Made by a program: the position numbers and the translations under genes | In this document: piece after piece, positions 1 through 64,000 of the stretch | Numbering within the stretch: the first letter of the stretch is position 1 | Layout: each line of letters begins with the position of its first letter | Notes under the pieces: generated by a model | What the model saw: the letters and a program-made list of their open reading frames with translations, nothing else | Database searches by the model: none | What the model was told of the DNA's origin: nothing | Origin: Desulfosarcinaceae bacterium | GTDB taxonomy: Bacteria; Desulfobacterota; Desulfobacteria; Desulfobacterales; Desulfosarcinaceae | Direction of reading: 5' to 3' | Assembly (NCBI GenBank): GCA_030066015.1 | Contig: JASJCL010000001.1 | Coordinates: 1 to 64,000 of the forward strand | Length of the DNA: 64,000 nt

Positions 1-781
1 CCAATATCATTGGCAGGTGGTCGAGTCGGGGGTCGCGCATAAACCGCTGAAACGTTTCCAGGCCGAGAGACCCCTCACCGATGCTGGCGTGGCGGTCCAC
101 ACGGCTGGCCAATCCCTTCTTGGCATCGTTTAAGTGCAGGCCCTTCAAATAGTCGAATCCGATAACGCGATCAAAATGCGACATGAAGCCGGCATAGGCC
201 GCATCGCTGGTCAGATCGTAACCGGCGGCATACAGGTGGCAGGTATCCAGACAGACACCCACCCGCTCCTTGTCCGTCACTTGGTCAATGATCTCGGCCA
301 AATGCTCCAGGCGATGGCCTATGTTGGTCCCCTGCCCGGCCGTGTTTTCAATGACGGCGGTGACGCCGCTGGTGACCGCCAGGGTCACATTGATCGATTC
401 GGCGATGCGGCCCAGACACGCCTCTTCGGCGATCTGCCGGAGGTGGCTGCCGGGATGGAAGTTGAGACGGGTGAGCCCCAATTGTTCGCAGCGCTGCATC
501 TCGTCCAGGAAGGCGGCCCGGGATTTCGCCAGCCCTTCGGGTTGCGGGTGCCCCAGGTTGATCAGATAGCTGTCGTGGGCCAGAATCTGCGCGGGTTGAA
601 ATCCACAGGTGGCGCAGTTCTCCTTGAAAGCCTGAATGGCGGGCGCCGTCAGGGGCTTGGCCTGCCACCGGCGCTGATTCTTCGTAAATAGGGCGAAGGC
701 CGTCGCGCCGATCTTCGCGGCGTTCAGGGGCGCGTTCTGCACGCCGCCGCTGGTGCTGACATGGGCACCGATCCACTTCAT
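1..781 (-). CDS. nfo: Endonuclease IV (AP endonuclease), 3' end cut by window edge
   Basis: This enzyme cleaves the backbone 5' to abasic sites in base excision repair. The reading frame runs off the window edge, leaving 260 residues. It begins [14 protein letters not shown], the usual Nfo N-terminus. Visible metal-ligand motifs of the TIM-barrel trinuclear zinc site are NFHPGS, the Glu of [13 protein letters not shown], and the His/Asp/His of the HLND...RH segment. The last expected Glu ligand falls just beyond position 1. Two adjacent ATGs (784 and 781) follow an AAGGAG; 781 has the better spacing (6 nt) and was chosen. It lies 90 bp downstream of xthA on the same strand, so the two AP endonucleases may be co-transcribed. 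Confidence 0.93.
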
Positions 782-871
782 CATAGGCTCCTTGACGCAA
801 GACAATGCGCGTCGTTTACCCGTCGCAGCGCGCCCCAATACCTGGCCGCAGCACCGGGCGAGGCTGCACCA

Positions 872-1660
872 TCACACCGTGAGCGCCAGCCCCACCGGAC
901 AATGGTCAGACCCGAAGATGTCGTTGTCGATCCAGGCGTCAACCACGCGGTTGTCGTCGAAGAGATCCTTCGAGGTGAAGAAATAGTCGATCCGCCAACC
1001 AGCGTTGGTCTTGCGGGCGTTGAAGCGGTACGACCACCATGAGTACTTCACCGTATCGGGGTAAAGCGTTCGGAAAGTGTCCACGTAGCCGCGCGCCACG
1101 ATGCGGTCGAGCCACTGGCGCTCGATGGGCAGGAAGCCCGAGCGTTTTGAGTTGGGTCCGGGATGTTTGAGGTCGATCTCATTGTGAGCCGTGTTGTAGT
1201 CACCGGCAATCACGACGCTGCGGCCGTCCGCCATCAATCGGTCGGTGTAGTCGAAAAAGGCGTCGTAAAAATCGAGCTTGTAGTGCAGGCGTTCGTCACT
1301 CATCTGCCCGTTGGGAAAGTAGACGTTGAAAAAGCTGAAATCATCGAAGATCAACTCTAAAATGCGTCCCTCATCGTCGAAGCGGGGGATGCCGATACCG
1401 GTTTTCACTGCCGTGGGCGCCCGGCGGGTGTAGACACCCACCCCGCTGTAGCCCTTCTTGGTGCTGGCGTGAGAAAAATAACTGGTGTAGCCCGCCACCG
1501 CGCACATGGCCGGGGTCAGCTGGGGTTCCTGGAGCTTGGTCTCCTGGATGGCAAAAATATCGGCGTCGGCGTCGTTCAGGACGGTAAGAAAGTTCTTCTT
1601 CATCACGGCCCGGAGGCCGTTCACATTCCAGGAGATCAGTTTCAGAGGCGTGGAATTCAT
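872..1660 (-). CDS. xthA: Exodeoxyribonuclease III
   Basis: A 262-residue endonuclease/exonuclease/phosphatase-fold enzyme that nicks at AP sites and removes 3' blocking groups. Family motifs are in order: SWNVNGLRA near the N-terminus (Asn), QETKLQ (metal-binding Glu), GDYNTAHNEIDL (catalytic Asp/Asn) and GSDHCPVGL (Asp-His) near the C-terminus. Length matches the family. The open frame extends 47 codons further upstream. The ATG at 1660 was chosen because it starts at the conserved domain and is preceded by AAGGAA. The upstream gene, sucrose phosphorylase, ends 46 bp away on the same strand. Confidence 0.94.
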   Translation of the reverse strand: MNSTPLKLISWNVNGLRAVMKKNFLTVLNDADADIFAIQETKLQEPQLTPAMCAVAGYTSYFSHASTKKGYSGVGVYTRRAPTAVKTGIGIPRFDDEGRILELIFDDFSFFNVYFPNGQMSDERLHYKLDFYDAFFDYTDRLMADGRSVVIAGDYNTAHNEIDLKHPGPNSKRSGFLPIERQWLDRIVARGYVDTFRTLYPDTVKYSWWSYRFNARKTNAGWRIDYFFTSKDLFDDNRVVDAWIDNDIFGSDHCPVGLALTV

Positions 1661-1706
1661 GGATTCAGTTCCTTTTAGTAGGCGTCGCGCATCTCCATTG
1701 GGGTTG

Positions 1707-3155
1707 TCAGGCCGTGAACGTGACCATTTTCGAATGGCGGGGGTCGTAGAAATCGATGGTGGTTCTGTAGGTGTGCAGGTCGATGTGGGCCCGGGTTTCA
1801 TAGGGCGGCTTCTTCCAGATCAGCTTCAGCTCGCTATCGGGTGCGTCCGCTATAGTGAGCTTGCCTGAAAATGCCGGGTAGCTGTTGTAAAACCGCATCA
1901 ATCGCAGCAGACGGCGCACCACCGGTTTGCGGATCTGGTCGTCGACCTCCTCCAGGGAGTAGTTGTGACGATTGATGTCACGACCGTTTTTGGTCCACTC
2001 CACCAACTCGATGTCGTTCTCGCCGGCCAGAAGGCCCACATAGTACACTTGGGGGATACCGGGGGTGAAAAACTGGATCACACGGGCAGCGATGTAGGAA
2101 TCGTCGTTGCATTCGAGGGCAGAGTAGTAGGTGCAATTCATCTGGTAGATGTCCAGGTTTTGATAGCTCGGTCCGGAGTAGATCTTTTTGGTGTTGGATC
2201 CCTTCTCAAAAAGTCCGTTGACGGTGCGCTCGATCTCCTCCTCGCTAAGCAGGTCGGCCACATCCACCACCCCAAGGCCGTCATGGGTGTCCAACGTGGT
2301 GAACTGCCGTCTTGGGCAGATTCGCAGCCAGTGAAGCAAGCGCTCACTGGTGTGGTGATAGAGCGTGTGCAGGACGAGCATGGGCAGGGCGAAGTCATAG
2401 GCCCAATAGCCTTTGTCGGCGATCTTCTGCTGGTAACGGTAGTGTTCATGCACTTCGGGAAGAATATGGGTATCGAAAGCGGTGGCGTATTGGTTGAGCC
2501 AGCGCAGGATTTCCCACACCTGGGGTTCCAGAAAAAAGCAGTTGGTGCCGATCTCCATGGTGGTGTAGGCGAAGGCATCCATGCGAATCAGCTTGGCCTT
2601 GGAGCGGGCCAAGCGGATGATGAAGCGGCGCATCACCTCGCGGGTCACCGGCGACTGCCAGTCCAGATCGATCTGCTCGTAGTCAAAGGTGCACCAGATT
2701 TTCTCCTTGGATCCATCCACCCGTTCGATCACCGTGTAAGGCGGTCTAGGCTTGCGGGTATACACTTTGGCCAGCTCGCTCTCGTCGATCTCGCCGCTTT
2801 CGCTCAGCTTGTTGAAGGTGAGAAACATATCCGCGTAGGGGGAATCGGGCCCCTTCTGCAGATAGTCCTGAAAATAGACCGACTGACGCGAAATGTGGTT
2901 GACCATAAAATCGAGGGTCACGTCGAAGTCGGCGCCGATGCGGTCCACATCTTCCCAGTCGCCAAAGGTCGGATCCACCTCGTCGTAGGTCAGGGGGGCG
3001 AAGCCGCGATCGGCCGAAGAGGGATAGAAGGGCAGGATGTGCACACCACCGATGGCCTTCTTGAGATAGCGTCGCAGGACAAAGTGCAGTTCCATGAGAT
3101 TGGCGCCCAGGCTATCCGGGTAGGTGATCAATTGGACTTTGTTCTGTAGCCGCAT
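1707..3155 (-). CDS. Sucrose phosphorylase (GH13)
   Basis: A 482-residue GH13 protein predicted to convert sucrose and phosphate to glucose-1-phosphate and fructose in the cytoplasm. The catalytic triad sits where it does in characterised sucrose phosphorylases (recalled as Asp192, Glu232 and Asp290 in the Bifidobacterium enzyme): Asp193 in RMDAFAY, Glu234 in LPEVHE and Asp289 in TLDTHDG. The N-terminus, with YPDSLG and GGVHILPFYPSS, is also typical. The start lies 3 bp after the sps stop codon and its GAGGGAG ribosome site is inside the end of sps, so translation is probably coupled. A related activity such as glucosylglycerate or sucrose-6-phosphate phosphorylase cannot be excluded, but the synthase next door favours sucrose. 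Confidence 0.87.
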   Translation of the reverse strand: MRLQNKVQLITYPDSLGANLMELHFVLRRYLKKAIGGVHILPFYPSSADRGFAPLTYDEVDPTFGDWEDVDRIGADFDVTLDFMVNHISRQSVYFQDYLQKGPDSPYADMFLTFNKLSESGEIDESELAKVYTRKPRPPYTVIERVDGSKEKIWCTFDYEQIDLDWQSPVTREVMRRFIIRLARSKAKLIRMDAFAYTTMEIGTNCFFLEPQVWEILRWLNQYATAFDTHILPEVHEHYRYQQKIADKGYWAYDFALPMLVLHTLYHHTSERLLHWLRICPRRQFTTLDTHDGLGVVDVADLLSEEEIERTVNGLFEKGSNTKKIYSGPSYQNLDIYQMNCTYYSALECNDDSYIAARVIQFFTPGIPQVYYVGLLAGENDIELVEWTKNGRDINRHNYSLEEVDDQIRKPVVRRLLRLMRFYNSYPAFSGKLTIADAPDSELKLIWKKPPYETRAHIDLHTYRTTIDFYDPRHSKMVTFTA

Positions 3156-3158
3156 GGG

Positions 3159-5348
3159 TTACTCCCTCAACGCATTCTCCAGGAAACGATAATGGCGCAT
3201 CCCTTCGAGGATCCCGCCGGCGCAAAACGACGTGGCGAAATAGATCCCGCGCTTCTTCTGCAGGTGGGCCAGTTCCGGGCTGTGATTGCCCACCACCACG
3301 GCCATGGCGGGGCCTTTGAGCATCTCCTCATCGTTGCCCGAATCGCCGCACACCAGAAAATTGCGCAGCGGCAGTTCCCACTTGTAGCTGAGATAGCGTA
3401 TCGCCTTGCCCTTCGACGCCCGGTAGGGGAGGATGTCAAGGTAGCGGTCGTGTGAATAGATCAGCTGGTAGCGGCATCCGTTGCGCAAAAGACGGTCGTG
3501 GATGCGCGCCAGGCGGTCTTTGTCCGGCGCCATATCGTAGCTGATCTTGAATTCCCGCTGGGTGTCGTCCGGCTGTGGGACGAGAAAATCGAAGCTTTTG
3601 AGCAGGTCGACGATCTTCTCGCGCTGCCACCTGTAGGCGATGTGGGTGTGCCAACCTTGTCCATACTGGCATTGCGGGCCGTAGTAAATCTCGGCACCCA
3701 CCGAGGAGATGATCACGTCGGGCGACCGTATCCCATGCGCATCGAGGATCTCAACGGCAGATTTTTTGGTGCGCCCGGTGGCCACTGCAAAGCCGATGCG
3801 ACCGCGATGGGAATCCAGCAGCCCCACCAGCTCGGCCAGCTTCTCGTTATCATCGCCCAGCAGGGTGTTGTCGATATCGGTGATCAAGAAGTAGCTGAGC
3901 GCCATGAGGCGCCGACCGATGGCGTCCTTGGGGACGGCGGCCTTGAGCGGCTTGGCGTTGGTATCGGCGAGAACCTTCTTCACGACGGCCGCGTAGCTGG
4001 CGGCGTGACTTCGCCAGGTGTAGTGCTCGCGGACGTTGAGCAGTCCCTGACGCGAATAGGTGTTCCAGAGATGGGTGTCGCTGATGATCCGTTTCAAGGC
4101 GCTGCCGATGGCCCGGGTGTCGGTGGGGTCCACCAGGATGCCGTTTTCGCAGTTCTGGATGATGTCGATGGGGCCGCCGTCTTCGGTGGCCACGACGGGA
4201 AGACCGGTGGCGGCCGCTTCCAGAAGGGTCAAGCCGAAAGGTTCCGTGAGGGCGGGATTGATGAAGACGCCGCGCTTCTCGGCCGTAATGCGATAGAGGG
4301 CCGGCACCTCGTATTCAAAATCGTGCCGCTTGGGGATAGCCATCTTACCATACAAGTCGTACTTGTCCAGGAGCAGCAGCATACGGGTGAGGACATCCCG
4401 TTCGTTCTCCGCCATCTGGTCGATATCCTTGCGCAGGCCGGCGAAGATGGCCAGGTTGGCCATGGCCTGGAGCTCCAGGTCCTCTCCGAAGGCCTTCACC
4501 AGGCCGGAGATGTTCTTGCGTTTGTCCGGCCGGCAGAGGGACAGCACCAGGGGGCGATCGGGATGGGCGAAAAACCGGTCCAACTCCTTGATCAGGTAGG
4601 CTTGGGCGTAGCGCGCCTGCTCATCGTTCTCGCCCTCGGCGAGCGTGTCGTGGTAAAAGGGATAGAAGCGCTCGATGTCGATGCCTGGCGGGATTACTTT
4701 GAATTTTGGCAGACGGCCGTGCTTGTACGCACCGTACTGGTCGTTGACCTCCTGGCGGGTACTGGCCACGATGAGATCGGCGCATTTCAGGATCTCCGCT
4801 TCCACGCGGATGCGCAGGTCGATTTTAAAGCGCTTGATCATCTCCGCATCCGACATGCCGTCCTGCTGAAGGCGGCGCCGCTTGTCCATCCCCAGACTGT
4901 GTCCGGTGAAGACAAAGGGACAGCCCAGGAGCCGGGCCAGTTGCATGGCCACGTAGCCGGCGTCGGCGTAGTGGCCGTGAAAGATGTCCGGCAGCCGCTC
5001 CTGGCGCTTGATGAACTTGATGGTCTTGTCGATGAACTCCTCCAGGTGCGGCCAGAGCCGCTCCTTGCGCAGATATTTGCGCCCCCCGCACTGGATGCGC
5101 ACAATGCGAAACTTTCCGCTGACCACTTCCACCGGTTGGGCATAGTCTTCGGAGACCGATTTATCGCGGATCAATCGGGTGAAGAGATCCACCCGGGCCA
5201 CGTCTGTGCGGCGGCTCAACTGGTCGCAGAGTTCGATCACATACTTCACCTGGCCGCCCGTGTCGGCATTGCGGCCAAGCTCCATATTCGCGGCGCGCAC
5301 CAGCCCATGCAGGCTGAACATCTGGATGTAAAGCGGTTCCTGAGACAT
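3159..5348 (-). CDS. Sucrose-phosphate synthase with C-terminal HAD phosphatase domain
   Basis: A 729-residue two-domain enzyme. Residues 1 to about 470 form a GT-B glycosyltransferase: SLHGLVRAANMELGRNADTGG at the N-terminus is the SPS signature, and the Glu-x7-Glu motif (EPFGLTLLEAAATG) binds UDP-glucose. From about residue 487 a HAD domain starts at LITDIDNTLLGDD (DxDxT nucleophile motif) and ends with the CGDSGNDEEML acid motif. It should make sucrose-6-phosphate from UDP-glucose and fructose-6-phosphate. Because the HAD motifs look intact, it may also dephosphorylate the product. It lies between fructokinase and sucrose phosphorylase in one operon. Confidence 0.9.
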   Translation of the reverse strand: MSQEPLYIQMFSLHGLVRAANMELGRNADTGGQVKYVIELCDQLSRRTDVARVDLFTRLIRDKSVSEDYAQPVEVVSGKFRIVRIQCGGRKYLRKERLWPHLEEFIDKTIKFIKRQERLPDIFHGHYADAGYVAMQLARLLGCPFVFTGHSLGMDKRRRLQQDGMSDAEMIKRFKIDLRIRVEAEILKCADLIVASTRQEVNDQYGAYKHGRLPKFKVIPPGIDIERFYPFYHDTLAEGENDEQARYAQAYLIKELDRFFAHPDRPLVLSLCRPDKRKNISGLVKAFGEDLELQAMANLAIFAGLRKDIDQMAENERDVLTRMLLLLDKYDLYGKMAIPKRHDFEYEVPALYRITAEKRGVFINPALTEPFGLTLLEAAATGLPVVATEDGGPIDIIQNCENGILVDPTDTRAIGSALKRIISDTHLWNTYSRQGLLNVREHYTWRSHAASYAAVVKKVLADTNAKPLKAAVPKDAIGRRLMALSYFLITDIDNTLLGDDNEKLAELVGLLDSHRGRIGFAVATGRTKKSAVEILDAHGIRSPDVIISSVGAEIYYGPQCQYGQGWHTHIAYRWQREKIVDLLKSFDFLVPQPDDTQREFKISYDMAPDKDRLARIHDRLLRNGCRYQLIYSHDRYLDILPYRASKGKAIRYLSYKWELPLRNFLVCGDSGNDEEMLKGPAMAVVVGNHSPELAHLQKKRGIYFATSFCAGGILEGMRHYRFLENALRE

Positions 5349-5398
5349 ATCTCATCCTATCGTGATGCGGTGTGCGTGAAGCTGGGCATCCGGCAGAC

Positions 5399-6283
5399 TC
5401 AGCGATAGGCCGCATAGAGCACGGCGTCCTGATCGATGGGGACCGCTCCCGGCAGGCGGCAGATCTCGGCGGCGAAGGCCGCGGCCCGCTTCAGGATACG
5501 GTCCGCCGACCATTGGTGCAGATGCCCATATGCCAGCAGTGCCGCGTAGGCGTCTCCCGCGCCCACGGCATCCACGACGGTGCCCACCGGTGCGGGACCG
5601 ATACGGGAGGTTCCCTCGCCCGTGGAGAGCAGGCTGCCTGCCGCGCCGAAGGTCAGAGCGATGGTGTCCAGTGCATACCGCTCGTGCAGCCAGGCCAGGC
5701 ACGCTTCCTCTCCCCGGGGAGCGCCCAATTCCCGCTGCAGCCAGTGCAGTTCCGCTTCGCTGAGCTTGAGTATTCGGCTTCGCGACAGTGACGCGGCGAC
5801 AATGTCGGGGGGTGTCGCTCCCGGGCGCAGATTGATGTCATAGAAACATCGGGTCCGAGAGGGGAGACGGTCGACAAGGCGCAGCAAGCGTGCATGGGCG
5901 GCCGGTGTGCGCTGCGCCAGGGTACCAAAGTAAAAGAGCGCCGGCGGCCGGGCGGACAGAGGTGCGGCCAACGGGGCCAGCTCGATCTCATCGTAGGCAA
6001 CGCCCGTGCGAATGTCAAACCGGGGGGATCCCTGGGCGTCCAAGGTCACCTGCACCGTGCCGGTGGGGCAATTATCGTCGACCTGCAGGTCGTCCGCGGG
6101 GAAACGCTGCTCCTCGAGAAAGGCCTGGATCTTCTCTCCATTTTCGTCTCGGCCGATGCGGGAGACAAACCGCACCGGTATCCCCAGACGGTGCAGGTGA
6201 AAGGCGAAGTTGAAGGGCGCCCCCCCGATGCGGGTGTAGTCGGGGAAGATATCGAGGAGTATTTCGCCGAAGACGATGACCAT
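5399..6283 (-). CDS. Fructokinase (PfkB-family carbohydrate kinase)
   Basis: A 294-residue ribokinase-fold sugar kinase. It shows GEILLDIFPDYTRIGGAPFN at the N-terminus, the usual PfkB substrate-binding start, and the C-terminal signature DAVGAGDAYAALL with its catalytic Asp and anion hole. In this operon it would phosphorylate fructose released by the phosphorylase, or supply fructose-6-phosphate to the synthase. The ATG at 6283 follows AAAGGAG at good spacing. The sps start is 50 bp downstream and nth ends 77 bp upstream. Fructose specificity is inferred from context; the family also includes other sugar kinases. Confidence 0.86.
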   Translation of the reverse strand: MVIVFGEILLDIFPDYTRIGGAPFNFAFHLHRLGIPVRFVSRIGRDENGEKIQAFLEEQRFPADDLQVDDNCPTGTVQVTLDAQGSPRFDIRTGVAYDEIELAPLAAPLSARPPALFYFGTLAQRTPAAHARLLRLVDRLPSRTRCFYDINLRPGATPPDIVAASLSRSRILKLSEAELHWLQRELGAPRGEEACLAWLHERYALDTIALTFGAAGSLLSTGEGTSRIGPAPVGTVVDAVGAGDAYAALLAYGHLHQWSADRILKRAAAFAAEICRLPGAVPIDQDAVLYAAYR

Positions 6284-6360
6284 AATCGCTCCTTTGATTC
6301 AGTGTGCCGGTGCGGCCGCCCAACCAGTGTGCCGGTATTCGGCTACGCTGACATTCTTGT

Positions 6361-7020
6361 TCAACGCGACTTGTCGACGCCGATCCGGGCGCACATCTCC
6401 CGCACCGGGCACTTGCTGCAGAACGGCGATATCGGCCGGCAGAGCACCTGGCCGAACGCCACCAGCAATTCGTTGTAGACCCGCCAGTACTTCTTGGGGA
6501 GCCGCTCCCGCAGGGCGAATTCGGTGGCCTCGGGCGTTTTGGTGGCCACATAGCCGATGCGGTTGCTGATGCGGTGGACGTGGGTGTCCACGCAGATGGC
6601 CGGCTGCTTGAATCCCTCCACCATGACCAAATTGGCCGTCTTGCGTCCCACCCCGGGCAGTGTGAGCATCTCGTCCAGATCGGCGGGCACCGCCCCCCCG
6701 TACCGCCGCATGAGGATCCCGCTGATCTCTACGAGACGTTTGGCCTTGGTGGGATAGAACCCCACCGGGTAGATCAGTTGGGCGATCCGTTTCTCTCCCA
6801 AGGCCAGGAGCTCCTCCGGCGTACGTGCCACTGCGAAGAGCCGCTTGGCCGCCTCGCTGGTAACCTCGTCCTTGGTGCGCAGGGACAAAATCGTCGACAC
6901 CAGCACCTCGAAAGGGCTCGCCCCGCGGGTGGCGATGAAGGTGATGATGGGCGGGTTCCAGGCCTCGTAGTGACGCGCGATGGTGGCCACAAAAAGATCG
7001 ATATCGAAATCAGCGGACAT
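6361..7020 (-). CDS. nth: Endonuclease III (DNA glycosylase/AP lyase)
   Basis: A 219-residue HhH-GPD protein that removes oxidised pyrimidines and cleaves the abasic product. The helix-hairpin-helix LPGVGRKTAN contains the catalytic Lys127, and CVDTHV contains the catalytic Asp145, matching E. coli Lys120 and Asp138. The C-terminal [4Fe-4S] loop has Cys194, Cys201, Cys204 and Cys210 in the canonical C-x6-C-x2-C-x5-C pattern. The frame is open upstream to 7152, but the family start aligns with MSADFDIDL at 7020. It heads the minus-strand group of repair and sucrose genes and faces away from lexA. Confidence 0.94.
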   Translation of the reverse strand: MSADFDIDLFVATIARHYEAWNPPIITFIATRGASPFEVLVSTILSLRTKDEVTSEAAKRLFAVARTPEELLALGEKRIAQLIYPVGFYPTKAKRLVEISGILMRRYGGAVPADLDEMLTLPGVGRKTANLVMVEGFKQPAICVDTHVHRISNRIGYVATKTPEATEFALRERLPKKYWRVYNELLVAFGQVLCRPISPFCSKCPVREMCARIGVDKSR

Positions 7021-7551
7021 GGATATTTCCGGCTGGCGGGTTGCGGGTTGCGATGATGGGCAGCGCGCCGTGAGCGGCAAAGAGCGGACAGACACCGATG
7101 GGCGCGTCGAGCCGGTAGTGTACCCCCTCCCCGGTCGAGATTCAAGAACCACCGGCGATCCTTTTTCTGCCCGTGACCGGATCTGTCAAAGAGAGGGGCT
7201 ATGCAAGGTCGAGAACGGCCACAATGCGTTGGCGCGACCCCATCCACGCACGGAGAGACTATACGTTTTACTTTACATTTACATTGACATTTTTCCGCGT
7301 CACCCTATAATCAACCTAGAGGTTTGCCCACGATCCACCCCGCCGCTCCTCCGGCATCCCCCCTGCCGACGGTCGGCGGGTGGATCGACTCCATTTTGAA
7401 GTCTGCCCGTCAGCCGGTGGGGTGTAAGATCTATTTTGCCCCGCAAAGCGGCCCACTGACGCACCGGCCCACGCGTTGACATACACGGCGTAGATGCTTT
7501 TTCTCGGAAGCCCCTACGGGAGGACCCCTTACGCAAAGATCGGGAGGACCC
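7021..7551. other. Divergent intergenic region between nth and lexA
   Basis: These 531 bases separate two divergently transcribed repair genes. They hold a consensus-like promoter (7284-7311), a second TTGACA at 7476-7481 with no good -10 box, a GCCGAC-G-GTCGGC palindrome around 7370, and two identical 11-mers (CGGGAGGACCC at 7517 and 7541), the second directly before the lexA ATG. I see no credible gene. No SOS box of a recognised class could be picked out with confidence, although an autoregulated lexA would be expected to have one. Confidence 0.6.
7284..7311 (+). promoter_or_regulatory. Sigma-70-type promoter upstream of lexA
   Basis: TTGACA (7284-7289) and TATAAT (7306-7311) are both exact consensus hexamers separated by 16 bp, in a locally AT-rich stretch. 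The start point would be near 7318, giving a leader of about 234 nt before lexA. Such a strong core promoter normally needs a repressor, so a LexA site nearby is likely. Confidence 0.6.
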
Positions 7552-8199
7552 ATGCAGGCCGAACTCACCGTCAAACAGCAGCGGTTTCTGGACTATCTGC
7601 AGGCGCAGATCGGTCGCCGCGGGAAGGCCCCCAGCCTGCGCCAGGCGGCAGTTGACCTGGGGGTCAGCCACGCCGCCGTGGCCCAGACCTTAAAGGTGCT
7701 GGAGGAGAAGGGCTATGTCCGCCGGGAAGGGCGCTACAGCCGTACCCTCCACCTCCTCAACCGGGCCCGGGAGGCGGCGGCCGTGCAGCGCTGGCGGGAG
7801 GTGCCCATCATCGGCCGGGTCACCGCCGGCCTGCCCATGTACGCCCAGCAGGAGTGGGACGGCAGCCTGGTGGTGGACCGCGATCTGTTTCCCGGGCGGG
7901 ATCTGTTCGCCCTGAAGATCCGGGGGGCCTCCATGCGGGATGCCGGCATCCTCGACCAGGACCTGGTGATCTGCGAACCGCGCCAGTACGCCCGCAACGG
8001 CGAGATCGTGGTGGCCCTCATCGAGGGCGAGGAGGCCACCGTGAAGCGCTTCTTCCATTACGAAGACCACATCGAACTGCGCCCCGAGAATCCCGACTTC
8101 TCCCCCATGCGCTACGGCTTCGAACAGGTTCTTGTCCAGGGAAAGGTCGTCGGCCTCCAGCGCCGCCTCGCCGAAGCCCCCTCGTGGGACAGACCATAA
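7552..8199 (+). CDS. lexA: LexA-family SOS repressor
   Basis: A 215-residue two-domain repressor. Residues 1-65 form the winged helix-turn-helix (APSLRQAAVDLGVSHAAV as recognition region). Residues 84-210 form the S24 autoprotease domain. The cleavage bond is Ala92-Gly93 in VTAGLP, with nucleophile Ser127 in GASMRDAG and general base Lys165 in EATVKRF. RecA-stimulated self-cleavage should derepress the genes that follow. The ATG is directly preceded by GGGAGGACCC. It leads a plus-strand set of DUF72, imuB and dnaE2, so it may be a cassette-specific LexA rather than the global regulator. Its recognition helix differs from the E. coli type, so the operator cannot be predicted. Confidence 0.92.
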   Translation: MQAELTVKQQRFLDYLQAQIGRRGKAPSLRQAAVDLGVSHAAVAQTLKVLEEKGYVRREGRYSRTLHLLNRAREAAAVQRWREVPIIGRVTAGLPMYAQQEWDGSLVVDRDLFPGRDLFALKIRGASMRDAGILDQDLVICEPRQYARNGEIVVALIEGEEATVKRFFHYEDHIELRPENPDFSPMRYGFEQVLVQGKVVGLQRRLAEAPSWDRP

Positions 8200-8212
8200 G
8201 CCGGGGGACGCC

Positions 8213-9082
8213 ATGTCAGCCAGTGCAGATACGATGACCCCAGCCGCCCGCGGGATGGCTGCCGACAGGCCAGGCATCACCCGTCGAATACCGAACCTGC
8301 GGGTGGGCACCAGCGGCTACGCCTACCCCGAGTGGGTGACCGCCGGCTTTTACCCCACCAGCACCCCTTCGGAGAAGATGCTGCCGCTCTACGCCCGGCG
8401 CTTCGGGGTCACCGAGCTCAACTTCACCTGGTACCAGATGCCCAAGGCCCCCGCCATGGTGCGCATGCGCGAGCGGGTGCCGGAGGCGTTCGGCTTCGCC
8501 GTCAAGCTGACCCGCACCCTCACCCACGAAATCGATCCCCACGGCTGGCGCGGCCAGATGACCCGCTACCGGGATGGCATCGCCCCCCTGGTGCAGTCGG
8601 CCCAGCTCCTGGCGGTGCTGGTGCAGCTGCCCCCCAGTTTCCGGCGCCGGGCCCCCCAGCGGCGCTACCTGGCCGAGCTGCTGGACGAGCTGGCCGATCT
8701 GCCCGTGGCGGTGGAGTTCCGCCACAGCTCCTGGGCCACCGACCGGGTCTTCGCCGAGTTGGAGCGCCGCCGGGTGACCCTGGTGGCCGTGGATACGCCC
8801 GCTTTGCCGGGCCTCTTCCCGCGGCTGGACGTGGTCACCAATCCCGACCTCTTCTACCTGCGCTTCCACGGCCGCAACGCCCGCGGCTGGCGCTCCGGCA
8901 ACATGCAGCAGCAATTCGACTACGACTACACCGACGCGGAGTTGGCCGAGTGGCTGCCGGCCATCGAGACCATGGCGTCGGCGGCCCAAAGCGGCCTCCT
9001 CTTCTTTAACAACCATGTCCGCGCCCAGGCGCCCAAAAACGCCGAGCAGTTGACCGCCCAGCTGGGGCTGGGCGGTGGTTAG
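8213..9082 (+). CDS. DUF72 family protein
   Basis: A 289-residue protein of the DUF72 (YecE-like) family, a TIM-barrel-like fold of unknown biochemical function. Recognisable family pieces are VGTSGYAYPEW near residue 30, the ELNFTWY segment, PVAVEFRHSSW in the middle, and YLRFHGRN followed by LLFFNNH at the C-terminus. The ATG at 8213 follows GGGGGA and lies 13 bp after the lexA stop; the frame itself is open from further upstream within lexA. Its position inside a LexA/ImuB/DnaE2 cassette suggests a DNA-damage-linked role, but nothing in the sequence shows a mechanism. Confidence 0.88.
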   Translation: MSASADTMTPAARGMAADRPGITRRIPNLRVGTSGYAYPEWVTAGFYPTSTPSEKMLPLYARRFGVTELNFTWYQMPKAPAMVRMRERVPEAFGFAVKLTRTLTHEIDPHGWRGQMTRYRDGIAPLVQSAQLLAVLVQLPPSFRRRAPQRRYLAELLDELADLPVAVEFRHSSWATDRVFAELERRRVTLVAVDTPALPGLFPRLDVVTNPDLFYLRFHGRNARGWRSGNMQQQFDYDYTDAELAEWLPAIETMASAAQSGLLFFNNHVRAQAPKNAEQLTAQLGLGGG

Positions 9083-9083
9083 C

Positions 9084-9113
9084 TCGTCAAATCGTCGAAT
9101 CGTCAATTCGGGG
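9084..9113. repeat. Left inverted repeat of the four-helix-bundle element
   Basis: The segment begins TCGTCAAATCGTCGAATCG and ends in TTCGGGG. It is an imperfect inverted copy of 9629-9666, sharing an exact TCGTCAAATCGT end. It starts one base after the DUF72 stop codon. Internally it is built from direct CGTCAAT/CGTCGAAT-like units. Confidence 0.6.
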
Positions 9114-9122
9114 AGAAATGCC

Positions 9123-9503
9123 GTGGGACACAACGACTTTAGAGAGCTGGAGGTCTGGCAGCACTGTCGAACGATTCGGAGAAACGTCTGGTGGATGTGC
9201 CAACAATTTCCAAAGGAGGAAAAATATCGCTTGTCAGACCAGATGATCCGCGCCAGCCGCTCCGCCACCGCCTGCATCGCCGAGGGCTACGGGCGCTTCC
9301 ATTTCAAAGGAAGTATCCAGTTCTGCCGCCAGGCCAGAGGATCGCTCTACGAGTTGATCGATCACATCGAAGTCGCCGCAGAGTGCGGCCACCTTGGCCC
9401 CGATGCCACCCAGGCCTCAATCGCCAGGGTAAAAAAAGCGATCTGGATCCTCAATGGCGACATCAAATATCTGAACTCCAGACGGAGTTCGTCGATTCGT
9501 TAA
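9123..9503 (+). CDS. Four-helix-bundle protein (23S rRNA intervening-sequence type)
   Basis: A 126-residue protein of the small four-helix-bundle family, first known from 23S rRNA intervening sequences. Typical features are FRELEVWQHCRTIRRNVW at the N-terminus, YRLSDQMIRASRSATACIAEG in the middle and the FCRQARGSLYEL segment. The function of the family is unknown. The GTG at 9123 was chosen because GGGAG precedes it and it begins just before the conserved FRELEVW block; an ATG at 9075 lies inside the repeat and the DUF72 end. The gene sits between inverted repeats that touch the neighbouring stop and start codons, so it looks inserted into the mutagenesis cassette. Confidence 0.85.
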   Translation: MGHNDFRELEVWQHCRTIRRNVWWMCQQFPKEEKYRLSDQMIRASRSATACIAEGYGRFHFKGSIQFCRQARGSLYELIDHIEVAAECGHLGPDATQASIARVKKAIWILNGDIKYLNSRRSSSIR

Positions 9504-9628
9504 GTCGGTAATTCGCCAATTCGTCGGTATGGTGTTGCCATCGGCCAAAGACGAGGGCAAGTTCGCCGGTTCGGCAGTGCTCAACCGGCCCCTTAAGCAC
9601 CAACACCGCTCAACGCTCCGGCATCCCC

Positions 9629-9666
9629 CCCCGATTCAACGAATCAACGAATCAACGATTTGACGA
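9629..9666. repeat. Right inverted repeat of the four-helix-bundle element
   Basis: Read on the minus strand, this begins TCGTCAAATCGTTGATTCG and ends in ATCGGGG, mirroring 9084-9113. It contains three direct AACGAATC-type units and ends on the base before the imuB ATG at 9667. Further degenerate TTCGTC/ATTCG units are scattered in 9485-9530. The 163 bases between the small gene and imuB hold no other gene. Confidence 0.6.
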
Positions 9667-10836
9667 ATGAGAAGCATCATCCACATCAACATCGCCGACT
9701 TCGCCGTTGCCGTCGAGCGGGTGGTCGACCGCAGCCTGACGGACCGGCCGGTGATCATCGCCCCGGAGGGTGCCGCCCGGGCGGCAGTCTACGACATGAG
9801 CGAAGAGGCCTACCAGGCCGGGGTACGCAAAGGCATGCCCCTGCGCCGGGCCCGGCGGCTGGCCCCCGGGGCGTGCATCCTGGCGCCCCACCCCGACCGC
9901 TACGAGCGCGCCATGGCCGATGTCTTCAAGCAGGCCCTGCCCTACTCGCCCCTCATCGAGCCGGGGGAGGACGACGGCCACCTCTTCGTGGATGTCACCG
10001 GAACCAGCCGCCTCTTCGGGCCGCCGGTGGACGTGGCCTGGCGCCTGCGCCGCGAGATGCGCCGCCGCCTGGATCTTTCGCCCATCTGGTCTCTGGCGGC
10101 CAACAAGCTCACCGCCAAGGTGGCCTCGCGCCTGGTCAAACCCCTGGGGGAACTCCAGGTGGCGGCCGGGGAGGAGGCCGCCTTCCTGGCTCCCCTGCCC
10201 ATCTGGCTTTTCCCCGGCATCGAACGGGCCGATCTGCTCTCGCTGCGCGACTTCAATTTCACCGCCGCCGCCGAGGTCACCGCCCTGACAAACGACCAAT
10301 TGACGGTGATCCTGGGCGCCCGGGCCAGTTTCGTGCGCGACACCTTGAAAGGCACCGACGAAACACCGGTACTGCCCGCCGGTCATCGGCCGCCCCGGAT
10401 CGCTCTGGGCCACGAGTTCGGCACCGATACCAACGACACCGCCGTCATCGAGGGGGCCCTTTTCAATCTGGTGGAGGCGGCCGGACGGCGTCTGCGCCGC
10501 GCCCGGCGCGCCGCCGGACGGCTGGCGGTGCGGGTAACCTATGCCGACAGCCGCCGGCGCAGCCGCCAAGCGGCGGCCCGTCCGGCCACGGCCAACGACA
10601 TCACCTTGTTCGAAACCGCCAGAAGGGCCCTCCATCTGGCCCTCAGCCGTCGGGTCCGCCTGCGTCACCTGCAGCTGACCTGCGCCGGCCTGGTCCACCC
10701 CCCGGCCCAGCGCCCCCTCTTCACCGCCGACCGCGAGGCCCTCGACCGGCGCGAGGCCCTCATCGGCAGCCTGGACACGATCCGAGGACGATTTGGCCGC
10801 GAAGCGGTAAGGTTCGGCCGCGGCCTGGCGGCCTGA
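9667..10836 (+). CDS. imuB: ImuB-like, catalytically dead Y-family polymerase
   Basis: A 389-residue Y-family (DinB-like) protein. It begins MRSIIHINIADFAVAVE, aligning with the Pol IV start IIHVDMDCFFAAVE, so Asp8 is Asn and Asp10 is Ala. The second motif, SIDEAYLDVT in Pol IV, is DDGHLFVDVT here, so the Asp-Glu pair becomes Gly104-His105. All three metal-binding carboxylates are therefore gone, as in ImuB. A clamp-binding-like pentapeptide QRPLF lies at 348-352 after the little-finger region. It precedes dnaE2 on the same strand and should tether it to the beta clamp during mutagenic bypass. It is shorter than most ImuB proteins I know, and no imuA is present nearby. Confidence 0.82.
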   Translation: MRSIIHINIADFAVAVERVVDRSLTDRPVIIAPEGAARAAVYDMSEEAYQAGVRKGMPLRRARRLAPGACILAPHPDRYERAMADVFKQALPYSPLIEPGEDDGHLFVDVTGTSRLFGPPVDVAWRLRREMRRRLDLSPIWSLAANKLTAKVASRLVKPLGELQVAAGEEAAFLAPLPIWLFPGIERADLLSLRDFNFTAAAEVTALTNDQLTVILGARASFVRDTLKGTDETPVLPAGHRPPRIALGHEFGTDTNDTAVIEGALFNLVEAAGRRLRRARRAAGRLAVRVTYADSRRRSRQAAARPATANDITLFETARRALHLALSRRVRLRHLQLTCAGLVHPPAQRPLFTADREALDRREALIGSLDTIRGRFGREAVRFGRGLAA

Positions 10837-11005
10837 GTCCTCGAGCGATGTTGATGGTGTGCAGGTCGGGCTGCGAGCGGAGCGAGTTGCCTGACGGGTC
10901 TGGAAAGCAGACATCAGGTAGGGGGCTCAGGCGTCACCACGCTCGGCGCCACAACCTGACCTACCGTGAGGAGGTACGCACCCTCCCCGATGTAACGAAA
11001 ACGAA

Positions 11006-14000
11006 ATGGTACCCCTGACCACCCGCTCACACTTCAGCCTCATGTGGGGCACGGCTTCCGTTAAAGCACTCGTAAAGCGTGCGGCCGAGCTGGGCTACGA
11101 CCGCCTGGCCCTCACCGACACGGACAATCTCTATGGGCTGTGGCCCTTTTTGGCGGCGTGCAAACGGAGCGGGATCCGCCCCATCGTGGGGGCCGAACTG
11201 AGCGACCCCAGGCGCGCCTTGCGGGCCGTGTGCCTGGTGGCGACGGATGCCGGCTACCGCCACCTCTGCCAGCTCATCACCCGCCGCAAGCGTCGCCCCT
11301 CTTTCGACCTCTTGACCGCCCTGCCCCGCCGGGCCGACGGCCTGCGGGTGCTCACCCAGGATCCCGCCGCCCTGGAAAAATGGCACCGGGCGGGCGTGGC
11401 AGTGGCCGCCGCCCTACCCCGCCGCCCCCGCCCCGGGGACCACCCGCTTTGCCGGACCGCCCGGCGGCTGGGCCTGCCCCTGGTGGCCACCCCGGGGAGT
11501 TTCTTCCTCCATCCCGATGACCACGCCTTTCACCGCCTGCTGCGGGCCATCGCCAGCAACACGGCCCTCTCTCGCCTGGACCGCCGCCAGACGGCCCCGG
11601 CGGACGCCTGGCTGGCCGGCGCGAGCACCTATCGACAGCGCTTCGCCGCCTGCCCCCAAGCCATGGCCAACGCCGAACGCCTCGCCGCCGAGCTGGATTT
11701 CACCGGCCCCGCGTTCGGCCTGGTGATGCCCCCCTGGCAGCCCCCGGGCGGTACCTCGCCAAGCGGCGGCGTAGCCGCCGCTAAGGGATCGGCGGATGCC
11801 GATACCCAGGGGTCGGCGGATGCCGATACCCAGGGGTCGGCGGATGCCGATACCCACCTGCGCGCCGCCGCCTACGCCGGCGCCCAGCGGCGCTATGGCG
11901 CGGAGCTGCCCGAGCCGGTGGTGGAACGCCTCGAACACGAGCTGGCCACCATCGCCCGGATGGGCTTCTCCGCCTATTTCCTCGTGGTGGAGCGGATCGT
12001 CACCCGGAGTCCGCGTACCTGCGGTCGCGGGTCGGGGGCCGCCTCCCTGGTGGCCTACTGCCTGGGGATCACCAACGTCTGCCCGGTCAAGCACAACCTC
12101 TACTTCGGCCGCTTTCTCAACCCTGGACGAAGCGATCCACCGGACATCGACGTGGACTTCGCCTGGGACGAACGCGACGCGGTGATCGCAGAGGTCCTGG
12201 AACGGCACCGGGGCCACGCCGCCATGGTGTGCAGCCAAATTCTCTTCCAGCCGCGCATGGCGGTACGCGAGGTGGCCAAGGTCTACGGCCTTACCGATGC
12301 GGAGATCGGCCAGGTCTCCAAGCGCCTGCCCTGGTTTTTCCGCACCAGCGAGCTGGATCGGGGGCTCTTGGCCAACCTGCGCCAGCGCCCAGAGACCCGC
12401 CACCTGGACTTCATCGAGCCCTGGCCCGAAATCCTGGCCCTGGCCCAACACCTCATCGGCCACCCGCGCTATCTGTCGGTCCACCCCGGCGGGGTGGTGA
12501 TCACCCCGGACCCCATCGACCACTATGTACCGGTGGAAACCGCTCCCAAGGGGGTGCCGGTGATCCAATGGGAAAAGGAGGCCACCGAGACCGCCGGGCT
12601 GGTGAAGATCGACCTCTTGGGCAACCGCAGCCTGGGGGTGATCCGCGACGCCGTGGCCAACGTCCATTGCAATGGTGTGCCCCTGGATGAAGCGCGTTGG
12701 GAGCCGGAAGACGACCTCGACACCCAGGCGGAGATCGCCCAGGGACGCACCATGGGCTGCTTCTACATCGAGAGCCCGGCCATGCGCCTGCTCCATCAGA
12801 AGGCGGCGGTGGGCGACTTCGAGCATCTGGTGATCCACTCGAGCATCATCCGTCCGGCCGCCAACGAGTTCATTCAGGAGTATATCCGCCGCCTCCACGG
12901 CGGCACTTGGGACCCCATTCACCCCCTTCTGGCCGACGTGCTGGACGAAACCTTCGGCATCATGGTCTACCAGGAGGATGTCTCGCGCACGGCCAAGGCC
13001 CTGGCGGATTTCAACGACGCCGAGGCGGATGGCCTGCGCAAGGTCCTCAGCAAGAAGGACAAGGCGCACGAACTGGCCGACTACCGGGACCGATTTGTCG
13101 GCGGCGCCCGTCGCAAAGGGGTCAGCGACCACCAGATCGCGGCGGTGTGGGAGATGATGATGAGTTTTTCGGGCTACTCCTTCTGCAAGCCCCACAGCGC
13201 TTCCTACGCGCGGGTCTCCTTCCAGGCGGCCTACCTCAAGACCCACCATCCGGCGGAATTCATGGCCGCCGTGATCAGCAACCAGGGCGGTTTCTACGGC
13301 AGCTTCGCCTACGTCTCCGAAGCCCGCCGCATGGGGCTGACCATCCTGCCCCCATGTGTCAACCAGAGCGCGGTCCGCTGGACCGGCCGGCAGGCGGCGC
13401 TTCGGGTGGGTCTCATGGCGGTCAGCGGTCTTTCCAGCGCCGCCCAGACGCGCATTGTCGCAGGACGGCGGACACGGCCCTACCGCAGCATGGCCGATTT
13501 TCTGGAGCGGGTGCGTCCCGATGAGGATGAAGCCCGGGCCCTGATCAACGCCGGCGGCCTGGACGAGGTGGCAGCGACCGCCGATCGTCCCGCCCTGCGC
13601 TGGCAACTCGCCGATTGGCAGCGGCGGCGCGGTCGCCGCACGCGACCGGAAGACCTCTTCATCCGGCCCTCCGCAGAGATCGCCAGTCCACCCCTGCCCC
13701 CGGAACCGCCCATCGTCCGTCTGCGGCGCGAGTTCGCCGCCTTGGGTTTTCTCTGCGCCACCCACCCCATGGTCCTCTTCCAACGGGCTGTGGCCCGCCG
13801 CACTCGAATCAAGGCCCGCGATCTGCCGCGCTTCATCGGCCGACGGGTTCGCCTGGCCGCCTGGTTGATCACCGGCAAGGTGGTCCACACCAAAAGGGGC
13901 GATCCCATGGAGTTTCTCACCTTCGAAGATGAGACCGGCATCGTGGAAACCACCTGGTTTCCAGAGGCCTATCGTCGTTTCTGCCACATGGTGGATCGCG

Positions 14001-14122
14001 GTCGGCCCTATCTCTTGTCGGGGCGGGTGGAGCAAGATTGGGGCGCCTTGACCTTGACGGTGGACGGCGCCTCCGCGTTGCCCGTGACCACCGCTTCAGC
14101 ACGGACGGATGATCCGCTGTGA
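11006..14122 (+). CDS. dnaE2: Error-prone DNA polymerase DnaE2/ImuC
   Basis: A 1038-residue C-family polymerase alpha subunit. The N-terminal PHP domain starts at TTRSHFSLMWG. The palm carries the catalytic pair Asp382/Asp384 in PDIDVDF and the third Asp536 in KIDLLGNR. The fingers include HPGGVVITP and the C-terminus has an OB fold (AAWLITGKVVHTKRGDP). Length and lack of an extended C-terminal tail fit DnaE2 rather than replicative DnaE1, as does the pairing with LexA and ImuB. The ATG at 11006 has no good ribosome site, and an in-frame TGA at 10967 rules out an upstream start. A three-copy 24-bp repeat inserts GSADADTQ units at residues 261-284, between PHP and palm. Confidence 0.9.
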   Translation: MVPLTTRSHFSLMWGTASVKALVKRAAELGYDRLALTDTDNLYGLWPFLAACKRSGIRPIVGAELSDPRRALRAVCLVATDAGYRHLCQLITRRKRRPSFDLLTALPRRADGLRVLTQDPAALEKWHRAGVAVAAALPRRPRPGDHPLCRTARRLGLPLVATPGSFFLHPDDHAFHRLLRAIASNTALSRLDRRQTAPADAWLAGASTYRQRFAACPQAMANAERLAAELDFTGPAFGLVMPPWQPPGGTSPSGGVAAAKGSADADTQGSADADTQGSADADTHLRAAAYAGAQRRYGAELPEPVVERLEHELATIARMGFSAYFLVVERIVTRSPRTCGRGSGAASLVAYCLGITNVCPVKHNLYFGRFLNPGRSDPPDIDVDFAWDERDAVIAEVLERHRGHAAMVCSQILFQPRMAVREVAKVYGLTDAEIGQVSKRLPWFFRTSELDRGLLANLRQRPETRHLDFIEPWPEILALAQHLIGHPRYLSVHPGGVVITPDPIDHYVPVETAPKGVPVIQWEKEATETAGLVKIDLLGNRSLGVIRDAVANVHCNGVPLDEARWEPEDDLDTQAEIAQGRTMGCFYIESPAMRLLHQKAAVGDFEHLVIHSSIIRPAANEFIQEYIRRLHGGTWDPIHPLLADVLDETFGIMVYQEDVSRTAKALADFNDAEADGLRKVLSKKDKAHELADYRDRFVGGARRKGVSDHQIAAVWEMMMSFSGYSFCKPHSASYARVSFQAAYLKTHHPAEFMAAVISNQGGFYGSFAYVSEARRMGLTILPPCVNQSAVRWTGRQAALRVGLMAVSGLSSAAQTRIVAGRRTRPYRSMADFLERVRPDEDEARALINAGGLDEVAATADRPALRWQLADWQRRRGRRTRPEDLFIRPSAEIASPPLPPEPPIVRLRREFAALGFLCATHPMVLFQRAVARRTRIKARDLPRFIGRRVRLAAWLITGKVVHTKRGDPMEFLTFEDETGIVETTWFPEAYRRFCHMVDRGRPYLLSGRVEQDWGALTLTVDGASALPVTTASARTDDPL
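11786..11857 (+). repeat. Three tandem 24-bp repeats inside dnaE2
   Basis: Three near-identical 24-mers, at 11786, 11810 and 11834, encode GSADADTQ twice and then GSADADTH. The reading frame is kept because the unit is a multiple of three. Just before it, 11764-11783 is a palindromic GCGGCGGC...GCCGCCGC stretch. The array lies in a linker and could vary in copy number without breaking the enzyme. Confidence 0.85.
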
Positions 14123-14484
14123 AGCGATCTCTCCTGCAGGGGGTGGGAGAGGCCGTGCAAGTGCGTCAACCCTTTGGAACAATTCGGCAACACGCCAATA
14201 AGCAGTTGCCAACCGTTCCAAACCAAATTAGAATGAACTTCGACGATGGCTTCAGCCGGCGGAATACCTGCACGAAACGCGTTTAAGGATGCATCCCGAT
14301 CACACATCGAGCCGACATAAACCCCCACCCGGATCATCCCCGCCCCATCAATTGTGTCGCTCCCATCCCGCCCGCCAGCGGCAACCGCACCTCTCGAACC
14401 GGTCGTCCGCCTAGATGCCTCTCCCCCGTAGAGGAGAGATGGCGAGGTGCCTCGCGGGCAGCGCTGTTTCTGCTGGTCGGCCTC
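14123..14484. other. Gap between dnaE2 and the large sensor kinase
   Basis: No confident gene lies here. On the minus strand an open frame from 14337 runs toward the dnaE2 end and encodes a protein-like stretch (for example AEAIVEVHSNLVWNGWQLL), at lower GC than its surroundings, but it overlaps dnaE2 and I do not recognise it. On the plus strand, from 14431, the kinase frame continues upstream without a standard start codon and encodes a signal-peptide-like run ([15 protein letters not shown]) preceded by basic residues. See the kinase entry for the start problem. Confidence 0.5.
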
Positions 14485-17400
14485 TTGGCCTTCGCCGGTG
14501 GTTTGCCTACCGCCGAACCCTCAGAGAAAGCCGGCGCGGCGCAGATCCTCATCCTCAGCGCATACCACAGCGGCTATCGCTGGAGCGACGCGGTCCTCGA
14601 CGGTCTCCGCACCACCCTCATCGCCAGCCGGCCGAATGCCCGTTTGTATGTGGAGTATCTCGACAGCAAACGGCTTTACTCCCAGGCCACCATGGATCGT
14701 CTGGCCGATCTGATTCGCGTGAAGTACAACAGCGTCCGGCTCAATGCCCTCATCGTTGCGGACGATAACGCCTTGGCCTTTCTGCGACGCTACCGGGGGA
14801 CCCTCTTCCGCGGCATCCCCACGGTGTTCTGCGGCGCCAACAATGTCGATTTGCAAGGGGTCCGGGCGCTGGCGCCCATCACTGGCGTCAACGAAGCCGC
14901 CGACGTGAAGGCCACCATCGACGCCGCCCTTGCATTGCTGCCCGACACCCGTCACATCGTGGTGGTCAACGATACCACACCGACCGGTCGCAACGTCCAC
15001 AAGGAGATCCGCAACGCTGCCGCGGCGTATGCGGACCGGATCACCTTCGCCTATTTGGAGGCGTTGCCCTTTGAGACCCTCCTGCGACGATTGAGGCAGC
15101 TCGAATCGGGGGCCATCGTTCTCTTCAGCTTTTTCTTCCGCGACAGCGAGGGCCGATTCTTCGAGTATGACGAGAGCGCCGCTGCCATCTGCGCGGCAGC
15201 CCCGGTGCCCGTTTTTGGTCTCTGGGAGTTCAACCTGGGTCATGGCATCGTGGGCGGCAAACTGGTCAGCGGCGTCACCCAGGGCATCAACGCCGGTGAA
15301 CTGACCCTGCGCATTCTGGCCGGTGAGCACGCCGACGAGATCCCCATCATGATGCGCAGCCCCAACCGCTTCGCCTTCGACTACGCGCGGATCCAGCAGT
15401 TTTCGCTGAACGCCGATCGGCTGCCCGCCGGCAGTCACCTGATCAACCGGCCGCGGCGTCTCTACGAAACGCACAAGGCCCTCATCTGGAGCGTCACGGT
15501 GGCGTTGACCGCCCTCACCCTGTTGAGCGCCTGTCTGCTGGTGGCCATTCGCAGAGGCCGCCGGTCCCAGACGCAACTACGGTCCAGCCAGGATTTCCTC
15601 ACCGGGATTACGCGAAACATCCCCGGGGTGGTCTACCAGTTCTACGCCACGGACGCGGGTAAGTACGGAATGACTTACATCAGTGAGCGTTCGCGCGATA
15701 TCCTCGCGCTGGAGCCCGATCCGGAGACCTTCCTGGAGAATGTCGCCCGACGGATTCATGCGGCGGACGTAGACCGGTTCTGGTCCTCCGTGAAGGAGGC
15801 GGTGGCCCGTGAAGCCCCCTGGCATTTCGAGGGGCGCTACATCAAGACACCCAACGAAACCCTGTGGTTGACGGGGGATTCGACCCCCCATCGCGAGGGC
15901 ACACGCCTCCTGTTCGACGGGGTCCTGGTGGACACGACGGCCCGAAAACAGCGGATCGAGGATCAGCGCCTGCGGCTGGAAGGTTTTCAGCGGCACCAGA
16001 CGGCCCTCATCGCCATGGGCAACCACACGGCCACCATCGACGGCGACATGACGCGCGCGACCCGTTTTCTCACGGAGAGCATGGCCCACGCCCTGGACGT
16101 GGCGCGGGTGGGCGTCTGGATGCTGGACGACGCCGGCGAGAAGATGGTCCTTGTCGATGGATATGACGGGGCAACCGACGCGCACACCGCTGGCGATCTG
16201 CTGGAGACCGCCCAGTATCCGAGCTACTTCACGGCCCAGCGGAGAGACTGGATTATCGCGGCGGACAATGCCGTCACCGATCCACGCACGGCGGAACTTG
16301 CCGACGGCTACCTGGTACCCAACGGCATCGGCGCCCTGCTGGACGCCGGCATCTTCAAGGCCGGCAAACTGGCCGGCGTCATCTGCCACGAGCACACCGC
16401 CGGCGCGCGCACCTGGGATACCGACGAAATCTCACTGGCGCGCTCCGCTTCAGAGTTTTTATCGCGCACCTTGATGCAGGCCGAGCATTTGGATGCCCAG
16501 GCGGCGTTGGGGGAGCTGCAGCGGCGACAAACCCAGATTATCGACTTTCTCCCCGACCCCACCTTTGTCATCGACACGGCGGGCCGCGTCATCGTTTGGA
16601 ATCGCGCCATCGCGGAGGTCACTGGTGTCCCGGCCGAAGAGATGCTGGGTCAAGACAACTACGCCTACGCGGTGCCCTTCTATGGCCACAGGCAGCCGCT
16701 GCTCATCGACCTGGTGCTGAACTGGGATCCGGCCGTGGCGGACACTTATATTGAAATTAGACGCGATGGCGATGTGCTCCACAGCGAGAACTGGAATGAG
16801 CTGGTCGCCGGGGAGAGACGCTATTTCCGCAATGCCGCCGGCCCCCTGCTGAACGAAACGGGAAACGTCATCGGCGCCATCGAAATCACCCGCGATGTCA
16901 CCGAACAGCATCGCGCCGCGACCGAGCTGCGCAGACGCTGGGAGTTTCTGGAGTCGGTGCTCTACCACGCACCAGACGCCATCATCATCCTGGACGACGA
17001 TCACCGGGTGATGGAGTGGAACCCCGGTGCGGAGAAGATCTTCGGCTATCAGCGCGAAGAGGCGCTGGGCAATGAGTTGGACGCCCTCGTCGCCCAGGGA
17101 GAGATCCGCAGGGAAGCCAACCGGAAGACGACCATCGTCCTCGGCGGCCGCCGCGTCGAGGCCTTTGAAACCCACCGCCACCGCAAAGACGGTACGGCGG
17201 TGGCCGTCATTGCCGCCGGCTCTCCCATCCTCGTGGACGGCCGCCTGATCGGCGTGGTGGCCATGTACACCGATATTTCAAACTTGAAGCAGGCCGAAGC
17301 GGCCATCCGCGAGCGCGAACAGATGCTGCGACTGGTGCTCGATACCATCCCGGTGCGGGTCTTCTGGAAGGATCGCGAGGGCCGCTATCTGGGCTGCAAC

Positions 17401-18852
17401 CGGGCTTTCGCCGCGGATGCGGGCAGAGCCACCCCTGACGAGATGCTGGGCAAGGACGACTATGCCATGACCTGGGCCCCCGAAGCCGCGCTCTACCGCA
17501 AGGACGACGACGCCGTCATGGCATCGGGCGAGCCCCGCCTCGACTACGAGGAGGTGCAGACGACGCCGACGGGGGGCAAGATCTGGCTGAACACCAGCAA
17601 GGTGCCCATGCGCGACGCCCAAAATCAGATCATCGGGGTGCTGGGCACCTATCAGGACATCACCGAGCGCAAAGTGGCCGAGGAGGAGGTCCGCCGGCTG
17701 CGCAACTACCTGGCCAACATCATCAACTCCATGCCGTCGGTTCTGGTGGGCGTGGATGCCGAGGGACGCGTCACCCAATGGAACCGGGAAGCAGAGAAGC
17801 TCACCGGACTCTCCTTTGAGCGGGTCGCGGCCCAGCCATTGGATGCAGCCCTGCCCTTCTTGAAGCCGGAGATTGCCCGCATCCAAAAAGCAATCCGCGA
17901 TCGCCTGCTGATTCACGACCCCAAGATCGCCCGACACCAAGATGGCGAGACCCGCTTCCTGGACCTCACCATCTATCCCCTGGTGGCCAACGGGGTGGAG
18001 GGCGCCGTGATCCGGGTGGACGACGTCACGGAGCGGGTGCGCCTCGAGGAGATGATGATCCAAAGCGAAAAAATGCTCTCGGTGGGAGGGCTGGCGGCCG
18101 GCATGGCCCACGAGATCAACAATCCCCTGGCCGGCATCCTCCAGAACGCCGCCGTGCTGGAAAACCGACTGGTGGGCGACCTGCCCGCCAACGATCGGGC
18201 GGCGGCGGCGGCGGGCACGACGATGGCGGCGATCGGCGGCTATCTGCACGCTCGCCGGATACCTGAAATGGTGGATGCGATCCGCGCCTCGGGCAAACGG
18301 GCTGCCGCCATCGTGCGCAACATGCTCAGCTTCGCCCGCAAGGGCAACCGGGACATCGCCCGGCATCGGCTGGACCAACTCCTCGATCAGACCATCGAAT
18401 TGGTACAGACCGACTACGACATGAAGAAGCAATATGATTTCAAACGCATCGCAATCAAAAGGGCCTACGCCGAAGCGCCGCCGGTCCCCTGCGAAGAGAG
18501 CAAGATTCAGCAGGTCTTTCTCAACGTTCTCAAGAACGGCGCCGAGGCCATGGCGATCGACACCGCTGGCGGGAGTCCCCAATTTTCCCTGCGCGTGGCG
18601 GATGACGACGCGTGGGTGCGGGTCGAGATCGAGGACAATGGTCCGGGCATTCCGGAAGCGGTGCGGAAACGGATCTTCGAGCCCTTTTTCACCACCAAGG
18701 AGGTGGGCAAAGGCACGGGACTGGGCCTCTCGGTGTCCTACTTCATCATCACCGAGGACCATGGCGGCAAGATGTCCGTGACATCCGAGCCGGGTCGGGG
18801 CACGCGCTTCACCATCCGCCTGCTCAAGCAGTGGGCCAGCCTGAATGCTTAG
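14485..18852 (+). CDS. Large multi-PAS/GAF sensor histidine kinase with periplasmic binding-protein-like domain
   Basis: A 1455-residue sensor. Residues about 20-300 resemble ABC-type substrate-binding sensor domains ([27 protein letters not shown]). A membrane helix lies near 334-352 ([20 protein letters not shown]). It is followed by a PAS domain (about 370-490), a GAF domain (about 510-660) and four more PAS domains. HisKA has phospho-acceptor His1209 in [11 protein letters not shown], then HATPase_c with DNGPGIP and KGTGLGLS. The annotated TTG start truncates a likely signal peptide encoded in frame just upstream, where no ATG, GTG or TTG exists. An ATG at 14439 is in another frame, so a sequencing indel or non-standard start is possible. 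Its stop overlaps that of the convergent kinase gene. No response regulator adjoins. Confidence 0.85.
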
Positions 18853-20270
18853 GGAGACTCCGTGGTGGTGTCCCTGAAGAGCGGTAGGTAGAGCGCCAGA
18901 CGGGTGCCGTGTCCGCGACGGCTTTCCACGGCAATGGCGCCCTTGTGGTTTTCGACGATGCCGTAGACGGCGGCCAGGCTCAGCCCGCGTCCGGCGAATT
19001 TCGTCGAGAAAAAGGGCTCGAACATACGCTCGCGGGTCTCCCGGTCCATGCCACATCCGGTATCGCGGATCTCCAACTGGAGGAAATCTCCCGGGGCCAG
19101 CCGTGCAGCACAATCCGCCGGAATCTGGTCGAAGGCGACGCGGTGAACGCCGATGGCAATCTCGCCGCCATCTTGCAGCGCTTCGCTGGCGTTGGCAAGG
19201 AGAGCGGTCAGGGCCCGTTGGAGCTGGTTACGGTCGCCTTCGATGCACAGCCCTTGACCCTCGAACGCCGTCTCAAGCATCACATCGGGATCCAGGTTGC
19301 CTTTGTTGGTCGCCAGCACCCGACGCACCAACTCCGGCAAATCGACGGATTCCTTGTGGTACTTGCCTCCCTGAGAGTACGCCAGCAGCTGATTGGTCAG
19401 CTGCGACATGCGTTCCACAACCGGTGTGATCTTCTCCAGGTAGCTGAATACCTTGGGATTGTCCCGCGACGCCATCTTGGCCAACTCCCCATACCCCATC
19501 AACGACATCAGCGCATTGTTGTACTCATGGGCGATCCCGCCCGCCAGGGAGGCAACCGCGTTGAGCTTGCGGGTATTGGCCAGCTCGCGCTCGTGGCGCA
19601 GAAGCAGGCGCATCTTCTCTTCGACTTGCTGCTGCAGCTGCTGGTTCTGATAGGCCAGCAGATCGATATACTCGATACTCTCCAGGGAGGTGGCCACGCT
19701 GCGCATAAAGAGGGAGAGCAGTTCCAGGGCGCCGTCTGGAAAGTGAACCCGCCGAGTCGGTGACGGCGCCTCTTGAGCGCCGCGACCCTCAACGGGAGCG
19801 GATTCCGACGCTGGAACATCTTCCCGCTTGGGGAGCACGCCGATGAAAAGCCCGCGGATGCGGGCATACGTGGTGATGACATGGAGAAACACGCGGGTGT
19901 CACCCTTCTGGGAAACAACCGTGATGCCCCGCCGTTCGCGGATCGCCCAGGCCACCGTCCCCTGGTCGATGAGGTGTTCCAACTGCGTCTCTATCTCATC
20001 GGGGCGATCGGCGGGTGTGACCGCCGCCAGTTTCAGGTCCGAACTGTCTGCATCGATGGTGAAGATGGCTGAGATCTCGAAGGCGGCGATCTTGTCGATC
20101 CCACCGAGGGCCATCTTACAGAAATCCTGTACCGCGTATGGCTGGGCAGATCGCTTCTGATAATCGCCGAGCAGAAGCACTGCCTCGACCGCCTCGTACA
20201 AGTAGGCCCTTGTGTGGGCCGACGGCGGCGGCGGCGACGCCAGGTCATCCATCATGGGTTCAGGATTCAT
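18849..20270 (-). CDS. GAF-like/HisKA histidine kinase
   Basis: A 473-residue, apparently soluble kinase with no clear membrane segment. The N-terminal 200 residues resemble a degenerate GAF sensor. A short coiled coil (QNQQLQQQVEEKMRLLLRHE) precedes HisKA with His248 in AGGIAHEYNNALMS. The ATPase domain shows N-box NASEAL, DTGCGMD and a G2-like AGRGLSLA. The start codon overlaps the upstream HDOD gene stop (ATGA at 20267-20270), so the two are translationally coupled. The stop overlaps the convergent large kinase stop by four bases. The partner regulator is not in the window. Confidence 0.84.
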   Translation of the reverse strand: MNPEPMMDDLASPPPPSAHTRAYLYEAVEAVLLLGDYQKRSAQPYAVQDFCKMALGGIDKIAAFEISAIFTIDADSSDLKLAAVTPADRPDEIETQLEHLIDQGTVAWAIRERRGITVVSQKGDTRVFLHVITTYARIRGLFIGVLPKREDVPASESAPVEGRGAQEAPSPTRRVHFPDGALELLSLFMRSVATSLESIEYIDLLAYQNQQLQQQVEEKMRLLLRHERELANTRKLNAVASLAGGIAHEYNNALMSLMGYGELAKMASRDNPKVFSYLEKITPVVERMSQLTNQLLAYSQGGKYHKESVDLPELVRRVLATNKGNLDPDVMLETAFEGQGLCIEGDRNQLQRALTALLANASEALQDGGEIAIGVHRVAFDQIPADCAARLAPGDFLQLEIRDTGCGMDRETRERMFEPFFSTKFAGRGLSLAAVYGIVENHKGAIAVESRRGHGTRLALYLPLFRDTTTESP

Positions 20271-21511
20271 GCCCCCAATCCCTTCGCCGAGAAGAGGCTT
20301 TCCATGGCCCGCAACTGCTGCTCGCCCTGCCGGATCGCCATCTTGATACTGCTTCCAGCGATGCCCACCTGATCCCAGATCGAGGTATCAAAACTTGGGA
20401 CAACCCGTTCGCCACTGGTGCCAAACCCCACAGCGTTCACGATGAGGTCGGCCATCTGGACGAGGACCGTCTCTCTTGGATGGACCGCACGCGCGGGACG
20501 GTGATGGTTGACCACCATGTCCTGGAGCGTTTCGGGGAATTTCCATTTCTTCAGCAGCATACCGGCGAGTTGGGCATGGGTTCTGCCGATGGCCTTGCGT
20601 TCGACCAGGTAGAAGGGACACTGCTCCTCGTCGGCCCAGGTGGCCTGAAAGAGCGTCTTCATCTCTACGGGAAAGTACTTCAAAAGGATCAGTTTGCCGA
20701 TGTCATGCAGCAATCCGGCAATGAAGAGCTGCTCGGTTTGGCTGCTGTTGGAGAGCGCGGCCAGATAGCGCGTAATGGTGGCGCTGGCCAGGCTGTGGCG
20801 CAAAAAGGCCTCCATATCGATGCAATCGCGGGGGATCTCCATGAAGGCCTTCATCACGCTGACCCCCATCGCCAAGGCGCTGATCTCACGCGTTCCCAAC
20901 AATGCAACCGCCCGCGAGATGCGGTCCACCCGCGTCGGTAGGCCGAAGGCCGCTGAATTGACGATGCGCAGAATGAGGGCCGTCAGGCTGGGGCTCGTGC
21001 CCACGATCTGTGCGACATCGTTGGCGGTGGTGTGCGGGTCGGCGATGATCTCATTGAGCTTCAGGACAATGGTCGGTGCTTCGGGCAACTTGATCCCGTC
21101 CCTCGTCATCTGCCGATGAATCTCTTGAAAATCGAATCCATCGGGTACTGGCGTCGGTTCTTTCGGGACGCATCGATTGGGGGGGATGAGCCCGCTGGTA
21201 TATCGCTGGATAACGGCACATTCGTGAAGGTAGGCGATGGTGTTGTGGTCCATGTCGAGCTGCTTGAACATCTCGGTGACGGCCGCCGCCACAGCGGACA
21301 GTTTTTCGGGATCCACGGCGGTTTGGCCGACAGCATCGTCCGTGCTGCTGCCGGCCACATCCACCTCGGTGACGCCCCAAATCTTGAGGACGCGTAGGTG
21401 CTTGGCAGCAATCACCTGTCCTTTGCTCAGCAGCAGGCGCCCATTGATGTCATGGACATCGGCTGCCAGAACACGGCCCTCACCCAACGCTTCTAGTGCA
21501 ACAAAGCCCAT
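20267..21511 (-). CDS. HDOD-domain signalling protein
   Basis: A 414-residue protein with an N-terminal segment (EGRVLAADVHDINGRLLLSKG) common in such proteins and an HDOD domain from about residue 145 (KLPEAPTIVLKLNEIIADP). The domain keeps an HD-like GLLHDIGKLILLKYF and a later NHHRPARAV segment, so some metal-dependent phosphodiesterase-like site may remain; most HDOD domains are considered regulatory. The frame is open to 21868. The ATG at 21511 was picked because conserved sequence starts there, but 21601 is also possible, and neither has a strong ribosome site. It overlaps the downstream kinase by ATGA, suggesting a two-protein sensory unit. Confidence 0.78.
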   Translation of the reverse strand: MGFVALEALGEGRVLAADVHDINGRLLLSKGQVIAAKHLRVLKIWGVTEVDVAGSSTDDAVGQTAVDPEKLSAVAAAVTEMFKQLDMDHNTIAYLHECAVIQRYTSGLIPPNRCVPKEPTPVPDGFDFQEIHRQMTRDGIKLPEAPTIVLKLNEIIADPHTTANDVAQIVGTSPSLTALILRIVNSAAFGLPTRVDRISRAVALLGTREISALAMGVSVMKAFMEIPRDCIDMEAFLRHSLASATITRYLAALSNSSQTEQLFIAGLLHDIGKLILLKYFPVEMKTLFQATWADEEQCPFYLVERKAIGRTHAQLAGMLLKKWKFPETLQDMVVNHHRPARAVHPRETVLVQMADLIVNAVGFGTSGERVVPSFDTSIWDQVGIAGSSIKMAIRQGEQQLRAMESLFSAKGLGA

Positions 21512-21912
21512 TTTGCGAGAAGTCCTATCCGATCCAAAGGGATCGATGAAGGTCGATCGAATCCACCCGCCACGCGGGCGCACACCCTCATCATCGGTCA
21601 TTCCGGCGCTGAAATTAAGATAGATTGCCCGCGCCGGTCCCAATTTCCGCAACCTCCATTGGAAACGCCCATCCGGCACCCGGGGGCACGGCACCCCTGT
21701 CCATTCTGCCATCGCCTTCGATCGCGAGCCGTCGGCGGTATCATCAGCCATGCGTCCCGTAAGGGGCCGGTGCCGCGCGGTCCGCTTGGCTGGCGGGGCC
21801 CAGAAGCGGCGAGTGGGGCGCAGAGACTGGCGGGTGGGTGGCGGGTGTGCTAAAAGAGGGACCGGCATTCAACCCGTTTCATACCGCAGGATTCAGCATT
21901 TTAGAGACCCCC
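21512..21912. other. Region between the HDOD gene and the GNAT gene
   Basis: About 400 bases separating divergent genes. The HDOD reading frame remains open across most of it on the minus strand, so part could be an N-terminal extension, although its translation is Arg/Pro-rich and unlike a domain. I see no clear promoter, repeat or RNA here. Confidence 0.4.
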
Positions 21913-22407
21913 ATGTCAGACGCCGAGATCCGCATCGCAGACCTGAATCAGCCCGATCACCAGCAAGCCGTTCTATATCTTCTCGAGGCGTTTTCGCGGG
22001 ATGTGATGGGCAACGGCAGCCCCATGGCGCCGGCAGTCCGCGACCGCCTGATTCCAGGACTGCTGGCCCACCCCACGACCCTCATCTTTCTCGCATTCCT
22101 GGACGAACAGCCGGTGGGATTGGCGGTCTGTTTTCGTGGGTTCTCCACCTTCGCCGCCAAGCCGCTGATCAACATCCACGACCTGGTCGTCCTGCCGGGG
22201 CAGCGCGGTCACGGCATCGGTAAGCGGCTGTTGGCGGCCGTTGAGGCTGAAGCGCGCGGCAGCGGCTGCTGCAAGGTCACCCTGGAGGTCCAGGAGAACA
22301 ATCAGCGCGCCCGCAAATTGTATGCTGCAGCCGGATTTCGGCAAGCCACTTATGCCGAAGCCGCCGGTGGATCGCTGGCCTTGACCAAACTTTTGGCGCC
22401 CTCCTGA
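21913..22407 (+). CDS. GNAT-family N-acetyltransferase
   Basis: A 164-residue acetyl-CoA-dependent acetyltransferase-fold protein. Motif A is visible as LVVLPGQRGHGIGKRLL (Q/R-x-x-G-x-G/A loop) near residue 100, preceded by INIHDL and followed by the motif B segment ENNQRARKLYAAAGF. The acceptor substrate cannot be told. The start at 21913 gives the normal domain boundary (MSDAEIRIADLN); the open frame extends 25 codons upstream. It stands alone between the signalling genes and the amidase-like gene. Confidence 0.85.
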   Translation: MSDAEIRIADLNQPDHQQAVLYLLEAFSRDVMGNGSPMAPAVRDRLIPGLLAHPTTLIFLAFLDEQPVGLAVCFRGFSTFAAKPLINIHDLVVLPGQRGHGIGKRLLAAVEAEARGSGCCKVTLEVQENNQRARKLYAAAGFRQATYAEAAGGSLALTKLLAPS

Positions 22408-22681
22408 TGGCGCACGATCGCGCCCCCCTTGTCAGCAGGAACCGGCTATGACAGACTAAGGCCCAGGTATCCGGCTGCGCGTCGATCGACGGACCGCGAG
22501 GCCTACTTCTACAACTGCAGTTCCCGCCCCTGTGAGAGCAGCACCCAATGCTCGCCGCCGACTGGCGCTGATCTGCGCGCCTTGTGGTCACGAAATCGCC
22601 GCCGATGCCGGGAATGGGGTCTTTGCCAACCATCTCCACAGCTGGCGAGGCGTTTGACAATCGTTCGTAGGAAGGGGGTCG
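22408..22681. other. Gap before the permuted amidase gene
   Basis: No confident gene. A GTG-started frame of about 40 codons ending in TGA near 22651 encodes a Cys-x2-Cys segment (LICAPCGHEIAADAG). It looks protein-like but has no recognisable family or ribosome site, so it may be a remnant. Confidence 0.35.
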
Positions 22682-23308
22682 ATGATGGCAAAAAAACGAT
22701 ACGCAGCGTACCGCGATCAACTGAAGACCGGAGACATCGTCCTATTCTCCGGCAAAGGGGGCATCAGTGCGGGGATCAAATGGCTCACCCTAAACCGCTG
22801 GTCCCACGTGGGCATGGTCCTTATTTTGCCGGAGTACGACTTCGTCTGCCTCTGGGAGTCCACCACCTTGAACAGAATCGAGGACCTGGATACCGGCCGC
22901 TATTGTAAAGGCGTACAATTGGTGCCGCTGCGGGCGCGCGTCCAGCAGTATGACGGCGATATCGCCGTCCGACAACTGGAGGGCGTCAACATCGTTCCGG
23001 ACCATGTCCAGGAGCTGATGCGGTTGCGTGCCGAAATGAGAGACAAGCCGTACGAGCAGGATAAACTGGAGTTGGCCAAGGCGGCCTACGACGGCCCCTT
23101 CGGCGGTAACACGGAGGACCTCACCAGCGTGTTCTGCAGTGAACTGGTGGCGGAGGCCTATCAGCGCCTGGGACTGCTCAGGGAGCCGCCGGCCGGCATG
23201 CCCTCCAATGAGTATGTGCCGGCAGACTTTTCCGAAAAGCGACAGCGTCTGGATTTCATCCGCGGTCAGTTGGGGCCTGAGATTGAGCTGACGGTGACGG
23301 CGGAATGA
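22682..23308 (+). CDS. Permuted papain-fold (YiiX/YaeF-like) amidase
   Basis: A 208-residue protein with the circularly permuted NlpC/P60 arrangement: the His motif (RWSHVGMV, about residue 38) precedes the Cys motif (SVFCSELVAEAY, about residue 149). Family members hydrolyse amide or thioester bonds of lipids or peptides; the substrate here is unknown. A Lys-rich N-terminus (MMAKKRYAAYRD) and no signal peptide suggest a cytoplasmic location. The two adjacent ATGs follow AAGGGGG; the first was used. Confidence 0.8.
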   Translation: MMAKKRYAAYRDQLKTGDIVLFSGKGGISAGIKWLTLNRWSHVGMVLILPEYDFVCLWESTTLNRIEDLDTGRYCKGVQLVPLRARVQQYDGDIAVRQLEGVNIVPDHVQELMRLRAEMRDKPYEQDKLELAKAAYDGPFGGNTEDLTSVFCSELVAEAYQRLGLLREPPAGMPSNEYVPADFSEKRQRLDFIRGQLGPEIELTVTAE

Positions 23309-23449
23309 TGGGCGGACGCTGCGTCGGTTGTTCCAGTGCGCAACCGATCTCCCCCGCGAGGACCGGAGCGGCCTAAGAATCTATGGCATCGCCATAAATG
23401 TGAACAGCGGTTGTTGGCAGCGCCGCATGACCATGAGGAGAGGAGCCCC

Positions 23450-23866
23450 ATGACCAAGCGTGAAATGATCGACTTCATACGACGGCACCCGGCCTGCTCT
23501 GTCGCCACCTGCCAGGGGGATCAGCCGCGGGCGCGCATCATCATGACCTACCGCGCCGATGCCGACGGCATCCTCTTCATGACGGGCCGCGAGAAAGCCT
23601 TCAACCGCCAGCTTCTGGCCAATCCCAAGGTCGAGCTGTGCTACTACGATCCGGAGGGTGTCCGCACCCTGCGGATCTCCGGGCAAGTGGCGATGGTTTC
23701 CGACGACGCCCTCAAAGCGGAGATTGTGGAAGCGTTTAATTTCCTCAAACCCGTGGCCGAAGAGCAGGGTTTGGAGGTGTTCACCGTCTGGCGCCTCAGC
23801 GAGGGTCAGGCCCTTTGCTGGGATGCCAAAACGCCCTTCGCCCCCATGGAGGTGCAGACATTTTGA
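23450..23866 (+). CDS. Pyridoxamine-5'-phosphate-oxidase-like flavin protein
   Basis: A 138-residue split-barrel FMN-binding protein. It shows CSVATCQGDQPRARIIM near the N-terminus, ILFMTGREKAFNRQLLANP in the middle and VELCYYDP, typical of the small PNPOx-like group found in anaerobes. The usual role is flavin-linked reduction or FMN binding; true pyridoxine oxidase activity is unlikely for this subgroup. The ATG at 23450 follows GAGGAGAGGAG; a longer frame from 23336 lacks similarity. The molybdoprotein gene starts 34 bp downstream. Confidence 0.84.
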   Translation: MTKREMIDFIRRHPACSVATCQGDQPRARIIMTYRADADGILFMTGREKAFNRQLLANPKVELCYYDPEGVRTLRISGQVAMVSDDALKAEIVEAFNFLKPVAEEQGLEVFTVWRLSEGQALCWDAKTPFAPMEVQTF

Positions 23867-23900
23867 TCCGGTCTCCGATTGCCACTGCGGTGAACCACAC

Positions 23901-24551
23901 ATGTTGAATCGCCGCCAGCTTCTCCAGCGTCTGCTGCAAATGGCGAGTGGAATACTACCGCTCTCCGGGATCCGGCTGCTGCATCCCAGCACGCTCTGGG
24001 CGGCCGTCAAGAAGCGCATCGTCTCAGCCACCACCGATCCCCAGACGCTTCGCAATGCCAATCCCAAATATCTGGATACCCGCCAGCTGCCCGTGATGCC
24101 CCTGGAGGCGTTTGGCACCATGGGGGATGAGAAGACCAAGTTCGATCCGCAAAACTGGCGTCTCACCATCGACGGTGCGGTGGAGCGCCCCCAGTCGCTC
24201 TCCTATGCGGGGCTCCTCAAGCGACCGGAGATTATCCGCAACGTCCTGCTGATCTGCCCCGGTGTATTCGTCAACCATGGCCGCTGGCACGGTGTCTCGC
24301 TGGGGGACCTGCTGAAGAGATCAGTTCCTGCAAAGACAGCAAAGTGGGTGGTGATTCACGCTGAAAGCGCCACCCAGGTGTCAGAGGAGCGTTTTGCCAT
24401 CGAAGAGGTCACCGCCGATCTGGTCTTTCTCGCTACCGGCGTGAACGGTCAGCCGCTTCCGGAGAAGCACGGCTACCCGCTGCGCGTGGTGGCCGAGGGA
24501 CACTACGGCTATACCTGGGCGAAATATGTCCGGCGCATCGAGGTCCGCTGA
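23901..24551 (+). CDS. Molybdopterin-dependent oxidoreductase (SUOX/YedY-like fold)
   Basis: A 216-residue single-domain protein of the sulfite-oxidase molybdopterin fold. It shows the LTIDGAVERPQSLSYAGLLK start of the domain, the expected Mo-ligand Cys in LLICPGVFVNHGRWHGV, and GYPLRVVAEGHYGYTWAKYV near the C-terminus. The N-terminus has MLNRRQLLQ followed by a hydrophobic stretch, an incomplete Tat-like signal, so export is plausible but not assured. It is shorter than MsrP (YedY) and no MsrQ-type membrane partner is adjacent. Confidence 0.8.
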   Translation: MLNRRQLLQRLLQMASGILPLSGIRLLHPSTLWAAVKKRIVSATTDPQTLRNANPKYLDTRQLPVMPLEAFGTMGDEKTKFDPQNWRLTIDGAVERPQSLSYAGLLKRPEIIRNVLLICPGVFVNHGRWHGVSLGDLLKRSVPAKTAKWVVIHAESATQVSEERFAIEEVTADLVFLATGVNGQPLPEKHGYPLRVVAEGHYGYTWAKYVRRIEVR

Positions 24552-24771
24552 AACCACGGTACGCGGCTAGCTACCGGCCCCGTCCTATCCACCCGCATCG
24601 CGGGCCGCGCAGGGGTGCCCCATCGTCCGTCGAAAGGCGCCCTGCCATGCCCAGCCCCGTCGCCCCTGTGATCACCAATGCGCACATTGCTACCGGATGA
24701 CAGGCGCATCCATCCCCTGCGACGCAAATCGATCCCGGTAAAACGGACGGCGGCAGCACCTCACCGTCAGT
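24552..24771. other. Convergent gap, no gene seen
   Basis: The 220 bases lie between the convergent ends of the molybdoprotein and HerA-like genes. No hairpin with a T-tract, repeat or small gene is evident. Confidence 0.5.
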
Positions 24772-27228
24772 TCACCGCCAGTCCGATGCCCATCCTCCAA
24801 GGCTATCCCGTCGATAGGGCAGCCAGACGAGTAGAAAGGCGTTGAGGTGGGTATCTCCCGCCTTGGGGGCGATGGCGATGGACTCGATCGGCTCGGTACT
24901 GGCGTCGTGGGTCAGATCCAGGTTGTCCAAATCCTCCTGGAAGCGCTCCTCCAGCACGGCCAGATCCTGGCGGGCAGCCGCGGCGAGTTCCTCTGCACGG
25001 GCCACATCCATGGTCTCTTTGCGCATCCGGCCGGCGGATTTCAGGGCGGTGCCCATGCGATAGGTAGAGCGCGCACTCACCGCTTTGCGCCCCAGGAAGG
25101 CGCCCAAAATCGCCGAACCGAAACTGATGGCCGTCTGCACCTTGCGGGCTTTGGCCTGCTCCTGCTCCCGGGCGATGGCCTGCTCGGCCCGCAAAAGCCG
25201 CTTCTCGAGGCGGGCGTACTGGGTTTCGTACTTGCGGCGCAGCTTTTCCGCCTTGAGGTCGCGCTGTTCGCGCATGGACTGCGCCAGCCGGGCCCGGAAG
25301 CGGGCCTCGTCCTCGTCGGGGCGGCTGATCACCTTGAGGCGCGGTGCCCGCAACAGTACGAGCGGTTTCTCTCTCTTGGCCCAGCGCAGCAGACCTTTAC
25401 GCCATTTGGTAAAGTTGGCGCCCCGCCTGGCGGCCTTGGGCAATGGTGTGAAACTGGCGCCGCTCAGCGGATGCGATGCCAGTTCTGTCGGATGAAGCTG
25501 CATGACCTGAGACGACGCCCACTCCACCGGGACTGGGCCGTCGTTGAGGGGGGTGCACAACACCACCTCCCGGTGCTCCCGCAGCTTGTGACGGGCACTG
25601 ATGTAGGCCAGGGTCACCGCCCCCATCACGGCCGGCCGGTAGCTGAGTCCCTGCCCGGCGCCGGAGGCCGGCACGAAGCCTATGGCCACCCCATCGGGAA
25701 CCGTGGGCGGCACGGTCAGCGCCGCGGTGGGGGGAACCGGGGGAGAGGTGGCCGCGGTCACCGTCATTGGCGCGGCGGTCGGCACCGACGGCGACGCACC
25801 TGTGGCTGGCTGCGCGACGACGGTGGCGGGCCGATCCAGATCCGACAATTGTTTGAGCTGCTCGCGCGTCATGGGACCGCTGAGGTAGGAGAGCACCCAT
25901 CGGGTCTGCATGAGCCGCAGTCCCGCTTCGTGAATGTTGTGGACCAGGAAGGTGCGCGGCGCTAGCCCGGCAAGGGTGTGGCCCAGTTGGGTGGGATCGA
26001 TGCCGGCGCCGGCCCCCATAAGTCCGTCCATCACCCGGGCTTGGTCCTGTTCGGTTTGCAGCCGACCGATGAACCAGGTGCCGGTGTTGGAGAGGCCTTT
26101 GTAGTCCAGGTCCACCGGATTCTGGGTGGCCAGGACCACCCCCAGGCCGTAAGCGCGCGCCTGTTTGAGGAGGGTCATGAGGGGTGCCTTGGCGGGCGGG
26201 TTCTGGACCGGCGGAAAGAAGCCAAAGATCTCATCCATGTAGAGCAGGGCCCTCAGGCTGCCGGTGCCCGCTTGGGACCGCATCCAGGTGACCATTTCGT
26301 TGAGCAGGCGGGTGACGAAAAACATTCGTTCGGCCTCTTCGAGGTGGGCGATGCTGAAGATCGACGCCCGGGGCCGGCCCTGGGCAGTGGTGAGCAACTG
26401 GTCGACGGAGAGTGGATCGCCCGCCATCCAGGCTTCAAAGCCCGGGGCGGCCAGGAGGTTGTTGAGCCGCATGGCCAGGGCGAAGCGCTCCTTGGCCGGG
26501 TAGATCGCCTCCAGGTCCATCACTCCGATGCGCTCGAAAGGCGGGGCCTGAATCTGCTGGATGAGGCCCGCCAGGTCGAGGGCTTGCCCCGCCTGCCAAG
26601 TTGCCTCGAAGATATTGGCCAGCAGCACGTGCTCCCGGCTGGTGATGGGGTCCGCATCTATGCCCAGGAGCCCCAGCAGCCCCGAAACGGTCGCCTGAAC
26701 CGCTTCGATGAAGCTGTCCGCGTCCTGGCCCGCGGCCGGCGGGGCAAAGGAGCGCAGGACGCTCACCGGTCGCCCGGCCTGCGATCCGGGAGTGTACACA
26801 CAGATCTCGGCGGCGGCCTGGAGACGGGCGATGCGGTCGCCGCTCTGGTCCCATTCGGCCAGGCCGGCCTGCCAGCGGCGGGCCTCGTCGGCGGCGTACT
26901 GCTCCACCGTGCGCCCCTTGGCCGTCGCCTGGCGGGGATCGATCCAAGGCCGAAAATCTGCCGGCTCCAGGTTGGGAAACTGAAGCAAGAGGTTGGGCAG
27001 ATCACCTTTGGGATCGATGGCGATCACCGGTATCTGATCGATGAGGGCCTCCTCCAGGAGGGCCACGCCCAGACCGGTCTTGCCGCTGCCTGTCATTCCG
27101 ATGAGGACCCCGTGGGTGGTCAGATCCTTGGCGTCGTAGAGCACCGGCTCCTGCCGGCGCTGACCGGTCTCAGGATCTACCAACTTTCCCAGATAGAACT
27201 GCCCGAGTTGTTCGTAGGTCTCCATCAT
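24772..27228 (-). CDS. HerA/FtsK-like ATPase with C-terminal coiled coil
   Basis: An 818-residue P-loop ATPase. Walker A is GMTGSGKTG near residue 50 (HGVLIGMTGSGKTGLGVALL) and Walker B is LLYMDEIFGFF near 340, followed by ATQNPVDLDYK, the sensor-like motif of HerA-type helicases or translocases. A Pro/Thr/Ala-rich linker (about 480-530) leads to a long charged coiled coil (about 640-790: LKAEKLRRKYETQYARLEKR) interrupted by a short hydrophobic AISFGSAILGAFLG. GGGGAGGAGG precedes paired ATGs at 27228 and 27225. No NurA nuclease is adjacent, so a repair role is not supported by context. Confidence 0.82.
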   Translation of the reverse strand: MMETYEQLGQFYLGKLVDPETGQRRQEPVLYDAKDLTTHGVLIGMTGSGKTGLGVALLEEALIDQIPVIAIDPKGDLPNLLLQFPNLEPADFRPWIDPRQATAKGRTVEQYAADEARRWQAGLAEWDQSGDRIARLQAAAEICVYTPGSQAGRPVSVLRSFAPPAAGQDADSFIEAVQATVSGLLGLLGIDADPITSREHVLLANIFEATWQAGQALDLAGLIQQIQAPPFERIGVMDLEAIYPAKERFALAMRLNNLLAAPGFEAWMAGDPLSVDQLLTTAQGRPRASIFSIAHLEEAERMFFVTRLLNEMVTWMRSQAGTGSLRALLYMDEIFGFFPPVQNPPAKAPLMTLLKQARAYGLGVVLATQNPVDLDYKGLSNTGTWFIGRLQTEQDQARVMDGLMGAGAGIDPTQLGHTLAGLAPRTFLVHNIHEAGLRLMQTRWVLSYLSGPMTREQLKQLSDLDRPATVVAQPATGASPSVPTAAPMTVTAATSPPVPPTAALTVPPTVPDGVAIGFVPASGAGQGLSYRPAVMGAVTLAYISARHKLREHREVVLCTPLNDGPVPVEWASSQVMQLHPTELASHPLSGASFTPLPKAARRGANFTKWRKGLLRWAKREKPLVLLRAPRLKVISRPDEDEARFRARLAQSMREQRDLKAEKLRRKYETQYARLEKRLLRAEQAIAREQEQAKARKVQTAISFGSAILGAFLGRKAVSARSTYRMGTALKSAGRMRKETMDVARAEELAAAARQDLAVLEERFQEDLDNLDLTHDASTEPIESIAIAPKAGDTHLNAFLLVWLPYRRDSLGGWASDWR

Positions 27229-27397
27229 CCTCCTCCCCATACGATGTCCGTCTGAGAGATCAGACGGGTGGATTACCTGCCTGCTGGTGAGATTGAGAGT
27301 ACGCTGGACGGTGCTGGAAGCGATGACGCGCGCCAGATTTTCGGGCTCAGACGGAATACCGGCAAAGGGTCAATGGCTTGAGAGTGATCACGGCCGC

Positions 27398-28333
27398 TTA
27401 AGCGTCCATCAGCGCTTCCAGATAGCGGATCAGATCCGCTTTATCGCGATAGGTATCGATCACCAAGGTCTTCAATACTTCCAACTCCTCCTTGAAGGTG
27501 GCGATGACCACGGGGTTGCCGGTGGTAAACCCCGCCAAGAGACCGACATTGGGACGTTTCGGACCAGACGGCGGCAGATAGTAGATCACCAGGCGGTCAC
27601 CCCCCTTATGGTCGCTGGGCGTGGTTTTCAAGGTGAAGAGAAAGCGGGAACTCTCCTCGGTTAGATAGAAGTTCAGCGTCTCGTAGCGTTCTAGATATCC
27701 GATCATCCGGCGCAGGTGCGCAAGGTGCCATCTTCGCTCCACCGGATCCTGGTCCGCTGACACGTAAGCCGCCAGAGCGGCTTGGCTGACGAATTGGGTT
27801 ACGGGCCAGGTGCCCAAATGCTGGTCCAATTGCGCGCGCATCTCGCGACTCAGCGCCGCCACCAAATCGCTGTAGAGGGGATGCTCGTCCAGGCGTTGGC
27901 GGTGCTGGTGCAACCAATAGCCAGCGGGCTGCAACGCCGCCATGGGTTTATAGGTGGCCACGGAATGCTGCCCCGGGGTCATGAGGGCGGCAATGGTGTG
28001 TAAATCGAAGGAGAAGGTGTTGCGCACCGGCAGAAGTACCGAGCTGGACTTGCAGCGTCCGGCGATGGCCAGAAACCGCGGGATATCCTCGCTGGTGAGC
28101 GGGGCCCGGTCGAAGAGCTTCAGCATCTCATCGATCTGGAGGAGGGTCCGGTTGAAGGCCAGCCCCAGCGCGATGATCTTTCCCCGCTCCACGTTGGCGA
28201 TGGCCCCGCGCTCCAGATCGCGGATATAGGTGTTGGTCAGGCCGGAGAGGGTGGCGATCTGGTTGCGCGGCAGGGGGCCTGTTTCGACCAGTTGTCTGAC
28301 GTAGGCGGCGCTCGCTGTTTGGCGTGGGTGCAT
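27398..28333 (-). CDS. XRE-type helix-turn-helix regulator
   Basis: A 311-residue protein with an N-terminal HTH (PRNQIATLSGLTNTYIRDLE, about residues 22-41) and a long C-terminal region I do not recognise, probably for ligand sensing. It is divergent from the ABC/EutBC cluster across an AT-rich region holding promoters in both directions and an inverted repeat over its own -35 box, so it likely regulates both itself and that cluster. There is no sign of an RpoN or response-regulator domain. The 169-bp gap to the HerA-like gene on its downstream side has nothing notable. Confidence 0.75.
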   Translation of the reverse strand: MHPRQTASAAYVRQLVETGPLPRNQIATLSGLTNTYIRDLERGAIANVERGKIIALGLAFNRTLLQIDEMLKLFDRAPLTSEDIPRFLAIAGRCKSSSVLLPVRNTFSFDLHTIAALMTPGQHSVATYKPMAALQPAGYWLHQHRQRLDEHPLYSDLVAALSREMRAQLDQHLGTWPVTQFVSQAALAAYVSADQDPVERRWHLAHLRRMIGYLERYETLNFYLTEESSRFLFTLKTTPSDHKGGDRLVIYYLPPSGPKRPNVGLLAGFTTGNPVVIATFKEELEVLKTLVIDTYRDKADLIRYLEALMDA

Positions 28334-28382
28334 GCTGGTTCACACTTTCAGATGCAGCTTTAATCGCGCTGCCATAGCAATC

Positions 28383-28410
28383 ATCATAAATTTCTCGCAC
28401 AATAACACAA
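28383..28410 (-). promoter_or_regulatory. Promoter of the XRE regulator
   Basis: On the minus strand, TTGTGT (28410-28405) and TATGAT (28388-28383) are spaced by 16 bp, about 50 bp before the regulator ATG. The -35 box falls inside the inverted repeat at 28402-28419, which fits autoregulation. Confidence 0.45.
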
Positions 28411-28419
28411 TAGTGTTAT
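28402..28419. promoter_or_regulatory. Inverted repeat, candidate operator
   Basis: ATAACAC and GTGTTAT, 7-bp arms around AATA, form a perfect dyad in the divergent control region. It overlaps the regulator's own -35 box and lies about 80 bp upstream of the transporter operon -35 box. Confidence 0.5.
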
Positions 28420-28498
28420 CATTACAATGTTTTAAATACTTTAATCAATATATATTTACTTGAATCATAAAAAAATATTAAACATATTAAATATTAAT

Positions 28499-28527
28499 TT
28501 GACATGTAGTTTAATATTACCTATGCT
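28499..28527 (+). promoter_or_regulatory. Sigma-70-type promoter of the ABC/EutBC operon
   Basis: TTGACA (28499-28504) and TATGCT (28522-28527) with an ideal 17-bp spacer. Transcription would begin near 28534, about 35 nt before the first gene. Confidence 0.62.
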
Positions 28528-28567
28528 GGTCTACAAACGACCACCCTAACAAGGCTCACGCTCCGGA

Positions 28568-29620
28568 ATGAGCCACTGGTGGGGACGCTTGCCGCTCACC
28601 GCACAACAGATGAAGACGCGCATGGACACCCAATCCGCCAAGGATTTGATCTGGAAACTCTGGCAGCGGCTGACGCTGACGGACGGCCCCAAGTCCTTCG
28701 TCCTACCCCAACGAACCGCCTTCAGTGACGCCATCGTTTTTTATGGTCCAGCCCCCATCGGCACCCTTGACGGACCCGAGGCCATTTTCGACGAGGTCTA
28801 CGCCCCGCTAGCCGAATCCTTTCCCCAGGTGCGACGGCAACCCTACCTCTTTCTGGGCGGCAGCTTCGAAGGCCGTACCTGGGTGGCCACCACCGGCGAT
28901 TTTGTCGGCCAAATGGCACACGCGTGGCTGGGCATTCCCGCCCCAATCCATCCGGTCCGGCTGCGCTTCGGTGAGTTTTACTGCATCGAAGAGGGCCGTA
29001 TCAGCGAGATCCGCTGCCTCTTCGACATTCTGGGCCTGGCTGCCCAAGCGGGCTATCCCCTCCTGCCCCCCTTCGAAGGACGCGCCGAGGTACCGCCGGG
29101 CCCACAGCAGGTCGACGGAGTGTGCATCTCCCCCCAGGATCCTGTGGAGACTGCCAAGACCCTCGATCTGGTGGAGGGGATGATCGGCGGCTGCAACCGC
29201 CTCGACGGAGACGATTGGACCAGCATGGGGATGGACGCCTTCTGGCATCCGGATATGGTGTGGCACGGTCCCTGGGGGATCGGTTCCTGCTATGGCTTTC
29301 AGGAGTTCAGAGACTATGCCCAGGGCCCCTCGGTGGCCAGCTTCCCCAACCGCCGGGGCGGCTTCCACCGGGCCCGCTTCGCCGACGGTGTCACGGCCGC
29401 CTTTACCGGCTGGCCCAGCCTGCGGGGCACCTTCACGGGGGCGCCCTTCCACGGTGCAGCACCCACTGGTCGACCCATCGGCATGAACATCATGGACTTC
29501 TACGTCCGGCGGGACGACCGGCTCTTCGAGAACTGGGTCCTCATCGACCTCATCGATGCCTGGCAGCAGTTCGGCATCGATCTGATGGACGCGCTCCAAA
29601 AGAAGGTCGCTCAGAGGTGA
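28568..29620 (+). CDS. Tandem SnoaL-like (NTF2-fold) protein
   Basis: A 350-residue protein with two SnoaL/NTF2-like halves (roughly 20-165 and 190-345). The first has FVGQMAHAWLGIPAP and RLRFGEFYCIEEGRISEIR. The second has FWHPDMVWHGPWGIGSCYGF and LFENWVLIDLIDAWQQFGID. The family includes cyclases, dehydratases and isomerases of small molecules; the reaction here is unknown. It is the first gene after a strong promoter and 31 bp before the transporter ATPase. Similar proteins at 40382 and 55114 share its C-terminal WYGP-GIG and ENWVLIDL signatures. Later ATGs at 28613 and 28625 are alternative starts. Confidence 0.78.
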   Translation: MSHWWGRLPLTAQQMKTRMDTQSAKDLIWKLWQRLTLTDGPKSFVLPQRTAFSDAIVFYGPAPIGTLDGPEAIFDEVYAPLAESFPQVRRQPYLFLGGSFEGRTWVATTGDFVGQMAHAWLGIPAPIHPVRLRFGEFYCIEEGRISEIRCLFDILGLAAQAGYPLLPPFEGRAEVPPGPQQVDGVCISPQDPVETAKTLDLVEGMIGGCNRLDGDDWTSMGMDAFWHPDMVWHGPWGIGSCYGFQEFRDYAQGPSVASFPNRRGGFHRARFADGVTAAFTGWPSLRGTFTGAPFHGAAPTGRPIGMNIMDFYVRRDDRLFENWVLIDLIDAWQQFGIDLMDALQKKVAQR

Positions 29621-29651
29621 AACACCGGTAAAAAACCAGGGAGATCCGGAG

Positions 29652-30707
29652 ATGGCCGAGATTCAATTGCAGCAGGTGTCCAAACGGTGGGGGGATTTCG
29701 TCGGTGTAGAAAACTTCGACCTGACCATCGCCGACCAGGAATTTTTGGTACTGCTCGGCCCCTCCGGTTGCGGTAAGACCACCACCATGCGGATGATCGC
29801 CGGTCTGGAAGATGTCAGCGAAGGTCAGATCCGCATCGACGATCGGGTGGTCAACGATCTGGAGCCCAAAGACCGGGACGTGGCCATGGTGTTCCAGAGC
29901 TACGGCCTCTATCCCAACATGAACGTTTACGAAAACATCCGCTTCCCTCTGAAGGTCCGCAAGGTCGACAAAAAGGAGCACAAGGAACGCGTCATGCGCG
30001 CGGCCGACATGGTCGAGCTGCGGGAGTTCATGCACCGCAAGCCGGCCGAACTCTCCGGTGGACAGCGTCAGCGCGTGGCCCTGGCCCGCGCCATTGTCCG
30101 GGAGCCCACCGTCTTCCTGATGGACGAGCCCCTTTCCAACCTCGATGCCAAACTGCGCGTCTCCACCCGCGCCCAGATCAAAAACCTCCAGCACGCCCTC
30201 AAGGTAACCACCATCTATGTGACCCATGACCAGATCGAGGCCATGACCCTGGCCGACCGGGTGGTGGTGATGAATCGGGCCGTGATCCAGCAGGTGGGCA
30301 CCCCCACCGAGATCTACGATCACCCGGCCAACACCTTCGTGGCCGGCTTCATCGGCTCGCCGCCCATGAACCTCATGCAGGGTGCGCTAGATGGCGGCAG
30401 CTTCTCTGGAGAAAAGGTCGCCATCCAGGGCTTGAACGGCCCCGAAGGGCCGGTGACGCTCGGATTCCGGGCCGAAGACGCCACCGTTAGCGACAGTGAA
30501 TCGGTGGCCCAGATCAACGCACCGGTCTTCTCCATCGAACTGCTGGGAGATGCCACCATGGTCACGGTGCGCGCCGGCGGCGCCCTGATCTCGGTGAAAG
30601 CCAACAAAGAGTACCGGGTCGAGATCGGTAAACAGGTCTCCATCTCCATCCCGGCGGATCGATGTCACCTGTTCCACGCCGACACTGGCGAGCGGTTGAC
30701 CCACTAA
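29652..30707 (+). CDS. CUT1-type ABC transporter ATPase (MalK/UgpC-like)
   Basis: A 351-residue ATPase. Walker A GPSGCGKTT, Q-loop VFQSYGLYPNM, signature LSGGQRQRVALARA, Walker B VFLMDEPLSNLD and switch His in YVTHDQIEAM are all intact. The C-terminal 110 residues form the regulatory OB/TOBE part of carbohydrate importers. It should energise uptake with the two permeases and the binding protein that follow in the same operon. The ribosome site AGGGAGA precedes the ATG. Sequence cannot tell which sugar, polyol or glycerophosphodiester is carried. Confidence 0.93.
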   Translation: MAEIQLQQVSKRWGDFVGVENFDLTIADQEFLVLLGPSGCGKTTTMRMIAGLEDVSEGQIRIDDRVVNDLEPKDRDVAMVFQSYGLYPNMNVYENIRFPLKVRKVDKKEHKERVMRAADMVELREFMHRKPAELSGGQRQRVALARAIVREPTVFLMDEPLSNLDAKLRVSTRAQIKNLQHALKVTTIYVTHDQIEAMTLADRVVVMNRAVIQQVGTPTEIYDHPANTFVAGFIGSPPMNLMQGALDGGSFSGEKVAIQGLNGPEGPVTLGFRAEDATVSDSESVAQINAPVFSIELLGDATMVTVRAGGALISVKANKEYRVEIGKQVSISIPADRCHLFHADTGERLTH

Positions 30708-30740
30708 AATCAACACGAGTGTATTCAAAGGGGGGAGAGT

Positions 30741-31946
30741 ATGAGAGCAACCTATTTTCTGCTTGCTGCAGCCATCTGTTTCATGGCGGCCGTTGCCCAG
30801 GCCGGGTGTACTTATGAAAACACGGTCTCACTGAAAACCTCCACGGCGGCCTTTCAGGCTTGGAAGGCGGTTACCGGCGCCATGGCCGAATGCGGCAACG
30901 TCGAATCGGAACTCAGCCAGGAGGTGCACGTCAAACAGGCGGCCGGCTTTGCCACCAATCCCTCCCTCTATCACATCGGAGGGGTGATGACCTCTTCCAT
31001 TGTTCCCCTGGTGAACAAAGGCCTGGTCCGGCCGCTGGATGACCTGATCGCCAAATACGGCCAGCAGCTCAAGCCCAACCAGCTCATGAAGTTCGAGGGC
31101 CGCACCCTGGCCATCGCCATGATGGTCAACGCCCAGCACCTCATGTATCGCGAGGACATTCTCAATGAGCTTGGCATCGCCGTCCCCACCACCTACACGG
31201 AAGTTCTCACCGCCGCCGAAAAGATCAAAAAGGCCGGTGTGGTTGACTACCCTTTGGGGGGTTCCTGGAAGACCACCTGGCTGGAGTTTGTCAACATGTA
31301 CCTGGGCTACGGCGGCGGGTTTTTCAAGGAGGGGAACCTGCCCGCGGTCAACAACGCAAAGGGGGTCGCGGCCCTCGAGATGATGCGGAAGCTCACCGCG
31401 TACATGGATCCGGAATACCTGGTCGCCGATTCGACCTACGTCCAACAGCAGTTCCAGCAGGGCAAGATCGCCATGGCCAACTTCTGGGCCAGCCGGGCCG
31501 GGGCCATGGATGATCCCAAAGAGAGCCAGGTGGTGGGCAAGGTGAAGATGGCGGCGGCCCCGGCGCCCGAGAAAGGCGGCATACCGGCGTCGACCCTCTG
31601 GTGGGACGGCATCGTCATCGCCAAGAACATCAGCGAGGCCGAGGCGGAAGCGGCTTTCCGGGTCGCCATGGAAGGGCTCGACAAAGAGATGGTCCAGGCC
31701 AACCGCGACCTGGCGGTCTGGCTGATCGAGGGCTACGAGCCAGGACCAGCGGCCAAGGGGGCGGCAGAAACAGCGGCCGCAGGCGCCAGACCCTACCCGG
31801 CCAGCACCAAGATGGGCCTCATGCAGACCGCCATCGCCAACAACATCGCCGACTTTCTCACCGGCAGACAGCCGGCCAAGGAGACCCTGGCCAACATCGA
31901 AGCCAGCTATCTGACGGCGGCCAAGGAGTCGGGAATAGTGAAGTAA
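30741..31946 (+). CDS. ABC transporter solute-binding protein (CUT1 family)
   Basis: A 401-residue periplasmic binding protein with an N-terminal signal (MRATYFLLAAAICFMAAVAQA). The cleavage site runs into AGC, so a lipoprotein form is possible but the lipobox is weak. Body motifs shared with the paralogues at 58150 and 59433 include VNAQHLMYREDIL, VPTTYTEVL, PLGGSWKTTWLEFVNMYLG and MANFWASRA. It lies between the ATPase and the permeases, with a strong hairpin just after its stop codon. The ligand is unknown. Confidence 0.9.
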   Translation: MRATYFLLAAAICFMAAVAQAGCTYENTVSLKTSTAAFQAWKAVTGAMAECGNVESELSQEVHVKQAAGFATNPSLYHIGGVMTSSIVPLVNKGLVRPLDDLIAKYGQQLKPNQLMKFEGRTLAIAMMVNAQHLMYREDILNELGIAVPTTYTEVLTAAEKIKKAGVVDYPLGGSWKTTWLEFVNMYLGYGGGFFKEGNLPAVNNAKGVAALEMMRKLTAYMDPEYLVADSTYVQQQFQQGKIAMANFWASRAGAMDDPKESQVVGKVKMAAAPAPEKGGIPASTLWWDGIVIAKNISEAEAEAAFRVAMEGLDKEMVQANRDLAVWLIEGYEPGPAAKGAAETAAAGARPYPASTKMGLMQTAIANNIADFLTGRQPAKETLANIEASYLTAAKESGIVK

Positions 31947-31958
31947 AGCGGAAAACCA

Positions 31959-31986
31959 CCGGGGGCCGGTGTCACCAGGCCCCCGG
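31959..31986 (+). terminator. Strong hairpin after the binding-protein gene
   Basis: CCGGGGGCC (31959-31967) pairs with GGCCCCCGG (31978-31986) around a loop that can itself pair (GGTG/CACC). There is no T-tract. In binding-protein operons such structures commonly stabilise the upstream mRNA and reduce permease expression, which is the likely role here. It is not a full rho-independent terminator. Confidence 0.7.
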
Positions 31987-32027
31987 CACAACTGGCAGTA
32001 CCGCCTGCAGCTCCGGAGGCGCAGCCC

Positions 32028-33053
32028 ATGAAGTTGAAAACCTTCGCGGCCTTTGTCGGCCCCTCCCTCTTCCTGATGTGTCTCTTCATTGCCGCGCCGC
32101 TGGTCAACGTGATCTGGCAGAGTTTTCACATCACCCAACCGATTATGGAGACGGTGGCGGTGGAGACGGTCACGCCGGGATTTCTCACCTCGACGGTTAC
32201 CGTGGAGAAAGTGACCCGCCCGGTCCTGGACGAGAAGGGCCAGGTGAAGACCGAAACCCGGTTCGTCGGTCTCCAGAGCTACCGCAACGTAATGGCGTCC
32301 GAAAAGGTAGCCGCGTTGCTTGAAGGTGGTGCCTGGGGGGAGATCCTCAAGATCGACTTCTACAAGGCGCTGCGCTTCACCCTCACCTTCACCCTGATCA
32401 CCTGGCCCCTGGTGATCGCCTTCGGGCTGGCCGTGGCCCTGGCGGTCAATGCCGCCGTCAAGGCGATCCGTGGCCCCGTGATCTTCGTTTCGTTGCTGCC
32501 CTTTATCATCACCCCCGTCATCGGCGCTTTGTCGATCCGTTGGCTCTTCGTGGGCGACGGCATCATGACGGCCTTTCTCGAATGGTGGCTTGAACGGGAC
32601 ATCGCCATGTTCGCCCAGGGATGGACCATCGAGGTCCTCATGCTCTTCTACCGCATCTGGCATGTGGTCCCCTTTGTCTTCGTGGTCTTCTACGCCGGTC
32701 TGCAGACGGTCAACATGGACACCCTGGAGAGCGCCATCATCGACGGGGCCAGTCGCTGGGAACGGCTCCGTTACGTGGTGGTTCCCCACCTCATGCCCCT
32801 CATCGTCTTCATCTCCCTGATCCACCTCATGGACAGCTACCGGGTCTTCGACGAAATCGTCGGTTTCACCAGTCAAGGACACGTCATCTCCCTGCAGTGG
32901 CTGACCTATGATTTCCTGACCCCCGATGACAGCGGCAACCGGGCCATCAGCCGGGCCGCGGCCAGTTCGATGCTCACCATGATCGGCATCGTCATCCTGC
33001 TCATCGCCCCCATGCGGCGCACATGGGCACAGCACAAGGGAGGCCAGCTATGA
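32028..33053 (+). CDS. ABC transporter permease (MalF/UgpA-like)
   Basis: A 341-residue inner-membrane permease. A first helix (FAAFVGPSLFLMCLFIAAPLV) is followed by a hydrophilic insert of about 70 residues containing VEKVTRPVLDEKGQ, then five more helices and the EAA loop (TLESAIIDGASRWERLRYVVVP). A similar insert occurs in the paralogue at 56965, so it marks this transporter group. It overlaps the next permease gene by four bases (ATGA at 33050). Confidence 0.92.
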   Translation: MKLKTFAAFVGPSLFLMCLFIAAPLVNVIWQSFHITQPIMETVAVETVTPGFLTSTVTVEKVTRPVLDEKGQVKTETRFVGLQSYRNVMASEKVAALLEGGAWGEILKIDFYKALRFTLTFTLITWPLVIAFGLAVALAVNAAVKAIRGPVIFVSLLPFIITPVIGALSIRWLFVGDGIMTAFLEWWLERDIAMFAQGWTIEVLMLFYRIWHVVPFVFVVFYAGLQTVNMDTLESAIIDGASRWERLRYVVVPHLMPLIVFISLIHLMDSYRVFDEIVGFTSQGHVISLQWLTYDFLTPDDSGNRAISRAAASSMLTMIGIVILLIAPMRRTWAQHKGGQL

Positions 33054-34207
33054 GTACCCCCAAAGCACTTCGACCATCCCCGGCGCTGCGGCTGGCCTCC
33101 AACGGCTTTCTGGCGTTTTGGTGTCTGCTGGCGGCCTTCCCCCTTTGCTGGATCGCGGTGATGAGCTTCAAGGTCCCGGTGGACGCCTTCGCCTCCAACC
33201 CCTTCAGCGTGCTCTTCGGCCCCGAAACCCGCGCCGCCGGCAAGGGCCTCTCCATCTGTGATCTCCTGCTGGGTCTGGGGGCGCTGTGGGCCGCTTTCCG
33301 ACTGGCCACCCAGCGACTGCCCAGCGCGGTCGTCTGGTATAGCCCGCCCCGCTATCGCTGGCTGGGCTGGATCATTGGCGTCCTGGTGTTCGGGCTGGCT
33401 GTCGTCGTGGTATTCTACGGCATCCTGCCGGCCCTGAGCCGGGTCATCAACCCCTGGCTGGGTCCCTTGGGAAAGCCCCTCATCGGCCTGACCCTGGAGC
33501 ATTACCGGGCGGTTTGGGTAGAAAACGCCTTCTACCGCAACTTCCTCAACTCCCTCTTGGTCACCACCGGTGTGGTGACGATTTCGCTGACGGTGGGAAC
33601 CCTGGCCGGCTATGGACTGGCGCGTTCGGGATCCACCCTCGCCTTCTGGCTCCTTGTCGTCGCCCTGATTTTCCGCGCCCTGCCCCACTCCGTTCTGGTC
33701 ACCGGCTACCTGCCGGTCTTCATCAAATCCGCCGAGATCTTGCGTCCCATTTTCGGTGACGCAGCCCCTACCCTCTATGGCAAGCCCTGGGCCGTGATCT
33801 TCGTCCTGGTCTCCATCAACCAGCCCTTCACCCTGTGGATGCTGCGCTCCTTCTTCCAGAACATCCCCCGGGAGCTCGACGAAGCTGCCCGGGTGGACGG
33901 CTGCACCCATTTTCAGGCCTTCCGCCGGGTCATCATGCCCGTCATGTGGCCAGGCGTGATCACCGCCGGCCTCTTCAGCTTTCTGGTGGGATACAACGAC
34001 TACCTGACCACCTCGCTGCTGCTGGACGCGCAAAACATGACCATGGTGCCCGCCATCACCAGTTACTTTAACGCCGAAACCACCATGACCGACCAGGTGG
34101 AAGCGGTGGCCGCCGCCGTCTCCATCACCGCCCCCCTCTTCCTGCTGGTCATGGTCTTCCAGCGCCAGATCGTCGGCGGCCTCACCGCCGGCGCAGTGAA
34201 AGGGTAG
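33050..34207 (+). CDS. ABC transporter permease (MalG/UgpE-like) with large insert
   Basis: A 385-residue permease whose paralogue at 56129 has only 278. After the first helix (GFLAFWCLLAAFPLCWIAVMSF) and the PVDAF motif, about 100 extra residues (about 53-150) carry two additional hydrophobic segments (ICDLLLGLGALWAAF and LGWIIGVLVFGLAVVVVFYG) before the normal TLEHYRAVW. The rest is standard, with the EAA motif DEAARVDGCTHFQAFRRVIMP. The start overlaps the previous stop, and GGGAGG precedes it. The insert suggests an eight-helix permease or an extra regulatory or periplasmic module. Confidence 0.9.
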   Translation: MSTPKALRPSPALRLASNGFLAFWCLLAAFPLCWIAVMSFKVPVDAFASNPFSVLFGPETRAAGKGLSICDLLLGLGALWAAFRLATQRLPSAVVWYSPPRYRWLGWIIGVLVFGLAVVVVFYGILPALSRVINPWLGPLGKPLIGLTLEHYRAVWVENAFYRNFLNSLLVTTGVVTISLTVGTLAGYGLARSGSTLAFWLLVVALIFRALPHSVLVTGYLPVFIKSAEILRPIFGDAAPTLYGKPWAVIFVLVSINQPFTLWMLRSFFQNIPRELDEAARVDGCTHFQAFRRVIMPVMWPGVITAGLFSFLVGYNDYLTTSLLLDAQNMTMVPAITSYFNAETTMTDQVEAVAAAVSITAPLFLLVMVFQRQIVGGLTAGAVKG

Positions 34208-34253
34208 ACGCCGTCCGGAAGGACCGGAACCGGAGAATAAGGAGACACACCCA

Positions 34254-34910
34254 GTGCAGGGTACCCTGAAAACCTACTGGCAAAAACGCCTCGAGCGGCT
34301 AAAAGAGACCCTCATCGCAAACGCCTTCGAGGCCCACCTGGCGGATGATCTGGCCGAAGCGAAACGGGTCGTCTTAGAAGATATCGTCCCCAAGATCGGC
34401 GCCAGCAGCATCACCTACGGCGATTCCCAGACCTGCATCCGCGCGGGGATATTTGACGCCCTGCGGAACGATCCCCAGTTGACCTTCATCGACCTCTTCG
34501 ACGGCCAGGAGCGAACCATGGACCAATGGTTGGCGCTGGCCCGGCCGGCCCTGCTGGCCGACCTGTTCATCACCGGCACCAATGCCATTACGGAGACCGG
34601 CGCCCTGGTGAATCTGGATATGGTGGGCAACCGGGTAGGCGGCATCACCTTCGGCCCCAAAACCGTGATCATCCTGGTGGGGCGCAACAAGGTCGTCACC
34701 GATCTCGATGCCGCTATGCAGCGCGTCAAGCATTTTGCAGCGCCCGCCAACGCAGTGCGGTTAAACAAGAAGACGCCCTGCGCCAAAACGGCCCAATGCA
34801 TGGACTGCAGCAGTGCGGAAAGGATATGTCGAATGTGGTCCATCGTGGAGCGATCATTCCCCAAAGAGCGCATCAAGGTAGTGCTCATCAACGAGGATCT
34901 GGGATTGTAA
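34254..34910 (+). CDS. LUD-domain (LutC/DUF162-like) protein
   Basis: A 218-residue LUD-family protein. Typical features are ITYGDSQTCIRAGIFDALR, TGTNAITETGALVNLDMVGNR in the middle and a C-terminal Cys cluster (CAKTAQCMDCSSAERIC), which may bind a metal or Fe-S cluster. LUD proteins take part in lactate or other hydroxyacid oxidation and in poorly defined anaerobic redox steps; no LutA/LutB partner is present. The GTG start follows AAGGAG at good spacing, 46 bp after the permease. Confidence 0.82.
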   Translation: MQGTLKTYWQKRLERLKETLIANAFEAHLADDLAEAKRVVLEDIVPKIGASSITYGDSQTCIRAGIFDALRNDPQLTFIDLFDGQERTMDQWLALARPALLADLFITGTNAITETGALVNLDMVGNRVGGITFGPKTVIILVGRNKVVTDLDAAMQRVKHFAAPANAVRLNKKTPCAKTAQCMDCSSAERICRMWSIVERSFPKERIKVVLINEDLGL

Positions 34911-35108
34911 GATCCGCATCCATATCGTCTCAATACCTGTCAACGCCGCCGCCCCCCGAAGCAATTCGTTGCCGTCCCATTTTTTCTCAAAGGGAACGGG
35001 TTCACTTTATTTTTCGATGGCCCCAGGGTAGAATAGGCATCGCTGTGAAGAGACATATAAACCGATGGAAAAAGCACCCGTCGCGCATCTTGCAAGGAGA
35101 AATACCCC
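34911..35108. other. Intergenic gap before the second SnoaL-like gene
   Basis: A 198-bp spacing inside an otherwise tight operon. A TAGAAT box near 35031 could be part of an internal promoter but lacks a convincing -35. An AAGGAG ribosome site for the next gene is at its end. Nothing else was seen. Confidence 0.4.
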
Positions 35109-36098
35109 ATGAGTGAAGCTGTCGGCCCCATGAAGGGATTCCACCCCCGCTGGAAGGATTTTCCTGATTATATCATCGGCATCACCAAGGAGATCTGGGA
35201 AGATCGCGGTATCGACACCCTCCACCACTATTACGCACCCGAGATCATTGTGCGCTCACCGGCGTCGGTGGTGGTGGGCAACGCGGACGTCATCGGGGCC
35301 ACCATGGCCACCCTGGCAGAGTTTCCCGATCGTACCCTTTTGGGAGAAGACGTGATTTGGTGCGGTACGCCAGAGACCGGTATGCTCTCCTCCCATCGCC
35401 TGCTCTCCACCGCCACCCACTTGGGGGACGGGGTCTACGGCAACGCCACGGGCAAACAATTGACCTATCGGATCATCGCCGATTGTCACGCCATCAACAA
35501 CCAGATCAACGACGAGTGGCTCATCCGAGATCAGGGGGCCATCGTGCGCCAGATGGGCTGGGATCCCAAAGCGTACGCCCGGGACCTGATCGAGCGGGAG
35601 GGGGGGCCTGAAAAATGCGTGCAGCCCTTCACCCCGGGCATCGACCAGGCGGGACCCTACCGGGGCACCGGCAACGACAATGAGTGGGGAAAGGTTTATG
35701 CCGACATCCTCACCCAAATCATGAACGCCAACCTGGCCGTCATTCCCCGCAAGTACGACCGGGCCTGCCAACTGGAATACCCCGGCGGCCAAACCGGCCA
35801 TTCCCACGCGGCCGCCGACCGCTTTTGGATGGGGATCCGGGCCAGTATGCCCTCGGCACAGTTCAAGATCGAACATTGTATCGGTCGGGACGATGCGCTG
35901 ATGCCGCCGCGCGCCGCCATCCGCTGGAGCCTCGACGGCAAACATGACGGCTGGGGCGTTTTTGGCGCACCCACGGGGGCGCCGGTCCACATCATGGGGG
36001 CCGCCCACGCCGAATTCGGTCCCTGGGGGCTGCGGCGCGAATATGTGCTCTTTGATGAAACGGCGGTCTGGAAGCAGATCATCCTTAAAACGGGCTGA
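35109..36098 (+). CDS. SnoaL-like (NTF2-fold) protein
   Basis: A 329-residue protein of the SnoaL/nuclear-transport-factor-2 superfamily, more diverged from the other three in the window. The N-terminal half reads IWEDRGIDTLHHYYAPEIIV and later IADCHAINNQINDEWLIRDQG, both typical of SnoaL-like cyclases or isomerases. The C-terminal half has APVHIMGAAHAEFGPWGL. The reaction is unknown. It precedes eutB by 34 bp, so its substrate may be linked to the amino-alcohol pathway. AAGGAG precedes the ATG. Confidence 0.75.
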   Translation: MSEAVGPMKGFHPRWKDFPDYIIGITKEIWEDRGIDTLHHYYAPEIIVRSPASVVVGNADVIGATMATLAEFPDRTLLGEDVIWCGTPETGMLSSHRLLSTATHLGDGVYGNATGKQLTYRIIADCHAINNQINDEWLIRDQGAIVRQMGWDPKAYARDLIEREGGPEKCVQPFTPGIDQAGPYRGTGNDNEWGKVYADILTQIMNANLAVIPRKYDRACQLEYPGGQTGHSHAAADRFWMGIRASMPSAQFKIEHCIGRDDALMPPRAAIRWSLDGKHDGWGVFGAPTGAPVHIMGAAHAEFGPWGLRREYVLFDETAVWKQIILKTG

Positions 36099-36132
36099 GC
36101 GCTAACACCAACTCCTAAAAAGGCGACACCCC

Positions 36133-37521
36133 ATGCCGCAATATAGATACACGCTGGGCGGCCACACCTATCACTTCCGCGATCTCAAGACGGTCATGGC
36201 CAAGGCGAGCCCCCTGAAATCGGGGGATGGTCTGGCAGGCGTGTCGGCGACCAGCGAGGCCGAACGTTCCGCCGCCAAATTCGTACTGGCCGACCTCCCC
36301 CTGGCGAATTTCTTGAACGAAGCGCTGGTTCCCTATGAGACAGACGCGGTGACGCGGCTCATCATCGATACCCACGACACAGATGCCTTTGCGCCCATTT
36401 CCAGCATGACGGTAGGCGAGTTTCGCGACTGGCTACTGGCCTATGGAACCGATGCGGAGCGGCTGCGATCGGTGGCATCGGGCATCACGCCCGAAATGGC
36501 CGCCGCCGTTTCCAAATTGATGCGCAACCAGGATCTGGTCCTTGTTGCCAGTAAGATCGAGACCATTACCCGCTTTCGAACGACTGTCGGCCTGCAAGGT
36601 CACCTGTCCACCCGCCTGCAGCCCAACCATCCCACGGACGATCCCAAGGGCATCGCTGCCACCATCCTGGATGGTTTGCTCCATGGCATTGGGGATGCCG
36701 TCATTGGCATCAATCCCGTCGCCGACGATATCCAGGCCGCCACCCAATTGCTGCAATTGCTCGACGACTTGCGTCAACGCCACGAGATGCCGGTGCAAAC
36801 CTGCGTACTGACCCACATCACCAACACCTTGGCGATGATCGACAACGATGGGCCGGTTGATCTGGTGTTCCAGTCCATCGCCGGGACGGAGGCGGCCAAC
36901 AAGAGCTTCGGTGTCACCCTGGATCTGCTGCGGGACGCCCACCAAGGGGCCTTGTCGCTCGAGAGAGGCCGTGTGGGCAGCAATGTGATGTATTTCGAAA
37001 CGGGTCAGGGCAGCGCCCTGTCGGCCGAGGCCCATCACGATGTCGATCAGCAGACGCTGGAGGCGCGCGCCTATGCCGTTGCGCGGCAATATGACCCACT
37101 GCTGGTGAACACGGTGGTGGGCTTCATCGGCCCCGAGTATCTCTACGACGGCAAACAGATCATCCGCGCCGGTCTCGAGGACCACTTCTGCGGCAAACTG
37201 CTGGGTCTGCCCATGGGCTGCGATATCTGCTACACCAACCACGCCGAGGCCGACCAAAACGATATGGACAACCTGCTGACCCTGCTCGGTGCCGCAGGCG
37301 TCAACTTCATCATGGGCGTCCCCGGCGCTGACGACGTCATGCTGAACTATCAGAGTACTTCTTTCAATGACGCCAACTACCTGCGCCAATTGATGGGCTT
37401 GCGCTGCGCCCCAGAGTTCGAGACTTGGCTGGAGAAGATAGGCTTGATGGATGGGGCCCATCGTCTTCTGCCCCCCGACAACGCCACGCCCCTGCTGGGG
37501 TACCTGAAGGAGATGGTTTGA
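36133..37521 (+). CDS. eutB: Ethanolamine ammonia-lyase large subunit
   Basis: A 462-residue TIM-barrel subunit of the adenosylcobalamin-dependent enzyme that converts ethanolamine to acetaldehyde and ammonia. It aligns along its whole length with E. coli EutB: LKSGDGLAGVSATSEAERSAAK near residue 30, RLQPNHPTDDPKGIAA, GIGDAVIGINPV, YFETGQGSALSAEA, GPEYLYDGKQIIRAGLEDHF and MGCDICYTNHAEADQND. These include the substrate-binding Arg, Glu and Asp regions. It overlaps eutC. No eutA reactivase, shell proteins or aldehyde dehydrogenase genes are beside it. Confidence 0.94.
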   Translation: MPQYRYTLGGHTYHFRDLKTVMAKASPLKSGDGLAGVSATSEAERSAAKFVLADLPLANFLNEALVPYETDAVTRLIIDTHDTDAFAPISSMTVGEFRDWLLAYGTDAERLRSVASGITPEMAAAVSKLMRNQDLVLVASKIETITRFRTTVGLQGHLSTRLQPNHPTDDPKGIAATILDGLLHGIGDAVIGINPVADDIQAATQLLQLLDDLRQRHEMPVQTCVLTHITNTLAMIDNDGPVDLVFQSIAGTEAANKSFGVTLDLLRDAHQGALSLERGRVGSNVMYFETGQGSALSAEAHHDVDQQTLEARAYAVARQYDPLLVNTVVGFIGPEYLYDGKQIIRAGLEDHFCGKLLGLPMGCDICYTNHAEADQNDMDNLLTLLGAAGVNFIMGVPGADDVMLNYQSTSFNDANYLRQLMGLRCAPEFETWLEKIGLMDGAHRLLPPDNATPLLGYLKEMV

Positions 37522-38288
37522 CGAAACCGCCGGCGAAGAAAACGATGGGGTTGGAGCGGCTGCGGACCTTCACACCGGCGCGGATCGGCTTGGACAGAGC
37601 CGGCTCCAGTCTGACCACCCGGGATATCCTGACCTTCGATCGGGACCATGCGCATGCCCGCGACGCCGTGCACCTGCCCTTTGATGTGGCGCTGGTAACG
37701 GACGAACTGGGTGCCCGGCACCTAGCGACAGTGGCGGTGCACAGCGCCGCCAGAGATCGCGCCACCTACCTGCAACGCCCCGACCTCGGGCGAAAAGTGG
37801 ACCCGGCATCCAAAAAGCGGCTCCAAGAGGCCCGTCTGCAGGCGCAAGGCGGCGTCGACCTCGCTGTGGTTGTGGCAGACGGGCTGTCGACCCGCGCCAT
37901 TCACACCAACGCCGTCGCCTTTTTGGAGGAATTCCTACCGATGGCAGCGGAAAACGAATGGCGGTGCGCACCCATTGTTATCGCCTCTCAGGCCCGAGTG
38001 GCCATCGCCGACGAGATCGGAGAGCTTCTCGAAGCCCGCCTCAGCATAATCCTCATCGGCGAGCGACCGGGTCTCAGCGCGGCCGACAGCATGGGAATTT
38101 ACATCACCTATGCGCCCCGCCGGGGACGCACCGACGCTGAGCGCAATTGCATTTCCAATATCCGACGGGGTGGACTCCGCCACCAAGATGCCGCCGACCA
38201 ACTCGCCCGGTTGATCATGGGCGCCTTTCGACAACGACTGACAGGCGTGCGCCTGAAACCGGCGTCATCCCTCCAGCTGGAGTCGTAA
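37518..38288 (+). CDS. eutC: Ethanolamine ammonia-lyase small subunit
   Basis: A 256-residue small subunit that binds cobalamin with EutB. It starts LRTFTPARIGLDRAGSSL, matching the FTxARIxLGRxG start of the family, and ends with a GLRHQDAADQLARLI segment. A TTG at 37518, overlapping the eutB stop and preceded by AAGGAG, is the best start; an ATG at 37545 is the alternative. It is shorter than many EutC proteins, which carry an N-terminal extension. Confidence 0.88.
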   Translation: MTKPPAKKTMGLERLRTFTPARIGLDRAGSSLTTRDILTFDRDHAHARDAVHLPFDVALVTDELGARHLATVAVHSAARDRATYLQRPDLGRKVDPASKKRLQEARLQAQGGVDLAVVVADGLSTRAIHTNAVAFLEEFLPMAAENEWRCAPIVIASQARVAIADEIGELLEARLSIILIGERPGLSAADSMGIYITYAPRRGRTDAERNCISNIRRGGLRHQDAADQLARLIMGAFRQRLTGVRLKPASSLQLES

Positions 38289-38352
38289 TGGTTATCGATC
38301 TGTCCGCCCGATAATTCTCCCCCGTGCACACCCGGCAATTTCGCACGGTCAT

Positions 38353-39042
38353 CTATATCGTCTTCGATTCACAGATGGCATTCTCCGGACAAGACAGAAT
38401 ACAATTGCCGCATTCGTCACATCTTTCGCTGATGACTTGGTAAGGTTCCCCCGGCGCAATGGCGTCGAAGGTGCACGTCTCTACACAGCGGCCGCAACTG
38501 GTGCACGCATCACTGATGCGGACCCCGGATCTGTTGAAACGCTCGCCACCGAAAGCGAACCGGGTGCGCAGCAGCTTGTGGTGACGGTGGTCCTTTTCAA
38601 AATCGTAGTCGTAGATCTCTCCCTTTCCGCAGTGGAGGCAAAAAATCCGGATGGCCGGATACCTGGCCATATCATAGAGGGCGAACTGCATCCCCGCATT
38701 GCCGGCGTCCGCCTTCGCCTGCACTGTTTCGAAAGCCAGCTCCCGGACATCGCCGGTGATGCGAAGGGTGAAGCCGGGTTCGAAGAGAGGCATCCCGTTC
38801 CGATCCTTCCCGGTTTTACGGCCCGAAGGGTAGATGCCACAAACGGATAATTTCTTGGAATCGACCAACTGCCGGTAGAAAGGTTTCACCGCCATGGTCA
38901 TGAAATAGAGTCCTTCGTCGTCACCGGCCAGAAAATGGGCGATCCGCGAATGGATCTGGGGCGGGCCGCTTGCGGTGTCCAAGGTCGTGAAGGTGAGGCA
39001 GCCGATCTTCTCGATCGCTGCGAATATCGCTCCTAATTGCAT
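38353..39042 (-). CDS. PNPOx-like flavin domain fused to two [4Fe-4S] motifs
   Basis: A 229-residue two-part protein. Residues 1-150 are a split-barrel FMN-binding PNPOx-like domain (HFLAGDDEGLYFMTMAVKPF). The C-terminus carries two ferredoxin motifs (CTSCGRCVETC and CDECGNCILSCPE) that should hold two [4Fe-4S] clusters. This architecture suggests electron transfer between ferredoxin and flavin in an anaerobe. It is convergent with eutC and 142 bp downstream of the AraC regulator gene. GAGGA precedes the ATG at 39042; the frame extends 40 codons further upstream without similarity. Confidence 0.83.
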   Translation of the reverse strand: MQLGAIFAAIEKIGCLTFTTLDTASGPPQIHSRIAHFLAGDDEGLYFMTMAVKPFYRQLVDSKKLSVCGIYPSGRKTGKDRNGMPLFEPGFTLRITGDVRELAFETVQAKADAGNAGMQFALYDMARYPAIRIFCLHCGKGEIYDYDFEKDHRHHKLLRTRFAFGGERFNRSGVRISDACTSCGRCVETCTFDAIAPGEPYQVISERCDECGNCILSCPENAICESKTI

Positions 39043-39184
39043 GATTGCATCCTCATTCTTCGAACACTTGAAGCCGGCCCTCCGGACGACCGGCGGTTGT
39101 GGGGTTCGGTTCTGCAGCCGCACTGTGTGGAGTAAAATAGGCGAGAGCGGCGGATGCCGCAATGTCAGGATGGATACAGAGTGA

Positions 39185-40042
39185 TCAATTTGAATTCAAG
39201 CGGCGGTAGGCCTTGGGCGTTTGCCCGGTCATCCCCTTGAAGAAGCGAATGAAATTGCCGGGCTCCGAGAAATTGAAATCATATCCGATCTCGGCAATGG
39301 ACCGATCGGAGTAGAGAAGCTCCTTTTTGATCTCGACCACCAGGCGCTCCTTGATGAGATCCTTGCAGGGCTTTCCGAAACTGGCGTTCAAGGTCTTGTT
39401 GAGATGGGAACGGCTGACGTTGAGGCGTTGGGCATAGTCGGAGACCTTCTGCATGGTACGGATATTGTGTTCGAGAAGCTTTCTGAAGCGCAGGGTCAGC
39501 CAGTCCTGAAAAAGTTCGTCACGCAGGTGATGGCGCGACTCATAGCGGCGGTTGATCTGGATGAGGAGGTAGTAGAGGATGGCCCGCAGCAGATGATGGC
39601 TGTCGTTGCGAAGCCCTTTGATCTCCACACGGATCTCCTCCAGCTTCGCCATCATCGCGATCAGGTCCGTCTCTTCGACCTGCAGCCAGGAGGGTGGGGT
39701 GGTCTGGTAGAAATAGTGAAAACGATAGAGAAACAGGGCATCATTGAAAAATGTGGAGATGAACTCCTCCTCAAAAATCAGGAAATAGCCGTCCATGGGT
39801 GCCTTGACCTCTACCCACTGTCGCCAGCGATTCTGGGGCAGCAGCAGCAGGGTTCCCCGTTGAAAAGGGATCTTTTCGTCATCGAGCCGAAAGGTGCCGC
39901 TGCCCTGGGTAATGAAGAGGATCTCGTGAAAGGTGATAAAATAGGGTCGATCATGGGTGACGAATTTCGGCGTTTGCGAGATGAGGCCGCAGTCGAGCGA
40001 GAGCACTTTTCCATATTTGTTGCGCTGGAAGCTGAGTTTCAT
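39185..40042 (-). CDS. AraC-family transcriptional regulator
   Basis: A 285-residue regulator with an N-terminal cupin-like effector domain (ITFHEILFITQGSGTFRLDD, about residues 35-55) and a C-terminal double HTH: the first helix pair around VSDYAQRLNVSRSHLNKTL and the second around SIAEIGYDFNFSEPGNFIRFF, ending GMTGQTPKAYRR. It lies between the two catabolic islands and may activate the Fe-S/flavin gene next to it or one of the islands. The ATG at 40042 follows GGGA; an in-frame ATG at 40054 is possible. Confidence 0.87.
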   Translation of the reverse strand: MKLSFQRNKYGKVLSLDCGLISQTPKFVTHDRPYFITFHEILFITQGSGTFRLDDEKIPFQRGTLLLLPQNRWRQWVEVKAPMDGYFLIFEEEFISTFFNDALFLYRFHYFYQTTPPSWLQVEETDLIAMMAKLEEIRVEIKGLRNDSHHLLRAILYYLLIQINRRYESRHHLRDELFQDWLTLRFRKLLEHNIRTMQKVSDYAQRLNVSRSHLNKTLNASFGKPCKDLIKERLVVEIKKELLYSDRSIAEIGYDFNFSEPGNFIRFFKGMTGQTPKAYRRLNSN

Positions 40043-40381
40043 GGCGCATCCCATGGTTGGATGGATCCCGCAGCACGCAGAAGGTCTATAGGTCTACTCT
40101 TAGGCAAATTGGACGCGAAGATCAATCCCGGCGACGCGGGAGGTTGCAGCCGAATCCTTCCGGATAGCGGCATCGGTGGCACGCACGCGGATAGACCCAC
40201 GGACCGCAATCGGACGACAGCGCGGTTGTGACGCCGGCCCTCCCGCCGTCTCGACAAGCTAGCTCAGGTGCAGGCGGCAACCCGGTATAGCGCCGCAGAT
40301 AGAGAAAAGGCCTGTTCTGAACAGGTCAGAAGCAGGCCGTTTCAATCTGATGATGCCGCTTTGGTACGCGGGCCGGTGGTC
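40043..40381. other. Gap between the AraC gene and the region 6 operon end
   Basis: No gene seen in 339 bases. The right part contains the hairpin terminator described separately. The rest should hold the AraC promoter on the minus strand, but I could not identify convincing -35/-10 boxes. Confidence 0.45.
40305..40338 (-). terminator. Rho-independent-like terminator of the long minus-strand operon
   Basis: On the minus strand GGCCTG (40338-40333) pairs with CAGGCC (40314-40309), followed by TTTT (40308-40305). The hairpin interior contains the 15-base dyad CCTGTTC-A-GAACAGG, which could also be an operator. It sits 44 bp beyond the stop codon of the last gene. Confidence 0.55.
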
Positions 40382-41413
40382 TCAGAGGGCGGGTTTCCGA
40401 GCTTGCCGATCGACGGTGAATTCGCGCATACGGGAGAATAGATCGATACCGATCTGATCGTAGACATGCAGAAGATCCACGAGCACCCAGTTCTCCCGGA
40501 TGAGGCCGTTCTCGCAGCGCCAGAAATCCAGGCTGCGCATGGTGATGGCCTGATCCCCAGGGGCGATCCCCAGCCAGCCGTCGGCACTGATGGTGCAGCG
40601 CATGCCGGGCCAGGCGGTGATGGCCACGAAGAGACCTTCGGCAAAGAAATAGTGGGGCGCGTCGGGATTCATCCCCCGGTTGGGCATCGCCTTGAGGAAG
40701 GGGATCTGGTGCCAGTTGCGGAAACCGGAGATGCGGCGGTTGGTGCCGATCCCGGCCGGACCGTACCAGGTCATTTTGGGGTGCCAGTAGGCCGGCAGGT
40801 TCATCGCCTCGGGGCCGCCCTCGGCGTGCTTCTGCAGGCCGCCCAGCATATCGACGACCAGCTGCTGACTGGCGTCGGAGACGGCCGCGTCACGGGGACC
40901 GCTGAGCAGACCGTTCTGGGGGGCCGGCGAGGGGGCCATCCACTCCACGCCCAAACTGGGGGAGAGGGGCCAGGCGCGGGCCTGCATCATCACCTGGGGG
41001 ATGTCCCACAGCGCTTGCACCTCGACCACGCGCCCCGCTTCCATACGGTAAAACTCATGGTAGCGCATGGCGATGGGGTGATAGGTGGGCGGAATGTCCA
41101 GCCAGGGGTGTTCGAAGACGCCCACGTAATGGCCCCCACAGCCCACCCAGTTGCTGTCCGACTCGGAGGGCCCCGCCATGATGATGAAATCGCGCCGCTC
41201 CAGATCGGGCACCGCCGCGATGAGGGGTCGGTAGACAACCTCGTGGAGGGCATCCGGGCCAGTGAGGTCTTCGAAGGGGTGGGTGAAATGGATGGCGCAG
41301 TCGGGGGAGAAGATCTCCCTGAAGATCGACGGCAGCGCCTGCGCGTCCAGATCGTAAAGCGCTGCGGAGAGCCTGGCAATGACGGCTTTATTTTGCTGGT
41401 GGATATCCTGCAT
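40382..41413 (-). CDS. Tandem SnoaL-like (NTF2-fold) protein
   Basis: A 343-residue protein with two NTF2-like halves. The first has YHPIAMRYHEFYRMEAGRVV. The second has YWHPKMTWYGPAGIGTNRRI and LIRENWVLVDLLHVYDQIGID. It is clearly related to the proteins at 28568 and 55114. It is the last gene of the minus-strand island and is followed by a terminator. The first in-frame ATG at 41413 has GGGGG six bases upstream. Enzymatic activity is unknown; cyclase, dehydratase or isomerase roles are all possible. Confidence 0.77.
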   Translation of the reverse strand: MQDIHQQNKAVIARLSAALYDLDAQALPSIFREIFSPDCAIHFTHPFEDLTGPDALHEVVYRPLIAAVPDLERRDFIIMAGPSESDSNWVGCGGHYVGVFEHPWLDIPPTYHPIAMRYHEFYRMEAGRVVEVQALWDIPQVMMQARAWPLSPSLGVEWMAPSPAPQNGLLSGPRDAAVSDASQQLVVDMLGGLQKHAEGGPEAMNLPAYWHPKMTWYGPAGIGTNRRISGFRNWHQIPFLKAMPNRGMNPDAPHYFFAEGLFVAITAWPGMRCTISADGWLGIAPGDQAITMRSLDFWRCENGLIRENWVLVDLLHVYDQIGIDLFSRMREFTVDRQARKPAL

Positions 41414-41437
41414 CTTCAACCCCCAATAGCTTACCGT

Positions 41438-41848
41438 TCAGGACACGCCTGGCGGTGTCATTCCGTCCGTTGTTTCGTTTAGAAAATCGAGTTCGATCTG
41501 GATCCCGGCGGGATCGAAAAAGAACACCTGGGTCATCTCCAATTCGGAGATGTAAGCCGCTGTATAGGCGACCCGCCTGGCGGCAAGCCGATCGAGATAG
41601 GTCTTCAATCCCACGCAGCGAAAGGCGACATGGTTGAAGTGGGTGTTCTCAGCGGGGGCGACGGCGGCCTCATCGACCGTGAGGTGGACGATGGGATACG
41701 CCCCTTGGTAGAGCCACACGCCGGGGATGCCGAAATCGGGCCTTGGGCCGGGCGTCAGCGCCAAGACCTCCCGGTAGAACACGACCACGGCGTCGATGAC
41801 GGCCTGCGGCGCCCGGATGTTGTAATGATCCAGTCGGGTGATATGCAT
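41438..41848 (-). CDS. VOC (glyoxalase-fold) metalloenzyme
   Basis: A 136-residue single VOC protein. The metal ligands are likely His in LDHYNIR, His in THFNHVAFR and Glu in GIQIELDF. Family members include glyoxalases, epimerases and lyases on small hydroxy or keto compounds. Its position 62 bp after the corrinoid fusion gene suggests a late step in the island's pathway. The ATG at 41848 was chosen by the conserved start (MHITRLDHYN). Confidence 0.82.
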   Translation of the reverse strand: MHITRLDHYNIRAPQAVIDAVVVFYREVLALTPGPRPDFGIPGVWLYQGAYPIVHLTVDEAAVAPAENTHFNHVAFRCVGLKTYLDRLAARRVAYTAAYISELEMTQVFFFDPAGIQIELDFLNETTDGMTPPGVS

Positions 41849-41910
41849 TATGGTCACTCTCGGTCGCGTGGCGTTCGAGGCCGATCCCGATGCCACAGCT
41901 TAGCACAGCG

Positions 41911-43719
41911 CTATGACGCCACCTTCTCTTCCATGAACGCCTTGGCCTTGAAAACCCCTTCGCCGGCATCGTCGCAATAGGCGTCGGCGCCGATCTCATT
42001 GGCGAATCTCTCGGTCACCGAGGCGCCCCCCACCAGGATCTTGACCTTTTCGCGCAGGCCCTTCTCCTCCAGTGTGCGAATGACGATATCCATGGATTTC
42101 AGCGTCGTCGTCAGGATGGCCGACATGCCGATGAGGTCGGCCCCGTTCTCCACCGCCTCGATGAACTTCTCGGGGGGGCAGTCCACCCCCAGGTCGACAA
42201 CCTCGAAACCGGCGCCCTGCATCATGGTGATGACGATGTTTTTGCCGATATCATGAAGGTCGCCTTTGACGGTACCGATGGCGAACTTGCCCGAACTCTG
42301 AACGTCGGCGGCGCCGGCCAGCACCGGCTCCAGCACTGCCAGGCCGGCCTGCATGGCCTGGGCGCTCATGAGCATCTCGGGGATGAAGATGGTGCCCGCC
42401 GAGAACCGTCGACCCACCTCTTCAAGGGCGGGAATCATCACCTCCTGGAGCATCCAGCGAGGGTCCACCTCGTCCGCGACAGCCTGCTGCACCACCGGCT
42501 TGACCGCATCGAAATCACCGGCGATGAGGATTTCCTGGAGCTTCTGGAGATTGGGGCTCAGTTCTTCAGGATCTGATTCGGGCGCAGTCGAGGGTGTTTC
42601 TGCCCCGTCCGCCTTCTTGGCCTCCTTGATCCTATATGACTGGGGCCAGGGGTCGGCGGAGAGGGATCCGAGCTGATCGCGCCGGCCATACTTTTCGCAG
42701 GCCCGGATCATGGCGTCCAGGTTGGCCAGGGGGGTGCCCTCGGAGATATAGCCGCCGGCGGCGACGATGAGGCCCCCATCCCGGCCGATGAGGTGGATGA
42801 TGGACTTCACCGCCCGATCCACCTCTTCCGGCGTTCCTTCGCGCAGCACCTGCAAGGGCGGGATGCTGCCCATGAGGCAGACCCGGTCGCCGATGGTTTT
42901 CTTGATGTGCACCGGATCCACCTGGTACCCGAAGTGAAAGCACTGAATGCCCGCCTCGGCAATCCCCTCCAAAATGGCCGTGGCGTTGCCGTCGTTGTGG
43001 TACCAGCGCTGGCAGTCGGGGAAGGCGTTGTACACCTCCTGGTAGGCGGGCAGGATGAACTCCCGGAACTGCTCCAGACTGACGAAAGAGGCGATGTCGT
43101 CATTGAGGAGAATGCGGTCGAAGTATTTGGGGGGCACCTCGCTCTGCATGGTTTTGAGCCACTGGATCTCGAGCTCGGTGCAACGGCGTACCAGTTTGTG
43201 CACGAAATCGGGATTGGCGATGACGTCCATCATCAGGTGGCTCACCCCCCGCAACAGGGCGGCGTTGGCCCAGGGCGACATGACGGAATAGAAGTACACC
43301 GGCACGTCGAAGGGCACCTGCCCCCGCATGTAGCGGTAGTTGTGCAGCATGCGGGTCATGTAGCCGGCCTTCTCCACATCGGCCACGGTGAGCTTCTCCA
43401 GGTCCGCCTCGGTCTCCACGCACTCGCCCACCCAGGGCACGCCATCGTCCGTAAACGTGATGGGCGCTCCCATGCCGGCGGCTTCCGGGGCCGAGCCCAG
43501 ATCGGGCATAAACTGCGAGAGCCCGCTGAAGCGCTGGTGCATGTAGTTCTGGGCCTTGGTCATCAGCTCCGGCCGGTGGAAATAGTCGTAGAGGTCCGTA
43601 TCGGCATGACCGGCCATGAAGGGCCCGGTGGTGTGCAGAAATACCGGCACCTGATCCGGTACCTCCAGGGCGATGGCCTGTTGAATGCGCTCATCGTTGG
43701 CAGCGGCATCGTATTCCAT
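41911..43719 (-). CDS. UroD-type methyltransferase fused to a corrinoid-binding domain
   Basis: A 602-residue fusion. Residues 1 to about 365 have the uroporphyrinogen-decarboxylase fold used by corrinoid methyltransferases (PVFLHTTGPFMAGH; YHNDGNATAILEGIAEAG). After an acidic linker comes a cobalamin module: helical cap LQEILIAGDFDAVKPVV and a Rossmann domain with the lower-axial His near 489 in DLHDIGKN. Separate polypeptides are usual for the methyltransferase and corrinoid protein; here they are joined. The zinc-thiolate pattern of MtaA/MtbA is not seen: FHFGYQ and AAGGYI stand where Cys residues are expected. Methyl transfer is predicted; the donor is unknown. An ATG at 43731 is an alternative start. 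Confidence 0.85.
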   Translation of the reverse strand: MEYDAAANDERIQQAIALEVPDQVPVFLHTTGPFMAGHADTDLYDYFHRPELMTKAQNYMHQRFSGLSQFMPDLGSAPEAAGMGAPITFTDDGVPWVGECVETEADLEKLTVADVEKAGYMTRMLHNYRYMRGQVPFDVPVYFYSVMSPWANAALLRGVSHLMMDVIANPDFVHKLVRRCTELEIQWLKTMQSEVPPKYFDRILLNDDIASFVSLEQFREFILPAYQEVYNAFPDCQRWYHNDGNATAILEGIAEAGIQCFHFGYQVDPVHIKKTIGDRVCLMGSIPPLQVLREGTPEEVDRAVKSIIHLIGRDGGLIVAAGGYISEGTPLANLDAMIRACEKYGRRDQLGSLSADPWPQSYRIKEAKKADGAETPSTAPESDPEELSPNLQKLQEILIAGDFDAVKPVVQQAVADEVDPRWMLQEVMIPALEEVGRRFSAGTIFIPEMLMSAQAMQAGLAVLEPVLAGAADVQSSGKFAIGTVKGDLHDIGKNIVITMMQGAGFEVVDLGVDCPPEKFIEAVENGADLIGMSAILTTTLKSMDIVIRTLEEKGLREKVKILVGGASVTERFANEIGADAYCDDAGEGVFKAKAFMEEKVAS

Positions 43720-43798
43720 TGGAGACTCCATTGCCCCCCGCCTCGACGACCCCACGAGAGGGCCCCGAGACGGGTGTGGCGTTGGTTACGGGTTTGTT

Positions 43799-45670
43799 TT
43801 AAGCGCTTTTGGGAAGATACTGCTCCGCCCACTCGAGATTCAGCTCTACCAGGCGGCCCCGGGTGGGTACCCCCTCACCGTCCCAGCCCAGCATCTGGTA
43901 GTAGACTTCCCGCGAGTCTTCATGCTTACTGGGATCGTAGGTGACCCCCTTGAGGGGGCCGCTCTCGGGACTGGTGTTGAATCGCTTGGGCAGGACGTCG
44001 TCCGCCTTGGTGAAGCCTTCCCGCAAATTGAACAAGCGGCAGAGGGTGATGCCCCGCTCGACGGTCTTCATCAGGCGCCAGTGGCTCATCTTCATTCCGG
44101 TAATGTACTCCACCAGGTCGCCGATCTGCTTTTTCTTGTAGGGGATGAAGGCGCACAGCCCCAGGTAGTTGCACAGCTGACGCCAGAGGCCCACCTGATA
44201 GAGCATGCGGGCCTTGCGCGGGCTCAGTTCCAGGTTGGAGATCTCCTCGGGCACGTCGATCTCCTCCCAGGCGGGTAGATTACTGGCGACTTTCTCGTCG
44301 TGGATACCGGCCACATGATCCGGGCCGGAGGCGTGCACGCTATAGTGCAAGCCCATGCCCTGCTTGTAGCGCGGCTCGTGCATGGCGATCTCCTCGCCCT
44401 TGACGTGCATGGCGTATTCCATGGCGCCCTTGCCGATCCTCTCGGCGGCGATCTTGACCCCCTCGCCCAGCAGGGTGGCGAAAGTCCCCTCGCGTTTGCC
44501 GATCTTTTCGGTGAGGGTCAGCATGGCCTCCGCGTCGCCGAAACGCAGCGTCATGCCGTCCGTATCGGCGGTGGTGAGGATTCCCTCTTCGAAGAGTTCC
44601 ATGGCGAAGGAGATCGCCACGCCGGTGGAGATGGTGTCGATGCTGTAGCGGTTGCAGATCTCGTTGGCCTTGATGACGGCCTCGAGATTGTCCACCCCGC
44701 AGTTGCAGCCAAAGGCGACCAGGGTCTCATATTGCGGGGCGCCGTAGGCCGGATCCGAGTTCCAGGGCGTCTCCACCCGCACGCTGCGCTTGCATTTCAG
44801 GGGGCAGCGGTAGCAGGTGGGCCGCTTGACGATGTACCCTTTCTCGAACATGGCCTGAACGGCGATATTGGCGATGGTGGGAAAGGGCCCGCCCTTGAAG
44901 TTGTTGATCGGCATATTGCCTGTCTGCTCGTACTTGACCATGGTGGGACCGGTGCCCCACTTCCAGGGGAACTCGGTGATCTTTTTGTAGTTAGCCGTCA
45001 TCCACTTGCTGAGTTCCTGCACCTTCTCGGTATCGTGCGCGGGCGGGTCGATGCTGCCTTTGAGGGCCACCAGCTTGAGGTTCTTGGATCCCATCACGGC
45101 ACCCATGCCGGTGCGGCCGGCCGAGTGCATGACGTCGTTCTGGACCGAGGCGTAGCGAACGAGCTGTTCCCCCCCGGGTCCGATGGCGGCGGTGCGCAAT
45201 GCCTTGATCTCCAGTTCGTCCTGGACCTTGTTGACGGCATCGGCCACATCCAGCCCCCAGAGGTGCTGGGCGTCTTTGATCTCCACCTGGTTGTTCCGGG
45301 CCAGGATGTAGACCGGCTGGGCCGCCTTACCCTCCACGATGAGGGCGTCGTAGCCGCAGCGGCGCAACTCGGCGCCGAAGAACCCGCCAGCCTCGGCCTC
45401 GCCATAGGCGTTGGTCAACGGCGATTTGGCGCCCACCACATTGCGGCCGCTGCCCGGCACCTTGTGTCCGGTGACCGGCCCCAGGGCGAAGATCAGCTTG
45501 TTATCTTCGCCCAGAGGGTCGACGTTCGGTGCCATCTCGGTGAGCAGGGTGTGGACGATAAAACCGGTGCCCCCCAGAAAATGGGTATAGAAAGCATCAT
45601 CGGGGTGATCCTCGCTGATCTTGCCGGTGGTCAGATTGACTCTGAGAATGGTTTTCGTATAGCCCTTCAT
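43799..45670 (-). CDS. Aldehyde:ferredoxin oxidoreductase (tungsten/molybdenum)
   Basis: A 623-residue AOR-family enzyme that oxidises aldehydes to acids with ferredoxin as acceptor. It has the family start (ILRVNLTTGKISEDHP), the pterin-binding AGRTGMGAVMGSKNLK, the [4Fe-4S] Cys set YRCPLKCKRS plus a late NYLGLCAF, and CNCGVDNLEAV in the middle. Length is typical. AAAGGA precedes the ATG. Within the operon it could oxidise an aldehyde released by the aldolase-like protein. The metal and substrate cannot be read from sequence. Confidence 0.93.
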   Translation of the reverse strand: MKGYTKTILRVNLTTGKISEDHPDDAFYTHFLGGTGFIVHTLLTEMAPNVDPLGEDNKLIFALGPVTGHKVPGSGRNVVGAKSPLTNAYGEAEAGGFFGAELRRCGYDALIVEGKAAQPVYILARNNQVEIKDAQHLWGLDVADAVNKVQDELEIKALRTAAIGPGGEQLVRYASVQNDVMHSAGRTGMGAVMGSKNLKLVALKGSIDPPAHDTEKVQELSKWMTANYKKITEFPWKWGTGPTMVKYEQTGNMPINNFKGGPFPTIANIAVQAMFEKGYIVKRPTCYRCPLKCKRSVRVETPWNSDPAYGAPQYETLVAFGCNCGVDNLEAVIKANEICNRYSIDTISTGVAISFAMELFEEGILTTADTDGMTLRFGDAEAMLTLTEKIGKREGTFATLLGEGVKIAAERIGKGAMEYAMHVKGEEIAMHEPRYKQGMGLHYSVHASGPDHVAGIHDEKVASNLPAWEEIDVPEEISNLELSPRKARMLYQVGLWRQLCNYLGLCAFIPYKKKQIGDLVEYITGMKMSHWRLMKTVERGITLCRLFNLREGFTKADDVLPKRFNTSPESGPLKGVTYDPSKHEDSREVYYQMLGWDGEGVPTRGRLVELNLEWAEQYLPKSA

Positions 45671-45706
45671 GGTTCGTCGTGTCCTTTAATCCTTCGGGTA
45701 TGGAAT

Positions 45707-46693
45707 CTAACTCCGAGTGTATTGTTTGTAAGTGGCGATGTACTCTTTGATGCCCTCTTCGATGGAAAACTGCGGTTCGTATCCCAGTTCTTTGCCAGCC
45801 AGCGAGATGTCGATGGTACCGCGCTTGGCCATATCCTTCTGCTCGAACTCGCTGAGTTTGGCCCCGATGGTGATCTCGGCGCCGGGGATGAGGTCTTTCA
45901 CGATGTTGGCAATCTCACTGCCCGAGTAGAGCGCGCCGCTCGTGGTCAGGTAGGTCCGGCTGATGAGATCCTCGTCGTTGGCGTTGAGGGCCCGCACGAC
46001 GCCCTGGACCGAATCTTTTACATAGGTGTAGTCCCGGGTCAGATCGCCGCCCGTGGTGAACTCGGTGGGCGTGCCGCTCAAGGCGTTTTCGATCATGTCT
46101 TTGATGAACATGGAGTAGCGCATCCCCCAACCGTAGACGCCGGAGAAGCGCACCGAGGCGTAGCTGACCCCGTTGTTGTTGCAATAGGCCTGGCCGATGA
46201 GTTCAGTAGCGGCCTTGGAGGAGCCGTAGTGGCTGCCGTGACCGCTGCCGGGGATAAACATGGGGTGGACCTCGTCCATGGGCTCGTACTGCTTCTTGGG
46301 GTAGACCCCGATGCTGGAGATGTTGACCACCCGTTGCATCTCCATAAGTCGGGCCGTCTCGAGGACGTTGATGGTCCCCATGACATTGGCCTGATAGGTG
46401 AAGTAGGGGCGCCGGTTGCTCTCGGCGGGGTCGAAGAAGGCCGCCATGTGGACGATCTTGTCAATCTTCTCTTCCCGGGTCACTTTGATAAGATCGGGCA
46501 GGTCGAGGATGCTGGCCCGCTGGTAGACCAGGTTGTCGCCCTGGACGGCTTCGTCCAGAAAGTTCTGCAGCACCGGGCTCGGCGGTGCCAGATCATAGTT
46601 GACGACCCGGTCGCCGTCCTCCAACAGGGCCTTCATCAAGTACACACCGATAAAACCGGAACCGCCGGTGATCATGACTGTCTGGTTGCTCAT
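45707..46693 (-). CDS. NAD-dependent epimerase/dehydratase (extended SDR)
   Basis: A 328-residue extended SDR. The NAD site is TGGSGFIG at residues 9-16, the catalytic Tyr-x3-Lys is in SHYGSSKAA, and the fold continues with RFSGVYGWGMRY and DLTRDYTYVKDSVQGV. Such enzymes act on nucleotide sugars or free sugar acids (for example uronate dehydrogenase-like or epimerase). It has 44 bp to the upstream Ldh2-type gene and 36 bp to AOR, so it is part of the same operon. Confidence 0.88.
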   Translation of the reverse strand: MSNQTVMITGGSGFIGVYLMKALLEDGDRVVNYDLAPPSPVLQNFLDEAVQGDNLVYQRASILDLPDLIKVTREEKIDKIVHMAAFFDPAESNRRPYFTYQANVMGTINVLETARLMEMQRVVNISSIGVYPKKQYEPMDEVHPMFIPGSGHGSHYGSSKAATELIGQAYCNNNGVSYASVRFSGVYGWGMRYSMFIKDMIENALSGTPTEFTTGGDLTRDYTYVKDSVQGVVRALNANDEDLISRTYLTTSGALYSGSEIANIVKDLIPGAEITIGAKLSEFEQKDMAKRGTIDISLAGKELGYEPQFSIEEGIKEYIATYKQYTRS

Positions 46694-46737
46694 GGTAATC
46701 CTCTTATTCTTCGAATGGTAGTTGTATATTATTGGTT

Positions 46738-47778
46738 TCAGCCGAGGCGCAGATCACTGCCCGCCTCGGCCAGCAGTTCATCCACCAACTCCACGGTCCC
46801 TTCGTCCAGGTCAATCCCTTCGGCGCGGCTGAGCGCTTCCTTGGCATTCTCGATTTCGCCGGGCAGATAAAGCTCGTCCACGTTCTGAGCCTTCTCGATA
46901 TCCTTGATCTCGACAATGTACTTGCCGAGCAGTTGCTTGAGCAGGGTGGGATCGATGAAGGCCGAGGGGTCGATGGCCAGGAAGAAAGCGCCCACCCCGG
47001 TGGCGCCGGTCAACTTGTGAAACGTCTTCACCGCTTTGCTGTACTTGGAGCCGGAGAGGACACCGGCCAAGATGTCCACGGCGATGGCCAGCGCCACCCC
47101 CTTGGGCCCGCCGATGGGCATGAGGACACCCTTCAGTGCTTCGGCCGGATCCTCGGTGGGGTTGCCGTCGGGCCCGAAGGCCCAGGTGGGCGGGATCGGT
47201 TTGCCCAGGCGCTCGGCTTCGCGGATCTTGCCACGGGCCACATTGCTCACCGAGAGGTCCATCACCAGGGGATATTCGCCGTCGGTGGGGAAGGCCAGGC
47301 TGATGGGATTGGAGCCCAACACCGGCTCCATCCCCCCCCACAGGCTGATGGAGGAAGCCGCGTTGCAGGCGCAGATGCCGATCATCTCCTCGCTCGCCGC
47401 CATCATGGGGTAGTTGGAGAGAAAGCCGATGTTGTTGGTGTTGCGCACCAGGGTCATGGCGATCCCGTACGCGCGGGCGCTTTCGATGGATTGCTGCATG
47501 GCCAGGGCGGCAGCCACCTGGCCGATGCCGTTCTTACCATCCACCAGCGCATTGGCCCGGGAGACCTCGACCACCGCCGGGTTGTCGGCGATCTCCATCT
47601 GGCCGGCATTGATGCGGGCCGTGATCATCTTGAGGTATTTGACCCCATGGCTGTGGATACCGCGGGCATTGGCCCGCACCAGGCTCTCGGCCACCGTGCG
47701 GGCCGCGTCATCCGCCACGCCGGTTCTGGTGAGGAGTTCCACCACGGCATTGAAGATCGTTTCGTAGCTGAGTTTCAT
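46738..47778 (-). CDS. Malate/L-lactate dehydrogenase family (Ldh2) oxidoreductase
   Basis: A 346-residue NAD(P)-dependent 2-hydroxyacid dehydrogenase of the Ldh2 fold. It has the characteristic ANARGIHSHGVKYL near residue 40 with catalytic His, VRNTNNIGFLSNYPMMA, LGSNPISLAFPTD and GGPKGVALAIAVDIL. Relatives act on malate, sulfolactate, ureidoglycolate and 2,3-diketogulonate, so the true substrate is open. The RraA-like gene lies 6 bp upstream. The gene probably processes a 2-hydroxy- or 2-ketoacid in this island. Confidence 0.88.
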   Translation of the reverse strand: MKLSYETIFNAVVELLTRTGVADDAARTVAESLVRANARGIHSHGVKYLKMITARINAGQMEIADNPAVVEVSRANALVDGKNGIGQVAAALAMQQSIESARAYGIAMTLVRNTNNIGFLSNYPMMAASEEMIGICACNAASSISLWGGMEPVLGSNPISLAFPTDGEYPLVMDLSVSNVARGKIREAERLGKPIPPTWAFGPDGNPTEDPAEALKGVLMPIGGPKGVALAIAVDILAGVLSGSKYSKAVKTFHKLTGATGVGAFFLAIDPSAFIDPTLLKQLLGKYIVEIKDIEKAQNVDELYLPGEIENAKEALSRAEGIDLDEGTVELVDELLAEAGSDLRLG

Positions 47779-47784
47779 TTCCGT

Positions 47785-48456
47785 TTATTCCTCTATCAAG
47801 CCCAGCGCCGCGAACTTCTGGTCCAGTTTGTTGAACGCGACACTGCTGATGCCACCCTTGAGTGTTTCGGCCTTGACCACCTCCGCCTCCACGCGCTTGA
47901 CCGACTTGGTGTAGACCTCCTCGATCCGTTCGCGGGCAACGATGACCATGCCGTCGTCGTCGCCCAGGATGAGGTCGCCGGGGTTGACGAGGGCGCCGCC
48001 GAAGATGATGGGAAAGTTGACCTTGCCCAGGGTGTTCTTCACCGTACCGGCGATACAGAAGCCGCGGCAGAAAACGGGCCATCCCGTGGCGCCGAGCTCT
48101 TCCGAGTCCCGCACACAGGCGTCGATGGCCAGGCCGCCGATCTTGCGGGCGATGGCCGAGGTCGTCATGAGATCGCCCCAATAGCCGGCCTCATAGTAGC
48201 CGCCCGTGGTGGCCACGATGATGTCGCCGGGGGCGGCCTTTTCCAGGGCCTTGTGGAGCATCAGATTGTCTTTCGGGTGGCATTCCACCGTGAAGGCGGG
48301 ACCGCAAAGCTTGTGTCCCCGCCGGTTCGGCTTGATGGCGCTGGCCACGAAGCCCCGGCGGCCGGAGGCCTCATAAACGGTTGCCACGGCCAGTTTGCTG
48401 AAATTCGCGACCATCTCCGCGGATGGTCGCTCGATCTTGGTTATGACGTGGGTCAT
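47785..48456 (-). CDS. RraA-like / HMG-type class II aldolase family protein
   Basis: A 223-residue trimeric-fold protein. The divalent-metal and pyruvate-binding signature is visible in GLAIDACVRDSEEL (the conserved Arg-Asp pair). The segment YYEAGYWGDLMTTSA matches the GxxWGxLxxxxA block of 4-hydroxy-4-methyl-2-oxoglutarate aldolases, making an aldolase or decarboxylase more likely than an RNase E inhibitor. In the operon it could cleave a 2-keto acid to pyruvate and an aldehyde. AAGGA lies eight bases before the ATG at 48456. Confidence 0.83.
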   Translation of the reverse strand: MTHVITKIERPSAEMVANFSKLAVATVYEASGRRGFVASAIKPNRRGHKLCGPAFTVECHPKDNLMLHKALEKAAPGDIIVATTGGYYEAGYWGDLMTTSAIARKIGGLAIDACVRDSEELGATGWPVFCRGFCIAGTVKNTLGKVNFPIIFGGALVNPGDLILGDDDGMVIVARERIEEVYTKSVKRVEAEVVKAETLKGGISSVAFNKLDQKFAALGLIEE

Positions 48457-48471
48457 CTTCACTTTCCTTTT

Positions 48472-49908
48472 CTATTTTTTCCCGTTCATCACCACGCAGC
48501 GGATACCCAGCAGCCCGCAGACATGTTCCAGCTCCGCGACCCACTCACCGGGAACGGCACAGATGTGGTTGGAGGCGAACTCGGCCACGAAAACGTCAAT
48601 GTCCACGTCGGTCTTCACAAAGGCGGTGGGCAGCTGGTGGGCGCCGCGGGCGGCCACGAAAGCCTCGTACTCCGCCTGAGGCAGTTCGATCGCCTCGCCC
48701 TGGAAGAGGGCCATGGTGTACGCGCCCGCTTTGCGGTAGAGACGGCCGACGGTCAGCGGACCGGGAGCGCAGGTGAGGTAGGTGGTGCCCCCCCCGCCGG
48801 GCCGGATGGCGGGCATGATGTTGACCCGCTTGAGATTCTCGGCCGCATCGCTGCTGCGCCCGGCGAACCAGGTGCACATGCCGCCGCAGTTGGGCAGGTA
48901 AAAAGTATTCGTCTCGTCATTGATATAGGAGACATCGGCGAACATGGTGGGCAATCCGCCGGAGACCAGCTTCATGATCTCAGAGGTGAGCCCGGCGTCA
49001 GCGTCGGCCTCGCAGGCCATGACAGTGGTCTCCTTTTCACCGTCAGCGTCGTAGGGGCCCGGCAGCAGGGCGGCACTGAGGCATTGGGGTACGTAGTGGT
49101 TGGTGAGATCGGGCATGCACTTGATGGCCACGAAGTCCAGGGAGCGCTCCCGAATGATACGCTTGGTGGCCAGGTAGCAGCGCACCTGATGGGCCAGCTT
49201 GTCGGGAACCAGCCCCTGGTCGTTGTAGGCGATCTTGCCCATGTGCTGGGCCAGCCAGTCCATGGTCTTCTGCGTATCTTCGTCAGAGACCTCTTCTGCC
49301 AGGCGGATGATCTCCAGTTGATCGATATGTTCGGCATCCACCCCGAATTGGCTGCGCCACTGCATGGGGTCGAAGGTACCCGTATCGATGCCCAGGCTGC
49401 GGCCGCCGAACATGCCGAAATTGCGCCCTCGCAGGCGGGCCACGGCGGCAGCGGCACGGATAAAGGGCAGGCATTTCTCTGCCACCGCCTGCGGGTTGAC
49501 CCCGTCGAAATTCTCCCGCACCCGCAGGTGGGCGAAACCGATCTGATCCAAGGCGCCGGCGGCACCGAAAAGGCCCACCGAACCGTGGGTACCGGCCTCT
49601 TTGTTGGACAGCAGGATGGTGGGCAGGTTGACCTTCTGGATCGCCCGCAGAACCATGTTGGGCGACACCCAGCAGGGCACATGGGCCACCAGCGCCTCTA
49701 CGCCGGCGGCAAGCAGCTCTCCGGTCTGGGTGTCGATCTCCTCTATCTTGCGGGCCACTGCATCGAAGCAGACCAGGTCCAACGCCTGCTGTTTGAAATA
49801 GTCGACAGCCTTCTGATGGCGGGGCTCGGTGAGCCCCTGGAAGAGCTTGCCCCACTCGTGATCGCGGGCGTCGCCGAGGGTCATCAGGCCTATTTTGGGA
49901 GGATTCAT
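48472..49908 (-). CDS. L-fucose/arabinose isomerase-like protein
   Basis: A 478-residue protein of the fucose-isomerase-like fold. The start (PKIGLMTLGDARDHEW) and the C-terminal segment with CEADADAGLTSEIMKLVSG and PTMFADVSYI carry the expected metal-binding Glu and Asp. The third ligand, a His in an HCG-like motif of FucI, appears as Asn in LPNCGGM, so metal binding or the reaction may differ. It probably acts on a sugar or sugar derivative, but isomerase activity is not certain. It lies 28 bp after the SDR gene. Confidence 0.78.
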   Translation of the reverse strand: MNPPKIGLMTLGDARDHEWGKLFQGLTEPRHQKAVDYFKQQALDLVCFDAVARKIEEIDTQTGELLAAGVEALVAHVPCWVSPNMVLRAIQKVNLPTILLSNKEAGTHGSVGLFGAAGALDQIGFAHLRVRENFDGVNPQAVAEKCLPFIRAAAAVARLRGRNFGMFGGRSLGIDTGTFDPMQWRSQFGVDAEHIDQLEIIRLAEEVSDEDTQKTMDWLAQHMGKIAYNDQGLVPDKLAHQVRCYLATKRIIRERSLDFVAIKCMPDLTNHYVPQCLSAALLPGPYDADGEKETTVMACEADADAGLTSEIMKLVSGGLPTMFADVSYINDETNTFYLPNCGGMCTWFAGRSSDAAENLKRVNIMPAIRPGGGGTTYLTCAPGPLTVGRLYRKAGAYTMALFQGEAIELPQAEYEAFVAARGAHQLPTAFVKTDVDIDVFVAEFASNHICAVPGEWVAELEHVCGLLGIRCVVMNGKK

Positions 49909-49936
49909 TGCGACCTCACTGGTAGATTTTGGTTGG

Positions 49937-50710
49937 TTAGTTTACTTCTCGGTCAAAGGACTGAATCATGCGTCCGCCATCGGGATAGATGGTCTGGCCC
50001 ACGAAGAAGGAGCTGTCCTCCGATGCGAGGAAGACGGCCGTGCGGCCAATCTCGCTGCACTCGGCCACCCGCCCGATGGGCGTGCGCCGCAGGATGGTGT
50101 CCATCAGTTCCTTGTTGTGACCCACGCGCTTCATCAATTCGGTGTTCACGGCCCCCGGGCCGATGCCGTTGACCCGAATGCCGTGGTCGATGAGGCCCAG
50201 TCCCATCACCTTGGTGAGCTGGTTGATACCGCCCTTGCTGGTGGTGTAGGCCACCTGGTTTTTCAAACCCAGAACCCCCATCACCGAGGACATGTTGATG
50301 ATGACGCCGCCCTCCCCTTGTTTGACCATCTGCTTGGCCGCCGTCTGTCCGCAGAGGAAAACGCCCTTCAGGTTGACGGCGATGACCTGGTCCCACTCTT
50401 CCTCGGTGACGTCCAAAAATTCCGCTTTGGCATTGATGCCGGCGTTTGAGACCATGATGTCCACGCGCCCGAAGCGCTCGACGGTCTTGTCGACCAGGTT
50501 CTGAACTTGATCGCTCTGGCTCACGTCACACTGAACGAACATGGCCTCCTGGCCCTGGTCTGCGATGGCCTTGGCGGCGGCCTGTCCCAGATCTTCGCTG
50601 CGGCCGGTGAGGACCACCTTGGCCCCCTCTTCGGCGAACGCCTCGGCAATGGCAAGGCCGATCCCCTTGGTGGCGCCGGTGACGACGGCGACTTTGTCTT
50701 TGAGTTTCAT
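49937..50710 (-). CDS. Classical SDR dehydrogenase
   Basis: A 257-residue short-chain dehydrogenase. The cofactor motif is TGATKGIG (residues 12-19), NAG appears as VSNAGINAK, catalytic Ser is in NMSSVMG and Tyr-x3-Lys in AYTTSKGG. Arg/Gly in TGRSED after beta-2 suggests NADP preference. It likely oxidises a sugar or alcohol in this pathway; glucose-dehydrogenase-like and 3-oxoacyl reductases look alike. The ATG follows AGGAGTAGATAG. Confidence 0.9.
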   Translation of the reverse strand: MKLKDKVAVVTGATKGIGLAIAEAFAEEGAKVVLTGRSEDLGQAAAKAIADQGQEAMFVQCDVSQSDQVQNLVDKTVERFGRVDIMVSNAGINAKAEFLDVTEEEWDQVIAVNLKGVFLCGQTAAKQMVKQGEGGVIINMSSVMGVLGLKNQVAYTTSKGGINQLTKVMGLGLIDHGIRVNGIGPGAVNTELMKRVGHNKELMDTILRRTPIGRVAECSEIGRTAVFLASEDSSFFVGQTIYPDGGRMIQSFDREVN

Positions 50711-50781
50711 GTCTACTATCTACTCCTTGGCAAGGCTGTGCTTCCTGGGAAGCGATCAGCCCTGTAACATGATATGTGGAT

Positions 50782-50818
50782 AATCCCTGGCGGACAGATT
50801 CACCAGCCGCCAGGGATT
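50782..50818 (-). terminator. Intra-operon hairpin between creatininase and SDR genes
   Basis: AATCCCTGGCGG (50782-50793) is the exact reverse complement of CCGCCAGGGATT (50807-50818), a 12-bp stem with a 13-base loop, in the 148-bp gap between the two genes. No T-tract follows on the minus strand. It may be a processing or attenuation point that splits the long operon into differently expressed parts. Confidence 0.6.
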
Positions 50819-50858
50819 TCGTCTCGTTGTTGTCGAACAGACGGGTGACCGGACCGAT

Positions 50859-51680
50859 TTAGTTGGTCTGCGGTTTGGTCCCCACCGGATACTTCTCCAT
50901 GATCTCGGCCACCAGTTCGCTGATGTGATCCACTGTGCGGGTGACGACTTTTTCACCCTTCTCGCGGGTGGCCTTGGTGGGATCACCCACCACGCCGTTG
51001 CCGCCCTCGGCGAGGTCATACTTCTCGGGACGGGCGAAGGTGCCTTCGAAGTGGTACATCTGACCCGGTTTGGGCATGGCGCCCGGCGCGATTTTCCACT
51101 TCGGATCTACCAATGGGTGACCGTCGCCCGGAGCGGCAAGACGCATGTCGACGAGTTCTGGGTAGAGATAAAGGGCCACACTGGTCTCGGCCTCGTCGGC
51201 GTGCCACATGTGGTCTTCGAGGACATCCTTGTCGTCGCGCAGGAAGTCGTACCAGTGCAGGGACAGGACGAAGTGCCCCTCGATGCCCAGCTTGTGCACC
51301 GCCACGATGGTGGAGGAGACCTGGCCGTGGGCAGAGAGGATAATGAATTTGTTGTAGCCGGATACCGAGGCGCCGCGGACGATGTCGCACAGCATCTCGA
51401 TGTGGGTCTCGAACCGCAGCGGGATGGTGCCCGGCACGCCCCAGTGGTGATAGGGGTGGGAGCCATACATGGGACAGGGCAGGATCATGGCCCCGCTCTT
51501 CTTGCCGATCAGTTCGGCGATCCCCATGGCATTGCTGGCGTCGGAACTGGTGGGGCAGTGGGGCCCGTGCTGCTCGATGGCGCCGATGGGCAGGATCGCG
51601 ACGTCGCAGACGTTCTTGGCGTACTCAACAACGATGGGAGCGGCATTTTCGTGGAACCAGACAGATTTTCTTTCAGTCAT
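50859..51680 (-). CDS. Creatininase-family amidohydrolase
   Basis: A 273-residue metallo-amidohydrolase. Metal ligands of the family are present in AIEQHGPHCPTSSD (Glu, His, Asp, residues about 34-47) and HADEAETSVALYL (Glu). The central NGHGGN motif is SAHGQVS here, keeping one His but changing the surroundings, so the substrate pocket is probably altered. Creatininases, 3-dehydro-sugar and mycofactocin-maturation enzymes belong to this family; cyclic amide or lactone opening is a fair guess. GGAGAA precedes the ATG. Confidence 0.85.
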   Translation of the reverse strand: MTERKSVWFHENAAPIVVEYAKNVCDVAILPIGAIEQHGPHCPTSSDASNAMGIAELIGKKSGAMILPCPMYGSHPYHHWGVPGTIPLRFETHIEMLCDIVRGASVSGYNKFIILSAHGQVSSTIVAVHKLGIEGHFVLSLHWYDFLRDDKDVLEDHMWHADEAETSVALYLYPELVDMRLAAPGDGHPLVDPKWKIAPGAMPKPGQMYHFEGTFARPEKYDLAEGGNGVVGDPTKATREKGEKVVTRTVDHISELVAEIMEKYPVGTKPQTN

Positions 51681-51805
51681 AATATTCTCCTTTCAATGGA
51701 TCTTCTTTTTCTGACGATATGGAGACACCCGGTGTCGCGACAATGGCGGCAAAGGCCGTGATGGGATGCCTCGTTGATCGGATCTGGCCAGCGGGCGTCC
51801 TCCGA

Positions 51806-52705
51806 TCAAAAAAGGGCTTGTCCCGGCACCCGGACCCGAATCCGATAAAGGGTCGTGGATGCCGTGATGTACAATGTCTTCAAATCGGGATCTCCCCAGG
51901 TGAAGTTGGCCGCCTGTTCGGAGACCCGGATGCGGCCCAGAAGCGTTGCGTCCGCATCGTATACGTGGACGCCCCCGGGGCCGGTGCAGAAGAGGATGCC
52001 GGCGCTATCCACCTTCATGCCGTCGGCCACCCCCACCTCCGCTCCGATCAGGTCGGCCCAGAGGCGGCCGTTGATCAAGACGCCCTCATCGCTCAGGTCG
52101 AAGGCCCGGATATGCTGACGGGCCGTATCGTTGATGAAGAGGATCTTCTCATCCAGCGAGAAGCAGAGGCCGTTGGGCTTTTCGAAGTCGTCCACTAGAA
52201 GGGTCAACTCGCCGCTGACGGGGTCCAGTCGGTACACCCCCTGGAAGGCTAACTCCTGGGCCCGCTCCACCCCGAATTTGGGCCCACGTCCGGAGTTGGG
52301 ATCGGTGAAGTAAATCATCCCGTCCGATGTGACCACGATGTCGTTGGGGCTGTTGAGTTCCCGTCCCTGATAACGGCTGGCCAGAGTCTCGATCCTGCCG
52401 CCGTCCGCCGCGCTGCGGGTGACCCGGCTGGTGGCGTGCTCGCAGGTGAGGATGCGCCCCTCCCGATCGTAGGTATTGCCGTTGGCCATGTGGCTGGGCT
52501 TGCGGAGGACGCTTACCGCACCGTCGGCTTGCCAGCGGTAGATGGTGTCGCCGATGATGTCGCTGAAGGTCAGATGATGGTCCCTGGGGTGCCAGATGGG
52601 ACCTTCGATGAAGGCGAAGCCGTTGGCGACCACTTCCAAGCCGGCATCCGCATGGACGACGGAGAGAAAACGTTGATCATGGATCTCTATGACGTTCTTG
52701 GACAT
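51806..52705 (-). CDS. SMP-30/gluconolactonase family protein
   Basis: A 299-residue six-bladed beta-propeller lactonase. Metal ligands can be placed at Glu in FIEGPIWHP, Asn in NSPNDIVVTSDG and Asp in GVADGMKVDSAG. It would open sugar lactones made by a dehydrogenase in the same operon. The ATG at 52705 follows GAGGGCAG; the frame extends 48 codons further into the M19 gene without similarity. The 125 bp after its stop is one of the larger gaps of the operon. Confidence 0.87.
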   Translation of the reverse strand: MSKNVIEIHDQRFLSVVHADAGLEVVANGFAFIEGPIWHPRDHHLTFSDIIGDTIYRWQADGAVSVLRKPSHMANGNTYDREGRILTCEHATSRVTRSAADGGRIETLASRYQGRELNSPNDIVVTSDGMIYFTDPNSGRGPKFGVERAQELAFQGVYRLDPVSGELTLLVDDFEKPNGLCFSLDEKILFINDTARQHIRAFDLSDEGVLINGRLWADLIGAEVGVADGMKVDSAGILFCTGPGGVHVYDADATLLGRIRVSEQAANFTWGDPDLKTLYITASTTLYRIRVRVPGQALF

Positions 52706-52779
52706 CTGCCCTCTTTCGGATAACGGCCAGTTAAGGTCTCGGCCGCCGATAGGCCCGCCGATCCATCCAGCGGCGCCGG

Positions 52780-53952
52780 TCACCCGGATCGCGTGTCGAG
52801 TAGCTGCCGACACACGCGCAAAAAGTTTTCTCCCAGAATCAGGCGGCACTCCGCCTCGCTGTAGCCATGGGCCAACAGGGCGGCCGTGATGCCCGGAAAC
52901 GCTTCATGCTGCTCGATGCCGGCGATAAAGTCACTGGACCGCCGGCCGTACCAAATCCCTTCGATCCAACCCGGGTACTTCTCGCTTTGGGTGGGGGTCT
53001 TGCGGTCGAAGGTACAGAAATCGGGGCCCCGGTTGGCGAATCCCCGCACCACCTCCCGGTTCATCGGGGTTTGATAGGCGTAAAAGTCCGGACCCAAGGC
53101 CACATGGGCGATTCCCACCAGATCGGCGATGTGATCCACATGGCGCAGCAGATCTCCGATGTCGGGATGGGCCTTGTCCTGGTTCACCAGCGCCGCCCAG
53201 AAACTGATGCCCACCACACCTCCCCGCTCCGCGATGGCCCGGATGCGTCGATCGCTAATGTTGCGGGGATGGTCGCAGACGGCTGCGGCGGCACTGTGGC
53301 TGTCGATGACGGGACGGTTGGTCAAGGCGATGAGGTCGAAAAAACCAGGGTCGGATAGTTGGGCTGTATCGATCATCATGCCGAGACGCTCGGCCTCTGT
53401 GACGACCTGTTCGCCAAAACCGGTGAGCTTTCCCCGGGTGCGGGTCTGGGCCACGCCATCGGCCAGACGATTGCGGCCGTTGCCGGTGAGCTGCAGCCCG
53501 CGCAGTCCCATGCGATACAGGCTCCTCAGGGAGGCGCGCAGGTTGAGGTTCGGCTTCCCGTGAAGCACGCGCCCGCCGGCGATGGTGGCCAGGATGGCGA
53601 ATTTGCCCGCCTGCAGGGCGCGGTCGATATCGGAGGCGTCTCGGCAGAGGATGAAGCTCTCACACCCGGCCTCCAGTTCGCTGTTGAGCACGTCCAGCTT
53701 CTTATGGGCATCCCAGAAGCGCAGCTCGGAAGCGCTGTACATCACCTGGGCCACATGGTCGCCCCCTACCGCCAGTTGGACGAGGTTCACCCCCTGCCCT
53801 TCCAAAACCGGTTTGTAGACCCGGTCGAAGACGTGGACCTCGCCCCGCACGGCCGCATCCTCCTGCAGGAGGAACTCGTAGACGTAGGCATCCAGGATCT
53901 CCTGGTGGGTGTCGGCCACGATGGCCGTTTTATGCAGTTCTACGGCATCCAT
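52780..53952 (-). CDS. Degenerate M19 (membrane dipeptidase-like) protein
   Basis: A 390-residue homologue of renal dipeptidase with the whole barrel but altered metal site. The His-x-Asp pair is His-Gln-Glu (ADTHQEILD), the bridging Glu of the xEGGH motif is replaced (ATIAGGR), the third-ligand His is Gln (IDTAQLSD), and only the last His (PVIDSHSAA) is kept. It is therefore likely to be inactive or chemically different. It directly follows an intact paralogue, suggesting a heteromeric pair. The ATG at 53952 follows GAGAG; a GTG at 53973, next to the upstream stop, is possible. Confidence 0.84.
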   Translation of the reverse strand: MDAVELHKTAIVADTHQEILDAYVYEFLLQEDAAVRGEVHVFDRVYKPVLEGQGVNLVQLAVGGDHVAQVMYSASELRFWDAHKKLDVLNSELEAGCESFILCRDASDIDRALQAGKFAILATIAGGRVLHGKPNLNLRASLRSLYRMGLRGLQLTGNGRNRLADGVAQTRTRGKLTGFGEQVVTEAERLGMMIDTAQLSDPGFFDLIALTNRPVIDSHSAAAAVCDHPRNISDRRIRAIAERGGVVGISFWAALVNQDKAHPDIGDLLRHVDHIADLVGIAHVALGPDFYAYQTPMNREVVRGFANRGPDFCTFDRKTPTQSEKYPGWIEGIWYGRRSSDFIAGIEQHEAFPGITAALLAHGYSEAECRLILGENFLRVCRQLLDTRSG

Positions 53953-53974
53953 ATCCAGCTCTCGCGCACCCACC

Positions 53975-55111
53975 TCACACCAGGGTCTCTCGAAACAACC
54001 GCATCATGTTGCCGCCCAGGATCTTGCGGATGTCGTCATCGCTGTAGCCATGCTGCACGAGATACTCCGCAATCAGATAGGCCTCGGACAGATCGCTGGG
54101 GTCGTTCAGCATGTGATTGCCTTTGGGCACCCCGGTATAGAACCCTTCGATGGTGCCGGGCGCCGGGCACATGGCGCGGTGAATGTTGTGCACCAGGTCG
54201 AAATTGTCGAAATCCAGACCGATGCCGATGTGGTCGGTGCCGATGAGACCGGCGATGTGGTCGATATGCCGGACGACATCGTCGAAGGTGACTGTTTCGC
54301 CTGTTTCCTGGGCCCGCCAGCGAATCTCGGTCTTGACCATCTCCATACCGATGACGCCGCCGTTGGCGCCGATGGCCCGAATGCGGTCGTCGCTGAGGTT
54401 GGTGGCGCTGGGACACACCGCTTGGACGCCGATATGGGAAACCAGGACCGGGCGGTTGGTCACCGCGAGCACATCGAAGAAGCTGTTGTCCGTCATGTGG
54501 GTCAGGTCCACCAGCATCCCCAGGCGATTCATCTCCTCCACCAACTTGATCCCGAAGGTGGTCAGGCCGGCGTCGGCGCGGGCCTCGCCCATGCCGTCGG
54601 CGAAGCGGGTGCGACCGCCGCCGCAGATGCAGTTGATTCGCAGCCCCAGGCGGTAGAAGGTGCGCAGCATGCTGAGGCTCTCCTCGTCCGCCCGTCCCTC
54701 CATGGCGCGGGCACCTTCAAAGGCCAGCAGCACGGCAATCTTGCCGTCGGCCACGGCCACCTCGATCTCGGCGGCGTTGTGACAGATACGGAAGGTGTTG
54801 GAACGCTCCTCTTCGAGCCGCAGCAGGTCGATCTGCTCGAAGCTGCCGAAGACGAGGTCGTCGCTGAGGTTGCATACGCAGGGCGAGTTGCCCCCCACGC
54901 TGGTGGCGATAACGTTGATGCCCCCCTTGCGCAGGGCCGGTGCGTAGCGGTTGTCAAAGATGTGGGTCTCTTCCAGCGCATGGCGGATGGCGAATTCGAA
55001 CATCATGTGGTTGTGCACATCCACAAAGAGGGCCGCCTCGTTGAGCCGCTGCGCCCGTTCGCTGAGTTCCCACTTCTCTTTTTTGACCCGAGTCGCCGTC
55101 ACCGGATTCAC
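53975..55111 (-). CDS. M19 family dipeptidase-like metallohydrolase
   Basis: A 378-residue amidohydrolase-superfamily protein related to membrane dipeptidases. Compared with its neighbour it keeps the bridging Glu (LAFEGARAM), the third-ligand His (VDLTHMTD) and the last His (PVLVSHIGV). The N-terminal pair is His-Asn-His (VDVHNHMMF) instead of His-x-Asp. No signal peptide is seen, so it is cytoplasmic. Relatives hydrolyse dipeptides or other amide/lactone bonds. The GTG start is three bases after the stop of the SnoaL-like gene, implying coupling. Confidence 0.85.
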   Translation of the reverse strand: MNPVTATRVKKEKWELSERAQRLNEAALFVDVHNHMMFEFAIRHALEETHIFDNRYAPALRKGGINVIATSVGGNSPCVCNLSDDLVFGSFEQIDLLRLEEERSNTFRICHNAAEIEVAVADGKIAVLLAFEGARAMEGRADEESLSMLRTFYRLGLRINCICGGGRTRFADGMGEARADAGLTTFGIKLVEEMNRLGMLVDLTHMTDNSFFDVLAVTNRPVLVSHIGVQAVCPSATNLSDDRIRAIGANGGVIGMEMVKTEIRWRAQETGETVTFDDVVRHIDHIAGLIGTDHIGIGLDFDNFDLVHNIHRAMCPAPGTIEGFYTGVPKGNHMLNDPSDLSEAYLIAEYLVQHGYSDDDIRKILGGNMMRLFRETLV

Positions 55112-55113
55112 CC

Positions 55114-56121
55114 CTAGCCGCTTACGATCCTGCGGGTGCGCTCCAAAATGTCCAATCCCTGCATCTTCAACCAGTGGGGCAGATCGATGAGGACCCAGTT
55201 CTCGGCCAGCCTATCGCCTTCCCGGCGGTAGATATCGACCACCCGCATGTCGGCCGATATGCGGCTGCCGGGCAGCCCCAGAAAGCCCCCCACAGGGGTG
55301 TTGGTCAGATTGGGCCAGCCAAAAAATCCGCCGTACCGACCTTCGGCCAATCGACAGACGTGGCCGTTGAAGACCTTGTCGGTGAGCCCGGCACGAAACG
55401 GATACTGGTGCTGTTGTTGGAAGCCGTCAATGGTGTATGTGGCACCGATACCGGCGGGCCCGTACCAGAGCATGTCGTCATGCCAGGTTTTGGCCAGCAC
55501 CTCGGGGGGCGGGCAGTCGTTGCCGGTGCAGTTCAGGTCGTTGAGGTCGCCCAGCATGCGGTTGATGAGGTCCAGGGTTTCGGCCCCCTCGGCCGGATCC
55601 TGCGGGTCGAGGAGCAGCCCGTCGTGGGTGAGCGGCCCGGGATAGACAAAGCTGGCGCCGGTCTGGGGCGGCAAGGGATTGATCCCCACCTGGTGCATCA
55701 CGCCGATGATGTCGCAGAAGAAGCCGGATCGCGAAATCTTGCCGTCTTGGATGCAGTTGAAATCGGCATAGCGCAGAAGGGCGATCTTGCGGGTGGCCGG
55801 TATCCCCAGCCAGTCGCGCTCCAGGAGCCCCATGAAGTGGCCCATACTGATCACCCAATCTGTGCCGTCGATTTCACTGGTGCCGGCCATGAAGACGTCC
55901 TGCCGCCGCTGCGGCTTGGCCCAGGCGTTTTTAAACGGTCGCCAGAAGGATTCCACCACCGCCGCGGCGCCGTCCTGTTCACCCCAGGGATGGACCCCAT
56001 ACCAGTGGTAATCACCGGTGGTGTAGGTTTCCAGCACCTTTCCGATGGTGTCCATAGACGCCGTCTCCAGCGCCTGGTAGTACTCTTGGATCAGTGCTTT
56101 GTGCGCCTGATAGGCCCCCAT
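55114..56121 (-). CDS. Tandem SnoaL-like (NTF2-fold) protein
   Basis: A 335-residue protein with two NTF2-like halves (about 5-150 and 180-325). The first contains GMLERDWLGI-type GHFMGLLERDWLGIPA and LRYADFNCIQDGKIS. The second contains TWHDDMLWYGPAGIGATYTI and LAENWVLIDLPHWLKMQGLD. It is a close relative of the protein at 28568; both genes sit directly beside transporter genes (7 bp after the permease here). This repeated linkage suggests it handles the imported compound. Confidence 0.78.
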   Translation of the reverse strand: MGAYQAHKALIQEYYQALETASMDTIGKVLETYTTGDYHWYGVHPWGEQDGAAAVVESFWRPFKNAWAKPQRRQDVFMAGTSEIDGTDWVISMGHFMGLLERDWLGIPATRKIALLRYADFNCIQDGKISRSGFFCDIIGVMHQVGINPLPPQTGASFVYPGPLTHDGLLLDPQDPAEGAETLDLINRMLGDLNDLNCTGNDCPPPEVLAKTWHDDMLWYGPAGIGATYTIDGFQQQHQYPFRAGLTDKVFNGHVCRLAEGRYGGFFGWPNLTNTPVGGFLGLPGSRISADMRVVDIYRREGDRLAENWVLIDLPHWLKMQGLDILERTRRIVSG

Positions 56122-56128
56122 CTGCTTC

Positions 56129-56965
56129 TTACCCTTTTACGGCCCCGTGGGTCAGCCCCGAGACGATATACTTCTGGAAGAAGAGCACCAGAAAGATCAA
56201 TGGAATGGTGATCGAGACAGCGCCGGCGACCCCGTGCATGAGCTTGGCCAGGCTGTCGTCGGAGAAGATATAGTTGCTCAGCGCCGCTGTCATGGTCATG
56301 TGATCCCCGCTCATCAGCTGGCTGGAAATCAGAAAATCGTTGTAGGCCAGCAGAAATGAGAAGAGGCCGGTGGTGATCACTCCCGGCCACATGACGGGCA
56401 TGATCACCTTGACGAAGGTCTGTACGCGGTTGCAGCCATCCACCAAGGCGGCCTGATCCAGCTCCTCGGGAATGTTGACGAAGAAGGAGCGCAGCATCCA
56501 GATGGTGAAGGGCTGATTGATGGCCACCAACACGATGATAAGGGTCTCGTAACGGTTCCAGATCCCCATGGCCCAGAAGGCCGGCTTGTAGGCCACCAGC
56601 ATCACCACATGGGGCATGGCCCGGAAGACCAGCGCGATGATCAGGATCCAGAAGCCCATACTGCCCCGGTAGCGGGAGAGCCCGTATCCGGCCAGGCAGC
56701 CGATGGTGAGGGAGACGGTCAGGGTACCCAGGGTAATGACGGTGGTGTTGAGGGCCTGGCGCCAGAAGCCGTCCACGATCCAGACCGTGTAGAAGTGCTC
56801 CAAGGTTACCGGGGCGAAGAGTTTGGGCGGAAAACTGAACGCGTCCACCGGCGACCGGAAAGAGATCAGAAACATCCAGAAGAAAGGGAAGGCCGCCAGA
56901 AACACCCAGAAGAAGAGAAAGGTCCGATTGGCCATCTTAAGAGATGTGGGCATTTGTTTCAGCAT
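56129..56965 (-). CDS. ABC transporter permease (MalG/UgpE-like)
   Basis: A 278-residue six-helix permease of normal family length. The first helix is FLFFWVFLAAFPFFWMFLISF followed by RSPVDAF, and the EAA loop is DQAALVDGCNRVQTFVKVIMP. It lacks the long insert of its paralogue at 33050, showing that the insert there is a gain. Its start overlaps the end of the other permease gene by one base, so the two are coupled. Confidence 0.93.
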   Translation of the reverse strand: MLKQMPTSLKMANRTFLFFWVFLAAFPFFWMFLISFRSPVDAFSFPPKLFAPVTLEHFYTVWIVDGFWRQALNTTVITLGTLTVSLTIGCLAGYGLSRYRGSMGFWILIIALVFRAMPHVVMLVAYKPAFWAMGIWNRYETLIIVLVAINQPFTIWMLRSFFVNIPEELDQAALVDGCNRVQTFVKVIMPVMWPGVITTGLFSFLLAYNDFLISSQLMSGDHMTMTAALSNYIFSDDSLAKLMHGVAGAVSITIPLIFLVLFFQKYIVSGLTHGAVKG

Positions 56966-58032
56966 CAGTGGCCTCCTTTCTGGTCGCGGAAGGTGCGGTA
57001 CAAGAAGGGGGAGAGCAGGATGATGATGCCGATCACCGTCAGAATCGCAGAAGCCCCCGCCTTGGCGTAGTTATCCTCGAAGTGGAGGATGTAGTAGGTC
57101 AGGTACTGGAGCGAATTGGCGAAGAGGTTGGATCCGAAGACCAGCACCGGCTCGAAGATGCGGTAGGCATCCATGAGATGAATCAGGGTGATGAAGCTGA
57201 ACAAGGCCCCCAGATGGGGAATGACGATGTAGCGGATGCGCTGCCAGCGACTGGCGCCGTCCACCTCCGCTGCCTGGAGAGCGTCCTTGGGTACGGTCTG
57301 CAGGCCGGCGTATAGAATCACGAAGGCGAAAGGGGTCACATGCCAGATACCGTAGAGGATGATCAAGGCGCGGATCGTAACGGCGTCCTTGAGAAAGTAG
57401 ATCTTGCCCGCCCCAAGCTGCTCCAGCAGGGCCGCCACCACGGCGTTGTCCAGAAAAAGCCAGTAGATGGACAGCGATCCCACCACCGGGGTGATGATGT
57501 GGGGCAGGAGGGAAGCGAAGATGATGGGGCCGCGGGCCCACTGTACCAGGCTGTTGACCGCAATGGCCAGGACGAAGCCGATCACCAGGATGCAGGGGGT
57601 GGTGAAAAAAGCATACATCAGGGTGAACTCTAGCGCGCCCCAGAAGTCGATGTCGGTGACATCCCGATAGAGGCCATGGAGCTTCTGACCCAGTCTGGCC
57701 GGCTGGCCATCGGCCGTCTGGGAACGGTCCTTGCTCAGGGCCTTGGCGAGACCGCCGGGATCGGCCACGGTGTCGAAGTTGCGGCCGCCGACAAACTCCC
57801 ACACCTTCACCGGCTGGCCCTTCTCATCCAGCACCGGCTGGGGCACCTTCTGCACCGTGGTCTTGGTCAGGCCCCCAAAGAGGGGCACCACGCTTTTGAC
57901 CTCGACAATCTCGGTTTTCACGTGGGAGGTGTGCAGCGAGAGATAAAATACCCCTAAGAGCGGCACGGCGATCAGACTGAGCATCACCAGGACGGATGGT
58001 CCCACAAAGGCGAAAAAAGTCTTCTTTTTCAT
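56965..58032 (-). CDS. ABC transporter permease (MalF/UgpA-like)
   Basis: A 355-residue permease. Helix 1 (FFAFVGPSVLVMLSLIAVPLL) is followed by a hydrophilic insert of roughly 90 residues that contains VQKVPQPVLDEKGQ, similar to the insert of the paralogue at 32028, then five more helices and the EAA motif LQAAEVDGASRWQRIRYIVIP. The insert faces the periplasm by topology and may contact the binding protein. A 117-bp gap with a long hairpin separates it from the binding-protein gene. Confidence 0.92.
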   Translation of the reverse strand: MKKKTFFAFVGPSVLVMLSLIAVPLLGVFYLSLHTSHVKTEIVEVKSVVPLFGGLTKTTVQKVPQPVLDEKGQPVKVWEFVGGRNFDTVADPGGLAKALSKDRSQTADGQPARLGQKLHGLYRDVTDIDFWGALEFTLMYAFFTTPCILVIGFVLAIAVNSLVQWARGPIIFASLLPHIITPVVGSLSIYWLFLDNAVVAALLEQLGAGKIYFLKDAVTIRALIILYGIWHVTPFAFVILYAGLQTVPKDALQAAEVDGASRWQRIRYIVIPHLGALFSFITLIHLMDAYRIFEPVLVFGSNLFANSLQYLTYYILHFEDNYAKAGASAILTVIGIIILLSPFLYRTFRDQKGGH

Positions 58033-58070
58033 ACGGTCCTCACACCACGTGAAGTTCGGGTTTCAGGATC

Positions 58071-58104
58071 CGCATCCGATCCGCTCCCGTGCGGATCGGA
58101 TGCG
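58071..58104 (-). terminator. Long hairpin between binding-protein and permease genes
   Basis: A 14-bp perfect stem (58071-58084 with 58091-58104; arm GCATCCGATCCGC) closes a 6-base loop. No T-tract follows. Its position matches the hairpin at 31959 in the other transporter operon, consistent with mRNA stabilisation upstream and reduced permease expression downstream. Confidence 0.72.
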
Positions 58105-58119
58105 CGTCAATTGCCGAGG

Positions 58120-58164
58120 GTACTGGATCTACCCCTACTGGATGTAGCCCTACTGGATGTAGCC
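58120..58164 (-). repeat. Three tandem 15-bp repeats across the binding-protein stop codon
   Basis: Read on the minus strand, GGCTACATCCAGTAG occurs at 58164-58150 (Gly-Tyr-Ile-Gln-stop of the gene), again exactly at 58149-58135, and in altered form (GGGTAGATCCAGTAC) at 58134-58120. The gene end has therefore been duplicated in tandem downstream of the stop. Confidence 0.85.
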
Positions 58165-59385
58165 CTTCTCCTTGGCGGCCGTGATATAGGCAGCCTCGGC
58201 GTCGGCCAGCGATTTTTCAGCCGATTCCTTACCGGCCATGAAGTCGCCGATGTTGGCACCGATGGCGGCGTGTACCATGGTGAACTGGGGTTTCATGGGA
58301 TAGGAGGGCGCACCGGCCATGGCCGAGGCGGCCGCCCCCTTGGAAAAGCGGCTGGGCTGGTAAACCGAGCGCAACCAGATGGCCTCATCGTTGTTGGCCT
58401 TGACCACCTCCTCCTTGAGCCCCTCCATCATCACCTGGAAGGCCAGGTCCCGGTCCCCGTCCATGGTGGTGGGCAGGAAGAACCCGTCCCACCATAGGGT
58501 GGTGGCCGGCGGACCGCCCTTGACAGCGGAGGGGGCGACAGCGAACTCGATGAGGCCCACCACCTTGGACTCGGCGGCGTCGTCCATTTTGGCGGCGCGG
58601 GAGGCCCACAAATTGGCCATGGCGATCTGACCCTGCTGAAACTGCTGCATAACGGCCGTGGTATCCAGAGAGAGCGCGTTGGGCGACATATAGGCCATGA
58701 GCTTCTTCATCATCTCGAGGGTCTTGACGCCGGCCTCGGAGTTGAAGGCCGGCTCAGCGGTGCCCGGCTTGAAGAATTCGCCCCCCATGCCGAGATACAT
58801 ATTGACGAACTCCTGGGCGATGTTCCATCCGGACTTGAAGGTGCCCCCCAGGGGGAATTGAATCGATTCCTCGCCCTTGAGCTTCTCGGCCACAGCCAGC
58901 ACCTCGTCCCAGGTCGTGGGGACGGCGAGATTGTGCTTGTCGAATAGATCCTTGCGGTAGAACAGATGCTGAGCGTTGACCTGAAAGGCGATGGCCATGA
59001 TGTCGTCACCGAAACGGATCAGCATCCCCTCCTCGATATTGTACTTGTCGCGGTACTTCTCCACCAGGTCGTTCATGGGCTGGATGTGACCGCCGGCCTG
59101 GAGGGGGGCGATGGAGGAGTTGGCCCCCTGGACCAGGTCATAGGGGCATTTGGCCGCTGCCGTGGCCTGCTTGATCTCCTGTTCGGCTTCGCGGCTCAGT
59201 TTGGTCTCGACCTTCAATCCGTCTCGATTGAGTTTGTCCATCTCGGCGCAGATCACTTCCAGAGACGGGAAGCTGTTGGTGATCACATTGACCTCGCCCG
59301 AACCTTGCACACCGCTGGCGGCACCGACCATTGCCGGGGCCAGAAACAGGACCGCGGCTAGTGTCATCGCTAAAATGCCTTTCAT
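58150..59385 (-). CDS. ABC transporter solute-binding protein (CUT1 family)
   Basis: A 411-residue periplasmic protein with signal peptide (MKGILAMTLAAVLFLAPAMVGA). It shares FQVNAQHLFYRKDLFDKHNL, VPTTWDEVLAVA, PLGGTFKSGW and MANLWASRAAKMDD with the next protein at 59433 and with 30741. Two ATGs (59388 and 59385) follow GGAGG; the second has better spacing. It is probably the principal receptor of the region 6 importer. Confidence 0.9.
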   Translation of the reverse strand: MKGILAMTLAAVLFLAPAMVGAASGVQGSGEVNVITNSFPSLEVICAEMDKLNRDGLKVETKLSREAEQEIKQATAAAKCPYDLVQGANSSIAPLQAGGHIQPMNDLVEKYRDKYNIEEGMLIRFGDDIMAIAFQVNAQHLFYRKDLFDKHNLAVPTTWDEVLAVAEKLKGEESIQFPLGGTFKSGWNIAQEFVNMYLGMGGEFFKPGTAEPAFNSEAGVKTLEMMKKLMAYMSPNALSLDTTAVMQQFQQGQIAMANLWASRAAKMDDAAESKVVGLIEFAVAPSAVKGGPPATTLWWDGFFLPTTMDGDRDLAFQVMMEGLKEEVVKANNDEAIWLRSVYQPSRFSKGAAASAMAGAPSYPMKPQFTMVHAAIGANIGDFMAGKESAEKSLADAEAAYITAAKEKGYIQ

Positions 59386-59432
59386 CATGCCCTCCTTCAC
59401 TTCTGTTGGTTGGTTAGCCTTTACGTTCGAAC

Positions 59433-60689
59433 CTAATTTAAATAACCGTTTTCCTTTGCTAACTTTGTGTATTCCGCTTTTGCATCGGTCAGCACCGCCC
59501 GGGCCGTGTCCGTGCCCCTCAGATAGCCTTCAATGTGGTTGCCGAGGGCGGTGTGGGCCAGAGTGGCCTGGGCCTGGATGGGGTAGCTGGGCGCCCCGGC
59601 CTGAACGCAGGCGACCACGCCTTTGGCGAAGGGCCCCGGCTTGTAGACCGAGCGCAACCACAGGGCGGCGTCGTTATGCTTCTCCACCACTTCCGCCTTG
59701 AGGCCCTCCATCATCACCTGGAAGGCCAGGTCGGGATCCCCATCCATGGTCTTGGGCAGCACGTAGCCGTCCCACCACAGGGTAGTGGCCGGTGGACCGC
59801 CGGGGGTGGCTGCCGGCGCGGCGGCGAATTCGATCTGGCCCACGACGGTTGATTCGGTGCGATCATCCATCTTGGCGGCCCGGGAAGCCCACAAATTGGC
59901 CATGGCGATCTGGCCCTGTTGGAACTGCTGCATCACCATGGTGGTGTCTGCGAGGAGGGCATTGGGCGGCATGTAGGCCAGGAGCTGCCGCATCAACTCC
60001 AGCGTCTGGACGCCCTTGTCGCCATCGAAGGCCGCCTCTGCGCTGCCCGCCTGGAACAGCTCGCCCCCCATGGCCAGGTAGATGTTGATGAACTCCAGGG
60101 CGATGTTCCAGCCCCGCATAAAGGTTCCCCCCAAGGGGAAGGCGATGGCGCCCTTTGCCTTGAGGGTTTCCGCGGCGGCCAGCACTTCGGCATAGGTGGT
60201 GGGTACGGGAATGTCGTATTTGGCAAGAAGATCTTTGCGGTAAAAGAGGTGCTGGGCGTTGACCTGGAAGGCCACGGCCATGATGTCGCCACCAAACCGG
60301 ATGAGGGTGGCCTCTTCAATGGCGTAGCGGTCCCGGTATTTGTCCACCAGATCGTTGAGCGGCATCAGTTGGCCGGTGGCCTGGGGCACGGCGATGGAGC
60401 CGTTGGCCACCTGGATCAGGTCGTAGATGGTGCTTTCCGAAAAAGCCAACGCCAGGGCCGCGTCGGCTTCGGAGTGCTTACGCGGCAAAAAATCATAGGT
60501 GATGGTCAGGCCCTTACCTTCGCAGCTGCGCATGGCTTTTGAAAGAACCTCGAGCACGGGAAACTGCGAAGAGATCACATTGACCTCCCCTGCCGCCGTT
60601 ATCTGGCAATCGGCCTCAGTAGAGTCCGGGCAAAGCGGCGAAAGCATCAACAGCAAGGCGGCCGCTGTCCATAACAGGCGTTTTCTCAT
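59433..60689 (-). CDS. Second ABC transporter solute-binding protein (tandem paralogue)
   Basis: A 418-residue paralogue of the next gene downstream, with VNAQHLFYRKDLLAKYDIPV, PLGGTFMRGWNIALEFINIYL and MANLWASRAAKMDDRTE. It has an N-terminal hydrophobic segment (LLWTAAALLLMLSPLC). The ATG at 60689 follows GGAGGGAGGAGAGG; the longer frame upstream is not supported. Two binding proteins for one permease pair would widen the substrate range. Confidence 0.88.
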   Translation of the reverse strand: MRKRLLWTAAALLLMLSPLCPDSTEADCQITAAGEVNVISSQFPVLEVLSKAMRSCEGKGLTITYDFLPRKHSEADAALALAFSESTIYDLIQVANGSIAVPQATGQLMPLNDLVDKYRDRYAIEEATLIRFGGDIMAVAFQVNAQHLFYRKDLLAKYDIPVPTTYAEVLAAAETLKAKGAIAFPLGGTFMRGWNIALEFINIYLAMGGELFQAGSAEAAFDGDKGVQTLELMRQLLAYMPPNALLADTTMVMQQFQQGQIAMANLWASRAAKMDDRTESTVVGQIEFAAAPAATPGGPPATTLWWDGYVLPKTMDGDPDLAFQVMMEGLKAEVVEKHNDAALWLRSVYKPGPFAKGVVACVQAGAPSYPIQAQATLAHTALGNHIEGYLRGTDTARAVLTDAKAEYTKLAKENGYLN

Positions 60690-60754
60690 CCTCTCCTCCC
60701 TCCAAAATTTGCGTGGACGCTTAGGCCGCATACGGAAGCGAGCGTCCGGACGCC

Positions 60755-61924
60755 TCAATCGTCATCTACCGATTCCGCCAGCCGGGCATCTTCCAGTGAG
60801 GTGGCGTTCTTTGCCGTATGGGCCACGGACCGGTTGTCGCCGTCTTTCTCGAAAAGGTGTGCCCGGTCCATGTTGAACGTCAACTCAATATCCTCCTGAG
60901 GTGCCAGTTGGAAGCGGGCGTTGATGATGCCCATGAAGTCGAGCCCGTCGGCCGTCATATTCACGTACATCTCTTTGCCCAGGGGCTCGATGACGTTGAT
61001 TCTGGCATGGACATGGGCCTCGCTGTAATTCTCCTGCTTCTCCCGGCGCTTGCGCATGTCTTCGGGCCGAATGCCGAAGATGAACTCGCGCCCCCCGTGT
61101 TCGCGCACCTTGGCGGCCTTGTCCGCAGGCAGCTCGACCTTGAAGGCGCCCGTGTCAACGTACGTGGCACCGTTCTCCTCGGCAATGGTGCAGTCCAGGA
61201 AATTCATAGAGGGGCTGCCGATGAAGCCAGCTACGAAGCGGTTGGCCGGGAAGCTGTAGAGCTCCAGAGGGGATCCTACCTGCTGAATTTGGCCCAGTTT
61301 GAGAACGACGATGGTGGAGCCCATGGTCATGGCTTCCACCTGGTCATGGGTGACGTAGATCACCGTCGTCTGAAGGCGCTGATGTAGCTGCTTGAGTTCG
61401 GTCCGCATCTTGACCCGCAGTTTGGCGTCCAGGTTGGAGAGGGGCTCGTCGAAGAGGAAGACCTGGGGATGGCGCACGATGGCTCGGCCCAGGGCCACCC
61501 GCTGGCGCTGACCGCCGGAGAGCTGACGCGGCTTGCGATCCAGCAGATCGGCCATACCGAGAATCTCGCTGGCCTCCTTCACCAATTTGTCGATCTCCTC
61601 TTTGGGCGTTTTGCGCATCTTCAGGCCGAAGGCGATGTTGTCATAGATCGTCATGTGGGGGTAGAGGGCGTAGCTCTGGAACACCATGGCGATTTCGCGG
61701 TCTTTGGGCGGTACGTCGTTGACCAGGCGATCGCCGATATACATCTCGCCGGCGGTGATCTCCTCCAATCCGGCGATCATTTTGAGGGCGGTGGACTTGG
61801 CACAGCCCGACGGCCCCACCAGAACAACGAACTCCTTGTCCGGAATGTCCAGATTCATGCTCTCAATGGCCACGAATCCGTTGGGATACTGCTTTTTGAC
61901 GTTGACCATTTTGATGCCAGCCAT
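60755..61924 (-). CDS. CUT1-type ABC transporter ATPase (MalK/UgpC-like)
   Basis: A 389-residue ATPase with Q-loop VFQSYALYPHM, signature LSGGQRQRVALGRA, Walker B VFLFDEPLSNLD and switch His in YVTHDQVEAM, plus a C-terminal TOBE region. Walker A reads GPSGCAKST: the Gly before the invariant Lys is Ala, whereas the paralogue at 29652 has GCGKT. AAAGGAGG precedes the ATG, with a tract of eight Ts on the plus strand just upstream. It is the first transporter gene after lacI. Confidence 0.92.
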   Translation of the reverse strand: MAGIKMVNVKKQYPNGFVAIESMNLDIPDKEFVVLVGPSGCAKSTALKMIAGLEEITAGEMYIGDRLVNDVPPKDREIAMVFQSYALYPHMTIYDNIAFGLKMRKTPKEEIDKLVKEASEILGMADLLDRKPRQLSGGQRQRVALGRAIVRHPQVFLFDEPLSNLDAKLRVKMRTELKQLHQRLQTTVIYVTHDQVEAMTMGSTIVVLKLGQIQQVGSPLELYSFPANRFVAGFIGSPSMNFLDCTIAEENGATYVDTGAFKVELPADKAAKVREHGGREFIFGIRPEDMRKRREKQENYSEAHVHARINVIEPLGKEMYVNMTADGLDFMGIINARFQLAPQEDIELTFNMDRAHLFEKDGDNRSVAHTAKNATSLEDARLAESVDDD

Positions 61925-62002
61925 GTCCTTCGCCTCCTTTTTTTTATTTAGAAACCGAAGCTGCGGGTGATTTGCTTACCTATCTCCGAGGCCGGTTGTC
62001 AC

Positions 62003-63037
62003 TCAGGCGCTTTTTTTATGGCCAACCGGCAAACGGGCCGAGTTGCGGACCACAAGACGTCCAGGGATCAATTTGATGACCCGATCCTCCGTCGGTGATT
62101 CGATGGCGTTGACCAGCACCTCCACTGCCGCCATCACCAGCTTGTCGATGGGCTGGTTGATGGTCGTCAGGGAATAGCGGGGCCAGGCGGCCATGGCGGC
62201 GTCGTCGAAGCCCACCACCGACAGATCCTCGGGGACCTTTAGGCCGCTCTGGCGGGCCTGGTCGATGGCACCGATGGCCATCCAGTCGTTGGCACAAAAA
62301 ATCGCATCCGGACGCTCTGGGCGCGCCAGCAGCCGACCGGTCGCATCAAACCCAGCGGCATAACTATAGTCGCCGCTCTCCCTGGCAAAGAGGCGCTGTC
62401 CGGCGGCTGCCAGCCCTTCGGTGAAGCCGCGCTCGCGCTCCTGATTGGTGGAGCTGTTCTCCTCGCCGGCGATATAGGCCATGCGACGATGGCCGCCCTT
62501 CAGCAAGAAATCCGCCAAGTCCCTGGCCCCCTGGGCATGATCGCAACCGACCGAGTTGACGGCCACCTCTAGGGAGTAACGATTGAACATGACCACCGGC
62601 ACCCCCATGGCCGCGCAGCGGGCGGCGATGGGAGAGGAGAGGGTGGCCGAGGTGAGAACGATGCCGTCCACCTGATACTGCAGGGCCTGGGGCAAGGCTT
62701 CTTCCAACCCCAGGTCGTCGTTGACATTGAGCAGGAGACTCCAATAGCCATGCTCCTGCAGTTTGCGCGAAAATGCCGCCAAGATGCGGGCATAGAAGGG
62801 ATCGCCGATCTTGACCATGACGATGCCGATCAGACGGGTGGCCTTACCTGACAGACTGCGGGCGATGATGTTGGGCTGATAGCCGAGCTGCTCCGCTGCC
62901 GCCAGCACCTTCTGGCGCATCTTCTCCGAAATACTGGCGCCCGGCGTGTAAGTGCGGGATACCGCCGCCTGTGAGACACCGGCCAGACGCGCCACATCGA
63001 CAGAGGAGACCGTATCGTTGGTTCGTTTTTTGGGCAT
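62003..63037 (-). CDS. LacI-family transcriptional regulator
   Basis: A 344-residue repressor. The N-terminal HTH is SSVDVARLAGVSQAAVSRTY, followed by the hinge helix LGYQPNIIARSLSG. The periplasmic-binding-like effector domain includes IGIVMVKIGDPFYARIL and ends with RLVVRNSARLPVG. It is divergent from the binding-protein gene at 63699 and upstream of the importer and catabolic genes, so it likely controls both directions through the two palindromes at 63118 and 63437. The ATG at 63037 follows AAGAG. Confidence 0.93.
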   Translation of the reverse strand: MPKKRTNDTVSSVDVARLAGVSQAAVSRTYTPGASISEKMRQKVLAAAEQLGYQPNIIARSLSGKATRLIGIVMVKIGDPFYARILAAFSRKLQEHGYWSLLLNVNDDLGLEEALPQALQYQVDGIVLTSATLSSPIAARCAAMGVPVVMFNRYSLEVAVNSVGCDHAQGARDLADFLLKGGHRRMAYIAGEENSSTNQERERGFTEGLAAAGQRLFARESGDYSYAAGFDATGRLLARPERPDAIFCANDWMAIGAIDQARQSGLKVPEDLSVVGFDDAAMAAWPRYSLTTINQPIDKLVMAAVEVLVNAIESPTEDRVIKLIPGRLVVRNSARLPVGHKKSA

Positions 63038-63080
63038 GTTGCACTCTTGCAAGGAGGGAGAAGGGCCAACCGCTACTACC

Positions 63081-63109
63081 TAAAGAGCACACCCACCCGG
63101 GGAGGTCAA
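63081..63109 (-). promoter_or_regulatory. Candidate lacI promoter
   Basis: On the minus strand TTGACC (63109-63104) and TCTTTA (63086-63081) are 17 bp apart, about 45 bp before the lacI ATG. The -10 box is weak. The palindrome at 63118-63131 lies just upstream of the -35 box. Confidence 0.4.
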
Positions 63110-63117
63110 CACTTTTT

Positions 63118-63131
63118 TGCATACGTATTCA
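63118..63131. promoter_or_regulatory. LacI-type operator 1
   Basis: TGCATACGTATTCA: an ATACGTAT core with central CG and flanking TG...CA, as expected for LacI/GalR-family operators. The same 14 bases recur at 63437. It is placed for autoregulation of lacI. Confidence 0.65.
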
Positions 63132-63394
63132 AAAAAATGTCACCAAAATGATCATAACAGATGAATTATTGGATTGTTTTCAATCCTTTTCCATGATTTG
63201 AAGTAAATTCATTTTGTATCGCCACACCTCCTCCTTTCGCTGCTGTTGCCAGCTTTGCCGCCCCAACCTAAAATGGATCCTATATATTTTATGGTAGTTG
63301 AGCAGCCATTTCACCGCACAAGGGGCGACTGACCACCCCGTTGGAGATGGGGCACCGCCACCGACCGGTGGTCCGTTCCCTTCCGTAAAACCAC

Positions 63395-63422
63395 TTGACA
63401 GCCGCGAGGGAATGTGTAATCC
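63395..63422 (+). promoter_or_regulatory. Candidate promoter of the downstream binding-protein gene
   Basis: TTGACA (63395-63400) and TAATCC (63417-63422) with 16-bp spacing. The start point would be near 63429, just before operator 2, a typical repression geometry. Confidence 0.45.
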
Positions 63423-63436
63423 ACTCAGATATAGCG

Positions 63437-63450
63437 TGCATACGTATTCA
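63437..63450. promoter_or_regulatory. LacI-type operator 2
   Basis: Exact second copy of TGCATACGTATTCA, located 15 bp beyond the -10 box of the plus-strand promoter. Bound repressor would block initiation or early elongation. With operator 1, 319 bp away, it could support looping. Confidence 0.65.
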
Positions 63451-63642
63451 TTCTGACATTTTCATTCCCGCTGCATTCTGGCCACCGCCCAGCCCTGCGC
63501 CCGCGTCCCCGCCCGTTAATCGGGAACCACGGCATGGGGGGTCGGACGGTTGCCTTGAACCGTCATTTGCAGCACGCCGTCCAACTAAATTTGGAATCGG
63601 GTGTCGGCATCCAAGCGTGAAGGGCATGTCGAAACACCATCG

Positions 63643-63658
63643 CCGCCGCCGGCGGCGG
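63643..63658 (+). repeat. Perfect 16-bp GC palindrome in the leader
   Basis: CCGCCGCCGGCGGCGG lies 40 bp before the start codon at 63699. As RNA it could form a short very stable helix that affects translation. Confidence 0.5.
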
Positions 63659-63698
63659 ACCTAAAACCACGCATGTGGAACATCAAAGGGAGGGAAAC

Positions 63699-64000
63699 GT
63701 GAACGCGAAAAAACTCGTTGGTCTATCTATTGGAGTGGTTTTCCTGTTGGGTCTGCTGATGGGGCCTTCGGCCCTGGCAGCCGACATGCCCTACGGCCTA
63801 AAAGCAGGCATGCCTTACAAGGGCACCAAGCTGACCTTCCTGGTGCACAACGCCGCCCAGAGCCAGGCCCAGGCCAAACGCGTGGGTGAATTCACCGAAC
63901 TGACCGGTATCGAGGTCGAATTTCTGATGGTGCCCTACCCCAGCCTGCGGGAAAAGATCACGGCCGACGCCGTGGCCGGTACCGGGGCCATCGACCTGTA
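63699..64000 (+). CDS. ABC transporter solute-binding protein, 3' end cut by window edge
   Basis: About 100 residues are visible. A GTG start after AAAGGGAGGG leads into a signal peptide (KKLVGLSIGVVFLLGLLMG, cleavage after ALA) and a family 1 binding-protein N-terminus (KLTFLVHNAAQSQAQAKRVG; TGIEVEFLMVPYPSLREKI). It differs from the three other binding proteins in the window, so it probably belongs to a third importer that continues beyond the edge. The upstream LacI operator suggests co-regulation with region 6. Confidence 0.85.
   Translation, partial: MNAKKLVGLSIGVVFLLGLLMGPSALAADMPYGLKAGMPYKGTKLTFLVHNAAQSQAQAKRVGEFTELTGIEVEFLMVPYPSLREKITADAVAGTGAIDL

Follow-up and report, generated by a model that had tools for sequence, protein, structure and literature searches.

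Domain structure of the fused gene

The 64,000-nucleotide window analysed here (contig JASJCL010000001.1, positions 1 to 64,000, of the Desulfosarcinaceae bacterium assembly GCA_030066015.1) contains, at 41911–43719 on the minus strand, an intact open reading frame of 602 amino acids in which a UroD-type methyltransferase and a corrinoid protein are joined in one chain. The original prediction had described both modules and an intact DLHDIGKN motif while leaving the strand unstated, and both are confirmed. From its N terminus the protein consists of a UroD-type (TIM-barrel) methyltransferase domain (residues 9–344, 42688–43695; PF01208, 148.7 bits, E = 2.7e-43), a linker that varies in alignments (residues 345–391, 42547–42687), a corrinoid helical cap domain (B12-binding_2, residues 392–464, 42328–42546; PF02607, 8.8e-20) and a corrinoid Rossmann domain (B12-binding, residues 478–591, 41947–42288; PF02310, 1.7e-24), all encoded on the minus strand and with all three Pfam matches well above their cut-offs. 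The Rossmann domain carries the DxHxxG...SxL...GG signature as DLHDIG, SAIL and GG, with the cobalamin lower-ligand motif DLHDIGKN at residues 487–494 (42238–42261). Translation is assigned to the ATG at 43719; a GTG 12 codons upstream is a possible alternative start, and the closest ortholog (L005, at the same place as G031:C189) begins at the same methionine, which favours the ATG.

The same fused domain order is found in L005, which is 76% identical over its full length, and in two further proteins at approximately 50% identity (L006 and L007), and the corrinoid-binding motifs are invariant across the four orthologs. These orthologs exclude a chance reading frame or an artefact of assembly or fusion, and because they keep the domain order at both levels of divergence, the fusion is genuine and not of recent origin. 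The close fused form occurs in 2 of 389 sampled genomes of the order, and one further genome among 395 in the phylum encodes an unfused relative (E = 5e-160).

The closest solved chains to the corrinoid half, 1y80 and 7xcn, are stand-alone corrinoid proteins, and this half stays below the equivalog cut-offs of MtgC, MtbC and MtaC. For the UroD half, profile alignment identifies MtaA of Methanosarcina mazei (4ay7) as the nearest solved structure. The structure prediction proposed alongside the original claims was informative for the fold only: two AlphaFold2 models based on just four sequences have low confidence (pLDDT 58 for the full protein and 57 for the UroD domain), which is too poor for active-site geometry, while a Foldseek search with the UroD-domain model returns MtaA 4ay7 first. 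The UroD superfamily also includes decarboxylases, and HemE structures are likewise found by the profile; a function of the UroD half other than methyl transfer (decarboxylation, for instance), combined with a regulatory or vestigial corrinoid half, nevertheless seems very improbable given the conservation of the corrinoid-binding motifs, the corrinoid gene that still adjoins the unfused relatives described below, and a HemE model score (TIGR01464) of 37.3 bits against a cut-off of 302.95, by which HemE identity was rejected.

A conserved operon of sugar-type genes

From 63052 down to 40382, about 20 genes follow one another on the minus strand, most of them closely spaced, and the gaps flanking the target gene are 14 bp and 79 bp. 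The upstream end is formed by a LacI-family regulator (62003–63052), assigned by profile and by comparison with G031, a genome of another family that is the only other sampled genome of the order with the operon. It is followed by a carbohydrate-type ABC transporter (56129–61924, 74–96% identical in G031) with two permeases and an ATPase, assigned by reading the sequence, and two SBP_bac_1 binding proteins (58150–60758), assigned by profile. Further genes encode a tandem SnoaL-like protein (55114–56121, 70% identical in G031), two peptidase-M19 (membrane dipeptidase) family proteins (52780–55111), an SMP-30/gluconolactonase (51806–52849), a creatininase-family hydrolase (50859–51680), a glucose-1-dehydrogenase-like SDR (49937–50710), an L-fucose-isomerase-like sugar isomerase (48472–49908), an RraA-like/CHA-type aldolase (47785–48462), an Ldh_2 dehydrogenase of the malate/sulfolactate/ureidoglycolate type (46738–47778), an NAD-dependent sugar epimerase/dehydratase-like protein (45707–46693) and an aldehyde:ferredoxin oxidoreductase (AOR; 43799–45670, 76% identical in G031). 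Downstream of the fused gene by 14 bp lies a glyoxalase-superfamily protein (41438–41896), and a second tandem SnoaL-like protein (40382–41419, 62% identical in G031) ends the operon. The enzymes listed without an identity value were assigned by profile. For the creatininase-family hydrolase the nearest named model is IolN, a 3-dehydro-scyllo-inosose hydrolase, at 154.1 bits and thus below the cut-off of 245.

Apart from the genes for the M19 and glyoxalase-superfamily proteins, every gene of the operon is matched in the G031 cluster, at 58–96% amino acid identity. One ABC permease (56129–56965, minus strand) is 95.6% identical to its counterpart, compared with 67–87% for most of the operon, which may reflect either unusually strong conservation or recent exchange. 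By its gene content, the operon looks like a system that imports and degrades a sugar- or polyol-like compound, and import of a methylated sugar or polyol would explain the presence of a demethylase within it. Nothing on point for this combination of genes was found in the literature searched.

The SnoaL-like proteins, approximately 330–350 amino acids long in the window, recur at 28568, 35109, 40382 and 55114, four are encoded in L005:60-3734, and they accompany the cluster in both genomes. A second directon, on the plus strand, holds another ABC transporter, a LUD protein and SnoaL-like proteins, and ends with EutB and an overlapping EutC-like reading frame (ethanolamine ammonia-lyase, 36133–38288). 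As a pointer to methylated ethanolamines, EutBC was set aside, having no match in the examined stretches of the G031 cluster.

Zinc-ligand positions and the HND/HNE...G branch

Alignment to MtaA, which had been proposed as a check on the original prediction, finds a conserved zinc cysteine at neither site. The H-I-C of MtaA falls on His241-Asn-Asp243 of the window protein in the profile alignment to 4ay7, so that the histidine is kept and the cysteine is replaced by aspartate; this Y240-H241-N242-D243 stretch (42991–43002, minus strand), at the position of the H-x-C zinc motif of MtaA and CmuA, is invariant in six relatives. At the second zinc cysteine, A321-G322-G323-Y324 (42748–42759, minus strand) aligns with APGCG of MtaA and places Gly323 at the position of the ligand. 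The original prediction was thus right that both cysteines are gone, and right in naming AAGGYI as one of the sites, but it mistook FHFGYQ (residues 261–266) for the other. F261-H262-F-G-Y265 (42925–42939, minus strand) lies opposite LSVEE of MtaA, and holds no ligand position; its histidine, H262, is conserved throughout the closest clade but not beyond it. Metal binding through His241 and Asp243 is conceivable.

Replacements of this kind have precedents. UroD-type S-methyltransferases carry His-Cys-Cys, while in UroD-type O-methyltransferases one or both cysteines are swapped for carboxylates or non-coordinating residues (PMC10418091), and CdmB is a UroD-type chloromethane MT-I that works without zinc (PMC13222342). 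With Asp243 and Gly323 at the cysteine positions, the window protein has the pattern described for the O-demethylases. CdmB, of which only the C-terminal half could be aligned, lacks the HND motif and has SFQGEHD at the His/Asp site; as it has neither residue there, its active site differs from that of the window protein.

The proposal of a new type of methyltransferase is therefore only partly novel, since the loss of the cysteines in O-demethylases and the zinc-free CdmB are already published; what stands is a well-separated branch. In a small set of 25 UroD-type proteins, chosen mostly by similarity, excluding MtvB, OdmB, VdmB, MtoB and the Mts proteins and drawn as a midpoint-rooted tree, the proteins with HND/HNE...G are set apart from the rest by a split with a bootstrap value of 100. 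They comprise the window protein, L005, L006, L007, G733, G551, Gemmatirosa, G415, G311, G358 and G082, and the branch is without a characterized member. The HxC...C proteins form another group (support 97) that includes CmuA and MtaA as well as two further proteins encoded in the genome of the window protein. In the unfused branch members of G733, G551 and Gemmatirosa, a separate corrinoid gene adjoins the UroD gene, and G733 has a corrinoid protein at 55% identity; these three show the unfused state of the branch. Because fused proteins fall in different branches of the tree, UroD and corrinoid modules were probably joined on several occasions, and in the window protein separately from CmuA. 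The fused proteins of G094 (L010; HSD...N) and Vescimonas fastidiosa (L065:4608-6347; HAD...Y) lie outside both main groups. The genome of the window protein, which has DsrA and looks like that of a sulfate reducer, nevertheless encodes a stand-alone HIC...C protein (G000:C99:6258-7247) that clusters with MtaA (support 95). The gene settings within the branch, read by eye, include a sulfatase-like gene and a TTT-type transporter gene near L006, and a TRAP transporter with a BKACE-like gene near L007; as these contexts differ from the operon in the window, branch members may serve several substrates.

The closest known parallel in domain layout is the CmuA/CmuB chloromethane methyltransferase system of Methylorubrum extorquens CM4. 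CmuA, which is seen as one chain in L063, likewise carries a UroD-type MT-I on the N-terminal side of a corrinoid module, within approximately 600 amino acids, and works with a separate tetrahydrofolate-side MT-II, as we propose for the window protein. It differs in its HTC...PGC motif and its place in the HxC...C group, whereas the window protein has HND...AGG and belongs to the other branch; the two share only about 28% identity over 468 amino acids, and the TIGR01463 score is 105 bits against a cut-off of 235.4. Identity as a CmuA ortholog was rejected on these grounds, and the window protein would instead work like CmuA together with its tetrahydrofolate-side enzyme while standing outside the CmuA family. 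MtsD, MtsF and MtsH of Methanosarcina, which appear in the reference list of PMC10418091 as fused corrinoid/methyl transfer proteins, can be likened by description as a UroD-superfamily methyltransferase and a corrinoid protein in one polypeptide; unlike the reaction envisaged here, they are methanogen methyl-sulfide enzymes that use coenzyme M. The claim that the two proteins are normally separate overlooks CmuA and these Mts fusions.

MtaA and MtbA, soluble methylcobamide:CoM methyltransferases, share the UroD fold, but they are stand-alone enzymes with a His-Cys-Cys zinc site that produce methyl-CoM. The window protein is fused and lacks the cysteines, and scores 87.1 bits against the MtaA equivalog cut-off of 400 and 59.2 against the MtbA cut-off of 600; a plain MtaA-type enzyme was thus rejected. 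MtvB, OdmB, VdmB, MtoB and CdmB, of which only CdmB was aligned, are MT-I enzymes of the UroD superfamily that work with a corrinoid protein and a pterin-side MT-II, as we suggest for the window protein, but their corrinoid protein is separate. A zinc-free dehalogenase or aryl-ether demethylase resembling CdmB or MtvB, with the sugar operon coincidental or partly unrelated, appears unlikely. CdmB shows that such a zinc-free MT-I exists in this fold and is detected by the profile, and the fused CmuA is itself a chloromethane dehalogenase; against this, CdmB has a different His/Asp site, the surrounding operon is conserved, and no genes for aromatic or halogenated compounds were recognized in it.

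Proposed methyl transfer to tetrahydrofolate and catalytic cycle

The original prediction held that no other methyltransferase is nearby to pass the methyl group on. This is correct for the 64-kb window, in which the pterin-binding methyltransferase of the L005 locus has no match, but not for the wider genomic context. In the orthologous operon of G031, a methyl-tetrahydrofolate:corrinoid methyltransferase (MtgA/PRK07535) directly follows AOR and passes the curated NF005719 cut-off (352.8 against 259 bits), and a 71% identical copy is encoded in the genome of the window protein itself (G000) on contig C7 (L040/L059). In a Desulfobacterales MAG, L006:7149-9770 encodes MT-II, UroD and corrinoid modules in a single reading frame of 873 amino acids, the first 265 residues of which are a methyl-tetrahydrofolate:corrinoid methyltransferase (NF005719, 343.6 against 259 bits). 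By itself, this triple-fusion chain may make up a complete demethylase. MtgA/PRK07535 is known as a separate enzyme, and its fusion in cis with a UroD-type MT-I was not found in the literature searched. The cobalamin-dependent methionine synthase MetH, whose model matches two stretches of L006, also joins a methyl-tetrahydrofolate domain to a corrinoid module, but its second methyl domain belongs to the homocysteine S-methyltransferases rather than to the UroD type, and the domain order differs.

The same genome encodes three RACo-type activases, one of them on contig C20 with CODH/ACS and an AcsE-like gene, as well as DsrA and 26 matches to the MTTB family. As in O-demethylase systems, a tetrahydrofolate-side MT-II is thus linked in L005 and L006 and, together with an activase, available in the genome itself. 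By its gene content, the host looks like a sulfate reducer specialized in methyl groups, for which methyl-tetrahydrofolate would have a clear route onward.

These observations suggest that the window protein is probably a substrate-side MT-I joined to its own corrinoid carrier, serving catabolic demethylation with transfer of the methyl group to tetrahydrofolate. The reading is drawn from the missing zinc cysteines, the corrinoid module in cis, the MT-II that adjoins or is fused to orthologs, and the catabolic operon, and it agrees with the original suggestion of a substrate-side rather than a methyl-CoM-type enzyme. On the other side of the balance, the MT-II lies outside the window and may serve MTTB systems only; in G008 (L071), a homologue sits with a corrinoid protein and, as judged by eye, an MTTB-type protein, so that the copy on C7 may be shared between systems.

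Two other assignments of the UroD domain can be weighed against this evidence. As an MT-II, it would take methyl groups that an unlinked MT-I donor has loaded onto the fused corrinoid and hand them to a thiol acceptor, in the manner of MtaA/MtbA, or would catalyse both half reactions as MtsA does. MtaA is the nearest solved structure and the 26 MTTB-type proteins are possible donors, but both cysteine ligands that mark S-methyltransferases are gone (PMC10418091), the scores are far below the MtaA, MtbA and mtaA_cmuA cut-offs, and the tetrahydrofolate-side MT-II linked or fused in orthologs would be redundant, which makes this assignment improbable. The same chemistry could also be reversed, carrying methyl groups from methyl-tetrahydrofolate through the corrinoid to a biosynthetic acceptor: methyl transfer by corrinoids can in principle run either way, and L006, as a self-contained methyl-tetrahydrofolate/corrinoid/UroD protein, has a MetH-like modular layout. 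We consider this direction very unlikely in an operon of catabolic content (importers, lactonase, aldolase, dehydrogenases and a LacI regulator) and a genome rich in demethylation genes.

The domains, substitutions, operon, orthologs, triple fusion and gene presence are read from the sequence, and the catalytic steps that demethylation by the window protein would require can be envisaged as follows. A RACo-type activase would reduce the bound cobamide to Co(I). The methylated substrate, imported by the ABC transporter of the operon, would bind in the UroD barrel, where its methyl–heteroatom bond would be activated by a site based on His241 and Asp243 instead of a His-Cys-Cys zinc site. Transfer of the methyl group to Co(I) would yield methyl-Co(III) and the demethylated product, the latter being degraded by the dehydrogenases, lactonase, isomerase, aldolase and AOR of the operon. 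A separate PRK07535/MtgA-type methyltransferase, here encoded on another contig, would then move the methyl group to tetrahydrofolate, and methyl-tetrahydrofolate would enter the Wood–Ljungdahl pathway, most likely running in the oxidative direction to support sulfate reduction.

Our tentative choice of substrate, a guess from the operon content, is an O-methylated sugar, sugar acid or polyol; sugar-type neighbours are no proof of it. More speculatively, the HND/HNE...G proteins could make up a class of their own among UroD methyltransferases, removing the methyl group of O-methylated sugars or polyols through a His/Asp site, with the fused forms, two-domain in the window protein and three-domain in L006, acting as all-in-one anaerobic sugar O-demethylases; as a whole this proposal is doubtful. 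Such enzymes would be the corrinoid counterpart of the aerobic route, in which, as outlined in PMC10033563, a P450 demethylates 6-O-methyl-galactose. No relevant report of methylated sugars or inositols being demethylated by corrinoid enzymes turned up in the literature searched.

Fusions of UroD and corrinoid modules and replacement of the cysteine ligands are already known; the interest lies in the uncharacterized HND...G branch with its own fusions, the three-domain relative and the rare operon. If the proposed functions are correct, they would add a branch of corrinoid demethylases together with an active-site rule that distinguishes HND...G from HxC...C, L006 would unite the three enzymes of a methyl relay in a single chain, and sulfate reducers would have an oxygen-free route to methylated carbohydrates, a step with no corrinoid enzyme in the literature searched.

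Four of the 26 MTTB matches contain a single in-frame TAG (C27:19900-21306, C86:25028-26434, C86:83-1495 and C23:66008-67420), and a gene for the pyrrolysine biosynthesis protein PylB scores above its cut-off at C86:7513-8550. The host sulfate reducer thus probably makes pyrrolysine.
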